From Psychroserpens burtonensis DSM 12212 (lineage in GTDB: Bacteria > Bacteroidota > Bacteroidia > Flavobacteriales > Flavobacteriaceae): a stretch of 64,000 nucleotides of DNA. Below are positions 1 to 64,000 of the stretch, piece by piece. Each line of letters opens with the position of its first letter. The first letter of the stretch is position 1. The translations under genes were made by a program, and so were the position numbers. The notes under the pieces are model-generated. The model did not search any database, had not been told where the DNA came from, and worked only from the letters and a program-made list of their open reading frames with translations. The stretch covers positions 103,264 to 167,263 of the forward strand of contig NZ_AUDE01000012.1 of NCBI RefSeq assembly GCF_000425305.1, given 5' to 3'.

Positions 1-338
1 ATATTATGCAAGAGGTTGAAGCCATTTGTGATCGTGTGATCATTATTAATAAGGGTGAAATCGTTGCCGACAAAAAACTTAAAGACTTGCGTAATGAGAA
101 GGAACAAACAGTCATTGTAGAGTTTGATTATCGTGTTGAAGAGGCTTTTCTAATTAAGCTACCTAATGCGAAAACCGTGACAAATACGCATGATTTCACT
201 TATGAAATTACATTTTCTACTGGACAAGACATGCGTTCTTATGTGTTCGATTTTGCACACGATAATAAACTAAAAATTCTTCAGTTGAATCAAAAAAACG
301 CGAGTTTAGAAACTTTATTTAGGGAATTGACGAGTTGA
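1..338 (+). CDS. gldA: GldA-like ABC transporter ATP-binding protein, 3' end only
   Basis: Only the C-terminal ~111 residues are in the window; the reading frame is open through the left edge, so the ATG at position 6 is internal. The fragment begins just after where the switch histidine would be (MQEVEAICDRVIIINKGEIV), which is the typical end of an ABC ATPase nucleotide-binding domain, followed by the ~75-residue accessory C-terminal domain of the gliding/multidrug type. In Flavobacteriaceae this arrangement usually belongs to GldA, the ATPase that works with the GldF/GldG membrane proteins in gliding motility. The Walker motifs are outside the window, so the symbol rests on resemblance of the tail only; another ABC-2 ATPase is possible. 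Confidence 0.7.
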   Translation, partial: IMQEVEAICDRVIIINKGEIVADKKLKDLRNEKEQTVIVEFDYRVEEAFLIKLPNAKTVTNTHDFTYEITFSTGQDMRSYVFDFAHDNKLKILQLNQKNASLETLFRELTS

Positions 339-365
339 AAGTTATGATCCACTTCAGAAAATATC

Positions 366-889
366 ATGAATTTAAAAAGAAAGTTAGATCACATCGACTC
401 TGAAATTAAAAACGGAATAAATTAAAAGCAACAAATAGGTTGCGCAACCTAATTCAATAAAACCCAAACGACACTCAGCTAAATAATAAACGTGCTGAAT
501 TATATTATGAAAGCGGGTTTTTAGATGCTGCCGGAAAACATTGGGTTTTGTTCCAACCTACTAATGACGGAATTAAAAAATGGGTCGAAATTTATGATAA
601 ATCGGTAAATTATTCTGGCCACCAAATTTTAAAGGACATAACTTTTCGAGGAGATGAATCTAAACTTTCTGAATTTGCTAAAAAGAAATTGCCAGAACTA
701 GAATCTCATAGCAAAATAACAACACATCATATTCGCAAATTCAGACCTAAAGGCAACAACTCTAAAAATCAAAAACACAGGCAAACAATTAATGATAAAT
801 TAATAGGATATGGAATATTTGGAATGCTTGTGATAGTCCTTATTCTAATTTTAGTTCGATTTATAACGGTTATTGATTGGGTTTTTTAA
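366..889 (+). pseudogene. Decayed gene with C-terminal membrane anchor; ORF 548-889 still open
   Basis: An ATG at 366 opens a 19-codon frame that stops at about 425. A second frame opens at 461 and runs without an ATG to 889, reading through KRAELYYESGFLDAAGKHW and on to a C-terminal hydrophobic segment (about the last 25 residues). The second frame is protein-like well upstream of the only possible start (TTG at 548), so the N-terminus was probably separated by a frameshift between about 420 and 460. The product is unrecognised: a charged soluble part of ~85 residues followed by one membrane helix. It could still be expressed from the TTG, but I see no convincing ribosome binding site there. 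Confidence 0.4.
436..451. repeat. 16-bp perfect palindrome
   Basis: TAGGTTGCGCAACCTA is fully self-complementary. It lies in the broken part of the 366-889 gene, where the reading frame changes. It could be an operator or just a scar; nothing else in the window repeats it. Confidence 0.5.
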
Positions 890-947
890 CCATTACTACT
901 TCTAGATTCCTACCTTATTAAAGTAAATTCGAAACAAATCACAGGAA

Positions 948-1700
948 TTAATCTTCAAAAATAAGTGCACCAGTATAAAACTGTTCGACATCAACAACCA
1001 AAGGAGTATTCACAACAATCACATCGCCTGTGCTCCTAATTTCGCCTGTTAGCGATTGCTGTGCATTTATAATCAGGTCGTTGCTACTGCGTTGAAAGAG
1101 ATCAACACTCTGCGCTATTAAAAGACGCCCTTCAAAACGCGCATCACCAGAATAATATCCTAAAAATAGGTTGTCAACTTCCCCACTTATAAAAACAGAT
1201 GATAAGTTATTAACGATTACACTAAGCGTATTGCAATCAATTTCTAATATAAAATTACCATTTGTATTCACCGTATCTTCTTCAGTAAAATCCTCAGAAA
1301 TCAAAACCAAACTAGAATAATTTAAAACGCCTTGGCTACTCACATTTCCACCTGAGCCATTTCTAATTTCGGTAAGATTAGGTGCACTGACAAATACTTT
1401 TGTAATTCCATACTCGCGCGTCAAGTTACACGCATTATTATTGATCAATTTTAAACGACCCTCTTCTACTTTAACCTCAATATCCTCCATTAAATATTCC
1501 CCAGTTTGGACAGTTACTTTTTGAATTGGAGCGTCAATTAATATTAACTCTATGCGAGGAAAAACAGTAACCTCAGTAAATACCTCAACGTCATAATCTC
1601 TTTGAATGACATCACCAGCATTTTGAAAACAATCTGGCACATTCTCTCCATTACAAGACAATAGAACGATTGCAAACATTATGTACACTATTTTTTTCAT
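948..1700 (-). CDS. DUF2807 (head GIN domain) lipoprotein
   Basis: 250 residues beginning with a lipoprotein signal peptide whose lipobox reads VLLSC (Cys16), so the product is predicted to be membrane anchored, probably in the outer membrane. The rest is a run of short beta strands with repeated patterns such as VFVSAPNLTEIRNGSGGNV, the signature of the DUF2807 'head GIN' beta-solenoid family (adhesin-like; no enzyme activity known to me). Its ATG overlaps the stop of the upstream gene by 4 bases (ATGA), so the two are translationally coupled and probably work together at the cell surface. Confidence 0.8.
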   Translation of the reverse strand: MKKIVYIMFAIVLLSCNGENVPDCFQNAGDVIQRDYDVEVFTEVTVFPRIELILIDAPIQKVTVQTGEYLMEDIEVKVEEGRLKLINNNACNLTREYGITKVFVSAPNLTEIRNGSGGNVSSQGVLNYSSLVLISEDFTEEDTVNTNGNFILEIDCNTLSVIVNNLSSVFISGEVDNLFLGYYSGDARFEGRLLIAQSVDLFQRSSNDLIINAQQSLTGEIRSTGDVIVVNTPLVVDVEQFYTGALIFED

Positions 1701-2794
1701 AACCTAACTCCTATTCCAAATTCAACTGCTTCTGCTTTTGCACCATGAGATTTAAGCGTTATCGCACCAAATATCTTATCACCAAAATAACGTTTTAAAC
1801 CAATTCTATTATAAACGCGTCCTTCAAAATCATAAGGGTAATACACGTAATATCCCAATTGGGTTATAAATGACATTTTATTAATAAATAACTCGTGACC
1901 TACAAAAACACCAACACGTTTCCAATCTTCATCACCCGTAATATCAAACTCTGGAAAGGCAACAGAATAATACGTAATCAACTCTTCCAAGAATTTTGAA
2001 AAGAATACATCTGCACCAAATTGGATGGCACTTTTTCTATTTAATCGCTTGTCTGCATAGGCAGATATGATATAAAAGGGGTATTGTCCAATACCAATCA
2101 CATCACTTTCATTAACTCCACTTCTAAAAGCAAAATTATATTTTATGTTTTCTTTATATTTTTTTTCTTCGGAAAATGGAATATATTCGGGTTCGTTCTC
2201 ATAATTAAACAAATAATTAGCGCCAACGTTAAATACAAACGTATTTGTGGACGTATTTGGTGCTCTAAAGTTGGCATTAGAATAATGGATGACTGAAATA
2301 CCTGCTTGTAATCCTAAACCTTTAAAGATATTCTCTTTTCTATAATTAAGCATTAAGTAGGTGGAACTCATCAAATCTGAACCATAAGCATTGTTCAAAA
2401 AGTTAGTATTCTTATCATAAGGATTCGTGGTGTAAGCAATCCCTTGTCCTATTCTAAAGTTAAGATTACGATTTAAAAAATAAAAATTATAATGTGCATA
2501 CAAGCTGTAATTTTCACCTAAATTTTTATTTTTCATATCCTGATAGATGAATGAAAAACCCCAATCTGGGTAGTTATATCTACTTTCCCAGTCTTTAAAT
2601 CCGTATGTTTTCTTATTGTAACTTAATATCAATCCGGTAGGATGATCTGTTATTAAATGAGAAATATCTGAATTGTGCTCTAAGATTGTTCCGTAGAATA
2701 CATTCGCATCTAAAGTAAAGAGATTAGGATCTTCTTCTTGAGCAAAAGCAGGCGCACAAAACACACAGAATAGGTAGGCTAAAAAACGATTCAT
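1697..2794 (-). CDS. Acyloxyacyl hydrolase (PagL-like) outer-membrane protein
   Basis: 365 residues from the chosen start. The ATG at 2794 is preferred over one 60 bases upstream because it begins directly with a signal peptide (MNRFLAYLFC...FAQ). The body alternates aromatic beta strands typical of a small outer-membrane barrel, and contains IHYSNANFRAPNTSTN, matching the His-Ser-Asn catalytic segment of lipid A 3-O-deacylases (PagL) and their Bacteroidota relatives. The expected role is removing an acyl chain from lipid A in the outer membrane; activity is inferred from the motif only. It is followed by the overlapping DUF2807 gene and preceded, 97 bases upstream, by metX, with no clear terminator between. 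Confidence 0.72.
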   Translation of the reverse strand: MNRFLAYLFCVFCAPAFAQEEDPNLFTLDANVFYGTILEHNSDISHLITDHPTGLILSYNKKTYGFKDWESRYNYPDWGFSFIYQDMKNKNLGENYSLYAHYNFYFLNRNLNFRIGQGIAYTTNPYDKNTNFLNNAYGSDLMSSTYLMLNYRKENIFKGLGLQAGISVIHYSNANFRAPNTSTNTFVFNVGANYLFNYENEPEYIPFSEEKKYKENIKYNFAFRSGVNESDVIGIGQYPFYIISAYADKRLNRKSAIQFGADVFFSKFLEELITYYSVAFPEFDITGDEDWKRVGVFVGHELFINKMSFITQLGYYVYYPYDFEGRVYNRIGLKRYFGDKIFGAITLKSHGAKAEAVEFGIGVRL

Positions 2795-2891
2795 AAATCT
2801 AGTTAGAGCGTAAAAGTATGTAATTAATTTCAACGCTTTAAACTCTATACGCAAAAAACAAAATTTGAGTTTTAAATTATAATAGATTCAC

Positions 2892-3908
2892 CTAAATACA
2901 CTTTTTCAGAACAGTTTCATAATTACAAGATATTTCAGTTTTAAAAATAGGGGCTAAAAATTTAGACAATTGCCCAAACTCAATTAAAAAAGCATCGTGA
3001 CCATGAATCGAGTTAATTTCATTTATGGTGACATTATCTTTAATTAATTTTAAATCCACATAGGTTTCCCAGTTCTCATCCGCTTTAAAAAAGAGATCAC
3101 TATTGATGGTTACAATATGAATATTTGAACTAATTCTTGATGCCACAGCACTAAACGAAGATCGACCTCTAGTAATATCAACAGTTCTTAATACTTGGTT
3201 GAGCAGCTTATATGCCGAAACATTAAAACGTTCATTCAATATCTTACCATGGTGATTAAGCCAGCTCTCCACATTAAAAATTGTATTTGTGTTTTCACTT
3301 CTTCGAAATTTGCTCGTCAAAGACTCTGGCGTGCGATATAAGGTCATCGCATGCATTCTTGCATCTACTAATGGTTCTCTTGAATTGTTTAACAAAGCAT
3401 CTTGGATATGACAATTCGCAATTAACCAATCTGTAGATTTCCAATCTGTAGCAATTGGGACCAGATTATGTATCAAATCCGGCTCTAAAGCTGCTAATTC
3501 CCATGCAATCGCACCTCCAACAGAACCACCAATAACAGCAAAAAGTTCATGAATTTTTAATAAACTAAGACCTTCCGCAAAGATTCTAGCAATATCTCTA
3601 GCGGTGAAATCTTTATAGTTTTCAATGCGATTGCTTTGGTTTTCATCATATCCATTTCCTGGAATATTGAACGCTAAAACCGTGTAAACATTTGTATTTA
3701 TACATTTATTTTTACCAATTAGATCATTCCACCAACCCTTTTTTCCGCAGACATTAGAATTACCCGTTAAGGCATGATTAACCATTACTATTGGTGCATC
3801 ATACAGAGGTCGCCCAAATATTTGATACGACAAATTGATGGCTTGTGATTGGCCATTTTCAGTAAAGAAATTAGGAATCACAATATATTTTAAGGATAGC
3901 ATACGCAT
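2892..3908 (-). CDS. metX: Homoserine O-acetyltransferase family alpha/beta hydrolase
   Basis: 338 residues with the alpha/beta-hydrolase layout of MetX: NHALTGN near residue 45 (oxyanion region), nucleophile elbow GGSVGG with Ser129, and GHDAFL with the catalytic His at about 304. MetX moves an acetyl group from acetyl-CoA to homoserine, giving the substrate for MetY. It starts 5 bases after the metY stop, so the two form one transcript under the SAM-I riboswitch. The protein is somewhat shorter than usual for MetX (about 350-380) and the elbow has Val where Met is more common, so a related acyltransferase is possible, but the context fits methionine synthesis. Confidence 0.85.
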   Translation of the reverse strand: MRMLSLKYIVIPNFFTENGQSQAINLSYQIFGRPLYDAPIVMVNHALTGNSNVCGKKGWWNDLIGKNKCINTNVYTVLAFNIPGNGYDENQSNRIENYKDFTARDIARIFAEGLSLLKIHELFAVIGGSVGGAIAWELAALEPDLIHNLVPIATDWKSTDWLIANCHIQDALLNNSREPLVDARMHAMTLYRTPESLTSKFRRSENTNTIFNVESWLNHHGKILNERFNVSAYKLLNQVLRTVDITRGRSSFSAVASRISSNIHIVTINSDLFFKADENWETYVDLKLIKDNVTINEINSIHGHDAFLIEFGQLSKFLAPIFKTEISCNYETVLKKCI

Positions 3909-3913
3909 AATTT

Positions 3914-5206
3914 TTAGGCTAAAAGTGCTTGTTTAACTGCTATAAAAGCATTTTTCAAATCGGCTTTCAAATCATCAATATTTTCGATACCAACAGACAG
4001 ACGAATTAAATCTTTAGTAACACCTGTCGCTTCTTGCGCTTCATTACTTAATTGCTGGTGTGTTGTGCTCGCTGGATGAATAATTAATGATTTGGTATCA
4101 CCAATATTTGCCAATAATGAAAATAATTTAGTTGTATCTGCTACTTTTTTAGCAGATTCATATCCACCTTCAACCCCAAAAGTCACAATCCCACTTTGTC
4201 CATTTGGCAAATATTTTTTAGCTAAATCTTTATATTTACTGGTCGCTAACCCTGGATAATTTACCCAGCTCACTTCTGGTTGTTCTTGTAACCATTTTGC
4301 TAATTCTAAAGCATTTTCACTATGCTTTTTAATACGCAATTCTAAAGTTTCTAAACCTTGAATAATTTGAAAAGCATTAAACGGACTCAAAGCTCCTCCA
4401 TAATCACGCAATCCTTCAATTCTAATTTTTGCTATAAATGCCGCCGGACCAATAGTTTCACTATACACTAATCCGTGATATCCAGCCGATGGCTCAGTGA
4501 ATTCTGGGAATTTCCCGTTAGTCCAATCAAAAGTTCCTGCATCGACGATAATTCCGCCTAAAGAAGTACCATTACCATTAATGTATTTTGTTAAGGAATG
4601 TATGACGATGTTAGCGCCATATTCAATTGGATTTAATAGATAAGGAGTTGCTACTGTGTTATCGACGATCAATGGCACTTTATGTGCTTTAGCTTCTTTA
4701 GAAATTGCTTCAATATCTAAGACATCTAATTTTGGGTTTCCTAAAGACTCAACAAAAAAAGCTCTGGTATTTCCTTGAGCTGCTCTCTCAAAATTTTCAG
4801 GATTTGAAGGATCCACAAATGTTGTTGTGATACCATGTCGTGGTAAGGTAACACTCAATAGGTTGTAAGTTCCTCCATACAAACTACTTGATGCAACAAT
4901 ATGATCTCCAGCTTTTAAAAGCGTTAATAGTGTTGTTGAAATAGCGGCTGTACCTGATGCAGTTGCGACCGCTGCAATCCCACCTTCAAGGGCTGCGAGA
5001 CGTTGTTCTAAGACATCGTTGGTTGGGTTATTTAAACGTGTGTAGATAAATCCTGGAACAGATAAATTAAATCGTCCTGCTGCATCATCTGAATCGTCAA
5101 ACACATAAGCTGTAGTTTGATAAATTGGGACCGCTCGTGTTCCTCCATTTTTACTAACGTCGTGTCCTGCGTGCAACGCTTTGGTTGCGAATTTTTGTGT
5201 ACTCAT
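3914..5206 (-). CDS. metY: O-acetylhomoserine sulfhydrylase (PLP-dependent)
   Basis: 430 residues, the usual length for the Cys/Met metabolism PLP family. The PLP lysine is K207 in SLTKYINGNG, and the cofactor/substrate segments SGTAAIS (84-90) and SLYGGTYNLL (108-117) are present. The enzyme makes homocysteine from O-acetylhomoserine and sulfide (or related thiols) in the cytoplasm. It is the first gene of the metY-metX transcript. The leader contains a SAM-I riboswitch and terminator, so it should be shut off when S-adenosylmethionine is abundant. Confidence 0.93.
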   Translation of the reverse strand: MSTQKFATKALHAGHDVSKNGGTRAVPIYQTTAYVFDDSDDAAGRFNLSVPGFIYTRLNNPTNDVLEQRLAALEGGIAAVATASGTAAISTTLLTLLKAGDHIVASSSLYGGTYNLLSVTLPRHGITTTFVDPSNPENFERAAQGNTRAFFVESLGNPKLDVLDIEAISKEAKAHKVPLIVDNTVATPYLLNPIEYGANIVIHSLTKYINGNGTSLGGIIVDAGTFDWTNGKFPEFTEPSAGYHGLVYSETIGPAAFIAKIRIEGLRDYGGALSPFNAFQIIQGLETLELRIKKHSENALELAKWLQEQPEVSWVNYPGLATSKYKDLAKKYLPNGQSGIVTFGVEGGYESAKKVADTTKLFSLLANIGDTKSLIIHPASTTHQQLSNEAQEATGVTKDLIRLSVGIENIDDLKADLKNAFIAVKQALLA

Positions 5207-5262
5207 TTTTCTAAGTTTTCGAGTTAAAATATATTAATTCAAAAGTCAAATAAGCCTCACTT

Positions 5263-5285
5263 GCCCTGAACATAGTCTAAGGATG
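5263..5285. repeat. Degenerate interspersed repeat (GCCCTGA...AGTC type)
   Basis: GCCCTGAACATAGTCTAAGG resembles the short intergenic repeat GCCCTGAGCGNAGTCGAAGGGC that I associate with flavobacterial genomes. It sits in the metY leader between the terminator and the start codon. It is degenerate here and no function is claimed. Confidence 0.35.
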
Positions 5286-5313
5286 AAGCATACTTAATAG
5301 AAAAATGTTATAA

Positions 5314-5342
5314 GAAAAAAGTAATTACAGATAAGTAATTAC
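5314..5342 (-). terminator. Intrinsic terminator in the metY leader (riboswitch expression platform)
   Basis: Read on the minus strand: GTAATTAC, a 6-base loop, GTAATTAC, then TTTTTTC. The two copies pair into an 8-bp stem followed by a U-run. It begins 7 bases after the last base of the SAM-I aptamer, where a transcription-attenuation platform is expected. The stem is all A/T except its terminal G-C pairs, so efficiency may be modest. Confidence 0.65.
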
Positions 5343-5348
5343 AGTTTG

Positions 5349-5467
5349 GTTATCTATCTAGCATCGATTTATGAATCGAACAACTGAGTAGAATTTAGCA
5401 CCTTCTTAATAAAATTAAGGGTTGCTAAGGTTTCAAAGGGTCTAATCCCTCCACCTTTCTTGATAAC
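5349..5467 (-). ncRNA. SAM-I riboswitch (S-box)
   Basis: On the minus strand the leader reads GTTATCAAGAAAGGTGGAGG, then GGATTAGACCC, then TTTGAAACCTTAGCAACC, then AAGGTGCTAAATTC. These are the conserved blocks of the S-box: the kink-turn/P2 side, GAAACC-GCAACC in J2/3-P3, and GGTGC-AATTC before P4. P4 is a perfect CGATT-cata-AATCG hairpin. P1 closes with GTTATC (5462-5467) against GATAAC (5349-5354). It lies 142 bases upstream of metY and controls the metY-metX operon; a terminator follows. Confidence 0.93.
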
Positions 5468-5727
5468 ATTTCAATACATGTTTGAACTTTGTTGGGTCAA
5501 AGATTGCAAAAAATATAGTTATAATCCAAATTAAATAGAGTAATTTTCTGTTTAACTATCATTTAACCTATTTAAACAGAAAATTTTTCTGTTATATTTA
5601 ATTATTACAATATTATATTCTGAAATATTAAAATTGGAGATTTTTGCTTTTAAAATAAAAGTCCGTTCTAAAATTCTATTAACATCCAATTAACTTGTAA
5701 TCGGTTTTCTAGTTTCAATAATAACTG

Positions 5728-5735
5728 TACTTTTG
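5728..5735 (+). promoter_or_regulatory. Probable -7 promoter element for metK transcript
   Basis: TACTTTTG fits the Bacteroidota consensus TAnnTTTG exactly. Transcription from here would begin about 5742, a few bases before the first paired base of the SAM-II aptamer, which is where the 5' end of a riboswitch transcript is expected. A TTG occurs at 5695-5697, but the 30-base gap is longer than the usual 19-21, so the -33 element is uncertain. Confidence 0.5.
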
Positions 5736-5748
5736 TAACCAGTTATTA

Positions 5749-5825
5749 GGGAGGAAAAATTTGTTCTGATTGCAACCTCTGACACTAAAATACATTTAGT
5801 GTTATAAAAATGCTAAAGCAGTTAG
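5749..5825 (+). ncRNA. SAM-II riboswitch upstream of metK
   Basis: The stretch fits the SAM-II plan: P1 5' arm GGAGG (5750-5754), loop 1 with ATTTGTTCTGATTGCAA, P1 3' arm CCTCT (5776-5780), then TATAAAAATGCTAAAGCAG, the highly conserved 3' part. Between P1 and that part sits an extra hairpin, ACACTAAA-ataca-TTTAGTGT (5782-5802), in the position where SAM-II can tolerate an insertion. The pseudoknot helix is shorter and less obvious than in the textbook alphaproteobacterial examples. It belongs to the plus-strand metK leader, 120 bases before the gene. Confidence 0.8.
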
Positions 5826-5916
5826 TTTTCAACTTCTCTAGCGACCAAGCAATCTCAAAATTCCTCACCAAGAATTGTCAAAACAATTCTAACCTCTCCA
5901 AAGGAAAGGTGAAAAA

Positions 5917-5979
5917 ATGAAGTTCAATAAATTTAAAAATTTATATGTCATATTTATTTACTTCGGAAAGTGTCTCTGA
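5917..5979 (+). CDS. Possible 20-codon leader ORF overlapping metK
   Basis: An ATG at 5917 is preceded by AAGGAAAGGTG (5901-5911), the most Shine-Dalgarno-like sequence in the leader, and opens a 20-codon frame rich in Lys, Phe and Asn. It ends at 5979, 35 bases inside metK in another frame. It could couple ribosome loading to metK or be chance; no family is recognised. The real metK ATG (5945) itself has no purine-rich site in front of it. Confidence 0.3.
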
Positions 5980-7198
5980 AGGCCATCCAGATAAAGTAGC
6001 AGATCAAATTAGCGATGCTTTAATTGATCATTTTTTAGCTTTTGATAGCGAATCAAAAGTAGCTTGTGAAACCTTAGTTACTACTGGTCAAGTTGTTTTG
6101 GCTGGTGAGGTAAAATCGAACGCCTATTTAGATGTTCAAAAAATTGCACGTGATACCATTAACAAAATTGGCTACACAAAAAGCGAATATATGTTTGACG
6201 GGAACTCATGTGGTGTGTTTTCGGCAATCCATGAACAATCTGAAGATATCAATCGTGGTGTTGACAGAGCTAGTAAAGAGGAGCAAGGTGCAGGTGACCA
6301 AGGAATGATGTTTGGTTATGCAACTCGCGAAACTGACAACTACATGCCTTTAGCATTAGACTTATCTCATAGGATTTTAAAAGAACTCGCCGATTTGAGA
6401 CGAGAAAATAAAGATATTACCTATATACGTCCAGACTCTAAAAGTCAAGTAACTATTGAGTATAGTGATGATAATATACCGCAACGTATTGATGCTATAG
6501 TTGTGTCTACACAGCATGATGATTTTGATGAAGACGAAGTGATGTTAACTAAAATTAGAAAAGATATCGTTTCTATTTTAATCCCAAGAGTGGTTGCTAA
6601 ATTGCCAGAGCATATTCAAGCCTTATTTAATGACCAAATCACGTATCATATTAATCCAACAGGGAAATTTGTAATTGGAGGACCTCATGGAGATACAGGC
6701 TTAACAGGACGAAAAATTATTGTAGATACCTATGGCGGAAAAGGTGGTCATGGTGGTGGTGCTTTCTCAGGAAAAGACCCAAGTAAAGTAGATAGAAGTG
6801 CTGCTTATGCTACGAGACATATTGCAAAAAACATGGTGGCAGCCGGTATTTGTGACGAATTATTAGTTCAAGTCAGTTATGCAATTGGTGTCGTAGAACC
6901 AACGTCCATTTATGTAGATACTTATGGCACTTGTCCATTTAATATTACAGACGGAGAGATTGCTTCAAAAATCAGAGGTATTTTTGATATGCGACCAGCA
7001 GCTATTGAAGAGCGTTTAAAATTACGCCAGCCAATGTATAGTGAAACTGCAGCTTATGGTCACATGGGAAGAAAAAATGAAACTGTAAGCAAAACATTTT
7101 CTCAACCTAATGGAGATGATTTAACGATGGATGTAGAATTATTTACATGGGAAAAATTGGATTATGTAGATAAGGTCAAAAAAGCGTTTGATTTATAA
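5945..7198 (+). CDS. metK: S-adenosylmethionine synthase
   Basis: 417 residues, start fixed by the canonical [19 protein letters not shown] near the N-terminus. The family hexapeptide-like loops [12 protein letters not shown] (about 118-129) and [19 protein letters not shown] (about 269-287) are intact. It joins ATP and methionine to give S-adenosylmethionine in the cytoplasm. The gene is divergent from metY, and the two leaders carry different SAM riboswitch classes, so synthesis of homocysteine and of SAM both respond to SAM. Its last 69 bases have a diverged copy at 11911-11979. Confidence 0.97.
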
Positions 7199-7223
7199 AG
7201 ATTATAAGCTATTAATATTGAAG

Positions 7224-7254
7224 CCTCTAAATTAAATATTTAGAGGTTTTTTTA
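7224..7254 (+). terminator. Intrinsic terminator after metK
   Basis: CCTCTAAA, a 7-base loop, TTTAGAGG, then TTTTTTTA. Placed 26 bases after the metK stop. Confidence 0.85.
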
Positions 7255-7314
7255 TTTTTAGAGAATTTATATATGATATCCAAACCATAAATTTTAACAT
7301 TTATATTCTCAAAT

Positions 7315-7332
7315 ATACGTAGATCTACGTAT
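7315..7332. promoter_or_regulatory. 18-bp perfect palindrome, probable operator
   Basis: ATACGTAGATCTACGTAT is perfectly self-complementary. Its right edge overlaps a TTG (7332-7334) that stands 20 bases before GACTTTTG (7355-7362), a near match to the Bacteroidota -7 element, so a dimeric regulator bound here would cover the promoter of the following lipoprotein gene. Neither the regulator nor another copy is in the window. Confidence 0.5.
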
Positions 7333-7391
7333 TGACTTCTTCATAATTAAAGATGACTTTTGTTTCAACTAAATTATTAAACCTAAAATTT

Positions 7392-7484
7392 ATGAAACAA
7401 AAAGATAAACACCATTTTAGAATTGTTGTAATGCTTCTAGGAATTTTAACTTGCTTTATTAGTTGTCAAAAAGATGACTTTTAA
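7392..7484 (+). pseudogene. Lipoprotein signal peptide cut off from its gene by an in-frame stop
   Basis: An ATG at 7392 encodes a complete lipoprotein signal peptide (charged start, hydrophobic core, lipobox CFISC, then QKDDF) and meets TAA at 7482-7484. The frame continues without further stops into the 528-codon ORF from 7527, and the bases after the stop read EDLSDDIQFTLKKS, typical of the start of a mature lipoprotein. A single G-to-T change of a GAA codon would explain the stop. Confidence 0.7.
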
Positions 7485-7526
7485 GAAGATTTAAGCGATG
7501 ACATACAATTTACACTTAAAAAATCG

Positions 7527-9113
7527 ATGAATGTAAATATTAGCAACAACTTTATACTTTCAGAAAAATTAAAGACGATTACTAAGATATCAAAATTAGA
7601 CAATCCTAATATGGATGCAAGAGACGTATATAACGCTCAATTTGATTTTAATGTAGATACAGATATTGCTAACTATATTGAATATGGCTCTTATCATTCT
7701 TATACTTTTCCAATTATTCGTAACATTGATAATGGTTTGATAGAAAACTTATTATTAAGTCTACAGCAGGATGACACGTACAGAGCGTTTTTAATCACTT
7801 ACGATTTGACCGATAACGAAAGAGAACAAGTTCAAAATGGTATTGAAATTGATTTAGAAGGAAAAATAACCGCATCTATACTGGACGACGAAAATTGGGT
7901 AAATGATAACTTTATTGCAAGAGATAATATTGGTGGTGATGGTTCTGGTTGTGTAGAGTTTGTAACAACCACTGGAAATTTTTGCGAAAACGAAGAAGGA
8001 GAAAAAATACGTGATAATGGCCAGTTAGGTAATGGTTGTTCTCAAAATTGGACTACCGAAACCGTAACAAACCTTGTTGTAGATGCAAATTGCCTCTCTG
8101 GTGGAGGACCTAATAATGGAACAGACAACGGGAACAACAATGGAACAGATACAGGAACAGACTCGGATAATGGAAGTGGTGGAGGCGGTGGCTCAGGTAC
8201 AGGTAATGGTGACCCAAACAATACTGACGATTGTCAACCAACTATTGACAATCCATGTCCTGATGATATGACAGTAATTATTACTCCTAAGCCACAAAAC
8301 ACAAAAACTACCCATCAAAAAAATTGTGAGGAACTCAATAAATTGACTTCTCCTCCTGCTTATAATATGCCAAATCCATTTTTGGATGATAATCATCCTG
8401 GCAATGCTAGTAGTTTAAATACAAATCCACGCCTAGCAATTCTCAACTCAGACCAATCACTAAATAATAGTGTAGAAACGGGTTTTAGTTTAAGAAATGA
8501 TGGCAACTTCCCACAACATGGACCTTTTGCAAAGCATGTTTCTGCAAATAATCAAACACATGGCGTAGACTTTCCTTTACATCCAAATCAATATGGTACT
8601 GTTCATACTCACCCCTTTAATACCACCAACAAAAAATGGATCCCAATGTTTTCTCTTGATGATATATACTCTGTACTTCAAATACGAAACCTTTATACTT
8701 CTAGTCCATTTTTAAATAGTAATAATCCTAATGGTGATGCTCTATTTGTATCTGTGTTGATTGCATATCAAGGAGATGCGCCTAAAACCTATGCTATTAA
8801 AGTTGATGATATTACTAAATTTCAGAATTTACAGGCTGTATATAATGATATGAACGATGCTAATGGTGACGGTATAGATGAGTACAGAGAAATGAACCAA
8901 CAATTAGAAGATTTATATATAGAAAACGCAAATGATTCGTCTGGCACAGAAGCGCAGTATCAAAAGGTTTTACTTAAATTTATATCAGACCTAGATATTG
9001 GCGCATCTTTATACCAAATGGAACAAACAAATGAAGGCACTTCTCAGGTTCAAGAAACTTGGAAGAAATTAGACATAGGCCTTACTGATAATGTTATTGA
9101 TTCACAATGTTAA
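7527..9113 (+). CDS. Surface-lipoprotein body with JAMM-like metal motif (signal peptide lost upstream)
   Basis: 528 residues in the same frame as the signal peptide at 7392-7484. Residues ~1-190 form an N-terminal domain (YIEYGSYHSYTFPI, then LLLSLQQDDTYRAFLITY) seen in my memory in many flavobacterial lipoproteins with variable C-termini. Residues ~190-240 are a low-complexity Gly/Asn/Asp/Thr linker. The C-terminal domain has VHTHPF followed by FSLDD, i.e. HxHP...SxxD, resembling the JAMM/MPN metalloprotease motif. ATG 7527 is the first available start, but a product from it would lack export. It is followed after 22 bases by the first of four paralogous lipoproteins. Function unknown; protease activity is inference from one motif. 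Confidence 0.7.
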   Translation: MNVNISNNFILSEKLKTITKISKLDNPNMDARDVYNAQFDFNVDTDIANYIEYGSYHSYTFPIIRNIDNGLIENLLLSLQQDDTYRAFLITYDLTDNEREQVQNGIEIDLEGKITASILDDENWVNDNFIARDNIGGDGSGCVEFVTTTGNFCENEEGEKIRDNGQLGNGCSQNWTTETVTNLVVDANCLSGGGPNNGTDNGNNNGTDTGTDSDNGSGGGGGSGTGNGDPNNTDDCQPTIDNPCPDDMTVIITPKPQNTKTTHQKNCEELNKLTSPPAYNMPNPFLDDNHPGNASSLNTNPRLAILNSDQSLNNSVETGFSLRNDGNFPQHGPFAKHVSANNQTHGVDFPLHPNQYGTVHTHPFNTTNKKWIPMFSLDDIYSVLQIRNLYTSSPFLNSNNPNGDALFVSVLIAYQGDAPKTYAIKVDDITKFQNLQAVYNDMNDANGDGIDEYREMNQQLEDLYIENANDSSGTEAQYQKVLLKFISDLDIGASLYQMEQTNEGTSQVQETWKKLDIGLTDNVIDSQC

Positions 9114-9135
9114 ATTTTAAAAAATAATTATAATT

Positions 9136-9735
9136 ATGAAATACTTAATATATACGATACTGTTATTTATATCTATCCTTTCTTGTAAAGCTCAATCTCC
9201 AATTGTAGATATAGACGCTCCAAGGTCTAGCACAATTGATGGTGCTTATTTTAAAGACATCAATAATGAATTTAATAAGTTTACTGGAACATGGTTTTTT
9301 ACTGAAGGTTCAACATCAATAACTTTTGAAATAAAAAAAGTAGAGATGATTTTTAATGGCACAGATTATGAAGACAAATTAGTTGGTGAATATAAATATG
9401 TTAGTAATGGACTGATTGTTGTTAACACTTTGGCTAATATTTATAATCAGAATAGTGCTCAAAATAATATTAATGGAAGACGCCTTATTGAAAATGACCA
9501 ATCTATAATTTGTAACGATTGCTCTCCAAATGAACGGAGAGTTGAATTGACATTTTATGATAGAGATAGATTATATTTATCTCCTTCAATTATACTAAGA
9601 TATTTATTTAATGAAACTAATCCTGAGAAAATGACTGCAACATTATATCTGAAGAGCAGTTCCCTTTTGCCATATGAAGGCGCACCTACTTCACCACGTG
9701 TACCTTATGGTACTTATTTAATGGAGAAACAATAA
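9136..9735 (+). CDS. Tandem lipoprotein paralog 1 of 4
   Basis: 199 residues with a lipoprotein signal peptide (lipobox SILSC, then KAQSPIV). The body holds the family marks GAYFKDINNEFNKFTGTW, YEDKLVGEY, a CNDCSPNERR segment and the invariant C-terminus VPYGTYLMEKQ. These match what I remember of DUF6705-type flavobacterial lipoproteins; no activity is known. This copy is the most diverged of the four. It lies 22 bases behind the JAMM-like ORF and may share its transcript; a strong terminator follows. Confidence 0.8.
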   Translation: MKYLIYTILLFISILSCKAQSPIVDIDAPRSSTIDGAYFKDINNEFNKFTGTWFFTEGSTSITFEIKKVEMIFNGTDYEDKLVGEYKYVSNGLIVVNTLANIYNQNSAQNNINGRRLIENDQSIICNDCSPNERRVELTFYDRDRLYLSPSIILRYLFNETNPEKMTATLYLKSSSLLPYEGAPTSPRVPYGTYLMEKQ

Positions 9736-9748
9736 AAATAAGATTATC

Positions 9749-9799
9749 AAAACCAACCAAAAACTAAAATACTATTTAGTTTTTGGTTGGTTTTTTTTC
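9749..9799 (+). terminator. Long-stem terminator after paralog 1
   Basis: A 20-bp perfect stem (AAAACCAACCAAAAACTAAA, loop ATACTA, and its complement) followed by TTTT. Unusually long and A-T rich with G-C in the outer half. Confidence 0.85.
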
Positions 9800-9834
9800 T
9801 TATACAGAGCTTTTATGTTTTCTGAAATTTAATT

Positions 9835-10437
9835 ATGAAAAACTTATTTTTTACAATATCAGTATTACTTTTAGCTTTATCATGTAAAGCACAAAGCCCA
9901 GTTTTAGCTTTAGACACATATTATCACGAAATACCTGACGGAGCATACGTCAAAGATCTAAATAACGAATTAAATAAATTTGTTGGCACATGGCTGTTTA
10001 CTAATGGTACAACTTCATTTACTTTAGTTTTACAAAAACATGAGCAAACGTTCAATGATGATTATTATCAAGACTATTTAGTTGGAGAGTATGCCTATGT
10101 AGGTAATGGGTTAACAATAGTAAATACAATACCTACCTTAAACAACACCCAACTTAGTTTGGATGATAGAAACATTGGAGGGAGATATGTAGTCAAAGGA
10201 CCAGACCATAATTGTACTGACTGCTTAGCTAATGAAAGACGAATTGATTTATATTTTTCAGACCCAAATCGAGAATATCTATCTACAGGCATTGTTCTTC
10301 GTTATTTAGTCAATGAAAATAATCCAGAAAAAATTACTTCGACTATTTATGTTGTTGGCAATGTGATGTTACCTTACGAAGGTGCTTCGTCTTCACCTAG
10401 TGTGCCTTATGGCACTTATTTGATGGAGAAACAATAA
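9835..10437 (+). CDS. Tandem lipoprotein paralog 2 of 4
   Basis: 200 residues; the first 22 (signal peptide plus LSCKAQSP) are identical to paralog 4. Same architecture: AYVKDLNNELNKFVGTW, YQDYLVGEYAYV, CTDCLANERR, then MLPYEGASSSP and VPYGTYLMEKQ. The CxxC pair around residue 125 is kept in all copies and might form a disulfide or bind metal. A terminator precedes and follows it, so it has its own promoter. Predicted outer-membrane or periplasmic lipoprotein; function unknown. Confidence 0.8.
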   Translation: MKNLFFTISVLLLALSCKAQSPVLALDTYYHEIPDGAYVKDLNNELNKFVGTWLFTNGTTSFTLVLQKHEQTFNDDYYQDYLVGEYAYVGNGLTIVNTIPTLNNTQLSLDDRNIGGRYVVKGPDHNCTDCLANERRIDLYFSDPNREYLSTGIVLRYLVNENNPEKITSTIYVVGNVMLPYEGASSSPSVPYGTYLMEKQ

Positions 10438-10457
10438 GTAATTTATATTAATACTCT

Positions 10458-10491
10458 AAAAACCTCTAAATTTTAATTTGAAGGTTTTTTG
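10458..10491 (+). terminator. Terminator after paralog 2
   Basis: AAAACCT...AAATT/AATTT...AGGTTTTTT hairpin with a few internal mismatches and a T-run. It is a decayed version of the one after paralog 3, which shows the spacer was duplicated with the gene. Confidence 0.7.
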
Positions 10492-10528
10492 TTTTGCATA
10501 GAGTTCTTATACTAGTTGACATCTAATT

Positions 10529-11164
10529 ATGAAAAACTTATTTTTTGCCATATTATTCTTACTGCTCGCATTATCATGTAAAGCGCAAAGTCCAATTTTA
10601 TCTTTGGACACTTATGAACATCAGATACCAGATAATGCTTATGTTAAAGATTTAAATAACGAATTGAACAAATTTGCTGGCACATGGATTTTTAGCCAAA
10701 ATAACATAACATTTACAATAACTTTACAAAAACAAGAACAAACTTTCAATGGTGATTATTATGAAGATTATATCATTGGAGAATATGCCTATTTGATTAA
10801 TACTTTAGAGATAATAAATACACTATCTTCTCTACAGGAAGCAAATGCAACGAATAATTCGCAAACTAATGAGAATATAATCGTATATTTAAATATTAGA
10901 AATATTGGTGGCAGGTATTTAGAAAACGGACAAGATTCTGGTTGTAATGATTGCTCAGAAAACGAAAGAGTTTTGGAATTATATTTAGTTGATCCAGATC
11001 GAAAGTATCTATCAACTTCATTAATTTTACGTTATTTAGTTAATGAAAATAATCCTGAAAAAATGACTGCAACAATTCGTGCAAGAACTGGAGTTGCAGT
11101 TCCTATAGATGGCTTCACCTCACCTCGTGTGCCATATGGCACTTATTTAATGGAGAAACAATAA
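10529..11164 (+). CDS. Tandem lipoprotein paralog 3 of 4
   Basis: 211 residues, longest of the set because of an extra ~12 residues after SSLQEANATNNSQ (about 105-125), in a loop that also varies among the other copies. Signal peptide with lipobox ALSC, CNDCSENERVLE, and the common VPYGTYLMEKQ end. The residues before that end (AVPIDGFTSP) differ from copies 2 and 4. The upstream spacer is nearly identical to the one before paralog 4 (GTTTTGCATAGAGTTCTTAT and following), so the two units arose by a recent tandem duplication. Confidence 0.8.
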   Translation: MKNLFFAILFLLLALSCKAQSPILSLDTYEHQIPDNAYVKDLNNELNKFAGTWIFSQNNITFTITLQKQEQTFNGDYYEDYIIGEYAYLINTLEIINTLSSLQEANATNNSQTNENIIVYLNIRNIGGRYLENGQDSGCNDCSENERVLELYLVDPDRKYLSTSLILRYLVNENNPEKMTATIRARTGVAVPIDGFTSPRVPYGTYLMEKQ

Positions 11165-11186
11165 ATAAATATTAATTAGAAATTTC

Positions 11187-11218
11187 AAAACCTCTAAATT
11201 TTATTTTAGAGGTTTTTT
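11187..11218 (+). terminator. Terminator after paralog 3
   Basis: AAAACCTCTAAA, 7-base loop, TTTAGAGGTTTTTT: 12-bp stem with T-run. The core CCTCTAAA...TTTAGAGG is the same as in the metK terminator at 7224-7254. Confidence 0.85.
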
Positions 11219-11256
11219 GTTTTGCATAGAGTTCTTATATTAGTTCACATATAATT

Positions 11257-11856
11257 ATGAAAAACTTATTTTTTACAATATCAGTATTACTTTTAGCTTT
11301 ATCATGTAAAGCACAAAGTCCAATAGTTCCATTAGACACTTATATTCACGAAATAGCAGATAATTCTTATGTAAAAGATATAGACAATGAATTAAATAAA
11401 TTTATTGGCACATGGGTTTTTAGTGATGGGAATTCTTCTTTTACTTTAGTGTTACAAAAGCAAATACAAACCTTTAACGATGATTATTACGAAGATTATA
11501 TGATTGGAGAATACTCATACAGCATAAATGGACTTACAGTTGTTAATACAATCCCATTACTTAATAGTACAAATTTAAATCTGCAAAGAAATATTGGTGG
11601 TAGATATGTTGTCAAGGGAGCAGACCATAATTGTCCAGCCTGCCTACCTAACGAAAGACGAATTGACATGTATTTTTCAGATCCAAACCGAAAATATTTA
11701 TCAACAGGACTAGTGTTACGTTATTTAGTTAATCAAAGTAACCCAGAAAAAATCACTGCAACCATTTACGTTGTTGGTAATGTAATGCTACCTTATGAAG
11801 GTGCTTCATCTTCACCTCGTGTCCCTTATGGTACTTATTTAATGGAGAAGCAGTAA
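11257..11856 (+). CDS. Tandem lipoprotein paralog 4 of 4
   Basis: 199 residues with the same signal peptide as paralog 2 and the same C-terminal third (TIYVVGNVMLPYEGASSSP, then VPYGTYLMEKQ), so copies 2 and 4 are the closest pair and copy 3 lies between them. The mid-protein pair is CPAC here (CTDC in copy 2). No hairpin terminator follows directly; instead, 54 bases downstream lies a remnant of a metK 3' end. Function unknown, as for the others. Confidence 0.8.
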   Translation: MKNLFFTISVLLLALSCKAQSPIVPLDTYIHEIADNSYVKDIDNELNKFIGTWVFSDGNSSFTLVLQKQIQTFNDDYYEDYMIGEYSYSINGLTVVNTIPLLNSTNLNLQRNIGGRYVVKGADHNCPACLPNERRIDMYFSDPNRKYLSTGLVLRYLVNQSNPEKITATIYVVGNVMLPYEGASSSPRVPYGTYLMEKQ

Positions 11857-11910
11857 GTAAAATTTGGTAACCCATTATTTAATCAACTTAGCTGTGAACC
11901 AATTACCCTC

Positions 11911-11979
11911 GAAGTAGAATTGTTTACATGGGAGAAATTGGATTATGTGGATAAGGTGAAAGCTGCTTTTGATTTGTAA
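11911..11979 (+). pseudogene. Remnant of a second metK 3' end
   Basis: These 69 bases encode [20 protein letters not shown] plus DL and a stop, and align base for base with metK 7130-7198. Six of the differing codons after the first are synonymous and only one changes the residue (K to A); the first codon is GAA instead of GAT. That pattern means the piece comes from a functional metK that diverged under selection, not from a fresh copy of the local gene. No open frame precedes it. Confidence 0.85.
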
Positions 11980-12006
11980 ATAAATCAAAAATCTAAACGA
12001 TATAAG

Positions 12007-12028
12007 TAGGTTGTCTAAAAAAGACAGC
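12007..12028. repeat. 8-bp hairpin behind the metK remnant
   Basis: AGGTTGTCT-aaaaa-AGACAGCCT forms a hairpin with one G-U pair, without a T-run on the plus strand. Possibly an old terminator. The remaining ~180 bases before the next gene hold only the repeat at 12079. Confidence 0.4.
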
Positions 12029-12078
12029 CTCCTGTCATTTTAAGGCCAGTGCAAAAAATTAAAAAATGGATTACTAGT

Positions 12079-12105
12079 GCATTTCGACTGCGCTCAATGT
12101 GACAC
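12079..12105. repeat. Interspersed repeat (TTCGACTGCGCTCA type)
   Basis: GCATTTCGACTGCGCTCAAT followed by GTGACAC is a near-perfect copy of the short repeat CACTTCGACTGCGCTCAGTGTGACA that I know as common between genes in Flavobacteriaceae. A split copy occurs at 40274-40346. Function unknown. Confidence 0.55.
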
Positions 12106-12220
12106 ACGACTCATAAATTGACTTTTTATATATCCACTTTTAAAAAAAACACGATTCTACGCAACCTTTTAATAAAATCACCATCTTTAGTATACAACTC
12201 TATATTTAAATCAATTGTCT

Positions 12221-13987
12221 ATGAAAATTTTCAAGTTCGTTTTATTAGTCTCGTTGGTATTTTGCGCAGCCTCTTGCAACAAAGATGACAGTCCTAGTAA
12301 TACTCAAAATCAAGATCCGAACCCAGACCCAATAGCATTTGCTCAAAATTTTGGGAGTGAAATTTCTAGAACATTTTTAGGCACTGTTGTAGACACTAAC
12401 AATAATCCTATTGAAAATGTAATGATTAGCATTGGAAGCTCAACTGCAAGTACAGATCCAAATGGTGTATTCATAATTAATAATGCCACGGTTAACGAAC
12501 GTTTTGGATATGTAAAAGCTGAAAGAGCTGGTTTCATTCATGCATCAAGCGCAGTTGTACCAAGTGAAGGTACAAATAAGGTTCGCATTACCATGTTAGC
12601 AGAAACTAGTGCTGGCACAACCTCAAGCGGGACTCAAGAAACCATCAATTTACAAAACGGAGCATCTGTAGCTCTTGAAGGTGATTATATAAAACCAGAT
12701 GGTTCCTCATACTCTGGCAGTGTGAATGTCATTATGCACCATTTAGATCCTGCTGATGAAAATATGCAAGATCAAATGCCAGGAATGCTCTATGCTGCCA
12801 ACGCTCAAAATGAAGCGCGTATGCTCCAAACGTTTGGAATGTTGGCTGTTGAGTTGAGAGGTGATAATGGTGAAGATTTGAACTTAGCTGAAGGTTCTAG
12901 CGCAGAAATCACTATGCCTTTAGATCCAAGTCTCATAGCAATTGCGCCAAGCTCCATACCGCTTTGGTATTTTGATGAAGTTAACGGGTATTGGATTGAA
13001 GATGGTGAAGCAACTTTAGTTGGGAATGCATATGTAGGAAACGTGTCTCACTTTTCATTTTGGAATTGCGATGTACCTGCTGACTATATCGATTTTTGTG
13101 TTACTGTAAATGATAGTGTAGGAAATCCACTAGCTAACGCTTATGTTGCGTTAACTAGCAGCAATTTTGGGACAGGCTATGGTTATACCAACGAAAACGG
13201 AGAAACTTGCGGATTGGTTCCAGCCAACGAAACTTTAGAAATTAATGTCTATTCTTATGATTTGTGTGGCGGAAGTCCGATTTACACCAATACCGTTGGC
13301 CCTTTTACTGAAAATACAAGCATCAATGTTACCATCCAAGAAAACCCCGACCTTATTTCTGAAACTGTGATAGGAACTTTTAATGATTGTGATGGTAACG
13401 CGATTACAGATGGCTATGTTCGTTTAAGATATGGTAATGAGTATTTCACAGATCTTGTTACTAATGGAGATTTTGAGATTAACCTTATTAGGTGTGATGT
13501 CGATAATACATTCACATTAAAAGCGAGTGACTATGTTAACATCCAAGAAACAGACTCTTTAAGCTATACATTTACAACGCCATTAACTAATTTAGGCACC
13601 ATTCAATCTTGTAATACTATTGAGGAGTTTATCACGTATCAAGTAAATGACCACCCTCCTATCTCCTACAACTTCAATATTCAAAGTGGACTTGACGGCA
13701 ACTACCTAACCGTTTCTTATACTTCTGAAAACCAAGAAAGTTACTTCAATTTTTATATAGATGCTTTTAATGGAGCTAACACGTATACCAATGGCTATTT
13801 GAATTTCTTTGATGAGAACTTTGATAGCACCACCTTAGAATCTCAATTTATAGGAACCTCTAACGTCACTTATCTTGGCGACGTTGATAATTATATAGAT
13901 ATCAACTTTACGGGTGTTATTACAGATTTCAATAGCTCAGATGAGACACCAATTTCTGGGACTATGCATGTTTTAAGAGATTATTAG
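12221..13987 (+). CDS. CarboxypepD-regulatory-like surface lipoprotein
   Basis: 588 residues from ATG 12221; a TTG two codons earlier is less likely. Lipoprotein signal peptide ending CAASC, then NKDDSPSN (Asp after Cys is common in outer-membrane exported lipoproteins). Residues ~50-130 are a carboxypeptidase regulatory-like beta-sandwich (LGTVVDTNNNPIENVMISIG), ~140-285 a beta-rich domain ending NVSHFSFWNCD, then a second peptidase-regulatory-type repeat (VTVNDSVGNPLANAYVALT) and a C-terminal beta domain. Such proteins are usually surface structural or adhesive lipoproteins. It stands alone, with a shared bidirectional terminator after it. Confidence 0.75.
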   Translation: MKIFKFVLLVSLVFCAASCNKDDSPSNTQNQDPNPDPIAFAQNFGSEISRTFLGTVVDTNNNPIENVMISIGSSTASTDPNGVFIINNATVNERFGYVKAERAGFIHASSAVVPSEGTNKVRITMLAETSAGTTSSGTQETINLQNGASVALEGDYIKPDGSSYSGSVNVIMHHLDPADENMQDQMPGMLYAANAQNEARMLQTFGMLAVELRGDNGEDLNLAEGSSAEITMPLDPSLIAIAPSSIPLWYFDEVNGYWIEDGEATLVGNAYVGNVSHFSFWNCDVPADYIDFCVTVNDSVGNPLANAYVALTSSNFGTGYGYTNENGETCGLVPANETLEINVYSYDLCGGSPIYTNTVGPFTENTSINVTIQENPDLISETVIGTFNDCDGNAITDGYVRLRYGNEYFTDLVTNGDFEINLIRCDVDNTFTLKASDYVNIQETDSLSYTFTTPLTNLGTIQSCNTIEEFITYQVNDHPPISYNFNIQSGLDGNYLTVSYTSENQESYFNFYIDAFNGANTYTNGYLNFFDENFDSTTLESQFIGTSNVTYLGDVDNYIDINFTGVITDFNSSDETPISGTMHVLRDY

Positions 13988-14005
13988 ATCTACAATTTTC
14001 AAGTA

Positions 14006-14043
14006 AAAAGCCTTCTCAGTTTAATTGAGAAGGCTTTTTTTCT
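14006..14043. terminator. Bidirectional terminator between convergent genes
   Basis: AAAAGCCTTCTCA, short loop, TGAGAAGGCTTTTTTT: about 13-bp stem with A-run on one side and T-run on the other, between the plus-strand lipoprotein and the minus-strand GLPGLI gene. Confidence 0.88.
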
Positions 14044-14063
14044 TCGGAAATTGGATAAAATAA

Positions 14064-14921
14064 TTATCCACGTCTACCACCCATACGTTGAGATCTAAAT
14101 TCTTTCATTTTCTCAACAAGCGTAGCTTGGTAATCTTTCTTATTAATTTCTTTTCCTTTATCTGGTGCCTCTATTTCAATAGTTTCTTCTGGATTGATGA
14201 CCAATTTAGAACATAACATTGTGGTATCTCCTGCACTTACTTCTAAAATTAATCCTGGAAGCCCCCAATATTCTGATGGTCCATGACTCACAGGTATTTG
14301 TGGCGAATACCACGCTTCTACCTCGGTCATTGCAATTTCTGGCTCTATTGTTTCTCCAGTAGCAGTATTAGCAGCTGGAGCACTATTAGGCCAAGAAAAA
14401 GAATACCATGTCAATTCATCTGTCGGTATAGATGCTGTGGCTTTAAAACACATGTAACTTCCTATTTGCTTGCTTTCTGATCCTAATTTCCAATCTATAG
14501 GTTGTAGGCTATCTTTTACTAAAAAACGTTTGCCATAAAACTCCTGATCTTGAATTTGTGTATTGGTCTTTACATTCTTGTATTGATCTCCTGCTGCAAA
14601 GTTTTTCCCCCAAGAATCTGTTGCCCCAGACATCGCATCTAGCTTTTCCTCTTCCGTAAAGTAAGATTCTGACTTATTAAATGTAAGCGTATATGTTTTT
14701 TCTAGTCGATTTTTTAATTGTGCCTTCATGGCCTTCTTTTGTTCTTCACTCATTCTTGCTCCCCAAGCCCCAAAGTCTATAGAAGATTTCGCCATGTAAA
14801 CGGCCTGGCCTTGAAATTCTTTAGCATCTTGCGGATTGTTTGAATTGGTGCTTGTACTTGGATTAATAATCATTAATCCTATGAAAAACAAGGCTGTAAA
14901 TGTGGTAAGTATAAATTTCAT
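14064..14921 (-). CDS. GLPGLI family protein 1
   Basis: 285 residues with an N-terminal signal peptide (MKFILTTFTALFFIGLMI). It carries the family hallmark GLPGLILEV at about residue 222, preceded by WYSPQIPVSHGP, and the FNKSESYFTEEE segment near 78. GLPGLI proteins are exported Bacteroidota proteins of unknown function, often next to large beta-barrel proteins, as here. It has its own promoter block (14950-15000) that is shared with GLPGLI 2. The C-terminus is basic, as in GLPGLI 2. Confidence 0.9.
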   Translation of the reverse strand: MKFILTTFTALFFIGLMIINPSTSTNSNNPQDAKEFQGQAVYMAKSSIDFGAWGARMSEEQKKAMKAQLKNRLEKTYTLTFNKSESYFTEEEKLDAMSGATDSWGKNFAAGDQYKNVKTNTQIQDQEFYGKRFLVKDSLQPIDWKLGSESKQIGSYMCFKATASIPTDELTWYSFSWPNSAPAANTATGETIEPEIAMTEVEAWYSPQIPVSHGPSEYWGLPGLILEVSAGDTTMLCSKLVINPEETIEIEAPDKGKEINKKDYQATLVEKMKEFRSQRMGGRRG

Positions 14922-14949
14922 AATTGCAAATAACAGTTAGTTTGTCTAA

Positions 14950-15000
14950 CAAATCTATATAAATATTAAACATTACTAGTGGTTTTATTATAAAATTAAC
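14950..15000 (-). promoter_or_regulatory. Promoter block shared with GLPGLI 2
   Basis: On the minus strand this 51-base block ends with TTTATATAGATTTG, containing the -7 element TAGATTTG (14950-14957), 28 bases before the start codon. It aligns without gaps to 18962-19012 with about 40 of 51 identical, including a GTTAAT at its far end and TTTAAT in the middle. The proteins' coding parts are far less alike at the DNA level, so the block is probably under selection as a control region. Confidence 0.6.
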
Positions 15001-15027
15001 AGCTTAAGGATGTCATAGGCTCTTAAT

Positions 15028-15064
15028 AAAAAAGGCCTTCTTTATATGTAAGTAGGCCTTTTTA
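15028..15064. terminator. Bidirectional terminator after the beta-barrel gene
   Basis: AAAAAGGCCT, 15-base loop, AGGCCTTTTT. It ends the minus-strand beta-barrel gene. The remaining ~155 bases to the gene end at 15221 show nothing else. Confidence 0.8.
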
Positions 15065-15220
15065 TCTTTGCGTTAAGAATGGAGTCTTTGATGAAGCTCC
15101 CCAAAGAGAGGGACTGCCGAGACATTTATATTCATGAGTTCAATACTATAAAATATAAAACAACGAATAAAACCTGCCCCTTTGTAGTTTTAAACTAAAA
15201 AGGATAACATCCAATATATA

Positions 15221-17989
15221 TTACAAGGTATAGATCACTCTAAAGGTCACAAAACGCGGTTGAATAAACGTTTCTGAATTAAATACTGAAATATTACCTG
15301 CACTGTTATTTATTCTAGCATCAACATCTAATAGGTTAGATGCTCTCACTTCATATTCCCAATTGGCATCTTTATCTTTTCTATACGCTAAACTCGCATC
15401 CCAAGTTTGAAAAGATTGTGAAGGTCTAACACCATCAGCTTGATTGGTATAGGTGAAATCTGTTCTAAAGGTTATCGATTTCCAGATATAAGCATCAAAT
15501 TCAATTGAAGGTGAATTTGTTACGAATCGTGTTGACGTTGTCCCTTGATCATTACTGTTAATAGAATAATCGTATCGTATGCTCACATTTGGTGCATCTC
15601 TAAAATTTGTACGTAATTCTGGAGAATACGTTTGACTAAAGTTTTCACTTACTGTTCGTCTATTTTGAACAAATTGATTTCTTTTAAAGTAGGAGAAACG
15701 CACAGCCATTCGTGCTCTAATTTTTTTAAAAGTACGTTCTACACGTCCAAATACATTTGCAGATTCATCTGCAAAATTAGAATTAAAAAATGAACTGGTT
15801 TGAATCACATTATCAAAATTTGTTAAACTTCTAATTTGATCGATATTTTTACTATAATTCGCAATAGCAACCACATTCGTATAATTAAAAAGATTAAAAC
15901 TAAAATATCTCAAACTCAAATTATGTGATAATGAATTTTGTAATTCTGCATTACCAAAGCTAATATTATTAAAACTGTTTAACACCAATCCTTCAGCCAA
16001 ACTATTAACATCAGTAAAAGAGTTACTCATATTATATCTAAACGTTAACGTCTCACTTTTTTTAAATTGAATTAATGTTTCAAATTCTGGCAAAACTCTA
16101 AAGAAATTGTCTTTAAATTCAGTTCCAAATTGCGTGTTCTTATTTCCGTAAGAGTGTAAAGATAGTCCTGGAGTAATTGTAAATTTTCCAGTTTTAAGTC
16201 TGTATTTAAATCCTAAATACACATCACTAAAGTTATACTCAGTATCGTTTTCATTTCTCAAAAGAGTACCTTCTCCATCTGTCAATGCTGCAACTGGATC
16301 AAATACAGAACCGTTATCTAAAAACTGAAATATATTAGAATTAAATCTTTGGTTACTTAAAATGGTACCTAAGGTTATATTAATATTACTCTTATTATTT
16401 AAGATATAATAGTAATCTAATTTGGCATCTAATTGATTCGTTTTGATACGTCTCTCTTGGTTCAGGTTATATCCAAATTGATCTCTGTCAAAACCTAAAG
16501 CTAAAGCAGTATTGTCAAAGGCGTCTGGATCATCAAGCGCATCATCTGGATTAACTGGATTGTTATTATTAGTTGGGTCATTACCTAATAGAGCATTGTA
16601 GAACGGATCCTCGTCTCTTATTAAATGCTGCGCTTCAAGTGCAAAAATATTTTTTTCATCTAGCGTGTAGTAGTAATTGAAATTTTGATTGATACTAAAC
16701 GGTTTTACTTCGTTAAATTGACTGGTACTTCCAACTACCGATGACAAGATATCCTGTCGCTCTGAATCTGAAGAAATTCTACCCAAAAGATCGTAATCTA
16801 ATTGATTATTAAAGTTTGGCTTGTAAGATGCGCTTAATTTTGCTAATCCTTGATTAGTGGCTTCTCTTCCAGTTTGCACGGTCTCTTCATCAGGAATACC
16901 CAAATCAGAATTTATATATCTCACAAAACTTTCTTCACGAGTTCTTAAACGACTGCTATTATAAATTAAAAAGCCACTAAAGTCTAGGTTTTTTTGTGGT
17001 GCATAACTAAAGTTACCTGCACCCAATTTTGTTACAATCTCTTGGGCATTCCCAATATTGGTTAGGCCTCCAAGACCGTTATCTCCTAAGTTAATACTTG
17101 TTCCACTCCCTTGGCTTGGACGTCTAAAACCGCCTCCAAAATTTCTAATATCTCGATTGGTCAAAGCCACTTCCCCAATATTATTCATGTCACCAATAAC
17201 GTTAATACTGTATTTAGGACTGTAATAAAACAGTTTAGGTTGCACAAGGTATAAATCATCTGTATCTGCCACTCCAGCCCCTAATGTAACGTCTCCAAAC
17301 CAAAAACTCTCTTTTCCTTCTTTTAGTTTGATATTAATAGCAACATTATCTTGATTATTAGTGACACCTCTTAATTGACCAACTTCAGAATAATTTCGTA
17401 ACACCTGAATTTTATCAACCGCATTTGAAGGAATATTTTTAGTCGCTAATTTTGTATCGCCATCAAAGAAATCTTTCCCATTGACCATAAGTTTATTTAC
17501 GACTTTACCTTCGACTTCTATTTGTCCGTCGGCATTAATCTCAACACCTGGCAATTTCTTGAGGACGTCTTCTAGCTTTCGTTCAGAGCCATCCTTAAAT
17601 GAATCGGCATTATAGATTAATGTATCACCTTTTATGGTCACAGGCATTTCATAAGTAAGCTCTACCGCTGCCAGAGCATTGTCATTTTGGAGCGTAAAAT
17701 CTTTAGTAATGTCTGCTTCTTTAGTTGAAATCGTTTGAGAAACGGTTTTCATTCCAATATAACTCACTTGTACGGTATACGTTGTGTTTTTGTCTAAATT
17801 GAGTTTAAAAAAACCCTTTTCATTGGTAATGGCATACGATGCCATCGCTTTGGTTTCTTTATTGATAGCAATTACGTTTGCCAATTCTAAAGGTGCTCCA
17901 ATACTATCTTTCACGACACCTTTTGCGGTAACTTGAGCACTAGAAACGCCTGCTATTAAAAGCATTAAAACAACTAATAATTTTTTCAT
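15221..17989 (-). CDS. Outer-membrane beta-barrel protein with CarboxypepD-like N-terminus
   Basis: 922 residues: signal peptide (1-18), a carboxypeptidase regulatory-like domain (about 22-105), a plug-like region (LEDVLKKLPGVEINADGQIE around 140-160, with VNGKDFFDGD), then a long barrel of alternating aromatic strands ending in a terminal aromatic-rich strand (FVTFRVIYTL). This matches the TonB-receptor-like 'outer membrane beta-barrel' family that accompanies GLPGLI genes. No canonical TonB box is obvious. It follows GLPGLI 2 after 60 bases and is probably co-transcribed with it. It likely forms an outer-membrane export or uptake channel; the substrate is unknown. Confidence 0.85.
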   Translation of the reverse strand: MKKLLVVLMLLIAGVSSAQVTAKGVVKDSIGAPLELANVIAINKETKAMASYAITNEKGFFKLNLDKNTTYTVQVSYIGMKTVSQTISTKEADITKDFTLQNDNALAAVELTYEMPVTIKGDTLIYNADSFKDGSERKLEDVLKKLPGVEINADGQIEVEGKVVNKLMVNGKDFFDGDTKLATKNIPSNAVDKIQVLRNYSEVGQLRGVTNNQDNVAINIKLKEGKESFWFGDVTLGAGVADTDDLYLVQPKLFYYSPKYSINVIGDMNNIGEVALTNRDIRNFGGGFRRPSQGSGTSINLGDNGLGGLTNIGNAQEIVTKLGAGNFSYAPQKNLDFSGFLIYNSSRLRTREESFVRYINSDLGIPDEETVQTGREATNQGLAKLSASYKPNFNNQLDYDLLGRISSDSERQDILSSVVGSTSQFNEVKPFSINQNFNYYYTLDEKNIFALEAQHLIRDEDPFYNALLGNDPTNNNNPVNPDDALDDPDAFDNTALALGFDRDQFGYNLNQERRIKTNQLDAKLDYYYILNNKSNINITLGTILSNQRFNSNIFQFLDNGSVFDPVAALTDGEGTLLRNENDTEYNFSDVYLGFKYRLKTGKFTITPGLSLHSYGNKNTQFGTEFKDNFFRVLPEFETLIQFKKSETLTFRYNMSNSFTDVNSLAEGLVLNSFNNISFGNAELQNSLSHNLSLRYFSFNLFNYTNVVAIANYSKNIDQIRSLTNFDNVIQTSSFFNSNFADESANVFGRVERTFKKIRARMAVRFSYFKRNQFVQNRRTVSENFSQTYSPELRTNFRDAPNVSIRYDYSINSNDQGTTSTRFVTNSPSIEFDAYIWKSITFRTDFTYTNQADGVRPSQSFQTWDASLAYRKDKDANWEYEVRASNLLDVDARINNSAGNISVFNSETFIQPRFVTFRVIYTL

Positions 17990-18049
17990 TTGATTGGTTT
18001 TTGTTCCTATTTTATTTTCGGAATAATAAAAACGATTTTGGTTAGTAAT

Positions 18050-18934
18050 TTAATTTCTTCGACCGCCTCGACCACCATACATTTCTCTCATCTCGGCAAT
18101 CTTATCTTTCATGATTTGGTTATACTCCTCACGAGTAACAATGTCTCCTTTTTCTGGTCTATCTATCGCTTCTCTTTCTTGAGGGTTCATTACAATTTTG
18201 GTACACAACATGACTGTTTTATCTGCCGTTACTTCAAGAATTAATCCTGGGAGTCCGTGATATTCTCCTGGACCTGTACTCACTGGTATTTGCGGCGTAT
18301 ACCATGCAGTAACAACTACAAATTTTGGCACTTCTAATTCATCAAAAGGATCGTCTGATTCTTTTTTTGTGGAGTCTGCCTTTTCTTCGCCTTCCTTCTT
18401 TTCATCATTACCTCTATTTCTTCTTCGCATGCTCATAAAGTCCATGTCATCAACAGGCTTAATTGTAGTAGCCTTGAAACACGTATACTGTCCAATTTGT
18501 TTGGTTTCGCTTCCAAGCTTCCAATCTAAGCTTGATAAAGAATCTTTTACTAGAAATTGTTTGCCAAAGAATTCTTGTTCTTGTAAAATCAAAAATTCTT
18601 TCACATTTTTGTATTGCGGTCCACCAGTGAAGCTGCTCATCATTCCTCCCCAACGACTATTATTAGATCCTGGTGCAGCCAATTTTTCTTCTTCTTTATA
18701 GGTAGATTCACTTCTATTGAAGTTAAGCACGTAAGTTTTCTCTAACATACTTTTCATTCGATCTGCAATTTGCTTTTTTCGTTGCTCACTCATTTGATCT
18801 CCTCCCCAACCACTCATATCCATAGATGTTTTGGTTTGATAAATAGCTTGACCTTGAAAGTCTTGAGCACTTACTTGTAGTGATAGAAACAATAGTAATA
18901 GAATGATAGAAAACTTAGGCAAAGGTAGTTGCAT
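18050..18934 (-). CDS. GLPGLI family protein 2
   Basis: 294 residues from the ATG at 18934 (MQLPLPKFSI), which begins directly with the signal peptide. Two upstream in-frame ATGs (18955, 18985) are disfavoured because the -7 element lies at 18962-18969, so transcription probably starts near 18955. The hallmark YHGLPGLILEV is near residue 225, after WYTPQIPVSTGP. A highly charged insert (RRRNRGNDEKKEGEEKADST) sits just before it and is missing in the other two paralogs. First gene of a two-gene operon with the beta-barrel protein. Confidence 0.88.
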   Translation of the reverse strand: MQLPLPKFSIILLLLFLSLQVSAQDFQGQAIYQTKTSMDMSGWGGDQMSEQRKKQIADRMKSMLEKTYVLNFNRSESTYKEEEKLAAPGSNNSRWGGMMSSFTGGPQYKNVKEFLILQEQEFFGKQFLVKDSLSSLDWKLGSETKQIGQYTCFKATTIKPVDDMDFMSMRRRNRGNDEKKEGEEKADSTKKESDDPFDELEVPKFVVVTAWYTPQIPVSTGPGEYHGLPGLILEVTADKTVMLCTKIVMNPQEREAIDRPEKGDIVTREEYNQIMKDKIAEMREMYGGRGGRRN

Positions 18935-18961
18935 TTTGTAGTTGTTGAAATTCATGTTGAG

Positions 18962-19012
18962 CAAATCTATATAAAGATTAAACAATTGCGTTGTCTTTAT
19001 AATAACATTAAC
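18962..19012 (-). promoter_or_regulatory. Promoter block shared with GLPGLI 1
   Basis: Minus strand: GTTAATGTTATTATAAAG at the far end and TTTAATCTTTATATAGATTTG-like sequence at the near end, with the -7 element TAGATTTG at 18962-18969. It aligns ungapped with 14950-15000, and the distance from the -7 element to the chosen start (27-28 bases) is the same in both genes. Confidence 0.6.
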
Positions 19013-19108
19013 GCTGCATTTTCGCTTAAACGCAATATTAATACAACGACTAGGACAAGAAAAACACCAAAATGTTTAAACCTCAATTGTTAAACTTTTC
19101 TTAATAAA

Positions 19109-19957
19109 TTAACCTCCAATTCTAATTTCTATACGCTCTCCATCCCCTCTTCCATTAGGTCTAAATCGCTCTTGCATGTCTTTCATCTTCTTTATCAAGA
19201 TCGCATCAAATTCTTCTTGGGTCACTTCTTTACCTTTTGTAGGTTCTATAATTTCATTAGACTTTTTGGGATTAATAATAATCTTACTGCAAATTATAGT
19301 TTGACTACCATCATTAGTTTCAAGAATTAATCCAGGAAGTCCATGATATCCAGCTGGACCTGCACTTACCGGAATTTGTGGTGTGTACCAAGCCGTAATA
19401 GTAATGGTTTTCATTGGCGCCTCTTTGTCTACTTTTTCATGTGAGTCTTCATCTTTATCTATTGTAAAACCGCTCTTAACCTCTTCAACTTCCCTGGTCA
19501 TAGTGGCTTTAAAACATGTGTATTCCCCAATATTTTTTGTGTCAGATTCTAAAGTCCATTCATGTTCTTTCAAACCACCTTTAACTAAAAAAAGCTTACT
19601 AAACGTTTCTCTCATGTTCGTGTTACGTTTCTCTTTTAGGTTTTTATATAACACATCAGATCCTCCTGCACCTATTATTGTCATTTGCATTCCTTGTGGA
19701 TTTGGAGCACCAAGTGATTCTTCTTCTATGTAAACAGACTCTTCTTTATTAAACGTAAGGATGTGCGTTTTTTCAAATTGCTTTTTCAACATTTCCATCA
19801 CCTGCTCTTGCATTCCTGAATACATCTGTGTGCTATCTAACTTAACATCTATTTGTCGTTTAGACTTATATGTTGCTTCACCTATAAATTCTTGAGCGTT
19901 GATTGTTCCGCAGAGCAGAAATATGGACACGATAATTAATTTCACGAGTACTTTCAT
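19109..19957 (-). CDS. GLPGLI family protein 3
   Basis: 282 residues with a signal peptide (MKVLVKLIIVSIFLLCGTINAQ) and the hallmark YHGLPGLILET near residue 206 after WYTPQIPVSAGP. The FNKEESVYIEEE segment corresponds to the one in paralogs 1 and 2. It lacks the shared promoter block found before the other two, so it may be regulated differently or be read from the small gene upstream (gap 89 bases). Function unknown; exported. Confidence 0.9.
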   Translation of the reverse strand: MKVLVKLIIVSIFLLCGTINAQEFIGEATYKSKRQIDVKLDSTQMYSGMQEQVMEMLKKQFEKTHILTFNKEESVYIEEESLGAPNPQGMQMTIIGAGGSDVLYKNLKEKRNTNMRETFSKLFLVKGGLKEHEWTLESDTKNIGEYTCFKATMTREVEEVKSGFTIDKDEDSHEKVDKEAPMKTITITAWYTPQIPVSAGPAGYHGLPGLILETNDGSQTIICSKIIINPKKSNEIIEPTKGKEVTQEEFDAILIKKMKDMQERFRPNGRGDGERIEIRIGG

Positions 19958-20046
19958 TTGTTTGAATGTATTTAAATGTTGATTTTATAGAAAATGAGCT
20001 CTAGAAACAAAGGTTCATTAAGTGTTTTTCAAAGCTCATTTAATGA

Positions 20047-20418
20047 CTACTCTTTATTGTTATAATATGTAATTGCTGCTTTTCTAATTTTATTTATACG
20101 CTTCAAAAAAGCATCTTTATCATTTGAATTTCCCGTCACACGATAGGACACTTTTTTTGTAACACCTTCTGATATTTTTTCCCCGTTACACGTAATTTCA
20201 AAAGAGATCTCTTCATCGCCTTCGACTTCATTTAATATGCTCTTGATGTCTTTCATATCAAAAGTAGTCTTAACTTCTTCTGCCGAGTCTACTGTTACCG
20301 AAACACTCAAATTTGTGATTTTAATGTTTTCTGTGGTCACCTTTCCTTCTAAATTTTGAGCTTGACTAAACGTAACTGTTGCAATTAAAAGTCCTAAAAA
20401 TGTAAATACTGTTTTCAT
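20047..20418 (-). CDS. Small secreted protein, unknown
   Basis: 123 residues with a signal peptide (MKTVFTFLGLLIATVTFSQAQ) and a small beta-rich body containing one Cys (ITCNGEK). No family recognised. It is divergent from the sensor kinase operon and has its own -7 element TATATTTG at 20447-20454 (minus). The three GTTAAC boxes at 20477-20503 lie between the two promoters, which suggests this gene is a direct target of the adjacent response regulator. Confidence 0.7.
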   Translation of the reverse strand: MKTVFTFLGLLIATVTFSQAQNLEGKVTTENIKITNLSVSVTVDSAEEVKTTFDMKDIKSILNEVEGDEEISFEITCNGEKISEGVTKKVSYRVTGNSNDKDAFLKRINKIRKAAITYYNNKE

Positions 20419-20476
20419 GATGTTTTATTTTGTGATTAATACACTACAAATATAATTCTGCCTTACATAGATTATA

Positions 20477-20503
20477 GTTAACCAATGTTAACGTGTGTTA
20501 ACC
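20477..20503. promoter_or_regulatory. Three GTTAAC boxes at exact 10-bp spacing
   Basis: GTTAAC begins at 20477, 20487 and 20497 (GTTAACC, GTTAACG, GTTAACC), one helical turn apart. They lie midway between the -7 element of the small secreted gene (20447-20454, minus) and that of the kinase operon (TACTTTTG, 20530-20537, plus). Regular 10-11-bp repeats are typical for OmpR/PhoB-type regulators, one of which is encoded at 22097. Confidence 0.65.
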
Positions 20504-20541
20504 GATTAGCTTTTAAAGGTTTTAACATTTACTTTTGGAAT

Positions 20542-22104
20542 ATGAACGATACTAAATACAGATCTATACTATATGTTATTGTCATTGTAATACTGTCTAC
20601 AATAGGGATTCAAGCCTACTGGAATTACAAAAACTATTTATCTAGTAAACAGCAACTTGTCAATGATGTACAAACAAGTTTAGATAAAGCGGTGGATGAC
20701 TATTATGCTAATTTGGCCGAAAATAGCACCATTGGTTTTAGCTTTCAAGGTATGAATCAAAAAGACTTCCTTAAGAATGGTAGATTTGATAGTATCATGA
20801 GCTCTATCACTGAATCTGACACCGATGGGTTTAGTGGTATTGATTCTATTAACCCAAGTTTATTGAATGGTGTTTCTGTAGTTAAAGGACCAAAGGCTGA
20901 CTCTATTATTAGTCAAATGCAATTAAACGCTACTGTCGATTTTAAGGATTCGCCTTCAAATCGTATTACAAATATTAATGTAGATACGCTTTCCATAGCT
21001 TCTACAAATAAAGACACCCTATTTTCAGATAAAAGTTTAAGACAGTTTACATCTAAGATTATAATATCGATGAAAACAGATTCTTTATCGCTAAAAGGCA
21101 TTGATACGTTATTACAATCTGAACTTCTCAGAAAGGATATAGGTATTAATTATACGATCAAATATAAAGATCCTTCAACCGATATTGATTATTATAACGC
21201 GGTTGAAAAAGACATAGAATTTATAGATTCGGTTCAATTAAAATCATTTTTAAGCACCTCTTCTAAATCGGCATTACTACCCAAAAACAGTGAATTAAGC
21301 ATCTTATTTAATACTATTTCAAATGATGTCTTCAAACGCATCATTTGGGGAATCGTCATTTCAACACTTTTAGTTTTATCTGTCATTAGTTGTCTTTTCT
21401 ATCTTTTACAGATAATAAAACGTCAAAAACAACTAGCAGAAGTTAAAAATGATCTTATTAGTAATATTACGCATGAGTTCAAAACACCTATTGCTACTAT
21501 TGGTGTTGCTTTGGAGAGTCTTCAGAATTTCAATATGATTGACAACAAAGAGAAAGCGAAAACCTATTTAGAGATGTCAAGATCTCAATTATCAAAATTA
21601 AATACTATGGTTGAAAAGTTGTTGGAGACTGCTTCTCTAAATAGTGATAATTTAGAACTCAATTTTGATACTTATAATATTTCCGAAGTGATTACCACAA
21701 TCACAGAGAAACATAAATTTAATGATCAAAAAAAAATGATATCTCATGACATTGAAGCTGCTGTTTTTGCACATGTAGATATTTTTCATTTTGAAAATGC
21801 CATTAATAATATTCTTGATAATGCTTGTAAATATGGTGGCAACACCATACATATTATTCTAAAACAGACTGTGAATCATATAGACATCTCAATTTCTGAT
21901 AACGGATCATCGTTAACAAAGGTAGACAAAGACCGAATTTTCGAAAAGTTTTATCGTGTACCAAAAGGAAACACGCATGACGTTAAAGGGTTTGGAATTG
22001 GCTTGTATTATGCTAATGAAATTATTAAAAAGCACAATGGATCGATTGATCTTGATCTCAAAAAACAACTAACAACTTTTAAAATCCAACTGTCAAATGT
22101 CTAA
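20542..22104 (+). CDS. Sensor histidine kinase
   Basis: 520 residues from ATG 20542; an upstream ATG-initiated extension is rejected because a -7 element (TACTTTTG) ends at 20537, so the mRNA is nearly leaderless. TM helix 1 at about 8-25, a ~240-residue periplasmic sensor region of unknown fold, and TM helix 2 at about 267-289. The HisKA motif NITHEFKTP has the phospho-acceptor His311, and the ATPase domain has NILDNACKYG, DNGSS and GFGIGLYYANEI. The gene overlaps the response regulator by 8 bases. The ligand is unknown; the neighbourhood of GLPGLI and small secreted proteins suggests an envelope signal. Confidence 0.92.
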   Translation: MNDTKYRSILYVIVIVILSTIGIQAYWNYKNYLSSKQQLVNDVQTSLDKAVDDYYANLAENSTIGFSFQGMNQKDFLKNGRFDSIMSSITESDTDGFSGIDSINPSLLNGVSVVKGPKADSIISQMQLNATVDFKDSPSNRITNINVDTLSIASTNKDTLFSDKSLRQFTSKIIISMKTDSLSLKGIDTLLQSELLRKDIGINYTIKYKDPSTDIDYYNAVEKDIEFIDSVQLKSFLSTSSKSALLPKNSELSILFNTISNDVFKRIIWGIVISTLLVLSVISCLFYLLQIIKRQKQLAEVKNDLISNITHEFKTPIATIGVALESLQNFNMIDNKEKAKTYLEMSRSQLSKLNTMVEKLLETASLNSDNLELNFDTYNISEVITTITEKHKFNDQKKMISHDIEAAVFAHVDIFHFENAINNILDNACKYGGNTIHIILKQTVNHIDISISDNGSSLTKVDKDRIFEKFYRVPKGNTHDVKGFGIGLYYANEIIKKHNGSIDLDLKKQLTTFKIQLSNV

Positions 22105-22774
22105 AACTACTATTTTGCTTGCAGAAGACGAGCCAGCATTAGGACAGATTATCAAGGAAAGCTTAGAGACTAGAGACTTTCATGTTTTGCTTTGTGAGAA
22201 TGGAAACATCGCTTTTGAGACCTATAAAAAACAAGCTCCAAAAATTTTAGTCCTAGATGTCATGATGCCAAAAAAAGATGGCTTTACACTTGCTAAGGAG
22301 ATCAGAGCAATTGATGATAGTATTCCTATAATTTTTTTAACAGCAAAGTCACAAACTAGAGATGTGGTTGAAGGTTTTAATATTGGTGGTAACGACTATC
22401 TCAAAAAGCCGTTTAGTATGGAAGAACTTATTGTAAGAATCAATAATTTACTCAACCGCACACAAGTCCAAAAAACAGCTGATATTATAAAAGTAGGGCA
22501 TTACACATTTAATTTTCCTAAGCAAATATTATATTTTGAGTCTAATGAACAACCCTTAACACACCGAGAATCACATTTATTATATCACTTGGTACAAAAC
22601 AAAAATAAAGTACTTGATCGCTCACTTATACTCAATAAACTGTGGGGAACAGATGATTTTTTTACGGCGCGAAGCATGGATGTCTTTATCACCAAACTGA
22701 GAAAGAAACTTAAAAAAGACGATAGCATACAAATTATCAATGTTCGTGGATTTGGATACAAATTGGTATTCTAA
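22097..22774 (+). CDS. OmpR-family response regulator
   Basis: 225 residues: receiver domain (about 1-120) with the acidic pair D11/E12, phospho-acceptor D54 in LVLDVMMP, and K104 in KKPF, followed by a winged-helix DNA-binding domain (about 130-225) ending with VRGFGYKL. It is coupled to the kinase by an 8-base overlap. The probable binding site is the GTTAAC triplet upstream of the operon, implying autoregulation. The layout is like RprX/RprY-type pairs of Bacteroidota. Confidence 0.93.
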   Translation: MSKTTILLAEDEPALGQIIKESLETRDFHVLLCENGNIAFETYKKQAPKILVLDVMMPKKDGFTLAKEIRAIDDSIPIIFLTAKSQTRDVVEGFNIGGNDYLKKPFSMEELIVRINNLLNRTQVQKTADIIKVGHYTFNFPKQILYFESNEQPLTHRESHLLYHLVQNKNKVLDRSLILNKLWGTDDFFTARSMDVFITKLRKKLKKDDSIQIINVRGFGYKLVF

Positions 22775-22861
22775 ATTAAAAAATCACACCATCTACGATC
22801 ACAATTATAGTTATCTAAATACTGGTTCAATTTTTGTACTTTTCAGTTTTGTAAAACACCT

Positions 22862-23644
22862 ATGGCTTTAATTAGATACATTTTATTGATTTTCACCTCC
22901 ATGGCTGCTGCTCAATCTCAAATTGGGTTAACTCCTGTTAACGCAATCGCTTTCAAAGCAGATGAAATTATAGCTGTAGATAATTTTGAGACGGTTTATT
23001 ATACCATTGGCAATATCCTCTATAAAAAATCTTCTGATAAACCAGCTATTAATTACAGCAACGTTCAATTGGGTTTCCCAACGACAGTTAATGCTTTTAA
23101 TCCATTAAAAATCAACGTGTTTTATCAGGATTTCAATACGATTCTAATTCTCGATAATCGATTAGCCGAAATTTTTAAAGTTGATTTCAATACTAAGCAA
23201 CCTTATAAAAATGTATCTCATATCTCGACTGGCTATGATAATACACTTTGGATTTTTAATCAAGATCTCCAACAATTAGAACTCTATGATTATAAGACCG
23301 ACAAGGTGAGAGCTACAACTGTGCCTATACAATCAAATGTTTTAGCATTAGCGAGCGATTATAATTATTGCTGGATGCTCACTGAAAAATATTTGTATCA
23401 ATATACCTACTTCGGAAGTTTAATCTCGAAACTCGAAAACAAAGGCTACACTTCATTTGCTGCAGATAATGAGAACCTCATTTTAAAAACAGAAACTGAT
23501 CTTTTTTATAAATCGCAAAAAGCCGAAACTATTCGCCCTATTTCAATGCCAAAATTGTTAATAAATCAGTTTTTACTAACCAATGAAACGGTGTATATTT
23601 ACGACTCTAAAATACTTCATAAATACCAACTAAAACTCAAATAA
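22862..23644 (+). CDS. Exported protein, probable beta-propeller, unknown
   Basis: 260 residues beginning with a signal peptide (MALIRYILLIFTSMAAAQSQ). The body has repeated 35-45 residue units with patterns such as DNTLWIFNQDLQQLELYDY and LYKKSS, suggestive of a propeller-like repeat protein, though no named family is certain. It ends 2 bases before the deoxynucleoside kinase gene, so the two are co-transcribed; this pairing is one I associate with Flavobacteriaceae, but it does not reveal a role. Confidence 0.7.
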   Translation: MALIRYILLIFTSMAAAQSQIGLTPVNAIAFKADEIIAVDNFETVYYTIGNILYKKSSDKPAINYSNVQLGFPTTVNAFNPLKINVFYQDFNTILILDNRLAEIFKVDFNTKQPYKNVSHISTGYDNTLWIFNQDLQQLELYDYKTDKVRATTVPIQSNVLALASDYNYCWMLTEKYLYQYTYFGSLISKLENKGYTSFAADNENLILKTETDLFYKSQKAETIRPISMPKLLINQFLLTNETVYIYDSKILHKYQLKLK

Positions 23645-23646
23645 AT

Positions 23647-24261
23647 ATGCATGTTGCTGTCGCAGGAAATATTGGTGCAGGAAAAACTACACTTACTAAA
23701 TTACTAGCTAAACACTTCAAATGGGAACCACAATTAGAAGATGTGGTTGACAATCCATATTTAGATGATTTTTACAATCAGATGGAACGTTGGAGTTTTA
23801 ACCTTCAAGTCTATTTTTTAAATAGTAGGTTTCGTCAAGTGTCTCAAATTCGCAAGAGTGGTAAAGATATCATCCAAGATAGAACCATTTATGAAGATGC
23901 GCATATTTTCGCTCCCAATCTGCATGCCATGGGATTAATGACTAACCGTGATTTTGAAAATTACCGTTCTCTTTTTGACCTTATGGAGTCCTTTGTTGAA
24001 GGGCCAGATTTATTGATTTACTTGCGTAGTTCTATCCCTAATTTAGTGTCACAAATTCACAAGCGTGGACGCGATTATGAAAATTCTATTAGTATTGATT
24101 ACCTCAGCAGACTTAACGAACGTTATGAAGCTTGGATTACAACATATGATAAAGGTAATTTATTGATAATAGACGTTGATAATTTAGACTTTGTTGCAAA
24201 CCCTGAAGATCTTGGTGAAATCATCAATAAGATTGATGCGCAGATAAATGGTTTGTTTTAG
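23647..24261 (+). CDS. Deoxynucleoside kinase
   Basis: 204 residues: P-loop GNIGAGKTT (7-15), the substrate/catalytic DRTIYEDAHIFA with the DR pair at 78-79, and a lid-like RGRDYE around 140. The length and motifs fit the dNK family (dGK/dAK type), which phosphorylates deoxynucleosides for nucleotide salvage in the cytoplasm. The natural substrate cannot be told from the sequence. It is second in a two-gene unit. Confidence 0.9.
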   Translation: MHVAVAGNIGAGKTTLTKLLAKHFKWEPQLEDVVDNPYLDDFYNQMERWSFNLQVYFLNSRFRQVSQIRKSGKDIIQDRTIYEDAHIFAPNLHAMGLMTNRDFENYRSLFDLMESFVEGPDLLIYLRSSIPNLVSQIHKRGRDYENSISIDYLSRLNERYEAWITTYDKGNLLIIDVDNLDFVANPEDLGEIINKIDAQINGLF

Positions 24262-24282
24262 GGCGTTACATTTTGCTTATAA

Positions 24283-24308
24283 CTACAAGGTTTCAAAAAC
24301 CTCGCAGG
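24283..24308. repeat. Interspersed imperfect palindrome (CAAGGTTTNNAAAACCTNGCAGG type)
   Basis: CTACAAGGTTTCAAAAACCT followed by CGCAGG is a slightly degenerate copy of a short palindromic repeat frequent between genes in this family of bacteria. It stands behind the deoxynucleoside kinase. Function unknown. Confidence 0.5.
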
Positions 24309-24403
24309 ATCACAAAATGTCAGGCTTTCACTACTCGCTCTCTTCGAGGAGCTCAAACAGACCGTTCAATCCTTAACGCGAGGCTAAATCAAACTTAATT
24401 GAG

Positions 24404-24862
24404 ATGACTATTCTAATCTATATTCTTAATGCTTTTGTTTTCACATTGGCCTCTTGGACCATTGGATTATTGCTTAACAATGCTATCAAATCAATGCCTT
24501 TTTACTCATTAATTTCTAACTTTAATTTTATAAAAAAAGAATCTACAAATCGAGCCATTGGATTGACAGGTTTCAAATGGCTAGTAAAACATACGTTTTT
24601 TAAATATTTTAATCAAAAATTAAAATTTAAAACGCGACCTAGCACTTCAGAATTACAGGACATTAGAACTGAAATGGTCTATGCAGAAATCGGTCATTTT
24701 GTGACCTTCATTGCTATTCTTGTAGTGAGCGTTATAAAATTAATAAACGGACTAGCTACTTATGCAGTCATCCTTTTTATATTCAATATAATCTTCAACT
24801 TATATCCTTCTTTATTACAACAACAAAATAAAACACGAATTGATAGAATACTTAAGCGATAA
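24404..24862 (+). CDS. Small membrane protein, CrtO-like acyltransferase family resemblance
   Basis: 152 residues with one N-terminal hydrophobic helix (about 3-27) and two near residues 100-137. The C-terminal pattern NLYPSLLQQQNKTRIDRIL resembles the end of the glycosyl-4,4'-diaponeurosporenoate acyltransferase (CrtO)-like membrane family, but the match is short and the function is not secure. Its 3' end overlaps the convergent App1 gene by 11 bases, so the two stop codons interlock without any terminator between. Confidence 0.65.
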   Translation: MTILIYILNAFVFTLASWTIGLLLNNAIKSMPFYSLISNFNFIKKESTNRAIGLTGFKWLVKHTFFKYFNQKLKFKTRPSTSELQDIRTEMVYAEIGHFVTFIAILVVSVIKLINGLATYAVILFIFNIIFNLYPSLLQQQNKTRIDRILKR

Positions 24863-25847
24863 AAGAGTGTTCCCTAGCATGCTCAATAGCCTCATCACTA
24901 CTTTCTACCAATAACACAGGTATTTGATCATAGTTCTTAAATAGAGCTCTTATTCTGAGCATTTTTTTTCTATGCTTGACACTTCGCAAATATATCGCAG
25001 TAACTTGTGTTGGAAATTCATCTGCAATTTCTATATAAATATCTGCGTCATGTTCCCCACTATCTCCTATTAAAATGAATTTAAATTTGGGATAAGCTTT
25101 CAAAATATTGATAATTTCAATATGCTTTTGAGGCCTATCTCCAGACTTCTTTTTGAATATGTCCTTAAAACTTCTAAGTAGAATAGGACCTTTAGGAAAC
25201 GTATTCTGTTTCAAAAAGAATTCGAGATAACGGTATAAATTCCACGGGCTATGGCTCACATAAAAAATAGGATTAGCATGCTTACCAGATGAACCTCTAT
25301 GTAACTTGTGATAAAAATCTGCTGCGCCTTCTAATGGAATCCTACTAGTGGCACTTTTAAAAATACTGTTGATTAAGACTTTCCATTTAAGGGTAGATAC
25401 TACTCCCGTGTGAATTATTGTATCATCTATATCACTTATGACGCCATATTCAGCCTTAATACCTGGTATTAATAACTCACCGGGAAATCGATTAGAGTTT
25501 TGAATACTACGTTTGATATTGACATCATCATAAGCAACCTCAAAACTAAGCCAACCGTCGTCATTCGTTAAAGCACTTAATCCTTCTAATTGGGCATCAA
25601 TCTTAAAATAACCATGGTCATCTGTTGTAGTTTTTAAAATGGTTCCGTTTGGTAGCGTTATTTTAAGTTCAGTATGTTTGATCTCATCACTTTCAAATCG
25701 CTTAAAAGAATTGATCAACAAACCAAACAGTCCCTTCTGTTCCAGATTTATAGTTTCATCCTCTAGAGCACGACCACGCATATAAAAATGAGTATCTGTA
25801 CCATAACTTTGAAATGTAATAACTTGTAAAGAATCCTTTTTAAACAC
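24852..25847 (-). CDS. App1-type phosphatase (DUF2183)
   Basis: 331 residues. The C-terminal half holds the HAD-like catalytic start GVISDIDDTIIHTGVV (DxDxT, about 135-150) and the later FILIGDSGEHDADIYIEIA, the two marks of the Actin-patch protein 1/DUF2183 phosphatidate phosphatase family. The N-terminal ~120 residues form a beta-sandwich-like domain (LKITLPNGTILKTTTDDHG). There is no signal peptide, so it should act in the cytoplasm. Bacterial members are little studied; lipid phosphate hydrolysis is inferred from yeast App1. Confidence 0.82.
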   Translation of the reverse strand: MFKKDSLQVITFQSYGTDTHFYMRGRALEDETINLEQKGLFGLLINSFKRFESDEIKHTELKITLPNGTILKTTTDDHGYFKIDAQLEGLSALTNDDGWLSFEVAYDDVNIKRSIQNSNRFPGELLIPGIKAEYGVISDIDDTIIHTGVVSTLKWKVLINSIFKSATSRIPLEGAADFYHKLHRGSSGKHANPIFYVSHSPWNLYRYLEFFLKQNTFPKGPILLRSFKDIFKKKSGDRPQKHIEIINILKAYPKFKFILIGDSGEHDADIYIEIADEFPTQVTAIYLRSVKHRKKMLRIRALFKNYDQIPVLLVESSDEAIEHAREHSFIA

Positions 25848-25934
25848 TAACCTATTGAATTAGACGTTCAAGATACTAAAATCAAGAAAAATAAAATCTT
25901 AAATGTTACTGTAATTAACTTCGGTTATGATAAG

Positions 25935-26375
25935 TTACTCAATATCAGTCTTTATTTTTAATAATAGATTTATAAGTTGTTTGTTTTGAGATTTCAAGAG
26001 AAACTCTGATTGTTTTCGTTTATCTTTTACGCAGATAACAAAATTCAACTCATAAACGGCTATATCGTGTTCTAAATTACCAACCTTATGATCAAATCAT
26101 AAATTTTTATAACCACCGATTTAAACTTATTTTTATAGTCTAAAATTTGCTTCATGCATTGCGGTACAGCTGTTGCCAAATGCTCTAAAACGAGTTCAAA
26201 ATTGAGATTGACTCCAGAATACGCTCAGCCTAAACCTATATTTCTGTGTGTAGCATCACAGCGTTTAACGCAATCAAAAACAAGCACCTCACCTAATGCA
26301 TTATGAATTGGATTTCCACCACCATCTGTTAGCACTCTCTCATGATGCATTTGATACTGTACAACCTCAAAGGAT
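25935..26375 (-). pseudogene. Degraded gene, unrecognised
   Basis: The 690-base gap between App1 and the pyrophosphatase holds a broken gene on the minus strand. One frame reads DGGGNPIHNALGEVLVFDCV, then KRCDATHRNIGLG, a stop, then AYSGVNLNFELVLEHLATAV and KSVVIKIYD. After a frameshift it continues as GNLEHDIAVYELNFVICV and QNKQLINLLLKIKTDIE before a stop at about 25935. The pieces are clearly protein-like and in order, but at least one stop and one frameshift separate them. I do not recognise the family. Confidence 0.55.
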
Positions 26376-26479
26376 TAGATAGTATTTACTATATGTTATT
26401 TGCAGCCTCCATTACACAACTAAAAATAAAACATTACAAACAGTTAGCTCTAGGTATAAAAACCTGATTATTAAATACA

Positions 26480-26507
26480 AAAAAGCCACGATAAACGTGG
26501 CTTTTTA
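26480..26507. terminator. Terminator after hppA
   Basis: AAAAAGCCACG-ataaa-CGTGGCTTTTT, with T-runs in both directions; it serves the minus-strand pyrophosphatase gene. Confidence 0.88.
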
Positions 26508-26534
26508 ATATTTATAATTTTGAAATTAGTAGTT

Positions 26535-28973
26535 TTACTCAACTTCCTCAGTAATCGTTTTTTTGATTTTCACATCGTCAACACTTTGATTATTGTTTAA
26601 AGCTTTTACCTTAGCATGAACCTCCTCTAGTGTTCCTTCAAGAGTTTTTTCTTCTGTAGTTGTTATATTATTTTTAGTACTAACTTTAGTTAAAGTAGCC
26701 ATCGCTTTACCAACAGTTCCATCTTCATTAATTTCTACAGTTTCAGTTTTAATAATTTCTTCAGTATTAACAGTATTAGTTAACACAGTTTCATCAGCGT
26801 GACCTCCTAAAATTGGAGCAATGACTAAACCAATTAAACATGTTAATTTAATTAAAATGTTCATTGATGGTCCAGATGTATCTTTAAATGGATCTCCAAC
26901 TGTATCTCCAGTTACTGCAGCTTTATGCGCCTCAGAACCTTTGTAAGTCATTTCACCGTTAATCTCTACACCAGCTTCAAAAGATTTCTTAGCGTTATCC
27001 CAAGCACCTCCTGCATTGTTTTGAAAGATTGCCCATAACACACCAGATACAGTAACTCCAGCCATATAACCACCTAACATTTCAGCAATAGCAAGATTAT
27101 CCATACCAAATAACATAGGCACAAATGCAATTACTAATGGAAAACCGATCGTTAATAAACCTGGTAACATCATTTCTTTTAAAGAGGCTTTAGTAGAAAT
27201 AGCGACACATTTATCGTATTCTGGTTTCCCAGTACCTTCCATAATTCCAGGAATCTCTCTAAATTGACGACGTACTTCTTCTACCATTTCCATAGCCGCT
27301 TTACCAACAGCATTCATTGCTAAAGCAGAGAATACTACTGGCACCATTCCACCAACAAATAACATGGCTAATACTGGCGCTTTAAAGATGTTAATTCCAT
27401 CAATTCCTGTAAACGTTACATACGCAGCAAATAGTGCTAATGATGTTAATGCAGCAGAAGCAATAGCAAATCCTTTTCCGGTTGCTGCTGTTGTATTTCC
27501 AACGGCATCTAAAATATCTGTTCTTTCTCTTACGATTGGTTCCTGTTCGCTCATTTCAGCAATACCACCTGCGTTATCAGCAATTGGCCCAAAAGCATCA
27601 ATTGCTAATTGCATAGCCGTTGTTGCCATCATCGCAGAAGCTGCTAAAGCAACTCCATAAAACCCTGCTAAAGCATAAGAAGACCAAATTGCTCCAGCAA
27701 ATAATAATACTGATGGGAATGTAGAAATCATACCCGTTGCTAAACCTGCAATAATATTTGTTCCTGCTCCTGTAGAAGATTGTTGTACTATTTTTAAGAT
27801 AGGAGATTTTCCTAATCCTGTATAATATTCTGTTACAGATGAAATTCCTGCTCCAACGACTAAACCAACAAGTGTTGCATAGAATACACGCATTGAAGAA
27901 ATCTCTTGCAAACCTTCACCAAAGAAGTTCATTTGCATAGTTTCTGGTAACATCCAAGTGACTAAACCAAAACAGGATATGGCAACTAAACCTATGGATA
28001 CCCAGTTCCCAACGTTTAAAGCACTCATAACTTGAGATTCTTTAGCATCGTTACTTTTTATTTTTACGAGCATCGTTCCTATTAAAGAAATAATAATTCC
28101 AACTCCAGCGATAGACATTGGTAATAAGATTGGACCAATACCACCAAAGGCATCGTCAATAGACCCACCCATATCTTTAATTACATAGTTACCAAGAACC
28201 ATGGCAGCTAATACAGTTGCAACGTAAGAACCAAATAAATCGGCTCCCATTCCAGCAACATCACCTACATTATCTCCAACGTTATCTGCAATAGTTGCAG
28301 GGTTACGAGGATCATCTTCTGGAATACCAGCTTCTACTTTACCAACTAAATCAGCTCCAACATCTGCCGCTTTGGTATATATACCACCGCCAACACGTGC
28401 GAATAATGCAATGGACTCAGCTCCTAGCGAGAATCCTGCTAGTGTTTCTAAAACAATCGTCATTTTCTCTACAGAAAAAACCCCTTCTGCTCCACCCATA
28501 AAGTATTGGTAGAAAAAGATAAAGAAACCTGTTAAACCTAATACAGCTAAACCAGCAACCCCAAGCCCCATTACAGTTCCACCTCCAAAAGAGACTTTTA
28601 ATGCATTTGGTAAACTCGTACGAGCAGCTTGTGTTGTTCTAACATTTGTTTTAGTTGCGATTTTCATTCCCATGTTTCCTGCAAATGCAGAAAATATAGC
28701 TCCACAAATAAAGGCAATGACAATAAGCCAATGTGTTGTATCTACTAAAAGAGATACTGCAAAAAGTAATATACTTACGATTACAACAAATATTGCTAGT
28801 AATCTATATTCAGCGTTTAAGAATGCCAATGCACCTTCGTAGATATGATCTGAAATTTCTTTCATTTTACCATCTCCAGCATCTTGTTTCATAACCCATG
28901 CTTTTTTTATAAACATGTAAATTAATCCTAAAAGCGCCAAAGCAATTGGCAGGTAAATCATTAGTGACTCCAT
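26535..28973 (-). CDS. hppA: Membrane-bound ion-pumping pyrophosphatase
   Basis: 812 residues with ~16 membrane helices. The pyrophosphate-binding loops are intact: [20 protein letters not shown] and [17 protein letters not shown] in the first half, DNAGGIAEM and the final [15 protein letters not shown] in the second. The enzyme couples PPi hydrolysis to cation export across the inner membrane. The segment [11 protein letters not shown] has Ala where potassium-independent enzymes have Lys, so a K+-dependent, probably Na+ (or Na+/H+) pump is inferred. After the last helix there is a ~85-residue hydrophilic tail rich in Thr, Glu and Lys that the minimal family lacks. The soluble pyrophosphatase lies just upstream. 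Confidence 0.95.
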
Positions 28974-29114
28974 ATTTTAATTTTATTTTGATTTATTAGT
29001 TATACATCCTTTCTGAGTAAACATTTTGTAATAAAGCGACCTTTAATCACTTTCTATCCCAAAACTGAACTGAAATTTGCTGGTCAAAAGTAGTGAAATC
29101 TCTTAAAACTAAAA

Positions 29115-29142
29115 AACCCTTCAATTTTATTGTTGAAGGGTC
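29115..29142 (-). terminator. Terminator after ppa
   Basis: Minus strand: ACCCTTCAA, 8-base loop, TTGAAGGGT, then TTTTT. Stands between ppa and hppA, so the two pyrophosphatases are separate transcripts. Confidence 0.85.
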
Positions 29143-29166
29143 TAAGATTTTATTGGGATTCAACAA

Positions 29167-29694
29167 TTAAATTGTAAAATTTCCATTGACTTTATGTTCA
29201 CTATTCTCGTATCTATCAATACATTTATTTAGAATCTCGTACGCTTCCTGTGCATTTCCCCATCCACCAATGTCAACTTTCTTTTTCTCCAAATCCTTAT
29301 AAACTTGAAAGAAATGAGTGATTTCTTTAATTCTATGCGGATTCAAATCATCAATATCATTATAAATATTCCAGATAGGATCAGTTACTGGGACGCAAAT
29401 CAACTTCTCATCTGGTCCTTTTTCATCTGCCATATGAAACACGCCTATTGGCTTCACTTCCATCACACACATTGGGAATGTTGGCTCGGTTCCCATGACC
29501 AAAACATCTAATGGATCACCATCTAAAGCTAAAGTTTCTGGAATAAATCCATAATCTCCAGGATACATCATTGATGAAAATAACATACGATCAAAACGTA
29601 TTTTATGAAGATCAAAATCATATTCATATTTGTTACGACTCCCTTTTGGTATTTCTATCAATACATCAAAGGTTAATTTTCCAGTTGCTGTCAT
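29167..29694 (-). CDS. ppa: Soluble inorganic pyrophosphatase (family I)
   Basis: 175 residues, normal family I length. The active-site signature DGDPLDVLV is intact (three Asp for metal), with YPGDYGFIPETL before it and the conserved Lys/Tyr residues around KYEYD. It hydrolyses PPi in the cytoplasm. It is encoded next to the membrane-bound PPase, so cells could switch between heat-releasing and energy-conserving PPi removal. Confidence 0.95.
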   Translation of the reverse strand: MTATGKLTFDVLIEIPKGSRNKYEYDFDLHKIRFDRMLFSSMMYPGDYGFIPETLALDGDPLDVLVMGTEPTFPMCVMEVKPIGVFHMADEKGPDEKLICVPVTDPIWNIYNDIDDLNPHRIKEITHFFQVYKDLEKKKVDIGGWGNAQEAYEILNKCIDRYENSEHKVNGNFTI

Positions 29695-29863
29695 GGTCTT
29701 TTATTTTTTCTCCTACGGAAATAGGCCTGTTATTCTTTTTTTGGGATGCAAAGATATTATATTGTTTGAGTTTGGCAATATTTTTAGGGTTGTAAAAGTT
29801 AAACAGAACACATTTGATAATTGAAATGAATTATAAGTGTTTTGAGCCCTACCATTCAAAAAC

Positions 29864-30244
29864 ATGCCACTAGACTTAGAAATAAGATTAGAATACTGGA
29901 ATACTTTAGCCAATATAACTATTCTGACTAGCGCTTTACTCATTCGCTTTTCTGTTTCAGCAGTCACTAACTTATTAGTTTTTAATAAGAAAGATAAACT
30001 GACTGATCTAATTTTAAAGTCTGCAATGACATCTACTGGATATTTTCTAGTGATTATATTTGCCATGACACCCATCTTAATGACGACAACAACAGAGGGC
30101 TATTTAAAGCCTTCTGTTATAAATGACTTTTTGATTCACAGCGTCATTGAAATAGTCACTGTTATAATTGGATTGTTATTTTTGGTCGTTATCATTTCAT
30201 TATCAGGATGGATAGCATTTAATCGTTCAATTACTAAACCTTAA
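29864..30244 (+). CDS. Small membrane protein, three helices, unknown
   Basis: 126 residues with hydrophobic stretches at about 15-38, 48-72 and 90-118 and a short tail. No family is recognised. It is 2 bases ahead of the DUF4174 gene, which in turn is 6 bases ahead of another small membrane protein, so the three form one operon on the plus strand. Confidence 0.65.
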   Translation: MPLDLEIRLEYWNTLANITILTSALLIRFSVSAVTNLLVFNKKDKLTDLILKSAMTSTGYFLVIIFAMTPILMTTTTEGYLKPSVINDFLIHSVIEIVTVIIGLLFLVVIISLSGWIAFNRSITKP

Positions 30245-30246
30245 AA

Positions 30247-30681
30247 ATGAAACTCCATAACATCCTCCTATGTTCATTGATAACATTCCTAAGCTTTCAA
30301 ATGAACGCACAAGACCTTTTAAAACACCAATGGAAAGACAGAGTACTATTAATAGCAACCAATAATACAAACACTCCAAAATTTCAGAATCAACTTAAAA
30401 CATTACAAAACCAAGAAAAAAATCTTAAATACAGAAAATTGATTATTTATCAAATCACACCAAGTTATTATAGTCAAAGGGTTTCCGAAGAAAATAAATG
30501 GACGAAAAGACCTGAACTATACCAAAAGATGAAAACAAATGACAACACATTTGAAGTCATACTTATAGGATTAGATGGTGGCGAAAAACTGAGACAAAAC
30601 GAACTACTAACGACTAATAAGTTGTTTGCTATAATTGATGGGATGCCAATGCGACGGGCTGAAACGGGAAATAAAAACTAA
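30247..30681 (+). CDS. DUF4174 domain secreted protein
   Basis: 144 residues with a signal peptide (MKLHNILLCSLITFLSFQMNAQ). The body follows the DUF4174 pattern: HQWKDRVLLIAT at the start, then EVILIGLDGGEKLR, and IIDGMPMRRAE near the end. DUF4174 proteins look like thioredoxin-fold relatives without the Cys pair, and none is seen here. Predicted periplasmic; role unknown. Confidence 0.82.
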   Translation: MKLHNILLCSLITFLSFQMNAQDLLKHQWKDRVLLIATNNTNTPKFQNQLKTLQNQEKNLKYRKLIIYQITPSYYSQRVSEENKWTKRPELYQKMKTNDNTFEVILIGLDGGEKLRQNELLTTNKLFAIIDGMPMRRAETGNKN

Positions 30682-30687
30682 TTATAT

Positions 30688-31020
30688 ATGATTGGAGATA
30701 CAACAGAGGATATTCTTAAATGGTGGGAGCCAAAAAGACTTTGGTTTAATATAGCAGTTAGCTTCTTTAGTGTATTAGCTCTTGTTAGAACTAATCAATT
30801 TTCGTTTTTAACTTTAGAATTATTTGGTGTAGTACTTTGGGGACTACTAGCCAATGTATTATTTTCTACAGGAATCATAATTGAGCTTTTAGACGCCTAT
30901 TATTTTAAAGGAAAATTAAGTGTTAAAAACTTTAGATGGCTTTTCTATATTTCAGGAACATTGCTGTATTGTGCTTGGTCTTTCGTTTATGTCGTCTTTT
31001 ACTATATGCCAGATTTTTAA
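30688..31020 (+). CDS. Small membrane protein, unknown
   Basis: 110 residues with three probable helices (about 17-33, 43-66, 83-107). Last gene of the three-gene plus-strand operon. Its stop lies 3 bases from the stop of the convergent DUF5686 gene, and no terminator fits between them, so the transcripts must run into each other. No family recognised. Confidence 0.65.
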   Translation: MIGDTTEDILKWWEPKRLWFNIAVSFFSVLALVRTNQFSFLTLELFGVVLWGLLANVLFSTGIIIELLDAYYFKGKLSVKNFRWLFYISGTLLYCAWSFVYVVFYYMPDF

Positions 31021-31023
31021 TTT

Positions 31024-33534
31024 CTAAAAACTAAACCCAAAACTACCGGTAACACCAAAAGGTCTCGCATCTGGAGTATCTAAGTAATTACCTCTAAAGT
31101 TAAAATCAATACGCAGTATTTTAAAAATATTACCAACACCAACGCTATACTCGTAATACATTTGGTCATTTGGTGCAATTAAAGGCGTTTCTACAGGGTT
31201 TCCTGTACTATTGAGCGCAATATTATCTGCAGATAAATCTCCCCAAACCCCTCGAATACCGATAATAGCTCTTAAGTTATATTGTTTAAGAAATGGAATT
31301 CTAGAGAAAAAGCGTCCATTAAAATTATGCTCTAAATGTAATGAGGCATAGGTGTCTGTTATAAACTCATAGAAATCTAACTGCGGGAACGTATTATAAA
31401 TAGAGAAATACGATTGGTTTCCTGGAACCACACTTAGCAATGCTAAAGGCACCTCTCCAAATGTTTTACCTGCTTCAATAGTTGTGGTTAAACGACCAAA
31501 TCCACCAACTTGCCAAGGTTGGATATATGAAAATTGAACTTTTGTATAATTAAAATCACTATTAAAAAAAGCTTGATCTCCACGAGTGACCTGTGCAAAT
31601 AAACTCGCAAATCCGTCATTAGCTGTGCGACGCTCTACACCATAACCTGTCATTTTCCGATTAGGAAAGTACGATAGTGACAAGGCAGTCTCAAACTGTT
31701 TAACTTCCGAAGAAATCCCGGTAGCAGATTCTGGATCATTATAATCCAAACTAAATGTTGGTGAAGCAGAATTTAGAGTTCGATAAGTTCCGCTAGTACG
31801 CAACACAAAATTCTTACTAGGTTCAATTTCCACGCCTAACGTTGTTATATTCACACTTGTTAATTTGTCATTAACACTCGTATTTACAACTGCAGAAGAC
31901 GCTAAATTACGCCCTAAAACATCAGTAGAAGCGGTTAAATTTGCGCCTATTTGCTCAACATCTCGCCTGTTTCCACCAGAAATAATGAGTCGATTCTTTT
32001 TATCGATCAACCATTTCCCCGAAATACCATACTTAAACTTGTCATCTCTAAATCCGTAAGCTAAAAACCCCTCTACTCGCCAAAGATCATTGGGTCCAAA
32101 ATAAGTTCGTCCGCCAGCACGTATTCGAGTTCCTTCAACCTCATTAAACCCAAAAATAGAGAAGATAGGTCCAATATCCATATTAAGACTTGGTACTTCT
32201 ATATAACCTGAGGCTAGAATACTTCCAACATTATAGAGTCGCTTAAACTTCTTAACTGTTTTTAGGGTGTCTAACATTTTATAGACACCTTTTTCATCTT
32301 TGTTTAGAGATTCCATTCGGTTTTGCACCCAAAAATCATCATCGCGATTGTAAGCATCTTCATTGTAGTTATAAACTTCTACATCGTAAAATGCTTCATC
32401 CTTGGGCTTATCAAAAACATAATTATCGTATAAAGTTGTCCGTTTCCCATAAACACCACGAGATTTTTCCTTTTTGTTCAAAGCAAAATCAGATAACATA
32501 TAATCCCGCTTAATCAAAAACAGTGTATCATTTAATACCTCAAATTCCTGCTCTATATAAATTTCTTTGACCCAATTAATATTGGCGCTTTTTGAAGCTT
32601 GAAGATTGATATCCTTAATAGCATATGTAGAATCATTAACCCAAAAATCACCTTTAAACGTTAATTCATTTTTACGTCTTGGGTAATACACAATATTATA
32701 GCACCATTTATTGTCAATAAAGGCACTATCAGACAAAACATAGTTGTAGGTTTGGACTCCTGTTCTAGATAACGGACTCACAAAACTCTTATCAAAAAAC
32801 TTTAAATAGTTATCATAGATATTAAAATCTGCGTAGAGATCATCAATAAAATCAATGATCATTTGATTATTACTAAAGCCTGAGTTTTTATTCCCTTTTA
32901 GATCGTTCTTTTCCTTTTTTATTAGATTATCGCCATAAACTTTACTTACAGCCTCATTAAGAAATATTGGCAAATAGGTTTTCCCTGTAATACTAGACGT
33001 ATCTACTTCTTCAAAAACAAACTCCATACCTTTAAAAAGCTTACTTTTAATTAAAGCGCTATCAATCGTATTAAGATCAAATTCTACCTTCTCGTATTTA
33101 TCATATTCATATTGTTTAAATTGTTGCAATCCGTTTTTTCGTTTGCGTTCCCATATTTTCTTTAAGATTCTAATGGCTGGGTTTTCAGATGCTTTTTTAG
33201 ATTGCTTTCCTGTAACGATAAGAACAGCGTCCAAAGCTCCCGCCTCTTCCTTTAATATGAATTTTAAATCGTAGTTAACTTTCTGCTCCAGTTTAATTTC
33301 TTGACGTTCATAACCCAAAAATGAAACAATAAGGATGTCCCAAGTGTTTTCAGACTCGAGGTAAAAACGCCCATCTTCATTAGAAATGGTTCCTTCTGTA
33401 GATCCTTTGAACAAGATATTTGCAAAAGCGACGGGCTCATTGAATTCATCATAGACATAACCACTTACTTTGGTTTGTGCATAAGCGAAGCTTATTCCGA
33501 AGAAAAATAATAAAACGAGGAGCTTTTTTTTCAT
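31024..33534 (-). CDS. DUF5686 / CarboxypepD-like outer-membrane protein
   Basis: 836 residues from the ATG at 33534, which starts the signal peptide (MKKKLLVLLFFFGISFAYAQ); a further upstream ATG would put 16 polar residues before it. Residues ~20-100 are a carboxypeptidase regulatory-like domain (VSGYVYDEFNEPVAFANILF), followed by the DUF5686 region (NPAIRILKKIWERKRKNGL; KGDFWVNDSTYAIKDINLQ) and a C-terminal barrel ending RPFGVTGSFGFSF. Such proteins are predicted outer-membrane proteins of Bacteroidota with no proven role. Confidence 0.87.
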   Translation of the reverse strand: MKKKLLVLLFFFGISFAYAQTKVSGYVYDEFNEPVAFANILFKGSTEGTISNEDGRFYLESENTWDILIVSFLGYERQEIKLEQKVNYDLKFILKEEAGALDAVLIVTGKQSKKASENPAIRILKKIWERKRKNGLQQFKQYEYDKYEKVEFDLNTIDSALIKSKLFKGMEFVFEEVDTSSITGKTYLPIFLNEAVSKVYGDNLIKKEKNDLKGNKNSGFSNNQMIIDFIDDLYADFNIYDNYLKFFDKSFVSPLSRTGVQTYNYVLSDSAFIDNKWCYNIVYYPRRKNELTFKGDFWVNDSTYAIKDINLQASKSANINWVKEIYIEQEFEVLNDTLFLIKRDYMLSDFALNKKEKSRGVYGKRTTLYDNYVFDKPKDEAFYDVEVYNYNEDAYNRDDDFWVQNRMESLNKDEKGVYKMLDTLKTVKKFKRLYNVGSILASGYIEVPSLNMDIGPIFSIFGFNEVEGTRIRAGGRTYFGPNDLWRVEGFLAYGFRDDKFKYGISGKWLIDKKNRLIISGGNRRDVEQIGANLTASTDVLGRNLASSAVVNTSVNDKLTSVNITTLGVEIEPSKNFVLRTSGTYRTLNSASPTFSLDYNDPESATGISSEVKQFETALSLSYFPNRKMTGYGVERRTANDGFASLFAQVTRGDQAFFNSDFNYTKVQFSYIQPWQVGGFGRLTTTIEAGKTFGEVPLALLSVVPGNQSYFSIYNTFPQLDFYEFITDTYASLHLEHNFNGRFFSRIPFLKQYNLRAIIGIRGVWGDLSADNIALNSTGNPVETPLIAPNDQMYYEYSVGVGNIFKILRIDFNFRGNYLDTPDARPFGVTGSFGFSF

Positions 33535-33614
33535 TAGTATAGGTCTCTGCAATGTATACTTTTTTGGGGTTAAAAATTGCAATTCCCAGCTCTTAAACTG
33601 GATAATATTTTAAA

Positions 33615-33674
33615 CTAAAAACTTCATCAACGATCGTGCTACAAGTTATCTGCCGATAGTAGATGAAGTTTTAA
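33615..33674 (-). terminator. Probable terminator after pdhB
   Basis: Minus strand: AAAACTTCATC, a 33-base loop, GATGAAGTTTTTAG. An 11-bp stem with a short T-run; the large loop makes it less certain. Confidence 0.55.
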
Positions 33675-33697
33675 TAACGCAAAAAATTGCGTAATAT

Positions 33698-34675
33698 TTA
33701 CTTGTACATCACTTTATGTACTCCTTTAATTACCTCTTTGTAGTCAGGCAACCACTCTGCAAATAAAACTGGCGAATACGGTGCAGGCGTATCTGCTGTA
33801 TTAATTTTCACTACAGGGGCGTCCAAATAGTCAAAAGCTTCAGATTGTACTAAATAGGCAATGTCCGTAGAGATGTTTCCAAAAGGCCATGCTTCTTCAA
33901 GAACTACTAATCTATTCGTTTTTTTTACCGATTTTAAAATTGCATCACGATCCATAGGACGAACCGTTCTTAAATCTATAATCTCACAAGAAATACCTTC
34001 TTTCTCTAATTCGTCTGCAGCTTTATAAGCCTCTTTTATGATTTTCCCGAAGGACACGATAGTCACATCTGTACCTTCTCTCTTAATTTCAGCGACACCT
34101 AATGGAATGGTATATTCACCTTCTGGCACTTCGCCTTTATCACCATACATTTGCTCACTCTCCATAAAAATTACAGGATCGTCATCACGAATCGCAGATT
34201 TCAATAATCCCTTAGCATCATACACATTGGAAGGTATGACCACCTTTAAACCAGGTGTATTAGCGAACCAATTCTCGAAAGCTTGAGAATGTGTTGCCCC
34301 TAGTTGTCCTGCAGATGCCGTAGGTCCACGAAAAACGATAGGACATTTAAATTGTCCACCAGACATTTGTCTAATTTTCGCAGCATTATTGATGATTTGA
34401 TCAATCCCAACTAAAGAGAAGTTAAAGGTCATATACTCAACGATAGGACGATTCCCTGTCATTGTAGAGCCAATAGCAATCCCAGCAAAACCAAGCTCTG
34501 CGATAGGTGTATCAATCACACGCTTTGCACCAAACTCGTCTAACATTCCTTTTGAGGCCTTGTAAGCTCCATTATACTCTGCAACCTCCTCACCCATTAA
34601 ATAAACACTCTCATCTCTGCGCATTTCTTCGCTCATGGCTTCGCAGATCGCTTCTCTAAATTGAATTGTTTTCAT
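33698..34675 (-). CDS. pdhB: Pyruvate dehydrogenase E1 component, beta subunit
   Basis: 325 residues, the usual length for E1 beta. It has the transketolase-like pyrimidine domain (QFREAICEAMSEEMRRDESV; MGEEVAEYNGAYK; EYMTFNF) and the C-terminal domain with VVLEEAWPFGN. With E1 alpha, not in this window, it decarboxylates pyruvate using thiamine diphosphate. The gene is monocistronic, preceded by a -7 element TACTTTTG at 34699-34706 (minus). Confidence 0.93.
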   Translation of the reverse strand: MKTIQFREAICEAMSEEMRRDESVYLMGEEVAEYNGAYKASKGMLDEFGAKRVIDTPIAELGFAGIAIGSTMTGNRPIVEYMTFNFSLVGIDQIINNAAKIRQMSGGQFKCPIVFRGPTASAGQLGATHSQAFENWFANTPGLKVVIPSNVYDAKGLLKSAIRDDDPVIFMESEQMYGDKGEVPEGEYTIPLGVAEIKREGTDVTIVSFGKIIKEAYKAADELEKEGISCEIIDLRTVRPMDRDAILKSVKKTNRLVVLEEAWPFGNISTDIAYLVQSEAFDYLDAPVVKINTADTPAPYSPVLFAEWLPDYKEVIKGVHKVMYK

Positions 34676-34999
34676 GTATTTCTTTTTTTAACGAATAGCA
34701 AAAGTAATAATTATTGATAATACTATCACATAAAAATAAGCTCGAAAATAGAAATCAAATAACTTCAAGATTATATGTATTACGAATACTCTTGTTCTCC
34801 TTCGGAAATGAGCCTTGCTATAAAAAATTATTAGTGTTAATTTTACACATATCTTCTAATAAGACAATAAAACTTATCATATTGACAGCTAAACTATCAA
34901 TAATCAAATTTTCACAAAATTTTATTATGCACGCATAGTAAAATTTGAAATTTTATAATTATCTTCGTGGTCATTAATTTTTTAACTAAAAAAACTCAA

Positions 35000-35731
35000 A
35001 TGAAAAAAAATATACTGCTCATATGTATTGCGTTATTCTTAATTACTAAAGGTTTTGCTCAAGATAAAAAAGTAGCTGTAGTTGGTTTTTATACGGATAA
35101 GATTATCAGTTTTAGTGACCTTGATATTGGAAGCGAAGCACTTATTGCGAGTGTTTTAAAGCTTAGAGATAATCCAGATTTTGATCTAACACCAATGTTA
35201 GAGCAGTTTCACGAAGAGTTTTTTGGAACATACGCAAAGAAATTCCCTTTCGATTTGCTTCCAGAAGAGGATGTAGCATCAAATCCAGACTATATAGCGT
35301 TTACACCTAAATACGATAAAGACGAAGAAGAATTAAAACGCTTTGTTGTTTATGATGGATACAAATATATCCATGAAGGCTTTATGGGTAAAGACAATGA
35401 AATAGCTACTGCGAAAATCTTTAGTGACAAAGCCGATGGCGTTATGTTTGTTGAAATCCATTTTGCATTACAAAAAGGGTTTGGTATTGGTGGAACAGCT
35501 ACGGTGAAAATGAGAGCCTATGCTAGAATTGCACTTTACGACAAGACAGGAAAGAAAGTTTTTGCAATAAGCGAAGGTGAAAATTCTAAAAAAACATCTG
35601 TTATGGTCGGTGGAATACCCGTTATGAAAACAGAAAAAATATTACCAATGTGCGAAAGTGCATTACAACAATTGATGAAAGACTTAGAAAAACGTCTTCC
35701 AAAAATTATCAAAAAAGCAGATAAATTATAA
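35000..35731 (+). CDS. Exported protein, unknown
   Basis: 243 residues from ATG 35000, where the signal peptide begins (MKKNILLICIALFLITKGFAQ). The ~325 bases before it hold only A/T-rich sequence with a TATCTTCG promoter-like element at about 34960. The mature part starts KKVAVVGFYTDKIISF and ends with a Lys-rich helix (LMKDLEKRLPKIIKKADKL). No family is recognised; it is periplasmic or outer-membrane associated. The etf genes follow after 26 bases and could be read from the same promoter. Confidence 0.7.
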   Translation: MKKNILLICIALFLITKGFAQDKKVAVVGFYTDKIISFSDLDIGSEALIASVLKLRDNPDFDLTPMLEQFHEEFFGTYAKKFPFDLLPEEDVASNPDYIAFTPKYDKDEEELKRFVVYDGYKYIHEGFMGKDNEIATAKIFSDKADGVMFVEIHFALQKGFGIGGTATVKMRAYARIALYDKTGKKVFAISEGENSKKTSVMVGGIPVMKTEKILPMCESALQQLMKDLEKRLPKIIKKADKL

Positions 35732-35757
35732 TAAATATACACTCAAAATAATTCGAT

Positions 35758-36504
35758 ATGAAAATATTAGTATGTATTAGCCACGTACCTGATACGACTT
35801 CAAAAATTAATTTCACTGATGGCGACACAAAATTTGATACCAATGGTGTGCAATTTGTGATCAACCCAAATGATGAGTTTGGTTTAACTCGTGCGATGTG
35901 GTTTAAAGAAAAACAAGGTGCTCAAGTCACTGTTGTTAATGTTGGTGGACCAGAAACTGAGCCCACACTTCGCAAAGCTTTAGCTATTGGAGCAGATGCT
36001 GCCATTAGAGTTAATACTGAAGCTAAAGACGGTTTTCAAGTTGCCAAAGAATTAGCAAATGTTGTAAAAGACGGTGGTTTTGATTTAGTAATTGCTGGTC
36101 GTGAATCTATTGATTACAATGGCGCAATGGTTCCTGGTATGTTAGCAGCTTTAACCAATGCTAATTTTGTAACTAATTGTATCAGCCTAGAAATTGAAGG
36201 AACAACTGTTACTGCAATTCGAGAAATTGATGGTGGTAAAGAAACAGTTACAACAAGTTTACCTCTTGTTATTGGCGGCCAAAAAGGATTGGTTGAAGAA
36301 AGTGATCTTCGTATTCCTAACATGAGAGGAATTATGATGGCTCGTAAAAAACCATTATCTATCGTTGAACCTACGAATGCTCCTGCCGAAACTAACTCAA
36401 TAAAGTTTGAGAAACCGGAACCAAAAGGTGCCGTTACTTTAGTAGATGCAGATAATTTAGACGAATTAATTAATTTACTTCACAACGAAGCCAAAGCGAT
36501 TTAA
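35758..36504 (+). CDS. etfB: Electron transfer flavoprotein, beta subunit
   Basis: 248 residues with the ETF beta signature region (VINPNDEFGLTRAMWFKEKQ at the N-terminal side and AGRESIDYNGAMVPGMLAAL near 115-135, which contacts FAD/AMP). It pairs with the alpha subunit encoded 23 bases downstream. Together they carry electrons from acyl-CoA dehydrogenases to the ETF-quinone oxidoreductase during fatty- and amino-acid oxidation. Confidence 0.95.
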   Translation: MKILVCISHVPDTTSKINFTDGDTKFDTNGVQFVINPNDEFGLTRAMWFKEKQGAQVTVVNVGGPETEPTLRKALAIGADAAIRVNTEAKDGFQVAKELANVVKDGGFDLVIAGRESIDYNGAMVPGMLAALTNANFVTNCISLEIEGTTVTAIREIDGGKETVTTSLPLVIGGQKGLVEESDLRIPNMRGIMMARKKPLSIVEPTNAPAETNSIKFEKPEPKGAVTLVDADNLDELINLLHNEAKAI

Positions 36505-36527
36505 TTAACCCTTAAAAGAAAAAAAAC

Positions 36528-37490
36528 ATGTCAGTTTTAGTATATACAGAATCAGAACAAGGAAAATTTAAAAAAACAGCTTTTGAGGTCGCATCTTATG
36601 CCAAAGCAATTGCAGACCAAATGGAAACGACTGTGACTGCAATTACAGTAAATGCAGGAGATGTTTCAGAGTTGGGAAACTACGGTGTAGATAAAGTATT
36701 AAACGTTAGTAATGGTGATTTAGATAAATTCAATGCCAATGCTTACGCAAGTGCCATAGCTCAAGCCGCTAAGAAAGAAGACGCGAAAGTAGTAGTTGTT
36801 AGCGCTAGTGCAGATAGTAAATATTTAGCGCCAATTCTAGCCATTAGTTTAGATGCTGGTTACGCGTCAAATGTTGTAGAAGCACCTTCTAGTATTTCAC
36901 CTTTTACAGTGAAACGAACAGCCTTTACAAATAAAGCATTTAATATGACTACCATAAATACCGATATTAAAGTTGTTGGAGTCTCTCAAAACTCATATGG
37001 ATTAGTAGAATCTAGTGGAAATGCGTCTTCGGAAGATTTCTCTCCGTCATTACCAAGTATAGGAGTGAACGTACAATCTGTAGATAAAGCAAAAGATAAA
37101 GTTACAATTGCAGACGCTGAAATTGTGGTTTCTGCGGGTCGCGGACTAAAAGGTCCTGAAAACTGGGGAATGATAGAAGAACTAGCAGAAGTTCTTGGAG
37201 CAGCGACAGCCTGTTCTAAACCAGTATCAGATCTAGGATGGAGACCTCATGGCGAACACGTTGGTCAAACAGGAAAACCTGTAGCATCAAACCTGTATAT
37301 TGCTATTGGAATTTCAGGAGCCATACAACATTTAGCCGGTATTAACGCTTCAAAAATAAAAGTAGTCATCAATACAGATCCTGAAGCACCTTTCTTTAAA
37401 GCTGCAGACTATGGAGTTGTTGGTGATGCCTTTGTAGTTGTGCCTGCACTGATTGAAAAACTGAAAGCTTTTAAAGCTCAAAACGCATAA
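36528..37490 (+). CDS. etfA: Electron transfer flavoprotein, alpha subunit
   Basis: 320 residues. The C-terminal FAD-binding domain is complete: SAGRGLKGPENWGMIEELAE (about 203-222), GQTGKPVASNLYIAIGISGA, and the end motif VINTDPEAPFFKAADYGVVG. It forms the heterodimer with EtfB. The ~200 bases after it contain an unusual long hairpin (37512-37590). Confidence 0.96.
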   Translation: MSVLVYTESEQGKFKKTAFEVASYAKAIADQMETTVTAITVNAGDVSELGNYGVDKVLNVSNGDLDKFNANAYASAIAQAAKKEDAKVVVVSASADSKYLAPILAISLDAGYASNVVEAPSSISPFTVKRTAFTNKAFNMTTINTDIKVVGVSQNSYGLVESSGNASSEDFSPSLPSIGVNVQSVDKAKDKVTIADAEIVVSAGRGLKGPENWGMIEELAEVLGAATACSKPVSDLGWRPHGEHVGQTGKPVASNLYIAIGISGAIQHLAGINASKIKVVINTDPEAPFFKAADYGVVGDAFVVVPALIEKLKAFKAQNA

Positions 37491-37511
37491 TTTTTTCTAA
37501 ATTATAATTGG

Positions 37512-37590
37512 AAAGGGCTGTTTTGATTTGGTTCTTTAAACATAAATCTGCATTTTGCAGTTGTTAAAGTCCAAATTAAAACAGTTCTTT
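37512..37590 (+). ncRNA. Long three-part hairpin between etfA and the nuclease gene
   Basis: Outer stem of 20 bp: 37512-37531 pairs with 37571-37590. Next a 6-bp stem CTTTAA/TTAAAG (37534-37539 with 37564-37569), then a tip CTGCA-ttt-TGCAG (37548-37560). The outer stem contains three G-T oppositions that pair only as G-U in RNA of the plus strand. There is no U-run, so it is not a normal terminator. It could be a processing or stability element, a leader structure of the next gene, or a mobile-repeat remnant. Confidence 0.5.
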
Positions 37591-37660
37591 ACGTTTTCCT
37601 CACCCGTAGTTCAAAAATTAGAATTACGACCTCTACACACAAGAGGCATGTTGGGACACC

Positions 37661-37690
37661 TCACCAAAATATGTTGAGGCATTTTTAGAT
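37661..37690 (+). promoter_or_regulatory. Small leader hairpin before the nuclease gene
   Basis: CCTCACCAAAATATGTTGAGG followed by CATTTTTAG ends 8 bases before the start codon at 37698. The CCTCA/TGAGG stem plus T-run is terminator-like and could attenuate the following gene; it is short. Confidence 0.35.
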
Positions 37691-37697
37691 TAAAAAT

Positions 37698-38312
37698 ATG
37701 AGTCTAGTTAGATTAAATATTAAAGGAATATCATATAGCCAAACTCAAAATGGCGCATATGCTCTAATTCTGAATGAAGTAGATGGTGACCGTAAACTAC
37801 CAATCGTTATTGGCGCTTTTGAAGCGCAATCCATTGCGATTGCTCTCGAGAAAGAAATTAGACCTCCAAGACCACTTACCCACGACTTATTTAAAAATTT
37901 CGCAGATCGTTTTGATATTGTTGTCAAGCAAGTTATTATTCATAAATTAGTTGACGGTGTGTTTTACTCCAGCTTAATTTGTGAACGTGATAAAATAGAA
38001 GAAATTATAGATGCAAGAACCAGTGATGCTATTGCTTTAGCGTTGCGTTTTAAAGCACCTATATTTACATACAAAAACATTTTAGACAAGGCTGGCATTT
38101 ATCTCAAAGTCAATCCTAAAAAAGATGGTGAAGAACAAGATCAAGATTCTATTCTTGTAGATGACATGGTCGCTGAAGAAATAGAAGCAAGTATCCAAGA
38201 TAATTATTTGGATAAAACACTTCAAGAGCTCAACGCGCTCTTAGACGAAGCTGTCAATAATGAAGATTATGAGAAAGCAGCTAAAATACGAGACGAAATT
38301 GATAAACGATAA
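37698..38312 (+). CDS. Bifunctional nuclease domain (DUF151/BFN) protein with UVR motif
   Basis: 204 residues. Residues ~1-135 are the BFN domain (IVIGAFEAQSIAIALE; DARTSDAIALALRFKAPIF). The C-terminal ~35 residues form a UvrB/UvrC-type helical hairpin (LDEAVNNEDYEKAAKIRDEI). This two-domain form is normal in Bacteroidota. BFN relatives have been reported to cleave DNA and RNA; the UVR motif suggests contact with another protein. It lies 9 bases before the NupC gene, in the same operon. Confidence 0.87.
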   Translation: MSLVRLNIKGISYSQTQNGAYALILNEVDGDRKLPIVIGAFEAQSIAIALEKEIRPPRPLTHDLFKNFADRFDIVVKQVIIHKLVDGVFYSSLICERDKIEEIIDARTSDAIALALRFKAPIFTYKNILDKAGIYLKVNPKKDGEEQDQDSILVDDMVAEEIEASIQDNYLDKTLQELNALLDEAVNNEDYEKAAKIRDEIDKR

Positions 38313-38321
38313 TAAGTTTTT

Positions 38322-40079
38322 ATGAGACATTTTCTACTAGCTATTGCGGCTATTTTTTTTGGAATTACATTGACTTTCGGACAAGAATTAGAAAAAAAAT
38401 GGCAATTTGAAACTGTAAAAAATGATTCGGGAGTTTCGTTATACAACATTCAAGCATCAGATGAATTTCAATTAAAAGATGGTGAATTCAACTATGCCAT
38501 AGAAGCAATTGACACGATAGGAGATTTTTCTGGGAACTATATGTTTCAGAATAACCTATTAGTACTCTACTACGATATTCCCTCAGAAAAAATTGAGCGT
38601 TATAAAATTTCAGAATTAACAGATTCCACACTAATATTCTCTAATAAATTGAAGAGTTTTAGTTTTAAAACAGCTTCAGAAGCTACTGCTATAGCTCCAA
38701 ATAACGAGAATCTTACGGGGAGTATCGTTCCCAGCCAAGGCTTCTCTTTTAATAGTTTGTGGCGAGGAGTTCTAGGGATGTTAACCTTATTATGTATCGC
38801 GTTTTTATTTAGCAGTAATCGTAAAGGTATTAACTGGAAAACAGTTGGATTAGGCTTAACATTTCAATTAATAATTGCTATTGGCGTTTTAAAAGTAGAT
38901 TTTATCAAATCAGCATTTGAAATCATAGGAAAAGGATTTATAGCTATTCTTGGATTTACACAAGCTGGAAGTGAGTTTTTATTTGGAGGAATGCTAGATG
39001 TTAATTCCTTCGGGTTTATTTTCGCATTTCAAGTACTCCCAACAATCATATTCTTTTCGGCACTAACCTCTGTCCTGTTTTACTTAGGATTAATTCAAAA
39101 AGTTGTGAAAGGTATGGGATGGTTGCTTTCTAAGGTTTTAGGGATTTCTGGAGCAGAAAGTTTAAGTGTTGCAGGTAATATTTTCTTAGGGCAAACCGAA
39201 GCACCTTTATTGATTAAGGCCTATCTAGAAAAAATGAATAAGTCTGAAATCCTTTTAGTCATGATTGGAGGAATGGCGACTGTTGCAGGTGCCGTTCTTG
39301 CTGCATATATTGGGTTTCTTGGTGGAGAAGATGAAGCTTTACAATTATTCTATGCAAAACACTTACTCGCAGCTTCTGTTATGGCAGCGCCAGGAGCTAT
39401 CGTGATTTCTAAAATATTATTCCCACAAACTGAAGAAATTAATACCGACGTTAACGTCTCTCAAGAAAAAATTGGTTCAAACATATTAGAAGCTATTGCC
39501 AATGGAACCACCGAAGGTTTAAGACTTGCTGTTAATGTAGGAGCTATGCTTTTGGTTTTTGTAGCATTTATTGCCATGGCAAATGGTATTCTAGGTGGAA
39601 TTGCAAGTTTTGATGGATTCACAATAGAAGCCTTAAATATGAACTGGCACTTTACGTCCTTAAATGAAATCATTGCCCAAAACACGCCTTACGATTCATT
39701 ATCATTAGAGTTTATATTGGGTTACATTTTTGCTCCTTTGATGTGGCTCATTGGTATTGCTACCGAAGACATGGCGCTTATGGGGCAACTATTGGGTATT
39801 AAATTAGCAGCTAGTGAATTTATTGGATATATTCAATTAGCAGATCTGAAAAATGCCGCTAATGCAACACACTTAAAATACGAGAAATCAATAATAATGG
39901 CGACCTACATGCTTTGTGGTTTTGCAAATTTCGCATCTATTGGTATTCAAATTGGAGGTATTGGCTCTTTAGCTCCAGGACAGCGCAAGCAACTCTCAAA
40001 ATTTGGAATGAAAGCTTTAATTGGCGGAACTTTGGCGTCATTAATTTCTGCCACGATTGCTGGGATGATCATCGGATAA
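38322..40079 (+). CDS. NupC-family nucleoside transporter with extra N-terminal domain
   Basis: 585 residues. The C-terminal ~430 are a concentrative nucleoside transporter: repeated membrane helices, FLGQTEAPLLIKAYLEKM (about 288-305), and the gate region NFASIGIQIGGIGSLAPGQR near 535-555. It imports nucleosides with Na+ or H+. Unlike typical NupC (~400 residues), it begins with a signal peptide (MRHFLLAIAAIFFGITLTFG) and a ~110-residue soluble domain (EKKWQFETVKNDSGVSLYNI) that would face the periplasm, perhaps for binding. It is co-transcribed with the nuclease gene, which is consistent with nucleic acid salvage. Confidence 0.87.
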   Translation: MRHFLLAIAAIFFGITLTFGQELEKKWQFETVKNDSGVSLYNIQASDEFQLKDGEFNYAIEAIDTIGDFSGNYMFQNNLLVLYYDIPSEKIERYKISELTDSTLIFSNKLKSFSFKTASEATAIAPNNENLTGSIVPSQGFSFNSLWRGVLGMLTLLCIAFLFSSNRKGINWKTVGLGLTFQLIIAIGVLKVDFIKSAFEIIGKGFIAILGFTQAGSEFLFGGMLDVNSFGFIFAFQVLPTIIFFSALTSVLFYLGLIQKVVKGMGWLLSKVLGISGAESLSVAGNIFLGQTEAPLLIKAYLEKMNKSEILLVMIGGMATVAGAVLAAYIGFLGGEDEALQLFYAKHLLAASVMAAPGAIVISKILFPQTEEINTDVNVSQEKIGSNILEAIANGTTEGLRLAVNVGAMLLVFVAFIAMANGILGGIASFDGFTIEALNMNWHFTSLNEIIAQNTPYDSLSLEFILGYIFAPLMWLIGIATEDMALMGQLLGIKLAASEFIGYIQLADLKNAANATHLKYEKSIIMATYMLCGFANFASIGIQIGGIGSLAPGQRKQLSKFGMKALIGGTLASLISATIAGMIIG

Positions 40080-40125
40080 CAAATTCCTGCGAAGGCAGAA
40101 ACCTAATTGTAGACAGAACTAATAT

Positions 40126-40166
40126 AAAACGCTCACAGCAAGTCATTGTAACGAGTGTTTTTTTTC
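40126..40166 (+). terminator. Terminator after the nucleoside transporter
   Basis: AAAACGCTC, 18-base loop, GAGTGTTTTTTTT with one G-U pair. Just before it (about 40083-40105) is CCTGCGAAGGCAG, part of a short palindromic repeat common in this bacterial family. Confidence 0.6.
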
Positions 40167-40273
40167 TGCAATGTAATAAGGCTTTGAACGTTAATAACTT
40201 TTAATATTTATCTCATGTCCATTTCACAGAAAACTCTTCTTTTTATTTAAATTCGTATTTGCTTTTAATTACT

Positions 40274-40346
40274 TGTCACACTGAGCAGAATTGACATCAA
40301 AATATATGTTGATTAACAATAGCTTATAAGATAAGTCGAAGTGTCC
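40274..40346. repeat. Split interspersed repeat (TGTCACACTGAGC...AGTCGAAGTGTC)
   Basis: TGTCACACTGAGC at 40274 and AAGTCGAAGTGTCC at 40333 are the two halves of the repeat seen whole at 12079, here separated by about 46 A/T-rich bases. It occupies the otherwise featureless gap before thyA. Confidence 0.45.
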
Positions 40347-40379
40347 TATAACGATTAATTGAAGTTTAATTTAAAGAGA

Positions 40380-40397
40380 TTTCCGCTTTCGCGGAAA
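40380..40397 (+). promoter_or_regulatory. Hairpin over the thyA ribosome-binding region
   Basis: TTTCCGC-tttc-GCGGAAA is a perfect 7-bp hairpin that ends 6 bases before the thyA ATG. The only purine-rich stretch (GGAAAG) is inside its 3' arm, so folding would hide it from ribosomes. A regulator is not evident. Confidence 0.45.
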
Positions 40398-40403
40398 GTG
40401 AAC

Positions 40404-41228
40404 ATGAAACAATACCACGACCTAGTAAAACACGTTTTAGAACAAGGAAACGAAAAAGGAGATCGCACAGGAACAGGCACCAAGAGCGTTTTTGGATATC
40501 AAATGCGATTTGATTTAAGTGAAGGTTTCCCTATGGTAACTACAAAAAAACTACACTTAAAATCTATCATTTACGAATTACTTTGGTTCTTAAAAGGGGA
40601 TACAAATATTAAGTATCTAACCGAAAATGGTGTAAAAATCTGGAACTCATGGGCAGATAAAAATGGAGACTTAGGCCCAGTCTATGGTCACCAATGGCGC
40701 AACTGGAACAATGACGATATTGACCAAATAAAAGACGTTATAGACACCCTTAAAAACAATCCAAATAGTCGTCGTATGATGGTGTCGGCTTGGAACCCTT
40801 CTGTGATGACAGATACTTCAAAATCCTTTGATGAAAATGTGGCTAATGGTAAAGCAGCTTTACCGCCTTGTCATGCATTTTTTCAGTTTTATGTAGCTGA
40901 TGGAAAATTATCTTGTCAGTTATATCAGCGCAGTGCAGATATATTTTTGGGTGTGCCTTTTAATATTGGTTCTTATGCATTATTCACGATGATGATGGCA
41001 CAGGTTTGTGGCTATGAAGCTGGAGAGTTCATCCACACCTTTGGAGATGCTCATATTTACAGCAATCATTTCGAACAATTAGAATTACAATTATCTAGAG
41101 AGATTAGACCATTGCCAACAATGAAACTCAACCCTGCGGTAACTGATATTTTCGATTTTAAATTTGAAGATTTTACTTTAAAGGATTACAATCCACATCC
41201 ACATATTAAAGGTGCAGTTGCTGTTTAA
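40404..41228 (+). CDS. thyA: Thymidylate synthase
   Basis: 274 residues from ATG 40404 ([12 protein letters not shown]); the longer in-frame ATG at 40359 would add 15 unrelated residues. Active-site Cys156 in [12 protein letters not shown], the folate/dUMP segments [12 protein letters not shown] and [13 protein letters not shown], and the terminal AVAV are all typical. It methylates dUMP with methylene-tetrahydrofolate, producing dihydrofolate that the DHFR two genes downstream can recycle. Confidence 0.97.
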
Positions 41229-41237
41229 ATTCATGTT

Positions 41238-41747
41238 ATGAAAGCCTTTTACACAATACTACTTACGCTTATTTTCACTAGGACTTATGCTCAAGATAGT
41301 ATATCTAAGTCTGAAGCGCAACTAAAACTAATTGAACAAGATGGAAAATTTAAAATAGTCCCTTTTAACATAATTGAAAGGGTACCTGTTTACTCCGGTT
41401 GTGATGAACAGCTTTCAAATGAAAAGCTCAAAAAATGCATGAGCGATAAAATCTCATCGTTTGTATTAAAGACATTCGATACAAGAATGGCGAGTTACTT
41501 AAAACCATCTGTAACAGACGTAAGAATCACGGTACTCTTCAAAATTGATGAGCATGGCAACATAGGAAATATTATGGCTAGAGGTCCTCATCCTAAGTTA
41601 GAACAAGAAGCTATACGAGTTGTAGAAGCTTTACCTGATATGACCAAACCAGGAATGCAAGACGGGAAACCAGCAATTGTGCCGTACATGCTACCAATTC
41701 GTTTTGCTATTGAAAAACCATCTAAAAATCAAAGAATTCAAAATTAA
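41238..41747 (+). CDS. Secreted TonB C-terminal-like protein
   Basis: 169 residues with a signal peptide (MKAFYTILLTLIFTRTYAQ). From about residue 90 the fold looks like a TonB C-terminal domain (VLFKIDEHGNIGNIMARGPH; then AIRVVEALPDMTKPGMQDGK and PIRFAI). Two Cys at about 55 and 67 flank the start of this part. It has no transmembrane anchor beyond the signal peptide and no proline-rich spacer, so it is not a standard energy transducer. It is 9 bases after thyA. Confidence 0.78.
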   Translation: MKAFYTILLTLIFTRTYAQDSISKSEAQLKLIEQDGKFKIVPFNIIERVPVYSGCDEQLSNEKLKKCMSDKISSFVLKTFDTRMASYLKPSVTDVRITVLFKIDEHGNIGNIMARGPHPKLEQEAIRVVEALPDMTKPGMQDGKPAIVPYMLPIRFAIEKPSKNQRIQN

Positions 41748-41860
41748 CAGGAAATTGTTATCTGATTTAAGAAAACAATTTCATTGCTAAATCAACGAAA
41801 GAAAGTGCTTTTTCTTTAGATTAAAAACGAGTAACTTTACACTAAGAAATTTTGTTAGTT

Positions 41861-42793
41861 ATGTTCGGAAAAAAGAAAACCATACCTCAAATAGATCAAG
41901 AGCAATTGGCTTTAATTAAATATGCTGAAAAACGCATCAAACAAAAGCAACGCGTTTATGTTCATTTCGTTGTTTTTTTAATTGGAGCTGTATTTTTAAT
42001 CTTAGCAAATACTGTTTTAGGCATTGGTAAGGATTTTACCATTGCTGGACTCAACTGGTTTGTCATTACCATAATTATATGGCTAGCCTTTTTTATATAC
42101 CATTTTGTGAGCGTATTTATAACTCATAAATTTATGGGTAAGGACTGGGTAGACCAACAACGAAATACACTCGTAGCGAAACAACAAGAACGTATAGAGA
42201 AATTAAAACAACAATTCTTAAAAGAAGAAACTGAGATTGCAAAGTCTCTAGCTTTTGATGATACCGTAAACAAAGGTGTTTCAACTCAAAAAAAAAAAAC
42301 TGAGCTAACGATCATTGTAGCAGCCGATGAAGATAATGCTATTGGTAAAGACAATGATTTAATTTGGCATTTAAGTGATGACCTTAAGCGATTTAAATCT
42401 TTAACAAATGGGCACTGTATTATAATGGGGCGCAAAACGTTTGAAAGTTTCCCTAAACCACTCCCTAATCGCACGCACATTGTTGTCACACGTCAAGACA
42501 ATTATATGGTACCAGATGGTGTTATTGTTGTCAATAATATGGACGATGCTATTGATGCTGCTCGCAAAGACAAGCAACCATTCATTATTGGTGGAGGAGA
42601 AATCTATAAACAAGCAATGAGTTTTGCTCATAAAATAGAAATCACTCGTGTACATCACAAGTTTGGAGGTGCTGACACCTTTTTCCCTGAGATTGATGCA
42701 TCCGTTTGGAAGGAAACGAACAGAAAAGAACATCTTAAGGATGAAAAGCATGAGTTTTCTTTTACTTTTTTAACTTATGAGAGAACCATTTAA
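41861..42793 (+). CDS. 2TM-domain / dihydrofolate reductase fusion
   Basis: 310 residues from ATG 41861. Residues 1-105 form a 2TM domain: two helices at about 34-51 and 64-86, flanked by basic and coiled segments. Residues ~147-310 are a complete DHFR: VAADEDNAIGKDNDLIWHLS, GRKTFESF, and IIGGGEIYKQAM. The enzyme reduces dihydrofolate with NADPH and would here sit on the inner face of the membrane. The linker codons QKKKT are written with 12 consecutive A (42288-42299). A loss or gain of one A leads to a stop within three codons, giving only the 2TM part. It belongs with thyA in function. Confidence 0.88.
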   Translation: MFGKKKTIPQIDQEQLALIKYAEKRIKQKQRVYVHFVVFLIGAVFLILANTVLGIGKDFTIAGLNWFVITIIIWLAFFIYHFVSVFITHKFMGKDWVDQQRNTLVAKQQERIEKLKQQFLKEETEIAKSLAFDDTVNKGVSTQKKKTELTIIVAADEDNAIGKDNDLIWHLSDDLKRFKSLTNGHCIIMGRKTFESFPKPLPNRTHIVVTRQDNYMVPDGVIVVNNMDDAIDAARKDKQPFIIGGGEIYKQAMSFAHKIEITRVHHKFGGADTFFPEIDASVWKETNRKEHLKDEKHEFSFTFLTYERTI

Positions 42794-42810
42794 TTAGTTC
42801 CAAAGAAAGA

Positions 42811-42830
42811 TTAGGTTAGGTTAGGTTAGA
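42811..42830. repeat. Short tandem repeat (TTAGG) x3 plus TTAGA
   Basis: TTAGGTTAGGTTAGGTTAGA directly followed by CCTAA, so the end also forms a TTAGGT/ACCTAA hairpin. A microsatellite-like run in the gap behind the DHFR fusion. Confidence 0.7.
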
Positions 42831-42977
42831 CCTAATAGATATACTCTTAAATAAATCTTTAGCAGAAGATATTTCCGTAGTAAAAACACTTCAAAACTAT
42901 TAATTTTAGTTCAACCTTTTATTTCAAATTTAATAGTTAAAATTATTAGTTTGGAAGAGTGAGATTATTAATAAACT

Positions 42978-43018
42978 AAAAAACACCTCATCGATTAAAA
43001 TCAACTACAGTGTTTTTT
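42978..43018. terminator. Probable terminator before the COG2509 gene
   Basis: AAAAAACAC, a 23-base loop holding GATTaaAATC, and GTGTTTTTT. Ends transcription from the folate genes. Confidence 0.6.
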
Positions 43019-43044
43019 ATTTTATTAATTACTAATTTTGCAGC

Positions 43045-44598
43045 ATGATATCATCCTTACAATTACGAATTAATTTACATGAAGAAGGAAAACCAGATGG
43101 ACTGCTTAATAAAGCAGCTTATGATTTGGGTGTAAAATCTTCAGAAATTTCTGGAATTAAAATTCTAAGAAAATCAATTGATGCACGTAAATCCCGCATC
43201 ATGTTTAACTATAAAATTGAAGTATATAGTAATGAGCCAATGCCTGAAACTTCAGCTCATAATTTTGATTACAAAGATGTTTCCGAAGGAAAACCCATCC
43301 ACATTATTGGTTTTGGTCCTGCAGGAATGTGGGCCGCTTTGCGGTGTATAGAGCTTGGATTTAAACCTATTGTTTTAGAACGCGGAAAAAATGTACAAGA
43401 TAGACGACGAGATATAAAAGCCATAAATCAAGATCATATCGTCAACGACGACTCTAACTATTGTTTTGGAGAGGGTGGTGCTGGCACGTATAGCGACGGA
43501 AAATTGTATACGAGAAGTCTCAAGCGTGGTGATGTAAGAAAAATATTTGAAAGTCTTGTGTTTCATGGCGCTACAGATCAAATTTTGATTGACGCACATC
43601 CACACATCGGAACAAATAAGCTTCCAAAAGTGGTTACGAACATTCGTGAAACCATTTTAAAATTTGGTGGTGAAATACACTTCGAAACACGTGTCATAGA
43701 TTTCAATATTAAAGACAACCAAATCAAATCTATAATTCTTCACAATGGGAATGAGTTAGATGTCGAAAAGATAATTTTAGCAACTGGACATTCTGCTCGT
43801 GATATTTATTATTTACTGAATGAAAAAAATATTCAGTTACAAGCAAAATCGTTCGCAATGGGAGTTCGAGTAGAGCATCCACAACAAATTATTGACGGAA
43901 TTCAATACCATTGCAAAGGAGAACATCGGGATGCGTTGTTACCCGCTGCATCTTATAGCCTGGTAAATCAAGTTAACGACAGAGGTGTCTATTCCTTTTG
44001 TATGTGTCCTGGCGGATTTATAGTGCCTGCAGCAACCACAGACGGTGAAGTCGTAGTTAACGGTATGTCCCCTTCAAAACGAAATAACGCCTTCGCTAAT
44101 TCGGGAATCGTAGTGGAAATAAACGCAGACAAAGACCTTTATAAATATGAGCATCATGGTGCTCTAAAAGGTTTAGAGTACCAAAAAGACTTAGAGCGTT
44201 TGGCATTTACATCTGGAGGAAGAACACAAACAGCACCTGCACAGCGACTTACAGACTTCGTGGAAGGCAAACTATCTACTGATTTAAATCCTACATCATA
44301 TCAACCAGGATTAAAGTCTGCTCCTATGCACTCCTTATTACCAAAATTGATTGGTAGTTCTCTTCGTAAGGGTTTTAAAGCCTTCGGAGAAAAAATGCAC
44401 GGCTATTATACGTCAGAAGCCAATATAATAGGTGTAGAATCTAGAACGTCATCACCAGTGAATATTCCAAGAAATGACAATTTAGCCCATCCCGAAATAG
44501 CCAATCTTTTTCCTTGTGGAGAAGGTGGTGGTTATGCTGGTGGAATCGTTTCTGCTGCCATGGATGGTGAACGATGTGCAGAAGCTGCATGTGTTTAA
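43045..44598 (+). CDS. COG2509-type FAD-dependent oxidoreductase
   Basis: 517 residues. The N-terminal ~80 form a small separate domain; then the FAD-binding Rossmann motif IIGFGPAGMWAAL (87-99) with the acidic strand end VLERG, the GEGGAGTYSDGKLYTR segment (about 147-162) and the C-terminal FPCGEGGGYAGGIVSAAMDG. These mark the COG2509 family of uncharacterised flavoprotein dehydrogenases found in many bacteria. The substrate is unknown. A -7 element TAATTTTG ends only 5 bases before the ATG, so the mRNA is probably leaderless. Confidence 0.87.
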   Translation: MISSLQLRINLHEEGKPDGLLNKAAYDLGVKSSEISGIKILRKSIDARKSRIMFNYKIEVYSNEPMPETSAHNFDYKDVSEGKPIHIIGFGPAGMWAALRCIELGFKPIVLERGKNVQDRRRDIKAINQDHIVNDDSNYCFGEGGAGTYSDGKLYTRSLKRGDVRKIFESLVFHGATDQILIDAHPHIGTNKLPKVVTNIRETILKFGGEIHFETRVIDFNIKDNQIKSIILHNGNELDVEKIILATGHSARDIYYLLNEKNIQLQAKSFAMGVRVEHPQQIIDGIQYHCKGEHRDALLPAASYSLVNQVNDRGVYSFCMCPGGFIVPAATTDGEVVVNGMSPSKRNNAFANSGIVVEINADKDLYKYEHHGALKGLEYQKDLERLAFTSGGRTQTAPAQRLTDFVEGKLSTDLNPTSYQPGLKSAPMHSLLPKLIGSSLRKGFKAFGEKMHGYYTSEANIIGVESRTSSPVNIPRNDNLAHPEIANLFPCGEGGGYAGGIVSAAMDGERCAEAACV

Positions 44599-44641
44599 TT
44601 TTTCCACAGAAATAGACCGTTTTCAGTAAAAAAATTATTCC

Positions 44642-44649
44642 TATTTTTG
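44642..44649 (+). promoter_or_regulatory. -7 promoter element of fabD
   Basis: TATTTTTG matches TAnnTTTG and lies 19 bases before the fabD ATG. Confidence 0.5.
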
Positions 44650-44668
44650 TCTCTTAAATTTGATTACA

Positions 44669-45562
44669 ATGAACGCATATATATTTCCAGGTCAAGGTGC
44701 TCAGTTCTCAGGAATGGGACTTGATTTATACGAAAACTCACCGTTAGCACAGGAGTTATTTGAAAAAGCTAATGATATTTTAGGTTTCCACATCACAGAC
44801 ATCATGTTTGAAGGTTCTGCGGAGGACTTAAAAGAAACAAAGGTCACACAACCTGCTATCTTTTTACACTCTGTTATATTGGCCAAAACTTTAGGCGACA
44901 GTTTTAAACCAGATATGGTTGCTGGTCACTCTTTAGGTGAATTTTCTGCATTGGTTGCTGCTGGCGCATTAACTTTTGAAGACGGTTTGAAACTCGTTTC
45001 TCAACGTGCCCAAGCGATGCAAAAAGCTTGCGAATTACAACCAAGTACTATGGCAGCTGTTTTAGGGCTGGCTGATGATATCGTAGAAAATATTTGCGCT
45101 GACACAGAGGGTATCGTTGTAGCTGCGAATTATAATTGCCCCGGACAATTAGTGATCTCTGGAGACGTCGAAGCCATTAATAAAGCCTGTGAAGCTTTGA
45201 AAGACGCAGGTGCACGTCGTGCTTTAGTACTTCCTGTTGGCGGTGCATTTCATTCGCCATTAATGGAGCCAGCGAGAGAAGAATTAGCTGCTGCAATTGA
45301 GAATACAACATTTAGCAAGCCTGACTGTCCAATATATCAAAACGTGACCGCTTCTGCGATTACTGATGAAAATGAAATTAAAGCCAATTTAATATTACAA
45401 TTAACCGCTCCCGTACGTTGGACACAATCTGTACAACAAATGATTACGGATGGTGCATCTCATTTTACTGAGGTTGGCCCAGGAAAAGTCTTGCAAGCAT
45501 TGGTTAAAAAAATTCATAGAGATACAAAAACGGCGTCAGCTACTTTAGAATCTAATGCTTAG
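44669..45562 (+). CDS. fabD: Malonyl-CoA:ACP transacylase
   Basis: 297 residues from ATG 44669 (MNAYIFPGQGAQ); a TTG nine bases upstream is rejected. The nucleophile Ser88 is in GHSLGE, the malonyl-binding QKACELQPSTMAAVLGL and the catalytic His region GGAFHSPLM (about 197) are intact. It loads malonyl groups on acyl carrier protein for fatty acid synthesis in the cytoplasm. Confidence 0.96.
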   Translation: MNAYIFPGQGAQFSGMGLDLYENSPLAQELFEKANDILGFHITDIMFEGSAEDLKETKVTQPAIFLHSVILAKTLGDSFKPDMVAGHSLGEFSALVAAGALTFEDGLKLVSQRAQAMQKACELQPSTMAAVLGLADDIVENICADTEGIVVAANYNCPGQLVISGDVEAINKACEALKDAGARRALVLPVGGAFHSPLMEPAREELAAAIENTTFSKPDCPIYQNVTASAITDENEIKANLILQLTAPVRWTQSVQQMITDGASHFTEVGPGKVLQALVKKIHRDTKTASATLESNA

Positions 45563-45660
45563 TTTTTTTTTGTAAAACAAGCATCTTAAAAGTACTATCA
45601 TTTAAAAAAAATGATTAACAGCGAACACCATGTGATCCCAAAACTAATAAAAATAAATAC

Positions 45661-46158
45661 ATGAAATTATCTAGAAATGCAGGTGTCATTCTGCTCATTA
45701 TTTTTAATATAGCTATTGACCAAATTTCAAAAATCATTGTAAGAGATACTATTGATCCAAGTGAACGAATTCAAGTTATTGGTAATTTTTTTCAAATGAT
45801 GAATGTCGAAAATACTGGTGCCTTTTTAGGCATGGGAAGTGATATGAATCCTACTTTAAAATTAATATTCCTTCTAATTTTACCCATAGCTGTATTAGGC
45901 TATTTAGTCTATTATATTATTACTAATAAAGCTTTAGACAAACTTAGTCTAATAGCATTAGCCTTTATCGCTGGAGGGGGAATTGCAAATGTTTATGATA
46001 GAATAGTATATGGATCTGTAACAGATTTCTTTTATTTATATATAAATGATACTTTACGAACTGGCATTTTCAACGTTGCAGATATGTCCGTAACCTTTGG
46101 AATGCTCGCTCTACTATTCACCACAATATTCAATAATAAAAAGAAAGAAATAGCATAA
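45661..46158 (+). CDS. lspA: Lipoprotein signal peptidase II
   Basis: 165 residues with four helices. The catalytic Asp pair is D122 (GSVTDFFY) and D141 (FNVADMSV), and the N-terminal DQISK and NTGAFLGM motifs are present. It removes signal peptides from lipoproteins at the inner membrane, and so serves the many lipoproteins in this window. Single gene with its own terminator. Confidence 0.96.
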   Translation: MKLSRNAGVILLIIFNIAIDQISKIIVRDTIDPSERIQVIGNFFQMMNVENTGAFLGMGSDMNPTLKLIFLLILPIAVLGYLVYYIITNKALDKLSLIALAFIAGGGIANVYDRIVYGSVTDFFYLYINDTLRTGIFNVADMSVTFGMLALLFTTIFNNKKKEIA

Positions 46159-46189
46159 AAAAACCTCTTCAAAGATGAAGAGGTTTTTT
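46157..46189. terminator. Bidirectional terminator between lspA and a small gene
   Basis: AAAAAACCTCTTCA-aaga-TGAAGAGGTTTTTT: perfect 14-bp arms with A- and T-runs, fitting convergent genes on both sides. Confidence 0.9.
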
Positions 46190-46193
46190 AAAA

Positions 46194-46385
46194 TTATTTT
46201 GCTAAACTTATAGTTTCACAATCTTTAATTTTGCCATAGTACGTTTCACGATATTTGTGAATCGTTTTGTAAGGAATACTTAAGAATTGTTTCTTAATAT
46301 AAGTCACATTAGTTGTCAATTCTCCCATTTTTTTTGTGAACCTAAGTTCAGCTCTTGTTTCTCTTTTAATGCTTATCAGTTTCAT
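46194..46385 (-). CDS. Small basic protein, unknown
   Basis: 63 residues, no signal peptide or helix, rich in Lys, Arg and Thr, with a Tyr-rich middle (YIKKQFLSIPYKTIHKYRET) and one Cys near the end. The bidirectional terminator 4 bases from its stop supports it as a real gene. No family is recognised; it could be a conserved flavobacterial small protein. Confidence 0.6.
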   Translation of the reverse strand: MKLISIKRETRAELRFTKKMGELTTNVTYIKKQFLSIPYKTIHKYRETYYGKIKDCETISLAK

Positions 46386-46559
46386 TGGATTTCATTTACA
46401 TTGGCTATAAAGAAACAAAGATATACTGCCAATACCAAATTTAAAATGTTAAATCATTGTTTATCAATTTGTTAAATACAAAACATTTAAAAAACAGTAT
46501 TAAATATTATCAAATCTATAATTACGAGGGGTGATTATTACGAGATCTACAATTCGCTA

Positions 46560-46890
46560 TTATAGATTTTCTATTCTTTGATTATAAAAATCACTTGTTC
46601 CATTTTAGAAATGTTTTTTGTAAGATTGTAGTCTACTGCACTAATATCTGCTATAAATCCATTCCTTAATTTGATCCAATTGATTTTCCAGATCTAGTAA
46701 CAAGGTATTTGTTATTATAGCACTTTTCAAACAAAACATTGGTGATCATCCAGCGTACACCATATCGCCAAATACTTTTGCGTATTCAGCATAAAGGAAT
46801 ACACGAGCTCAAGTCTATTGGCAATTTCCGCGGTGCATACAGGGGCTTTATCTAGTTACTAAAATTATCAGTCAACGGATGATAAGTTGT
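46560..46890 (-). pseudogene. Degraded gene fragments
   Basis: In the ~530-base gap before galE the minus strand reads AEYAKVFGDMVYAG, a stop, then SPMFCLKSAIITNTLLLDLE and NQLDQIKEWIYSRY, followed by a stop near 46640. Other pieces upstream read as protein only over short stretches in changing frames. This looks like a decayed gene, family unknown. The flanking bases (46390-46560) are A/T-rich and show nothing. Confidence 0.4.
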
Positions 46891-46913
46891 CAACCCATCT
46901 CATTACATATAGT

Positions 46914-47936
46914 TTATAAATTTCTAATTTTTTGTTCCCATTTCCATGCAGAATCTATAGCGTCTTCAAGAGAGGATTTAGCCTTCCAGCCTAACACGTT
47001 ATTCGCTTTCGTAGTGTCTGCATAGGCAGAAATCACATCACCTTCACGTCTTGGAGCAAATTTGTAATTAAGCGATTTATTAGAAACGCTTTCAAAAGCA
47101 GTGATAACCTCTAATACAGAACTACCTACTCCTGTTCCTACATTAAAAGTTTCAAAATTTGAGTCATTTTTTTTGTCCAGCAAACGTTGTAAAGCTATAA
47201 CATGAGCTTTTGCTAAATCTACTACATGAATATAGTCCCTAATACATGTTCCGTCTGGTGTTGGATAATCATTTCCAAAAACAGATAAACGCTCTCGCAA
47301 TCCCAATCCAGTTTGTGTAATATAGGGTACTAAATTTTGAGGTATTCCAATTGGCAATTCTCCTATTAGAGCACTTGAATGTGCTCCTATAGGGTTGAAA
47401 TACCGTAATGCAATAGCATTTAAATTCAGATTCACTTTACACGTATCTGTGATGATTTCTTCACCAATTTGCTTGGTGTTGCCATAAGGAGATTCTGCTA
47501 GTTTTATAGGAGCATTTTCTGTAATAGGCATTTTATCTGCTTGACCGTAAACTGTACATGAAGAACTGAAAATAAAGTTTGATTCCTGTAAACCAAGAAC
47601 GTCTTTGAGCATGTAAATAAGTGTATGCAAATTATTTTCGTAATAAAGCAGGGGGTTCTCAACACTTTCACCAACCGCTTTACTCGCTGCAAAATGAATG
47701 ACACCAGAAATATCGTTATGCTTCTTAAAGAAATTTTCTACGGAAGCTTTTTCCTTTAAATCTAAGTTCTCAAACGTTGGCTTTTTATGAGTAATACCTA
47801 TAATCCCGTCAAGAACGCTTTCCGAAGAATTTGATAAATCATCAATTATTACGACCTCAAAACCATTGTTTTGAAGCTCAACAACTGTATGAGAACCTAT
47901 AAAACCAAGTCCTCCAGTAACAAGAATTTTTCTCAT
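46914..47936 (-). CDS. galE: UDP-glucose 4-epimerase
   Basis: 340 residues of the extended SDR type: NAD motif TGGLGFIG (7-14), the YxxxK pair Tyr151/Lys155 in SPYGNTKQ, catalytic Ser in the SSSCTVYG segment, and the sugar-binding RYFNPIGAH. It interconverts UDP-glucose and UDP-galactose in the cytoplasm. It follows the aminotransferase gene by a single base, and both probably feed surface polysaccharide or LPS synthesis together with WaaA next door. Confidence 0.94.
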   Translation of the reverse strand: MRKILVTGGLGFIGSHTVVELQNNGFEVVIIDDLSNSSESVLDGIIGITHKKPTFENLDLKEKASVENFFKKHNDISGVIHFAASKAVGESVENPLLYYENNLHTLIYMLKDVLGLQESNFIFSSSCTVYGQADKMPITENAPIKLAESPYGNTKQIGEEIITDTCKVNLNLNAIALRYFNPIGAHSSALIGELPIGIPQNLVPYITQTGLGLRERLSVFGNDYPTPDGTCIRDYIHVVDLAKAHVIALQRLLDKKNDSNFETFNVGTGVGSSVLEVITAFESVSNKSLNYKFAPRREGDVISAYADTTKANNVLGWKAKSSLEDAIDSAWKWEQKIRNL

Positions 47937-47937
47937 A

Positions 47938-49092
47938 TTAAGTGTTAATAAAACTTATGACAGTTGACGTTATAAACTTAATCTGTTCATCATCCAGTTC
48001 GGTATGCATAGGCAACGATATGACCTCTTTGACCAATTGATTGGTAACTTTAAAATCGGCTTCATTATAGCGTTCATCTAGATACGCTTTTTGACGATGT
48101 AAAGGAATTGGGTAATAGACTCCACAAGGGACACCATTATCATTTAAGTGCTTTACTAGAGCATCTCGATCACTATTTAATAATCGTAAGGTATATTGAT
48201 GAAATACATGACAATCACAAGCGTTACAAATACCAGAACAGCCATTGTTACCTGTTGGCGTTATTATCTTTGCTTGTCCTTCAAAGGCCTTATTATAAGC
48301 TCTTGCGGCATTTTGTCTCGCACTATTATAACTATCTAATCGCTTTAATTTAATATCTAAAACAGCCGCTTGTACAGAATCGAGCCTAGAATTAACGCCT
48401 ACAACATCATGATGATAGCGTTCGTACATACCATGGTTAACAATACCTCTTATTATATGCGCTAGTTTATCATCGTTAGTGAAAATTGCGCCTCCATCAC
48501 CATAACATCCTAAATTTTTAGATGGAAAAAATGATGTAGATGCCACATGACCGATGACACCTGCTTTAGTTTTTGTTCCGTTTTTATATGTATCTGTAGC
48601 ACCAATAGCTTGGGCATTATCTTCAATAACAAATAAATTATGGTCGCTTGCAATTTGCATTATAGCTTCCATATTGGCACACATACCAAATAAGTGTACT
48701 GGTACAATGGCCTTTGTTTTAGGTGTAATTGCGTTTTTAATAGCTTCAATATCGATATTGAAACTCACAGGATCTACATCTACCAAAACTGGAGTTAACT
48801 GCAAAAGTGCAATTACCTCAACGGTAGCTGCAAATGTAAAATCTGCAGTAATAACTTCATCTCCTGGCTTGAGACCTAAACCCATCATTGCTATTTGCAA
48901 CGCATCAGTTCCGTTTGCACAAGGAATCACGTGTTTTACACCTAAATAGGATTCTAGATTTTTTTGAAACTCATGAACTTTAGGTCCATTAATGTATGCT
49001 GTAGAATCCAAGACCTCTAAAACAGAGTTATCTACCTCTTCCTTTATTTTGCTATATTGACCTTTAAGGTCAACCATTTGAATTTTTTTCAT
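47938..49092 (-). CDS. DegT/DnrJ/EryC1 family sugar aminotransferase
   Basis: 384 residues from ATG 49092 (MKKIQMVDLKGQY); an ATG ten codons upstream is less typical. The PLP lysine is K192 in FFPSKNLGCYGDGG, with NGTDAL and DNAQAIGA for cofactor binding. Such enzymes put an amino group on a nucleotide-linked keto sugar for LPS or glycoprotein glycans; the exact sugar is not deducible. Odd feature: a Cys cluster CSGICNACDC (Cys285, 289, 292, 294) just before HVFHQYTLR, which looks metal-binding. Confidence 0.9.
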   Translation of the reverse strand: MKKIQMVDLKGQYSKIKEEVDNSVLEVLDSTAYINGPKVHEFQKNLESYLGVKHVIPCANGTDALQIAMMGLGLKPGDEVITADFTFAATVEVIALLQLTPVLVDVDPVSFNIDIEAIKNAITPKTKAIVPVHLFGMCANMEAIMQIASDHNLFVIEDNAQAIGATDTYKNGTKTKAGVIGHVASTSFFPSKNLGCYGDGGAIFTNDDKLAHIIRGIVNHGMYERYHHDVVGVNSRLDSVQAAVLDIKLKRLDSYNSARQNAARAYNKAFEGQAKIITPTGNNGCSGICNACDCHVFHQYTLRLLNSDRDALVKHLNDNGVPCGVYYPIPLHRQKAYLDERYNEADFKVTNQLVKEVISLPMHTELDDEQIKFITSTVISFINT

Positions 49093-49108
49093 ATCTAACG
49101 AAATTACG

Positions 49109-49136
49109 AAATTCATTGACATTAAGCAATGAATTT
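49109..49136. repeat. 10-bp perfect inverted repeat between divergent genes
   Basis: AAATTCATTG-acattaag-CAATGAATTT lies 17 bases from the aminotransferase start and 45 bases before waaA. It could be an operator for both divergent genes. Confidence 0.45.
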
Positions 49137-49180
49137 ATTTTAAAGAACAGTATTTTAGCAGGAACAATAGAAATTAAGTT

Positions 49181-50407
49181 TTGTACAATTTAGGCATATA
49201 TCTACTTTCATTAATTCTGAAGATTCTCGCACTCTTTAATTCCAAAATTAAATTAGGTGTTGATGGTCGTGAGCAAACCTTCGATATTCTTAATATAAAT
49301 ATTGACAAAACTGACACGACCATCTGGTTTCATTGCTCATCCTTAGGCGAATATGAGCAAGGACTCCCTGTTTTTGAAAAATTAAGAGACCAGTATCCTC
49401 GTCATAAAATAATACTGAGTTTTTTCTCACCATCAGGATATGAAATCAGAAAAAACACTACAGTTGCAGATGTGGTTGTTTATCTCCCATTAGACACAAA
49501 ATTTAATGCAAAACGGTTTATAGATCTTATACATCCGGAGTTTACAGTTTTCGTGAAATATGATATTTGGGCAAATCTGCTTTTAGAGCTAAAAAATCAA
49601 AGTAGACGAGCGATTTTGATTTCGGCACTTTTCAGAAAAAATCAGTCGTATTTTAAGTTCTACGGAAATAGGCTGCGTAAAGCATTATTTACTTTTGAGC
49701 ATATTTTCGTACAAGATAACAACTCTAAAATATTGCTTAATAATATTAGCTATACTGCTGTAACAGTATCTGGAGATACAAGATATGATCGGGTTTCAAA
49801 TCAATTAGAACAAAATAATCAGCTTGATTTTATTTCAGAATTTAAAAGCGACAGCACTTGTATAGTCATAGGAAGTTCATGGGAAGAAGATGAAGCGCTA
49901 CTAATTCCTTATATAAATGAAACTGCTACAAAAAATTTAAAATTCATTATCGTACCGCATGAAGTGAATACTAATCATATCAATTCTATTAGTTCAAAAC
50001 TATCTGCTTCTACGATACTATTCTCTGAAAAAAATAGTAAAAATTTAGAAGATTTTAATGTTTTCATTATTGATACTATTGGATTACTCTCTAAAATTTA
50101 TAGTTATGCAGATATTGCTTATGTAGGGGGTGCTATGGGTAAAACCGGTTTACATAATATACTAGAACCTTCAACTTTTGGTATCCCTGTAATTATAGGT
50201 GAAAATTATAAAAAATTTCCAGAAGCGTTTGCGATGATAAAAAACGCAGGTGTCATTTCGATAACAAATGATAAGGATTTACATCAAACATTGAACACAC
50301 TCATAACTTCTAACGAAAAACGTGATTCTTTAGGAAATAAAAATCTAAAATTCATAAAAGAAAGCAAAGGTGCAGTAGTCCAAATCATGGATTACATACG
50401 TATATAG
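49181..50407 (+). CDS. waaA: 3-deoxy-D-manno-octulosonic acid (Kdo) transferase
   Basis: 408 residues. The start is a TTG: a stop codon (TAA, 49175) lies just two codons upstream in frame, and the protein already shows the usual membrane-anchor N-terminus (YNLGIYLLSLILKILALF). HCSSLGEYEQGLPV (about 51-64) and the C-terminal GT-B segment VGGAMGKTGLHNILEPSTFG match WaaA. It adds Kdo from CMP-Kdo to lipid A on the inner face of the inner membrane. Divergent from the sugar aminotransferase gene. Confidence 0.92.
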   Translation: MYNLGIYLLSLILKILALFNSKIKLGVDGREQTFDILNINIDKTDTTIWFHCSSLGEYEQGLPVFEKLRDQYPRHKIILSFFSPSGYEIRKNTTVADVVVYLPLDTKFNAKRFIDLIHPEFTVFVKYDIWANLLLELKNQSRRAILISALFRKNQSYFKFYGNRLRKALFTFEHIFVQDNNSKILLNNISYTAVTVSGDTRYDRVSNQLEQNNQLDFISEFKSDSTCIVIGSSWEEDEALLIPYINETATKNLKFIIVPHEVNTNHINSISSKLSASTILFSEKNSKNLEDFNVFIIDTIGLLSKIYSYADIAYVGGAMGKTGLHNILEPSTFGIPVIIGENYKKFPEAFAMIKNAGVISITNDKDLHQTLNTLITSNEKRDSLGNKNLKFIKESKGAVVQIMDYIRI

Positions 50408-50516
50408 TACATTGGTTGAAGGTTATCCCTATTTATAAATGTTAAAATATTAACGATATAATTAATTTAAATATTAATTTCGATCAATAACAACAATTAA
50501 CACTAAAACTATTAAA

Positions 50517-50768
50517 ATGAAAAAATTGATTTTAAACATCGCATTAGTACTGGCACTTGTCGTGTCTGTTGCATCATGCAGAGAAACTAAAGAAGGTGCA
50601 AAAGATGCTGCTGATGCAGTAGAAAACGCAGCTGAAGATGCTGCTGATGCAGCTGAAGGTGCATTAGAGAAAGCTGGGAAAGCTATTGATACTGCTGTTG
50701 ATGAAACTAAAGAAGCTGGCGAAGCCGCAAAGGAAGCTGTAGAAGAAGTTACGAATGATAATGACTAG
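50517..50768 (+). CDS. Small Ala/Glu-rich helical lipoprotein
   Basis: 83 residues: lipoprotein signal peptide with lipobox SVASC, then ~60 residues of Ala, Glu, Asp and Lys in quasi-repeats (DAADAVENAAEDAADAAEGA; KEAGEAAKEAVEE). This predicts one long amphipathic helix, as in LEA-like or apolipoprotein-like small envelope proteins. No specific role known. Strong terminator after it. Confidence 0.75.
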   Translation: MKKLILNIALVLALVVSVASCRETKEGAKDAADAVENAAEDAADAAEGALEKAGKAIDTAVDETKEAGEAAKEAVEEVTNDND

Positions 50769-50784
50769 GTCATTAAGTAAATAT

Positions 50785-50820
50785 AAAAAAAGGGCCTGAT
50801 TTTCATCAGGCTCTTTTTTA
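50785..50820 (+). terminator. Terminator after the small lipoprotein
   Basis: AAAAAAGGGCCTGAT-tttc-ATCAGGCTCTTTTTT: stem of about 15 bp with one G-U pair and a T-run. Confidence 0.88.
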
Positions 50821-50917
50821 TTTGAAACAAATAGAGTTAAAAAAAAATTCAAAGAGCAGTACAAATATATTTGTCATCACAGAATACTGCCACTCAAACT
50901 TTCAAAGAACAGCATAT

Positions 50918-52207
50918 CTACCTTTTAACGATCTTAAGAGTTTGAACTGTTGTACCTGTTTTTATTTTTAAAAAATACACTCCAAAACTAATAAAAGAGG
51001 TGTCAATTGTAGTATTGTCATTTACTTTAATAGGTATCATTTTCCCTAAACAATCATAAAGCTTTAGGTCTATTAAGTCGGTTTGAGAACTTATTTGTAT
51101 CTGATCTAAAAAAGGATTTGGAAATACCTCTACTTTAGCGATATCAAAATCGTCTACTGATAATGCACTACAAAGCGGATTAACTCCTACTAAAGATGTA
51201 AACACGCCAGTATCAATAGTCCAATTACGCCATTCGCCTCCACTACCAGTTTCCCAATCTGACAAATCGAAATAATTTACACCACTCTCAGTTCCTGGAA
51301 CTTTATACACTTTAATGGCTTCATTATTTCTGTCCCAAGTCAATGGCGAACCTGAAACACAAGTTTCTGGTTCAAAATCTGTCGTACAATTAGCTTGTAT
51401 AAAATATGCAAATTCATCATAAGCAGGATATTCTCCATAGACATAAGCTTTACCATCTGGTTCTACACAAACTGCAGTGTATTCGTTACAAGCAATCCCA
51501 AAAGAACGTATAGAATAATCTGTTGCAATTCTAGCTAACATGACGCTATGTCTTGCTCTTCTATCTGGATCATCATAATGAGAGTCTGTGATAACATTAT
51601 TTAAATAAGGAATATCCAAAAAATCATCATGACCTATTGTTACTCTTGGGTGATAAGGATTACTTAAAGCTACTGCATTAGTGAGTGTACCATATTGAGC
51701 AGAAAAATAATTACCTCCTAAGATTGCTAAACCAGCACTTGTACCGCCAATAACACCTTGTTTTACATTAACAAAATTATTAAGTGCGTCTTCCATAGCA
51801 TTATCTTTAAAATAGCTTACATAATCATATTGATCGCCACCTGCAAACCAAATTGCTTCTGCATTTGCCACTCTTTGCAACACGTAAGGATCTGCAGCAC
51901 CAGCTGCATTATCTATTACAAATGTGGTCACAGAATTAATTGTAACACCCAAATCGGTATAAAAATAATTATTGTAACCATCACTTCCTGAAGCTCTCAA
52001 CACGACAACATCACCACCGTTTGCTTTGTTTAAAAACCAAATCATGGCATCCTCTTGTTCTGTAGCTCCTCCCATTAGACATACGCCTGGTTGCTGATTA
52101 GTGGTCACGTCTGTTGTGCTTCCTGTTTGGTATTCTGTATAATTTTGAGCGAAACAGAATTGGATACTCAAAAATAATAGTAGTGTAATTTTTTTCATAG
52201 CTTTCAT
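50918..52207 (-). CDS. T9SS-secreted S51 peptidase (cyanophycinase-like)
   Basis: 429 residues (or 426 from the next ATG at 52198). Signal peptide to about FCFAQ21. The S51 peptidase domain has GGDQ (123-126), the nucleophile Ser157 in GGTSAGL, DSHYDDPDRRAR (208-219) and GIACNEYTAV with Glu242. GGDQ and DxH are marks of cyanophycinase rather than dipeptidase E. The last ~75 residues (VEVFPNPFLDQIQI ... GVYFLKI ... LKIVKR) are a type A T9SS sorting domain, so the enzyme should be secreted or attached to the cell surface. Last gene of the susC operon, 3 bases after the M20 gene. Cleavage of a beta-aspartyl polymer is inferred. Confidence 0.88.
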   Translation of the reverse strand: MKAMKKITLLLFLSIQFCFAQNYTEYQTGSTTDVTTNQQPGVCLMGGATEQEDAMIWFLNKANGGDVVVLRASGSDGYNNYFYTDLGVTINSVTTFVIDNAAGAADPYVLQRVANAEAIWFAGGDQYDYVSYFKDNAMEDALNNFVNVKQGVIGGTSAGLAILGGNYFSAQYGTLTNAVALSNPYHPRVTIGHDDFLDIPYLNNVITDSHYDDPDRRARHSVMLARIATDYSIRSFGIACNEYTAVCVEPDGKAYVYGEYPAYDEFAYFIQANCTTDFEPETCVSGSPLTWDRNNEAIKVYKVPGTESGVNYFDLSDWETGSGGEWRNWTIDTGVFTSLVGVNPLCSALSVDDFDIAKVEVFPNPFLDQIQISSQTDLIDLKLYDCLGKMIPIKVNDNTTIDTSFISFGVYFLKIKTGTTVQTLKIVKR

Positions 52208-52210
52208 TTT

Positions 52211-53533
52211 TTATAATTTGGAATTGACTAACCGGTACATTAATACTGCAGTAATTTTAGCCTGTGTTGCCACTGTATTCAAATTCCCTGTTTCATTTAT
52301 AGTATGATCTCCACCACCTCCTGTGAGTCCTAGTCCGTCGATTGCCATATCGACATATTCTGAAGTAAACGAAATATCTGCAGCTCCAGCATTTCTAGGG
52401 TTTACAGCGGTTACTGATCCAAACCCTAAATCCTGGCTTACAGAATTAAAATATTCTAATAACTTTAAATTCCCCTCTGTTAAGGTTAAAGGCGGATAAG
52501 CGCCTTCACCAAAGATAAGCTCTGCGGAGGTTTTAGAATAGTTCTCTGAAACAATTTTTTTCATGGTCGCCTTTGCTTGTATAAGTTGGCTTAAAGACAC
52601 CGCTCTTAAATCACCTCTAACACTAGCTTCTTGAGACACGACATTAGATTTCCCAAAAGCATGACCTCCAGTGCCGTCTGAACCTGGCTTTAAAGTTGTA
52701 CCACCAATAATGTAACCTGGATTAAACGTTAAATCTTTCTCTTTAGCGAGTTGCACGTAGAATTCATTCAAAATTCTTGAAGATTCATAGATCGCTCCTG
52801 CTCCAATATCTTTAGTAAAAATTTGAGAGGAATGTGCTGGTTCACCTGTCACTTTTAGCTCCCAATCTGCAGAACCTCGTCGAGATGCTACAATGGTTTT
52901 TGGATTATTATCACCATTTTCAAAACCTAAAGCGATATCTGCACGCTTAGCCGCATCGATCAAATCTTTTTTAGACAACCCAATTGGATTTCCACTTTTT
53001 TCTTCGTCGCCAGTCATTACTATTTCTATAGACATGTCGTCTAAAACACCAGCATCTTTGAGTGCTTGCATTACTAAAATGATGATGACATCACCACCTT
53101 TCATATCTGCAACTCCAGGACCTTTCATTATAGAATCATTAAGCATGGTGTATTCTTGTAACGGACTTTCCAACTCAAAAACAGTATCTAAATGACCAAT
53201 TAAGAGAAATTTTGGACCTTTTTTACCTTTTCTCGTGGCTATTAAATGACCTGCTCTACCATAAGCTTCTCCATTAGTAAGTACTGTTTTAAAACCCAAT
53301 TTATCGAGTTCCTTTTGAAAAAGACTTCCTACAGCTCTAACCCCTTCAAAATTCATAGTACCACTATTCATATTGACTGCTGTTTTAATGAGCTCAATAG
53401 CACTTTCTGTATGCTTGTCTACCGCTTTCACAATGTTGCTCTCCTCTGTATTGTTTTGCGAAAAACCTAAAAGCGAAAAGCAAAAAAGCACTATAAGAAC
53501 GATACTTTTATTATTAAATTTTAAAATCATCAT
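52211..53533 (-). CDS. M20 family metallopeptidase, periplasmic
   Basis: 440 residues with a signal peptide (hydrophobic 8-24, ending FSQ). The two-zinc site is complete: GHLDTV (His114, Asp116), GVADMKGG (Asp143), TGDEEKSG (catalytic Glu177, Glu178), and the later Glu/Asp and His residues (NAGAADISF; GGGGDHTINE). The overall look is like carboxypeptidase G2 (M20A), which releases C-terminal acidic residues. In this operon it may split dipeptides such as beta-Asp-Arg released by the S51 enzymes; this is inference. It follows the periplasmic S51 gene by one base. Confidence 0.88.
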   Translation of the reverse strand: MMILKFNNKSIVLIVLFCFSLLGFSQNNTEESNIVKAVDKHTESAIELIKTAVNMNSGTMNFEGVRAVGSLFQKELDKLGFKTVLTNGEAYGRAGHLIATRKGKKGPKFLLIGHLDTVFELESPLQEYTMLNDSIMKGPGVADMKGGDVIIILVMQALKDAGVLDDMSIEIVMTGDEEKSGNPIGLSKKDLIDAAKRADIALGFENGDNNPKTIVASRRGSADWELKVTGEPAHSSQIFTKDIGAGAIYESSRILNEFYVQLAKEKDLTFNPGYIIGGTTLKPGSDGTGGHAFGKSNVVSQEASVRGDLRAVSLSQLIQAKATMKKIVSENYSKTSAELIFGEGAYPPLTLTEGNLKLLEYFNSVSQDLGFGSVTAVNPRNAGAADISFTSEYVDMAIDGLGLTGGGGDHTINETGNLNTVATQAKITAVLMYRLVNSKL

Positions 53534-53534
53534 A

Positions 53535-54380
53535 TTAATCTATTGTAAAGGTTTCTCCTGGCAAATAAATATTCAATAATATACCTTGCGCACCAATTTT
53601 ATCATTAAAAGTGTTTTTTGACTGTTCTGGATTTTTGAAAACAATCACTTGAGATTCGCCAACGACTTCCATCTGTTTGCCAGATACTAAAACTGCTGTA
53701 GACTCGTCTATACCAATACCTACTAATTGAGGATATTCAATTATAGCAGTTAATAAACGATTATACCTGCTTCGTTTTACAAAATGCTGATCTACAATAA
53801 TGGTCGTTATGAGCCCTAAGCCTGTTTTAGTTTCAATATTTTCAGATTCCAAATGTCTAAAAGTTGAAGCATATTCTGGGTGTTTTAACTCACTTCCTGT
53901 AATCATCATTTTACTCATAACTGCCGCTCCTGCGCTTGTTCCAGCGATTAAAGACCCGTTTTTATAAGCGTCGTGAATGGCTTTTTCAATGTCTGTTCCT
54001 CCTACAATATCCATAAATCTATTTTGATCCCCTCCAGAAATATAGATCAATTTTGCATTTCTAATAGAATCTAGTTTTGAAGCTTTTAATTCTTCAAGTT
54101 TAACAAAATTCAACCCATAGATATTAGTAACACCTTGTTTATAAAATTGACTAGTTGCATAATACGCCGAAGAATCAGGCTCTGAACTTGACATTGGCAA
54201 AACAACTCCGTAACCTTCCTTATCAATTCCCGATTCTTTAACCATACGATCTAGCATAGATGCTGGTCTTGAACCACCACCTATAATAAATAGTTTTCCT
54301 TTTATGTCAAAATTTTGAGCCGAACTTTGAAATGCAAGCCCAAAAAACAAACTAAATATAATTAACCTTCTCAATATCAT
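53535..54380 (-). CDS. Cyanophycinase-like S51 peptidase, periplasmic
   Basis: 281 residues with a signal peptide (to about SSAQ22) and no T9SS tag. All landmark residues of cyanophycinase are seen: ISGGDQ with Gln119, AGTSAGAA with Ser149, VDQHFVKRSRYNRLL (Asp197, His199) and GIGIDESTAV with Glu226. Cyanophycinase cuts multi-L-arginyl-poly-L-aspartate into beta-Asp-Arg dipeptides by serine catalysis. The length matches the single-domain enzymes. One base separates it from the genes on either side. The true substrate is unproven; other beta-linked aspartyl peptides are possible. Confidence 0.9.
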   Translation of the reverse strand: MILRRLIIFSLFFGLAFQSSAQNFDIKGKLFIIGGGSRPASMLDRMVKESGIDKEGYGVVLPMSSSEPDSSAYYATSQFYKQGVTNIYGLNFVKLEELKASKLDSIRNAKLIYISGGDQNRFMDIVGGTDIEKAIHDAYKNGSLIAGTSAGAAVMSKMMITGSELKHPEYASTFRHLESENIETKTGLGLITTIIVDQHFVKRSRYNRLLTAIIEYPQLVGIGIDESTAVLVSGKQMEVVGESQVIVFKNPEQSKNTFNDKIGAQGILLNIYLPGETFTID

Positions 54381-54381
54381 A

Positions 54382-55515
54382 CTATTCTAATTCACCGATA
54401 ACAATTCCTCTAGTATCGGCTGAATGTGTAAACCATGCTTCTGGACTAGAGCCGTCTAAATTTGCTCTCATCATCACATCTGTGCTGCGATCTCCCCAAT
54501 AAATTTTATTCTCATTGGCATCATAACCTATGCCATAAACCACTCTTCCAATATTCACAGCAATTGTAGAAATATTAGTCCCGTCTAAATCTGCAGATTT
54601 TAATCGTACATCTCCAGAAGCGACATACTCATCGTAAAAGATTCGATCACCAATAACCAACATACTTCCTCCTTCAATAACTGGGATCAATTCAGATTCG
54701 CCAGTGCCATCTAAATTCTTTACCCAAACGCCTCCATTATAGTTCACCCAATAGAGCTTTCTATTGACTAAATCTATGGAAAGTCCGTCTGGATCATTAG
54801 ATTGTCCAGTCACAAAATCTTCGACTTGATTCACGTCAGTATCATCAATATTTCCTCTTTGAATTCCTGAACTCGTATCCCAATAAATTTGATTTTCTTC
54901 ATAGTCAATAGTCATCCCATTTGGTTGATCGACACCTGTTCTAAACTCTTCAAAATTACTACCATCTAAATTAGATCTGTAAATCTTATCTGCACCATAA
55001 TCACTAATATAAAGTTTGCTATTTACATTATCAATAACCATCCCGTAAGACGATTGTGCTACGACTCCATTTACAGTTGTAAAAATTGGTGCTTGCGTGT
55101 TTATAAGTCCTTGATACACTTGTGCGCCATCAGTAAAATAAATAGGAACTCCCGTTGCATTAGGATCTTTAATAACCACTGTTTTTGTGATCTCATTTAT
55201 TTCTAGAGACTCAGATGTTGTCACTACCAAATTCACGGTGTAAGCCCCTGACTCAGTATATAAATAAGTTGGGTTTTCTTCTGAGGTGGATTCTCCATCA
55301 CCAAAATTCCAGTAATACGTGGCAGTACCTACATTACCTGGCACAATAGAATTGTTTGTAAACGTAACGGTTGCCGGCGCAAACTCATCATTATCTATTA
55401 CAAAAGCAAATTCGGGTACTGTACTGGCTGGTGGCACTGGAAAATCATCATCGGAACACGACTGAAACATTCCAACCGTTAACAATATCGCAATTATATA
55501 AATTAAATTCTTCAT
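54382..55515 (-). CDS. PKD + YWTD-propeller lipoprotein A
   Basis: 377 residues: lipobox MFQSC then SDDDF (acid-rich after Cys, as in surface-exported lipoproteins of Bacteroidota). One PKD domain (about 45-118; YYWNFGDGESTSEENPTYLY). Then a six-bladed propeller of LDL-receptor YWTD-like repeats (KLYISDYGADKIYRSNLDGS; KLYWVNYNGGVWVKNLDGTG; KIYWGDRSTDVMMRANLDGS). Such repeats bind rather than cut. It sits between SusD and the peptidases where surface substrate-binding lipoproteins (SusE/F type) are found in sugar loci. Paralogous to the next gene upstream. Confidence 0.8.
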   Translation of the reverse strand: MKNLIYIIAILLTVGMFQSCSDDDFPVPPASTVPEFAFVIDNDEFAPATVTFTNNSIVPGNVGTATYYWNFGDGESTSEENPTYLYTESGAYTVNLVVTTSESLEINEITKTVVIKDPNATGVPIYFTDGAQVYQGLINTQAPIFTTVNGVVAQSSYGMVIDNVNSKLYISDYGADKIYRSNLDGSNFEEFRTGVDQPNGMTIDYEENQIYWDTSSGIQRGNIDDTDVNQVEDFVTGQSNDPDGLSIDLVNRKLYWVNYNGGVWVKNLDGTGESELIPVIEGGSMLVIGDRIFYDEYVASGDVRLKSADLDGTNISTIAVNIGRVVYGIGYDANENKIYWGDRSTDVMMRANLDGSSPEAWFTHSADTRGIVIGELE

Positions 55516-55527
55516 TGTTCTAAACGT

Positions 55528-56874
55528 TTATTTTATTAAAGCAATTCCCCTTGGGCTTGCTATTCCTGTTCTTAACACTTGTCTGTCTGTACCATCTAAA
55601 TTAGCACTGTATAATTCTCCCGAGTCACGACCAGACCAATATAATTTGCCAGCTTCATGATCTATTTGCATCCCGTAAATCCGTGTCCCTTCAGCATCAA
55701 TAGTTTGAATATTAGTACCATCAAGATTAGCTACTTTTAGTAAATCATCATTTTGGTCGTCAAAATAAATTTTGTCATTTACGGTATCCACCAAAAGTGC
55801 GTATCCATAATTTCCTGTAATAATAACATTAGGATTTGTACCGTCTAAATTCACTTCATACACCTCTTCAATATTAACATCATAAACGTACATTTTACCA
55901 TTTTCAACATCTAAAGAAATGGCTCTCCAATTCACACCAGGCACTGAGAAAAACCCTATTTCAGGATTAGAACCATCTAAATTTGCTTTTGATACATTTC
56001 CATCATCATCAACCCAGTAAACTTTGTTTCCGTCAACATCTAGAGCAATCGCATAAGGATCACCAATATTTGTTGCAATCGCTTCAATTCCTGTTCCGTC
56101 CAGGTTCATTCTCCAGATATTTCCGAAGGGATACGTATCAAAATCACTAAAATATAATTTCTCATTAACGTCGTCATAAGCCATACCAACACCACCTTTA
56201 CCAACAGCGTTATAAACATCGCTTACAGCTCCTGTTCCGTCTAAAATTAGTTTTCTAACATACTCGTCACCTATGGCCATGTAATATACATTAGCTGGCG
56301 CTTCGGGTGCTTCACCGATAATGACATCTTTTGTAAATGTTTGTGAACCAAAAGCACTACTTGCGGTTAAACTTACCGTAAATGTTCCTGCAGTTGCGTA
56401 AGTAAACATTGGACTTTCCTCTGTTGATGTCGAGTTATCTGCATCTCCAAATTCCCAAGAATAGGTGTTTGCGCCTGCAGATGTGTTGACAAACTGAACT
56501 GGAATCGTTGCAATAAGATCTTCTTCGTTTTCTACGGAAAACGAACTTGCTGGAGTTACCGTAACCTCTAAGTTAGAAATTGTGGACCCTCCAGAACCTG
56601 TAGAAACCAAACTCACTAAAAAGACATTACTCGTTGCATATGTTTTTCTTGGTGAGACTTGATTTGACGTTGTACCATCTCCAAAACTCCATGCATAAGC
56701 AGTAGCGTTTTCAGAATTATTAGTAAACTGAATCTCCTCACCAACAGCAACTTGAGTTGCACTTGCAGTAAATTCTGCTTGAGATTGCGGTGGTAATACC
56801 TCATCTTCTTCACATGTGAAAAATGTAAAAGACAAAATCGCTATAAAAATGTAACTGAAAAATTTAGTGTTCAT
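55528..56874 (-). CDS. PKD2 + YWTD-propeller lipoprotein B
   Basis: 448 residues from ATG 56874 (MNTKFFSYIFIAIL); an ATG six codons upstream is less likely because it precedes the signal peptide. Lipobox TFFTC then EEDE. Two PKD domains (AYAWSFGDGTTSNQVSPRKT and TYSWEFGDADNSTSTEESP), then a YWTD-like propeller (KLYFSDFDTYPFGNIWRMNL; KVYWVDDDGNVSKANLDGSN; KLYWSGRDSGELYSANLDGT). A longer version of lipoprotein A with one more PKD domain. Predicted surface binding protein working with SusCD. Confidence 0.8.
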   Translation of the reverse strand: MNTKFFSYIFIAILSFTFFTCEEDEVLPPQSQAEFTASATQVAVGEEIQFTNNSENATAYAWSFGDGTTSNQVSPRKTYATSNVFLVSLVSTGSGGSTISNLEVTVTPASSFSVENEEDLIATIPVQFVNTSAGANTYSWEFGDADNSTSTEESPMFTYATAGTFTVSLTASSAFGSQTFTKDVIIGEAPEAPANVYYMAIGDEYVRKLILDGTGAVSDVYNAVGKGGVGMAYDDVNEKLYFSDFDTYPFGNIWRMNLDGTGIEAIATNIGDPYAIALDVDGNKVYWVDDDGNVSKANLDGSNPEIGFFSVPGVNWRAISLDVENGKMYVYDVNIEEVYEVNLDGTNPNVIITGNYGYALLVDTVNDKIYFDDQNDDLLKVANLDGTNIQTIDAEGTRIYGMQIDHEAGKLYWSGRDSGELYSANLDGTDRQVLRTGIASPRGIALIK

Positions 56875-56903
56875 AAGATGTGTTTTAATCATGATATTTA
56901 TTT

Positions 56904-58232
56904 TTAGTATCCTGGATTTTGAACCATTCCTGGACTGTTGTTAGTTTGTATTTCATCTAAAGGAATTGGGAAAAGCGTTTGATTAGGGCTATTGACATTT
57001 GGCAACAGGACTATGGCACGATCTGTTCTTACTAAATCAAACCAACGTTGACCTTCAAACGCAAATTCTAGTCGTCTTTCGTCTTCAATAATTCTGATTA
57101 ATTGCGGGATAGATGATTCCGTGGTTGGTTGCAAGCCTGCTCGCACTCTAATTTGGTTGATATCAAATTGAACCGATCCTGCGTTTGGTGCAGCCAAACT
57201 AGCTTCAGCTTCGGCTCTAATAAGATATAGATCTGCTAATCTCAAAATGATATAATTATCAGCTCCAAGACTTAAATCGTCGTATTTAATAGCATAGGCT
57301 TTATCACCTTCAAAAGCAATACTGCCTTCAAATCTTTCGTCGTCAGCCTCATAAGCATCCAATAAATCTTGTGAAGGTTCTACTTCACGTCGTCCATTTA
57401 ATGACTGCGGAAAATTATACTCTGCAATACGGTTTCTTTCCAATTGCGTAAATGCAATTTCGAAAATAGATTCTGAAGATTCGTCATCTGCAAATACATC
57501 ACTGTAATTTGATGGCAATGTATATCCGCCATTTGTGATCACATCTGAAGCCAATTCAATCGCTAACGCATAGTCTTGTTTGTACAAATATACTTTTGCT
57601 AACAATCCCTTAGCAGCAGCATTAGAGGCTCTAATTTTTACTCCTGACACAGGAAGAAATTCTACAGCGAAGTTTAAATCGTTTATGATTTGGCTGTACA
57701 CCTCTTCAACTGAATTTCGAGGCGCGTCCAAATTTGTAACGCCCACAGTGGGTCCTACTTTAATAGGAACACCTCCAAAATAGTTTAACAGATTAAAATG
57801 ATTTAAAGCTCTAATGAAATACAATTCTGCTAAGGCTTCATTTCTTTCTTGTTCTGTCATATCTGCAATGGTTGGCACTTTATCAATGACATTATTAGCG
57901 ACATTAATTCCGTCATACGCTAAACTCCAAATACCATCTACAGACCCATTTTCTGGCAAGATATTGTTATTATTAACTTCTGCATAAGAGCTTGCTGTTG
58001 CAGCGAGAGGATGCGATAGATTATCTGCAGCCAAATCTGAAAACAAACCAAACGTTCTTCCGTAGTAACTTAAACTCTGAAACGATGCATAAGCGCCCAA
58101 GATACCTTTATCAATATCTTCTTTCGTTTTAAACGCTTCTTCCGCAGAAATAGAATTTTGAGGTTCTACATCTAAAACATCGCACGATAATGCCGTGCAT
58201 AATATGACCATTATAAAAATTATCTTCTTCAT
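56904..58232 (-). CDS. SusD/RagB family outer-membrane lipoprotein
   Basis: 442 residues: lipobox TALSC, then DVLDVEPQNSIS, the normal mature start. TPR-like helices with LYFIRALNHFNLLNYFGGVP (about 143-162) and the C-terminal RLEFAFEGQRWFDLVRTD are diagnostic. SusD-like proteins form the lid over the SusC channel and hold the substrate. It begins 4 bases after susC. On the small side for the family (often 450-600). Confidence 0.95.
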   Translation of the reverse strand: MKKIIFIMVILCTALSCDVLDVEPQNSISAEEAFKTKEDIDKGILGAYASFQSLSYYGRTFGLFSDLAADNLSHPLAATASSYAEVNNNNILPENGSVDGIWSLAYDGINVANNVIDKVPTIADMTEQERNEALAELYFIRALNHFNLLNYFGGVPIKVGPTVGVTNLDAPRNSVEEVYSQIINDLNFAVEFLPVSGVKIRASNAAAKGLLAKVYLYKQDYALAIELASDVITNGGYTLPSNYSDVFADDESSESIFEIAFTQLERNRIAEYNFPQSLNGRREVEPSQDLLDAYEADDERFEGSIAFEGDKAYAIKYDDLSLGADNYIILRLADLYLIRAEAEASLAAPNAGSVQFDINQIRVRAGLQPTTESSIPQLIRIIEDERRLEFAFEGQRWFDLVRTDRAIVLLPNVNSPNQTLFPIPLDEIQTNNSPGMVQNPGY

Positions 58233-58236
58233 CTTT

Positions 58237-61200
58237 TTAAAATTTTAAATTAGCACCTAAAGTGATTGTTTGCGCTTGTGGATACGTAAAAAAGTCTGTA
58301 CCAATAACAGAATTGTCGTCACCTCTATAATTCACTTCTGGATCCAAACCTGTGTACTTTGTAAACGTGAGTAAGTTTTGTGCACTCACATACACACGCA
58401 CACTAGAAAACATTGTTTTCTCGAGTGTATTGTTACCAATCGTGTAACCTAATGTTACGTTTTTAACCCTCATATAAGAACCGTCTTCTATAAATCGGGA
58501 CGATACACGTTTATTTTGTGCAGATGCAATTGGATCTGTGGTTGCTCTAGGGATATCTGTAATATCTCCAGGTTGTTGCCAACGTCTTGTTACTGCTGCC
58601 AATTGATTATCACCGCCTTGCAAGGATTCTAAGAACAATCTAGAACCATTAAATACATCGTTACCATAAGACCCTTGTAAAAAGATGGTTAAATCAATCC
58701 CTTTATAAGTAAAATTATTTGTTAAACCGAATATAAAATCAGGATGCGGATTCCCAACAATCGTTCTATCTGCCGATGTTATTTGTCCGTCAAAATTAGT
58801 ATCTGCATACACTATATCGCCCGTTGATGGATCCACTCCTAAAGATTCATAGCTGTAGAAAATCCCAATAGGCTGACCTTCCATAATTCTGTTTCCACCA
58901 CGTCCAATATCATCTATTGGTTGTCCGTTATACAATTCTAATACCTCATTACGGTTACCAGAAATATTGAACTGTGTATTCCAAGTAAAATTATCCCCAA
59001 TAAAATTTTGTGTTTCTAAAGAGATCTCGATTCCTTTATTTTCAACTTTCCCTACATTTTCGGTAATTGATGAAAAACCAGAACTAGAAGGCAATGGTCT
59101 TCTCAGTAATAAATCGTTGGTTTGCTTGTTGTAGTAATCTGCAGTAAGTGTGATACGATCATTAAATAACCCTACGTTAAGCCCAATATTAAGTTGCGTT
59201 GTACTTTCCCATTTTAAGTCTGGGTTAGGAATATTACTTGGGAAAATTGCTGGTTGCCCACCGTAAGATCCATTTCCGTAGAGTTCTGAGAATAAAAACG
59301 GACTAATATCATCATTACCTGTAATACCATAACTCACTCTCACTTTAAGATCTGAAATGGTTTTTTGATTCTTTAAAAAGTTTTCTTCGGAAACGCGCCA
59401 TGCCACAGATGCTGCTGGAAAAAATCCAGTTTGGTTATTGGATCCAAATTTTGAAGACGTATCAAAACGACCTGTGATTGACGCGATATACTTATCGTCA
59501 AAATTATAATTTAAACGACCTAAATACGAACGTATCCCTTCGTCTGATGCACTTGCACTAGCTGAAACTATTGTTGCTGCAGAGTTGATATACTCTAAAT
59601 CGTCATCTGCAAAATCCTGACCTCTAATAAAGGATGACCTAAATTGGTATTTTTCAAAGGTGTAACCTACCAATGCATCAATCTTATGTTTGTTGAATTT
59701 CTTTTTGTACTTCAATAAGTTATTAGAAACGATATTAGAAACATTAGAGTAGGTTTCAAATCCTAAACCATTGAATTTGGCACCTTGAACAGTTTTAGTA
59801 GATTCATAAGCATGTTCTCTAAAATTCAAGAAATCTACTCCCCATTTTGAGGTAAAACTTAGATCCTCTATAATATCCCACTCCAAATAAACATTAGAAT
59901 TAGTTCTGTATGAAAAATTTTCATTAATAGTTTCATTTGCTATCGACACTGCATTAGAATAAGGACCGTCTTGATTGTAAGCCCCATCTTCATTAAAAAC
60001 CGGGAAAATTGCAGGTGTCGAAATACCATTTGGCAACGGTCCTTGTAGCGTTTGATCGCCTTCAACGCGATTCGTTTTAGCGTAGGTTAAACCTATACTT
60101 GCTCCAATTTTAACCTTGTCAGATAATTGATGATCCAAATTTAACCGCGTACTAATTCTTTCGTAATCCGTACCAATCAAAATACCTTCTTGTTCAAAAA
60201 ACGTTCCGCTCGCGAAAAACTGTGTTTTTTCAGATCCTCCTCTTGCAGACACTTCATAGCTACTTATTGGAGCTGTTCTAAAAATAACATCTTGCCAATC
60301 GGTATCGATTGTGATATTATTCATTTGTTCTTCGGTAAAAACAGTACTATTAGTAAGATCGTTTCTATAATCCATCCATTCCCTTGCGTTCAACATATCT
60401 AATTTATTCCAAGCACGTTGCATCCCAGAATAGACGTTAACACTCACCACAGATTTTTGCTGCTTACCACGTTTGGTTGTTATTAATACAATACCATTAG
60501 AACCTCTCGCTCCATAAATAGCAGTTGCAGAGGCATCTTTTAATATACTTATAGATTCTATATCACTTGGGTTTAAATCTGAAAGCGCACTTGAGCCTTG
60601 ACCCGAATAACCTATCTGTGCAAAATCACCTGTTGTCACAGGAATACCATCAATAATATAAAGTGGTTGATTAGAGCCACTAATGGAACTCAAACCACGA
60701 ATTCTCACTGACATTTCACCACCAGGAGTTCCAGAATTTTGCTGTACTTGCACACCAGCTGCCTGACCTTGAAGAATACCATCTACAGATGACACGGGTA
60801 AATCCTTAACTTGATTAGATTTAATAGAAGTTACAGCGTCGCTCAATAAAGCTTTTTTTTCTGTACCATAGCCAATAACTATAATTTCATCTAAGGCCGC
60901 ATTATCTGTAACCATTTGCACATCTATTGACGTACCAGTTATCTCAACTTCTTGAGGCAAAAAACCCAAATACGAAATGATTAGCGTCGTTGCATCATCA
61001 GGAACCGACAATTTATAATTACCATCAAAATCTGTAATAACACCTGTATTAGCTCCTTTAACCATGACTGTTGCCCCTACCAATGGCAGGCCTGTATCGT
61101 CCACAACTTTACCGGTAATTATTTTATTCTGCGGAGTACTTTTAGACTTATTAGCTGGTACTATAGGATTGATATTCTCCTTAATAACAACTTGCCTATC

Positions 61201-61533
61201 ATCTACTTTATAAGTTAAATTAGTACCTTCTAATGCAGTATCTAAAATTGTACTAAGTGTTGCGTTTTTAAGATTTAAAGACACGTTATATTTTAACACA
61301 TTATCTTTGTAAAAAAATATAAATTCGCTTTTACTCTGTATATCTTTAAATAATTCTTCTAAAGTTACATTGTTTACGTTTATATCTATTTTAGTCTGAG
61401 CATTTGAAGTATTTGCAAAAGCAGAACTTAAACCAATGGTTATTAATAATAGAAAGATTCTCATAATATTTACCAAATAGTATCTTAAAGACTTTACACT
61501 TTTAAAAACGTAAAGATTCCCATATTTATTCAT
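58237..61533 (-). CDS. SusC/RagA family TonB-linked outer-membrane transporter with STN domain
   Basis: 1098 residues. A long N-terminus and signal peptide (hydrophobic stretch ~25-40), an STN domain (about 47-117; VTLEELFKDIQSKSEFIFFY), a CarboxypepD-like domain (about 138-213; ITGKVVDDTGLPLVGATVMV), the plug (YGTEKKALLSDAVTSIK, LYIIDGIPV, ILKDASATAIYGARGSNGIV) and a 22-strand barrel to the end. The STN domain means that substrate entry is signalled to the FecR anti-sigma encoded next door. It imports oligomers of the locus substrate across the outer membrane with TonB energy. Confidence 0.96.
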   Translation of the reverse strand: MNKYGNLYVFKSVKSLRYYLVNIMRIFLLLITIGLSSAFANTSNAQTKIDINVNNVTLEELFKDIQSKSEFIFFYKDNVLKYNVSLNLKNATLSTILDTALEGTNLTYKVDDRQVVIKENINPIVPANKSKSTPQNKIITGKVVDDTGLPLVGATVMVKGANTGVITDFDGNYKLSVPDDATTLIISYLGFLPQEVEITGTSIDVQMVTDNAALDEIIVIGYGTEKKALLSDAVTSIKSNQVKDLPVSSVDGILQGQAAGVQVQQNSGTPGGEMSVRIRGLSSISGSNQPLYIIDGIPVTTGDFAQIGYSGQGSSALSDLNPSDIESISILKDASATAIYGARGSNGIVLITTKRGKQQKSVVSVNVYSGMQRAWNKLDMLNAREWMDYRNDLTNSTVFTEEQMNNITIDTDWQDVIFRTAPISSYEVSARGGSEKTQFFASGTFFEQEGILIGTDYERISTRLNLDHQLSDKVKIGASIGLTYAKTNRVEGDQTLQGPLPNGISTPAIFPVFNEDGAYNQDGPYSNAVSIANETINENFSYRTNSNVYLEWDIIEDLSFTSKWGVDFLNFREHAYESTKTVQGAKFNGLGFETYSNVSNIVSNNLLKYKKKFNKHKIDALVGYTFEKYQFRSSFIRGQDFADDDLEYINSAATIVSASASASDEGIRSYLGRLNYNFDDKYIASITGRFDTSSKFGSNNQTGFFPAASVAWRVSEENFLKNQKTISDLKVRVSYGITGNDDISPFLFSELYGNGSYGGQPAIFPSNIPNPDLKWESTTQLNIGLNVGLFNDRITLTADYYNKQTNDLLLRRPLPSSSGFSSITENVGKVENKGIEISLETQNFIGDNFTWNTQFNISGNRNEVLELYNGQPIDDIGRGGNRIMEGQPIGIFYSYESLGVDPSTGDIVYADTNFDGQITSADRTIVGNPHPDFIFGLTNNFTYKGIDLTIFLQGSYGNDVFNGSRLFLESLQGGDNQLAAVTRRWQQPGDITDIPRATTDPIASAQNKRVSSRFIEDGSYMRVKNVTLGYTIGNNTLEKTMFSSVRVYVSAQNLLTFTKYTGLDPEVNYRGDDNSVIGTDFFTYPQAQTITLGANLKF

Positions 61534-61589
61534 AATTTTGTTTTAGTGGTTAATATTGCTGTTAAATGCAGTTATGTTAATTTTTTAAG

Positions 61590-61622
61590 CTAGAAGGTGT
61601 TGGCGCATCTTCTAGTTTTTTA
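61590..61622 (+). terminator. Plus-oriented hairpin-T between fecR and susC
   Basis: CTAGAAGGTG-ttggcg-CATCTTCTAG then TTTTTTATT: a 10-bp stem with one G-U pair that pairs fully only in plus-strand RNA. All genes here are on the minus strand, so it would stop antisense transcription heading into fecR. On the minus strand it lacks a T-run. Confidence 0.55.
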
Positions 61623-61657
61623 TTACAATTTATTTTGCTTCATATTAGAGCGTTTTA

Positions 61658-62719
61658 TTAATTAATGATTAGCTGATTGTTATCTGTCATTTTATATGTA
61701 AACGGAGACGTTTCAGCCTGATTAATGATTTTTAAAACATGATCTAAATCTTCGTTTACGTCTAAATATCCTGAAAACATTTGGTTAGATAAATTTTCAT
61801 CATTGATAATGATATCTACATTATAATACCTTGATAGTTTTTTCATAATCGTTTTTAAAGCATCATTTTTAAAAACAAAAACACCATCTCGCCATGAAAA
61901 ATAAATTTCGACATCGACCGTAATTGTGTCGATACGTTTAGCCTTTTTGTTATAAGTAGCTAACGTATTTGGAGCTATTTTTAAATGCTTTTTAGAAGAA
62001 ATCAGGTTGTCATTCTTATAATGTATTTGAACACTTCCACTTTTAAGCACTGTGAATATAGAGTCGTCATCAGAATAATTACTCACATTAAATATTGTAC
62101 CTAATACTTCGATATCCTGGTTTTTTGATTTAACTATAAATGATTTTTTCTCATTATGAGTCACTTCAAAAATAGCTTCACCCTCCAGATATACTTCTCT
62201 TTTATCCTCTGAAAATATGGCAGGGAATATTAATTTTGAGCCAGAATTTAGCCAAACTTTACTACCATCGGATAAGACAATTTCTGAGCGCTTACCATAA
62301 GGAACAATTAATGTATTGTACACCACTTCACTTTGAGTCGAAAGCGCTTGACTTAAAAACTTTGAATTTCCAATAGTTACATTTTGACCATTATTAGAAT
62401 AGGTTATTGCTGAATCACTTTCTGAAATCTCAACACCTTCCTCGTTATTTAAAATAAGAGTTACCTCATTATGTTCTTCTTGAAGTTGCACTGAATTGAC
62501 AAAGGTTTTTATTGAAGAAACATCTTGTGTCATGTAATTAAAAATTCCCACTGAAAACAAAAGTACTATTGACGCTGCAGCAAAGCTCATCGCGTACTTT
62601 ACACGACGTTTTTTTTGCATATAGGTATAAACTGAGTTTGTAATTTTGTGTTTTAATTGAGCTTTCTCTTCTTTAGAGATCTCATCAAAATTCATTTTAT
62701 GCAAAGAATTATCTTTCAT
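61658..62719 (-). CDS. FecR-type anti-sigma factor
   Basis: 353 residues: cytoplasmic N-terminal ~60 residues that would bind the sigma factor, one membrane helix (about 63-81, YAMSFAAASIVLLFSVGIF), then the periplasmic FecR domain (LIVPYGKRSEIVLSDGSKVW, LNSGSKLIFP, VYLEGEAIFEV) and a C-terminal STN-like/DUF4974 domain (LKTIMKKLSRYYNVDIII). It relays the SusC STN signal to the ECF sigma. It is separated from the sigma gene by 113 bases that include a terminator. Confidence 0.94.
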   Translation of the reverse strand: MKDNSLHKMNFDEISKEEKAQLKHKITNSVYTYMQKKRRVKYAMSFAAASIVLLFSVGIFNYMTQDVSSIKTFVNSVQLQEEHNEVTLILNNEEGVEISESDSAITYSNNGQNVTIGNSKFLSQALSTQSEVVYNTLIVPYGKRSEIVLSDGSKVWLNSGSKLIFPAIFSEDKREVYLEGEAIFEVTHNEKKSFIVKSKNQDIEVLGTIFNVSNYSDDDSIFTVLKSGSVQIHYKNDNLISSKKHLKIAPNTLATYNKKAKRIDTITVDVEIYFSWRDGVFVFKNDALKTIMKKLSRYYNVDIIINDENLSNQMFSGYLDVNEDLDHVLKIINQAETSPFTYKMTDNNQLIIN

Positions 62720-62758
62720 CTATTTCTAAAACTATGTATTAAGAAGCACTGATTTAAA

Positions 62759-62786
62759 ATAAAAAAGACTTAAGGTCTTTTTTATA
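62759..62786 (-). terminator. Terminator between the sigma and fecR genes
   Basis: Read on the minus strand: AAAAAAGAC-cttaa-GTCTTTTTTATTTT. A 9-bp stem with T-run just after the ECF sigma gene, so fecR expression is either separate or by read-through. Confidence 0.75.
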
Positions 62787-62832
62787 ATAAGTCAAACATG
62801 TTGGAGGTATAGACAAAAAAATATGAGGAATT

Positions 62833-63417
62833 TTAATAAAAAAAATGAACCAGAAAGAACATATGCAATAACATGCTGTTTCTAAGCGACTTAATCGCCC
62901 TGTAAATAATAGTTCTTGAGGTTTGCACAGTGACATTCATGATTTTAGCAATGTCTTCGTAATCCTTTTCTTCATTAAATCTTAAAAACAAACCTTGCCT
63001 TTGCTTTTTACTTAACAAGTTTATTGATTTAGATAATAGATAAGCCCGTTCATTTTTAATCTCATTAACAATAATCTCTTCTTCTGCAGAAGCACTAAAA
63101 TCTTTTAAAAAAAGATTATTATCATCAATAGCTTGTATTTGCAACTTCCCTTTACCTTTTTTAAGAATTTGATTTTTCACTGACCGAAGTAAGTAGTACT
63201 TGACATTATTTGTACCTGCCAGCTTATTTCTATACTTATAAAGGTTTAGGAATACATCATGAATACTATCCATAACTTCTGTTTTATTGGAACAAAATTG
63301 AATACCATATCTAAATAAATCATCAATATAAAGGTCATATAGCTTCCCTAAAGCCTCAATATTTCCGTCTTTGAGTTTTGCCCACAAAAGAAGATCGATA
63401 CCTTTTTTAGCTTTCAA
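62833..63417 (-). CDS. ECF-type RNA polymerase sigma factor
   Basis: 194 residues. Region 2 (EALGKLYDLYIDDLFRYGIQ; DSIHDVFLNLYKYRN) and region 4 (LSKKQRQGLFLRFNEEKDYE; IAKIMNVTVQTSRTIIYRAI) of the Bacteroidota ECF group are complete. The assigned start is a TTG (63417); no ATG occurs near the expected N-terminus. The bases over it, TAACTTTG, fit the -7 promoter element, so the true start is uncertain, perhaps a few codons later. It should direct transcription of the susC operon when FecR is signalled. Confidence 0.92.
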   Translation of the reverse strand: MKAKKGIDLLLWAKLKDGNIEALGKLYDLYIDDLFRYGIQFCSNKTEVMDSIHDVFLNLYKYRNKLAGTNNVKYYLLRSVKNQILKKGKGKLQIQAIDDNNLFLKDFSASAEEEIIVNEIKNERAYLLSKSINLLSKKQRQGLFLRFNEEKDYEDIAKIMNVTVQTSRTIIYRAIKSLRNSMLLHMFFLVHFFY

Positions 63418-63593
63418 AGTTATATACGCTTTAGATTAATTAAAAACAGTGGTTTGTAGAATACTAATTGCATCCAAATATATAAATTACAGTAATAATA
63501 TGGAATAAAAAATGAGATGACGATTATACACCTTGAATATTGATATTTAAATGGATTAAAATCTTTTAGTTTTCAGGTAGGTATTCATTGAAA

Positions 63594-64000
63594 AGGGACT
63601 GACTCGGTACAATCTGTCTGTTTCAAGAAAGGTTCAAATTTCAAGACGTTCAAAAAATAGATAGGCGGAATTGGGGATCATTCCTAAAAGTTGTGTTTGA
63701 TAATTAAAAATAGATTCCGATTTTTGTTAAAAAGAGTATTTTGGACAACTATCAAGAACTGCTTAAGCTTATTCTTCCTGAATTTTTAATAACCCACTTC
63801 GATTTGATTAGCCATACCAAGAAAGATGAAGTAATGCATCTTTATTTTGAAGAACGCAATAGCGCCCCTAAAGAAGAAACTTCCCGAGAATTAATTGCAC
63901 ATGGGTTCCATAAACAAGCCACTATCCAAGACTTTCCATTAAGAGGTAATACCGTCTATTTGCATGTTAAACGACGTAGATGGTTAGATAAAACCACTAA
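63594..64000 (+). mobile_element. Left end of an ISAon1-like insertion sequence (runs off the window)
   Basis: The transposase N-terminal ORF at 63741 lies within an element whose left boundary is probably around GGGACTGACTCGGTACAATC (63595-63614). The other end is outside the window, so the terminal repeat cannot be confirmed. The ~170 bases before this, behind the sigma gene, are A/T-rich with nothing recognisable. Confidence 0.45.
63741..64000 (+). CDS. ISAon1-type transposase N-terminal region protein, 3' truncated by window
   Basis: Open frame from a TTG at 63741 (LDNYQELLKLILPEFLITHF) to the window end, 86 codons. The sequence with HLYFEERN, TIQDFPLRGNTVYLHVKRRR and WL matches the short N-terminal protein of ISAon1-like elements as I remember it, in which the transposase is split over two frames. 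There is no ATG. The rest of the transposase should follow beyond position 64000. Confidence 0.65.
   Translation, partial: MDNYQELLKLILPEFLITHFDLISHTKKDEVMHLYFEERNSAPKEETSRELIAHGFHKQATIQDFPLRGNTVYLHVKRRRWLDKTT

Follow-up and report, generated by a model that had tools for sequence, protein, structure and literature searches.

A block of nine genes on the minus strand of Psychroserpens burtonensis DSM 12212 (50918-63417) probably constitutes a SusCD-type cyanophycin utilization locus, a reading to which we assign a probability of roughly 78%. Positions refer to the window, the whole stretch of 64,000 nucleotides that was analyzed, whose end coincides with the contig end. Cyanophycin is a polymer rich in arginine in which cyanobacteria, and some other bacteria, store nitrogen. 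In the proposed scheme, a cyanophycinase-like enzyme of family S51 exported by the type IX secretion system (S51T9) would clip the polymer at the cell surface, the resulting fragments would be taken up by SusC/SusD together with two propeller lipoproteins, and in the periplasm a second S51 enzyme (S51p) would free beta-Asp-Arg, a dipeptide that M20, a metallopeptidase predicted to reside there too, might split into aspartate and arginine. Conserved residues, the family model and the gene neighborhood, taken jointly, strongly favor cyanophycin, the substrate that a first-pass annotation had proposed. The substrate, the compartments and the order of the steps are what we infer from these data, as is, above all, the reaction of M20.

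All nine families predicted in that annotation were found on one strand by Pfam and TIGRFAM profile searches. The block begins with an ECF sigma-70 factor, with a TTG start as called (62833-63417; Pfam Sigma70_r2/r4_2; TIGR02937, 63.5 bits against a cut-off of 42.9), which is separated by 113 bases from a FecR-type anti-sigma factor (61658-62719; Pfam FecR and FecR_C above cut-off), itself 124 bases from susC. From susC to the last gene the spacing is 1 to 12 bases; the genes are thus as closely packed as had been claimed, within a narrower range than the 1 to 30 bases given. A search for the same gene order in other Bacteroidota, which the annotation had suggested, found the nine genes in exactly this order in 14 of 82 further S51p loci (from the best 80 of 198 genome-scan relatives), and the arrangement is therefore not due to chance. 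These loci come from Arcticiflavibacter, Winogradskyella, Polaribacter, Subsaximicrobium, Bizionia, Gelidibacter and Aequorivita, plus one Flavobacteriaceae MAG. By SusC, the nearest named relative of the host is Arcticiflavibacter luteus (86%).

The SusC/RagA TonB-dependent outer-membrane transporter (58237-61533; TIGR04056, 946 bits) carries an N-terminal STN domain (PF07660), and its gene adjoins that of a SusD-family lipoprotein, the predicted substrate lid (56904-58232; Pfam SusD_RagB and SusD-like_3), which is the arrangement expected of a SusCD nutrient-uptake pair. Two lipoproteins follow, and their earlier description as PKD/YWTD proteins holds. The first, predicted to bind substrate at the surface (55528-56892), has PKD_4 in two stretches, a propeller matched by DUF5050 (46 bits, cut-off 27) and by Pfam Ldl_recept_b, which we take to be the YWTD repeat, and a lipobox-like FTCEE recognized by eye. 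The second (54382-55515) matches PKD_4 at 55.2 bits and DUF5050 at 25.1 bits, just under the cut-off of 27, with a lipobox-like QSCSDDD also recognized by eye. Trans-envelope control would be exerted jointly by the sigma factor, FecR and the SusC STN domain, which would turn the operon on upon substrate binding. A hint to the ligand of SusC and SusD was sought among solved structures and none was found; the solved relatives nearest to SusC include RagA, an oligopeptide importer. A Bacteroidales locus (L117) has a SusC that is 65% identical and a SusD that is 64% identical over 329 amino acids to the Psychroserpens pair, the L117 SusD being a fragment, and it also includes S51p, YfcC and IadA. 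A cyanophycin transport complex homologous to polysaccharide utilization loci was reportedly described by Ben Hania and colleagues in 2017.

S51p (53535-54380), which has an N-terminal signal sequence and is predicted to be periplasmic, scores 164.7 bits against the TIGR02069 cyanophycinase equivalog model (cut-off 126.6) and by this model would hydrolyze cyanophycin to beta-Asp-Arg. All nine catalytic (Ser-His-Glu) and pocket residues are kept (Q119, S149, D197, Q198, H199, R203, R205, R208 and E226), aligning with Q101, S132, D172, Q173, H174, R178, R180, R183 and E201 of Synechocystis CphB. They are conserved across 84 aligned S51p sequences, two rows of which are pieces of one sequence, save for gaps in one or two rows. 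The roles of the pocket residues follow PMC3235067. The GGDQ, GTSAG and DxH(F/Y) motifs, cited earlier as marks of a cyanophycinase, do occur in both S51p and S51T9. A PepE-like S51 that this genome also encodes served as a control: its triad is intact, but none of the six pocket residues is present. Since S51p retains them, a peptidase E-like function was rejected for it. The S51p sequences group separately, beside the intracellular CphBs. The nearest solved relative, 7uqv, is titled 'pseudo-CphB' and carries the identical nine residues, which therefore do not prove cyanophycin activity.

The surroundings of S51p were compared in 83 loci from the best 80 of 198 genome-scan relatives, with neighbor genes taken as the longest open reading frames and families formed by clustering, so that most IadA, IaaA and YfcC copies were assigned by cluster alone. 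Within 8 kb of S51p, these 83 loci include both SusC and SusD in 53 cases, and lack one or both in the other 30, some because of a contig end. IadA lies within this distance in 16 loci of the same 80-relative sample, IaaA in 8 and YfcC in 34, and 20 loci have neither M20 nor any of these three, again in some cases because of a contig end. Four of the 17 members of the IadA cluster were tested and all exceed the curated cut-off; the IaaA and YfcC proteins tested fall below theirs. The gene order, families, export tags and residues are read directly from the sequences, and so is the finding that in other Bacteroidota such loci repeatedly include isoaspartyl dipeptidases and a basic-amino-acid antiporter.

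The M20 gene (52211-53533) starts 1 base from that of S51p and encodes a carboxypeptidase-G2-like metallopeptidase (Pfam M20 and M20_dimer) with a signal sequence, a predicted periplasmic dipeptidase. The chance that it splits beta-Asp-Arg as the last step seems to us about even. The nearest solved chain is 1cg2 (carboxypeptidase G2, CPG2; 91 bits), to which the predicted model is also nearest, and the PahZ2 poly(aspartic acid) hydrolase (7ljh) gives a weak sequence match (26 bits) and a good fold match (rank 13). H114, D143, E177, E178, E205 and H410 are invariant in 16 aligned sequences, and the metal-ligand positions of CPG2 are conserved. Identity to CPG2 is 22-23% in the fold alignment and Y346 is aligned with an arginine, which we take to be the substrate-binding Arg324, so the specificity of CPG2 is not transferable to M20. 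Neither IadA (TIGR01975) nor IaaA (NF007589) appears among the 25 of 27 families listed for M20; any beta-Asp-Arg activity would therefore have arisen by convergence. The N-terminus is signal-like in 21 of 22 locus copies, as scored by crude hydropathy and by eye, a measure that the IadA of L085 (2.13) would also pass, since the lowest M20 counted scores 2.08.

The genome also holds the genes for making the polymer. A cyanophycin synthetase (cphA1; 1234.8 bits, cut-off 850; contig C9) is encoded side by side with an intracellular-type cyanophycinase (CphB, 232.7 bits) and an isoaspartyl-peptidase (IaaA)-type gene, and the cluster is thus not that of a scavenger without cphA1. Cyanobacteria therefore need not be the sole source of polymer, and imported arginine and aspartate could rebuild the bacterium's own store. 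Genes to store and genes to scavenge cyanophycin in one bacterium would widen the sources and sinks of this polymer beyond cyanobacteria. Genome-wide searches covered 21 of the 22 M20-locus genomes (L045 was left out) and 28 of the 61 others; the cphA1 hits in G744 and G725 agree in position and score with those in G202 and G205, so these two were equated with the genomes of L049 and L052, and none was counted twice. Cyanophycin synthetase exceeds its cut-off in 16 of the 21 M20-form genomes versus 1 of the 28 other S51p-locus genomes. Each of the 21 M20-locus genomes searched encodes some Asparaginase_2 (PF01112) protein, and we therefore rejected the idea that M20 makes up for the genome-wide absence of a dipeptidase.

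None of the 22 M20 loci has YfcC, IadA or IaaA within 8 kb (best 80 of 198 relatives). Where related loci have the YfcC antiporter together with IadA or IaaA, M20 seems to take their place. The split between M20 and YfcC/dipeptidase corresponds to four changes on the tree and two to four independent pairs. Fisher tests were run for M20 versus YfcC and dipeptidase, and for M20 versus cphA1, but were rejected as proof because the tree leaves only one to four independent pairs; both the exclusivity and the association with cphA1 rest on few independent lineages.

A serious competitor, if at somewhat less than even odds, is that the locus serves cyanophycin but beta-Asp-Arg enters the cytoplasm and is cut by the IaaA-type protein encoded near cphA and cphB, leaving M20 a side role. 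The position of that gene beside cphB-cphA fits this alternative, as do the Asparaginase_2 proteins just described. Moreover, locus-type M20 persists without the locus: six locus-type copies occur in 397 family genomes, and 2 of the 6 have neither S51p nor the locus. M20 matches were also found in 42 other genomes, and the surroundings of these relatives (48-57% identity) were inspected in 20 of them; in 19 of the 20, no match to cyanophycin genes, SusCD, IadA, IaaA or YfcC lay nearby. Against a cytoplasmic last step stand the lack of YfcC near M20, the single base between M20 and S51p, and locus L069, in which SusCD is absent but M20 still comes after S51p; that genome encodes no IadA above cut-off, and its Asparaginase_2 match reaches no more than 224 bits. 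A broader proposal, which we regard as doubtful, is that M20 represents a new family of periplasmic beta-Asp-Arg dipeptidases replacing the inner-membrane antiporter and the cytoplasmic IadA or IaaA, and that the M20 form belongs to cyanophycin makers, which would degrade polymer from foreign or sibling cells before it crosses the inner membrane and resynthesize cyanophycin in the cytoplasm. If this is true, heterotrophs would trade nitrogen stores among themselves, not just with cyanobacteria.

The outermost step would fall to S51T9 (50918-52207), a divergent CphE-like S51 predicted to be a cell-surface cyanophycinase. Its sorting tail marks it as T9SS type A cargo (Por_Secre_tail, 43 bits; TIGR04183, 45.6 bits against 23), and the genome encodes SprA (2728 bits), a T9SS core component and the sole one looked for. 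The protein lies below the curated cut-offs of Pfam S51 (19.3 of 23.9 bits) and TIGR02069 (53.2 of 126.6 bits) and is not counted as a member of the latter. Its structural model suggests a cyanophycinase fold, nearest to cyanophycinases (E from 3.6e-13, target-normalized TM-score up to 0.78), with peptidase E behind them at 0.65 or less. The annotation had named, as evidence that would count against it, S51 proteins lying outside the cyanophycinases with the pocket lost; S51p, with nine of nine key residues, is untouched by this, and S51T9 is affected in part, having seven of nine, with P214 at R178 and S209 at Q173 (CphB numbering). It is possible, though rather unlikely, that S51T9 instead serves in binding at the cell surface or is a peptidase with another specificity. 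Such a role would suit the scores below both cut-offs and the proline at R178, a position that is arginine in only 11 of 23 relatives, as well as the third triad residue, which is Asp in 5 and Ala in 1 of the 23. Nevertheless, the Ser and His are invariant in 23 of 23, the S51 enzyme MccG shows that Asp can complete the triad (PMC9239234), and the fold match is to cyanophycinases. This alternative and the cytoplasmic IaaA route each alter one step, and their odds overlap with those of the main explanation.

It is improbable that the locus imports another polymer of beta-aspartyl or cyanophycin-like type, for example polyaspartate or a pseudo-cyanophycin such as one with lysine, and that both S51 proteins and M20 are tuned to it: the pseudo-CphB nearest S51p and the presence of PahZ2 in the M20 family would suit it, but S51p exceeds the cyanophycinase cut-off, and the neighbors handle arginine, with YfcC frequent among the loci of the best 80 of 198 relatives and an agmatine-deiminase-family gene adjoining locus L041. 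A general oligopeptide-uptake SusCD locus with recruited peptidases, its S51 proteins being aspartyl dipeptidases or peptidase E-like, is highly improbable, for although RagA is a close solved relative of SusC and M20 is a broad peptidase family, S51p keeps the pocket residues lost in the PepE-like control, isoaspartyl dipeptidases recur beside S51p, and the S51T9 model is closer to cyanophycinase than to peptidase E.

The cyanophycin utilization locus that we favor has described counterparts. The first-pass annotation knew of no SusCD locus for this polymer, but PMC10206079 cites a cyanophycin utilization locus from Salinivirga cyanobacteriivorans L21-Spi-D4, a member of the Bacteroidetes that scavenges cyanobacteria (Ben Hania et al. 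2017, doi 10.1111/1462-2920.13639), and a second cluster from Flammeovirga. As in such loci, a cyanophycinase is clustered with a transporter, S51p and SusC/SusD being in one block; no isoaspartyl dipeptidase gene (iadA or iaaA) lies within the nine-gene cluster, which is therefore treated as a variant and not a plain member. The Salinivirga scavenging locus likewise combines a transporter with genes for cyanophycinases (PMC10206079), and its S51 proteins, like those of the strain studied in PMC6243061, are one plain and one with a Por secretion domain. The L21-Spi-D4 locus has iadA, whereas Psychroserpens has a signal-bearing M20 instead, no YfcC, and cphA1 in the genome.

Among single enzymes, S51p shares the fold family and nine residues of Synechocystis CphB (3en0, 7uqw) but carries a signal sequence and groups apart from it; an intracellular-type CphB is encoded separately. 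S51T9, compared by description, shares with the secreted CphE of Pseudomonas (PMC3235067) the export of an S51 protein, the Ser-His-Glu triad and a hydroxyl-bearing residue in place of Q173, and differs in its export by a T9SS tail and in lacking an equivalent of Arg178. M20 matches carboxypeptidase G2 (1cg2) and PahZ2 (7ljh) in sequence and fold, with metal-ligand positions kept. The isoaspartyl dipeptidases of Firmicutes and Bacteroidota are still undiscovered (PMC10206079), and M20 offers a concrete, expressible candidate for this enzyme. The phylum-wide set of loci apparently has the last step carried out by different enzymes beside related importers. Overall, cyanophycin loci in Bacteroidota have already been described, and what differs here is M20 as the predicted last enzyme together with the genes for the bacterium's own cyanophycin synthesis.

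The nine genes on the minus strand at 50918-63417 are best read as a cyanophycin utilization locus, with a probability of roughly 0.78. In order of transcription they encode an ECF sigma factor, FecR, an STN-SusC, SusD, two PKD/propeller lipoproteins, an S51 peptidase with a signal sequence (S51p, 53535..54380), a carboxypeptidase-G2-like M20 metallopeptidase (52211..53533), and a second S51 with a T9SS tail (S51T9, 50918..52207). All nine families were found in the order and on the single strand that the first-pass annotation had described, and intergenic gaps from susC to the end are 4, 11, 12, 1, 1, and 3 bases. The closest named relatives at the locus are Flavobacteriaceae. The window ends where contig C8 ends, a point reached by a plus-strand open frame (63741-63998) that diverges from the operon and has no Pfam match (E <= 1e-5). 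Elsewhere in the window, four consecutive plus-strand ORFs of 199-211 aa (9136-11856) are mutually 50-80% identical paralogues; the first, the sole one scanned, matches DUF6705.

Judged by its sequence, S51p is a cyanophycinase. Its TIGR02069 score of 164.7 bits exceeds the cut-off of 126.6, and among solved chains it comes closest to 7uqv (105 bits) and the Synechocystis cyanophycinase 3en0 (76 bits). The catalytic residues of cyanophycinase CphB beyond its serine are presumably His174 and Glu201, which agrees with our alignment. Passages of PMC3235067 place Gln101, Asp172, Gln173, Arg178, Arg180, and Arg183 in the CphB pocket beside catalytic Ser132 (citing Law 2009), and name Ser, His, and Glu as the probable catalytic triad in CphE. 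All nine catalytic and pocket positions are retained in S51p. Across 84 aligned S51p sequences, two of which are fragments of a single one, each of these columns shows the identical residue in every ungapped row (82 or 83 of 84). A PepE-like S51 from the same genome has the Ser, His, and Glu and none of the six pocket residues. The proposed comparison with characterized cyanophycinases favors a cyanophycinase identity for S51p by score and residues, although the nine residues alone leave its substrate unsettled because 7uqv, titled 'pseudo-CphB', carries them as well.

Gene neighborhood is what names cyanophycin as the predicted substrate. GTDB contigs were scanned with three S51p orthologues, and the best 80 of 198 relatives were kept and joined by the home genome, G157, and G071. 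These 83 loci were selected for S51p, so counts describe its company and not the natural frequency of such loci. Within 8 kb of S51p in this sample, SusC occurs in 54 loci, SusD in 59, both in 53, a PKD/propeller-type lipoprotein cluster in 55, the basic-amino-acid antiporter family YfcC in 34, M20 in 22, and the isoaspartyl dipeptidases IadA and IaaA in 16 and 8; 20 loci have no YfcC, M20, IadA, or IaaA in that range, partly owing to contig ends. Four of 17 IadA cluster members were checked against TIGR01975 and score 446-484 bits (cut-off 331). Three IaaA proteins (295-300 bits) and four YfcC proteins (357-402 bits) fall under their curated cut-offs of 567 and 500, with no rival family match at the threshold used. 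Most telling for the substrate is a Bacteroidales MAG locus (L117) whose SusC and SusD are 65% and 64% identical to those of the window (SusD over a 329-aa fragment), where two propeller lipoproteins and S51p are followed by YfcC and IadA (462.8 bits). G071 likewise groups SusCD, IaaA, S51p, and YfcC, with an agmatine-deiminase-family gene on the opposite strand.

The search for the same gene order in other Bacteroidota also succeeded, since it is kept exactly in 15 of the 83 loci, the home locus included. The locus is patchy, because S51p (E <= 1e-50) occurs in 8 of 397 same-family genomes (four with IaaA-S51p-YfcC, four with M20) and has no match in G045 and G693 of the same genus. In G157 the sigma gene matches in two frames (L040 16219-16799), as if broken by a frameshift, and the operon is otherwise complete. 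The S51p on a contig titled Halorubrum sp. (L084) agrees at every aligned column with that of a Bacteroidales MAG (L085), so the Halorubrum name probably reflects misbinning.

For S51T9, kinship with cyanophycinases held up in fold and not in family score. It retains seven of the nine residues and, at 53.2 bits against TIGR02069, lies under the cut-off of 126.6. Ser, His, Gln101, Asp172, and Arg183 never vary among 23 relatives; Arg180 is present in 21 of them and Arg178 in 11, and the Glu201 column holds E in 17, D in 5, and A in 1. A structure model built from 17 sequences (mean pLDDT 83.9) most resembles the cyanophycinases 7uqv, 7uqw, and 3en0 (E 4e-13 to 2e-11, target-normalised TM-score 0.74-0.78), with peptidase E chains fitting less well (at most 0.65). 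The genome encodes SprA. A 41-row S51 tree rooted on the PepE-like protein groups S51T9 with larger S51s (about 650-720 aa) of other loci (89/70), and S51p with CphB and a 6nqc fragment (90/86). A larger S51 of this sort apparently substitutes for S51T9 in L060, L061, L062, L090, L091, L095, L099, L100, L101, L107, and L112; that of L100, the sole one tested, gives 100.8 bits with the cyanophycinase model (cut-off 126.6) and 20.9 with the T9SS tail model (cut-off 23). A second S51T9 paralogue, 64% identical to that of the window, stands alone on contig C10 of the home genome (L007 8340-9557) with no SusCD or M20 nearby.

None of the 22 M20 loci has YfcC, IadA, or IaaA within 8 kb. Among the 63 loci flanked by 4 kb or more of sequence on each side, M20 never co-occurs with the dipeptidases ([[23,20],[20,0]], Fisher 9e-5) or with YfcC ([[19,24],[20,0]], Fisher 1e-5), which is a pattern and not a passed test because the M20 state changes four times on the S51p tree, leaving two (starred branches) to four independent pairs. 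A signal-like N-terminus was found by a crude score in 21 of the 22 M20s, and also in the IaaA of two loci without YfcC (L103, L104); the remaining IaaA and IadA proteins score lower than these, except one IadA (L085). This hints that a periplasmic dipeptidase may accompany lack of the antiporter.

Whether M20 is the beta-Asp-Arg dipeptidase is about an even bet. The entire chemical argument is that enzymes of the M20 family take N-acyl amino acids whose carboxylate is free, and that this dipeptide is one. Among solved structures, M20 comes closest to carboxypeptidase G2, both in sequence (91 bits) and by predicted model (pLDDT 80.2); PahZ2 poly(aspartate) hydrolase matches at 26 bits and ranks 13 by model. 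Residues that we take to be metal ligands are invariant in 16 locus copies. An M20 tree brings together the locus copies from Flavobacteriaceae, from two Fulvivirgaceae, and from L069 (92, with the inner branch at 99) and keeps its 28 other M20s separate; L115 is a long branch outside this group. Counting against the role, M20 matches (E <= 1e-50) occur in 44 of 395 genomes of a phylum sample, and 19 of 20 neighborhoods fetched from the 42 other genomes have no S51, SusCD, IadA, IaaA, YfcC, or cphA/B; the twentieth shows a CphE-like S51. Of 397 family genomes, 6 carry an M20 of the locus type (69% or more). It lies next to S51p in four, and the other two (G692, G097) lack S51p, SusCD, and cphA1, which also counts against the role. 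In G097 (L211 6458-11144) genes of about 680 aa and 223 aa, two-component-like by eye, follow M20 as they do in L049 and L052, which suggests that the rest of the locus may have been lost around it.

Genomes with the M20 form often encode cyanophycin synthesis as well. On contig C9 of the home genome (L006 5952-11089), an IaaA-type gene, an intracellular-type cphB (232.7 bits), and the synthetase gene cphA1 (1234.8 bits, cut-off 850) adjoin, a trio that recurs in L042 and L043. Since PMC10206079 reports that just 22% of Bacteroidota with cphA1 have IadA or IaaA, such IaaA genes beside cphA1 may be under-detected. Above the cut-off, cphA1 was found in 16 of 21 M20-locus genomes (G000, G157, G199-G217, with that of L045 left out) versus 1 of 28 with other locus forms (28 of 61 loci's genomes were searched), where G222 and G223 have further matches below it (722 and 691 bits). 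The association (Fisher 9e-8) yet reduces to one (starred) to four independent pairs in few lineages; in the wider family cphA1 occurs in 36 of 199. All 21 genomes encode an Asparaginase_2 protein and none an IadA above its cut-off, the copy in G203 being split in two pieces.

In the literature searched, where M20 was not itself a topic, no listed title or abstract opening names an M20 in such a locus, and no description turned up of this form or of its pairing with genes for making cyanophycin. The kind of locus is already known; the first-pass annotation knew of no described SusCD system for cyanophycin. Ben Hania and colleagues reportedly described a transport complex homologous to polysaccharide utilization loci. 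Passages of PMC10206079 attribute a cyanophycin utilization locus in Bacteroidetes to Ben Hania et al. 2017, those of PMC3400609 predict cyanophycin as the substrate of a Citromicrobium TonB-dependent transporter, and those of PMC6243061 give Salinivirga both Por-tailed and plain S51s. In a Salinivirgaceae MAG (L093), SusCD adjoins S51p.
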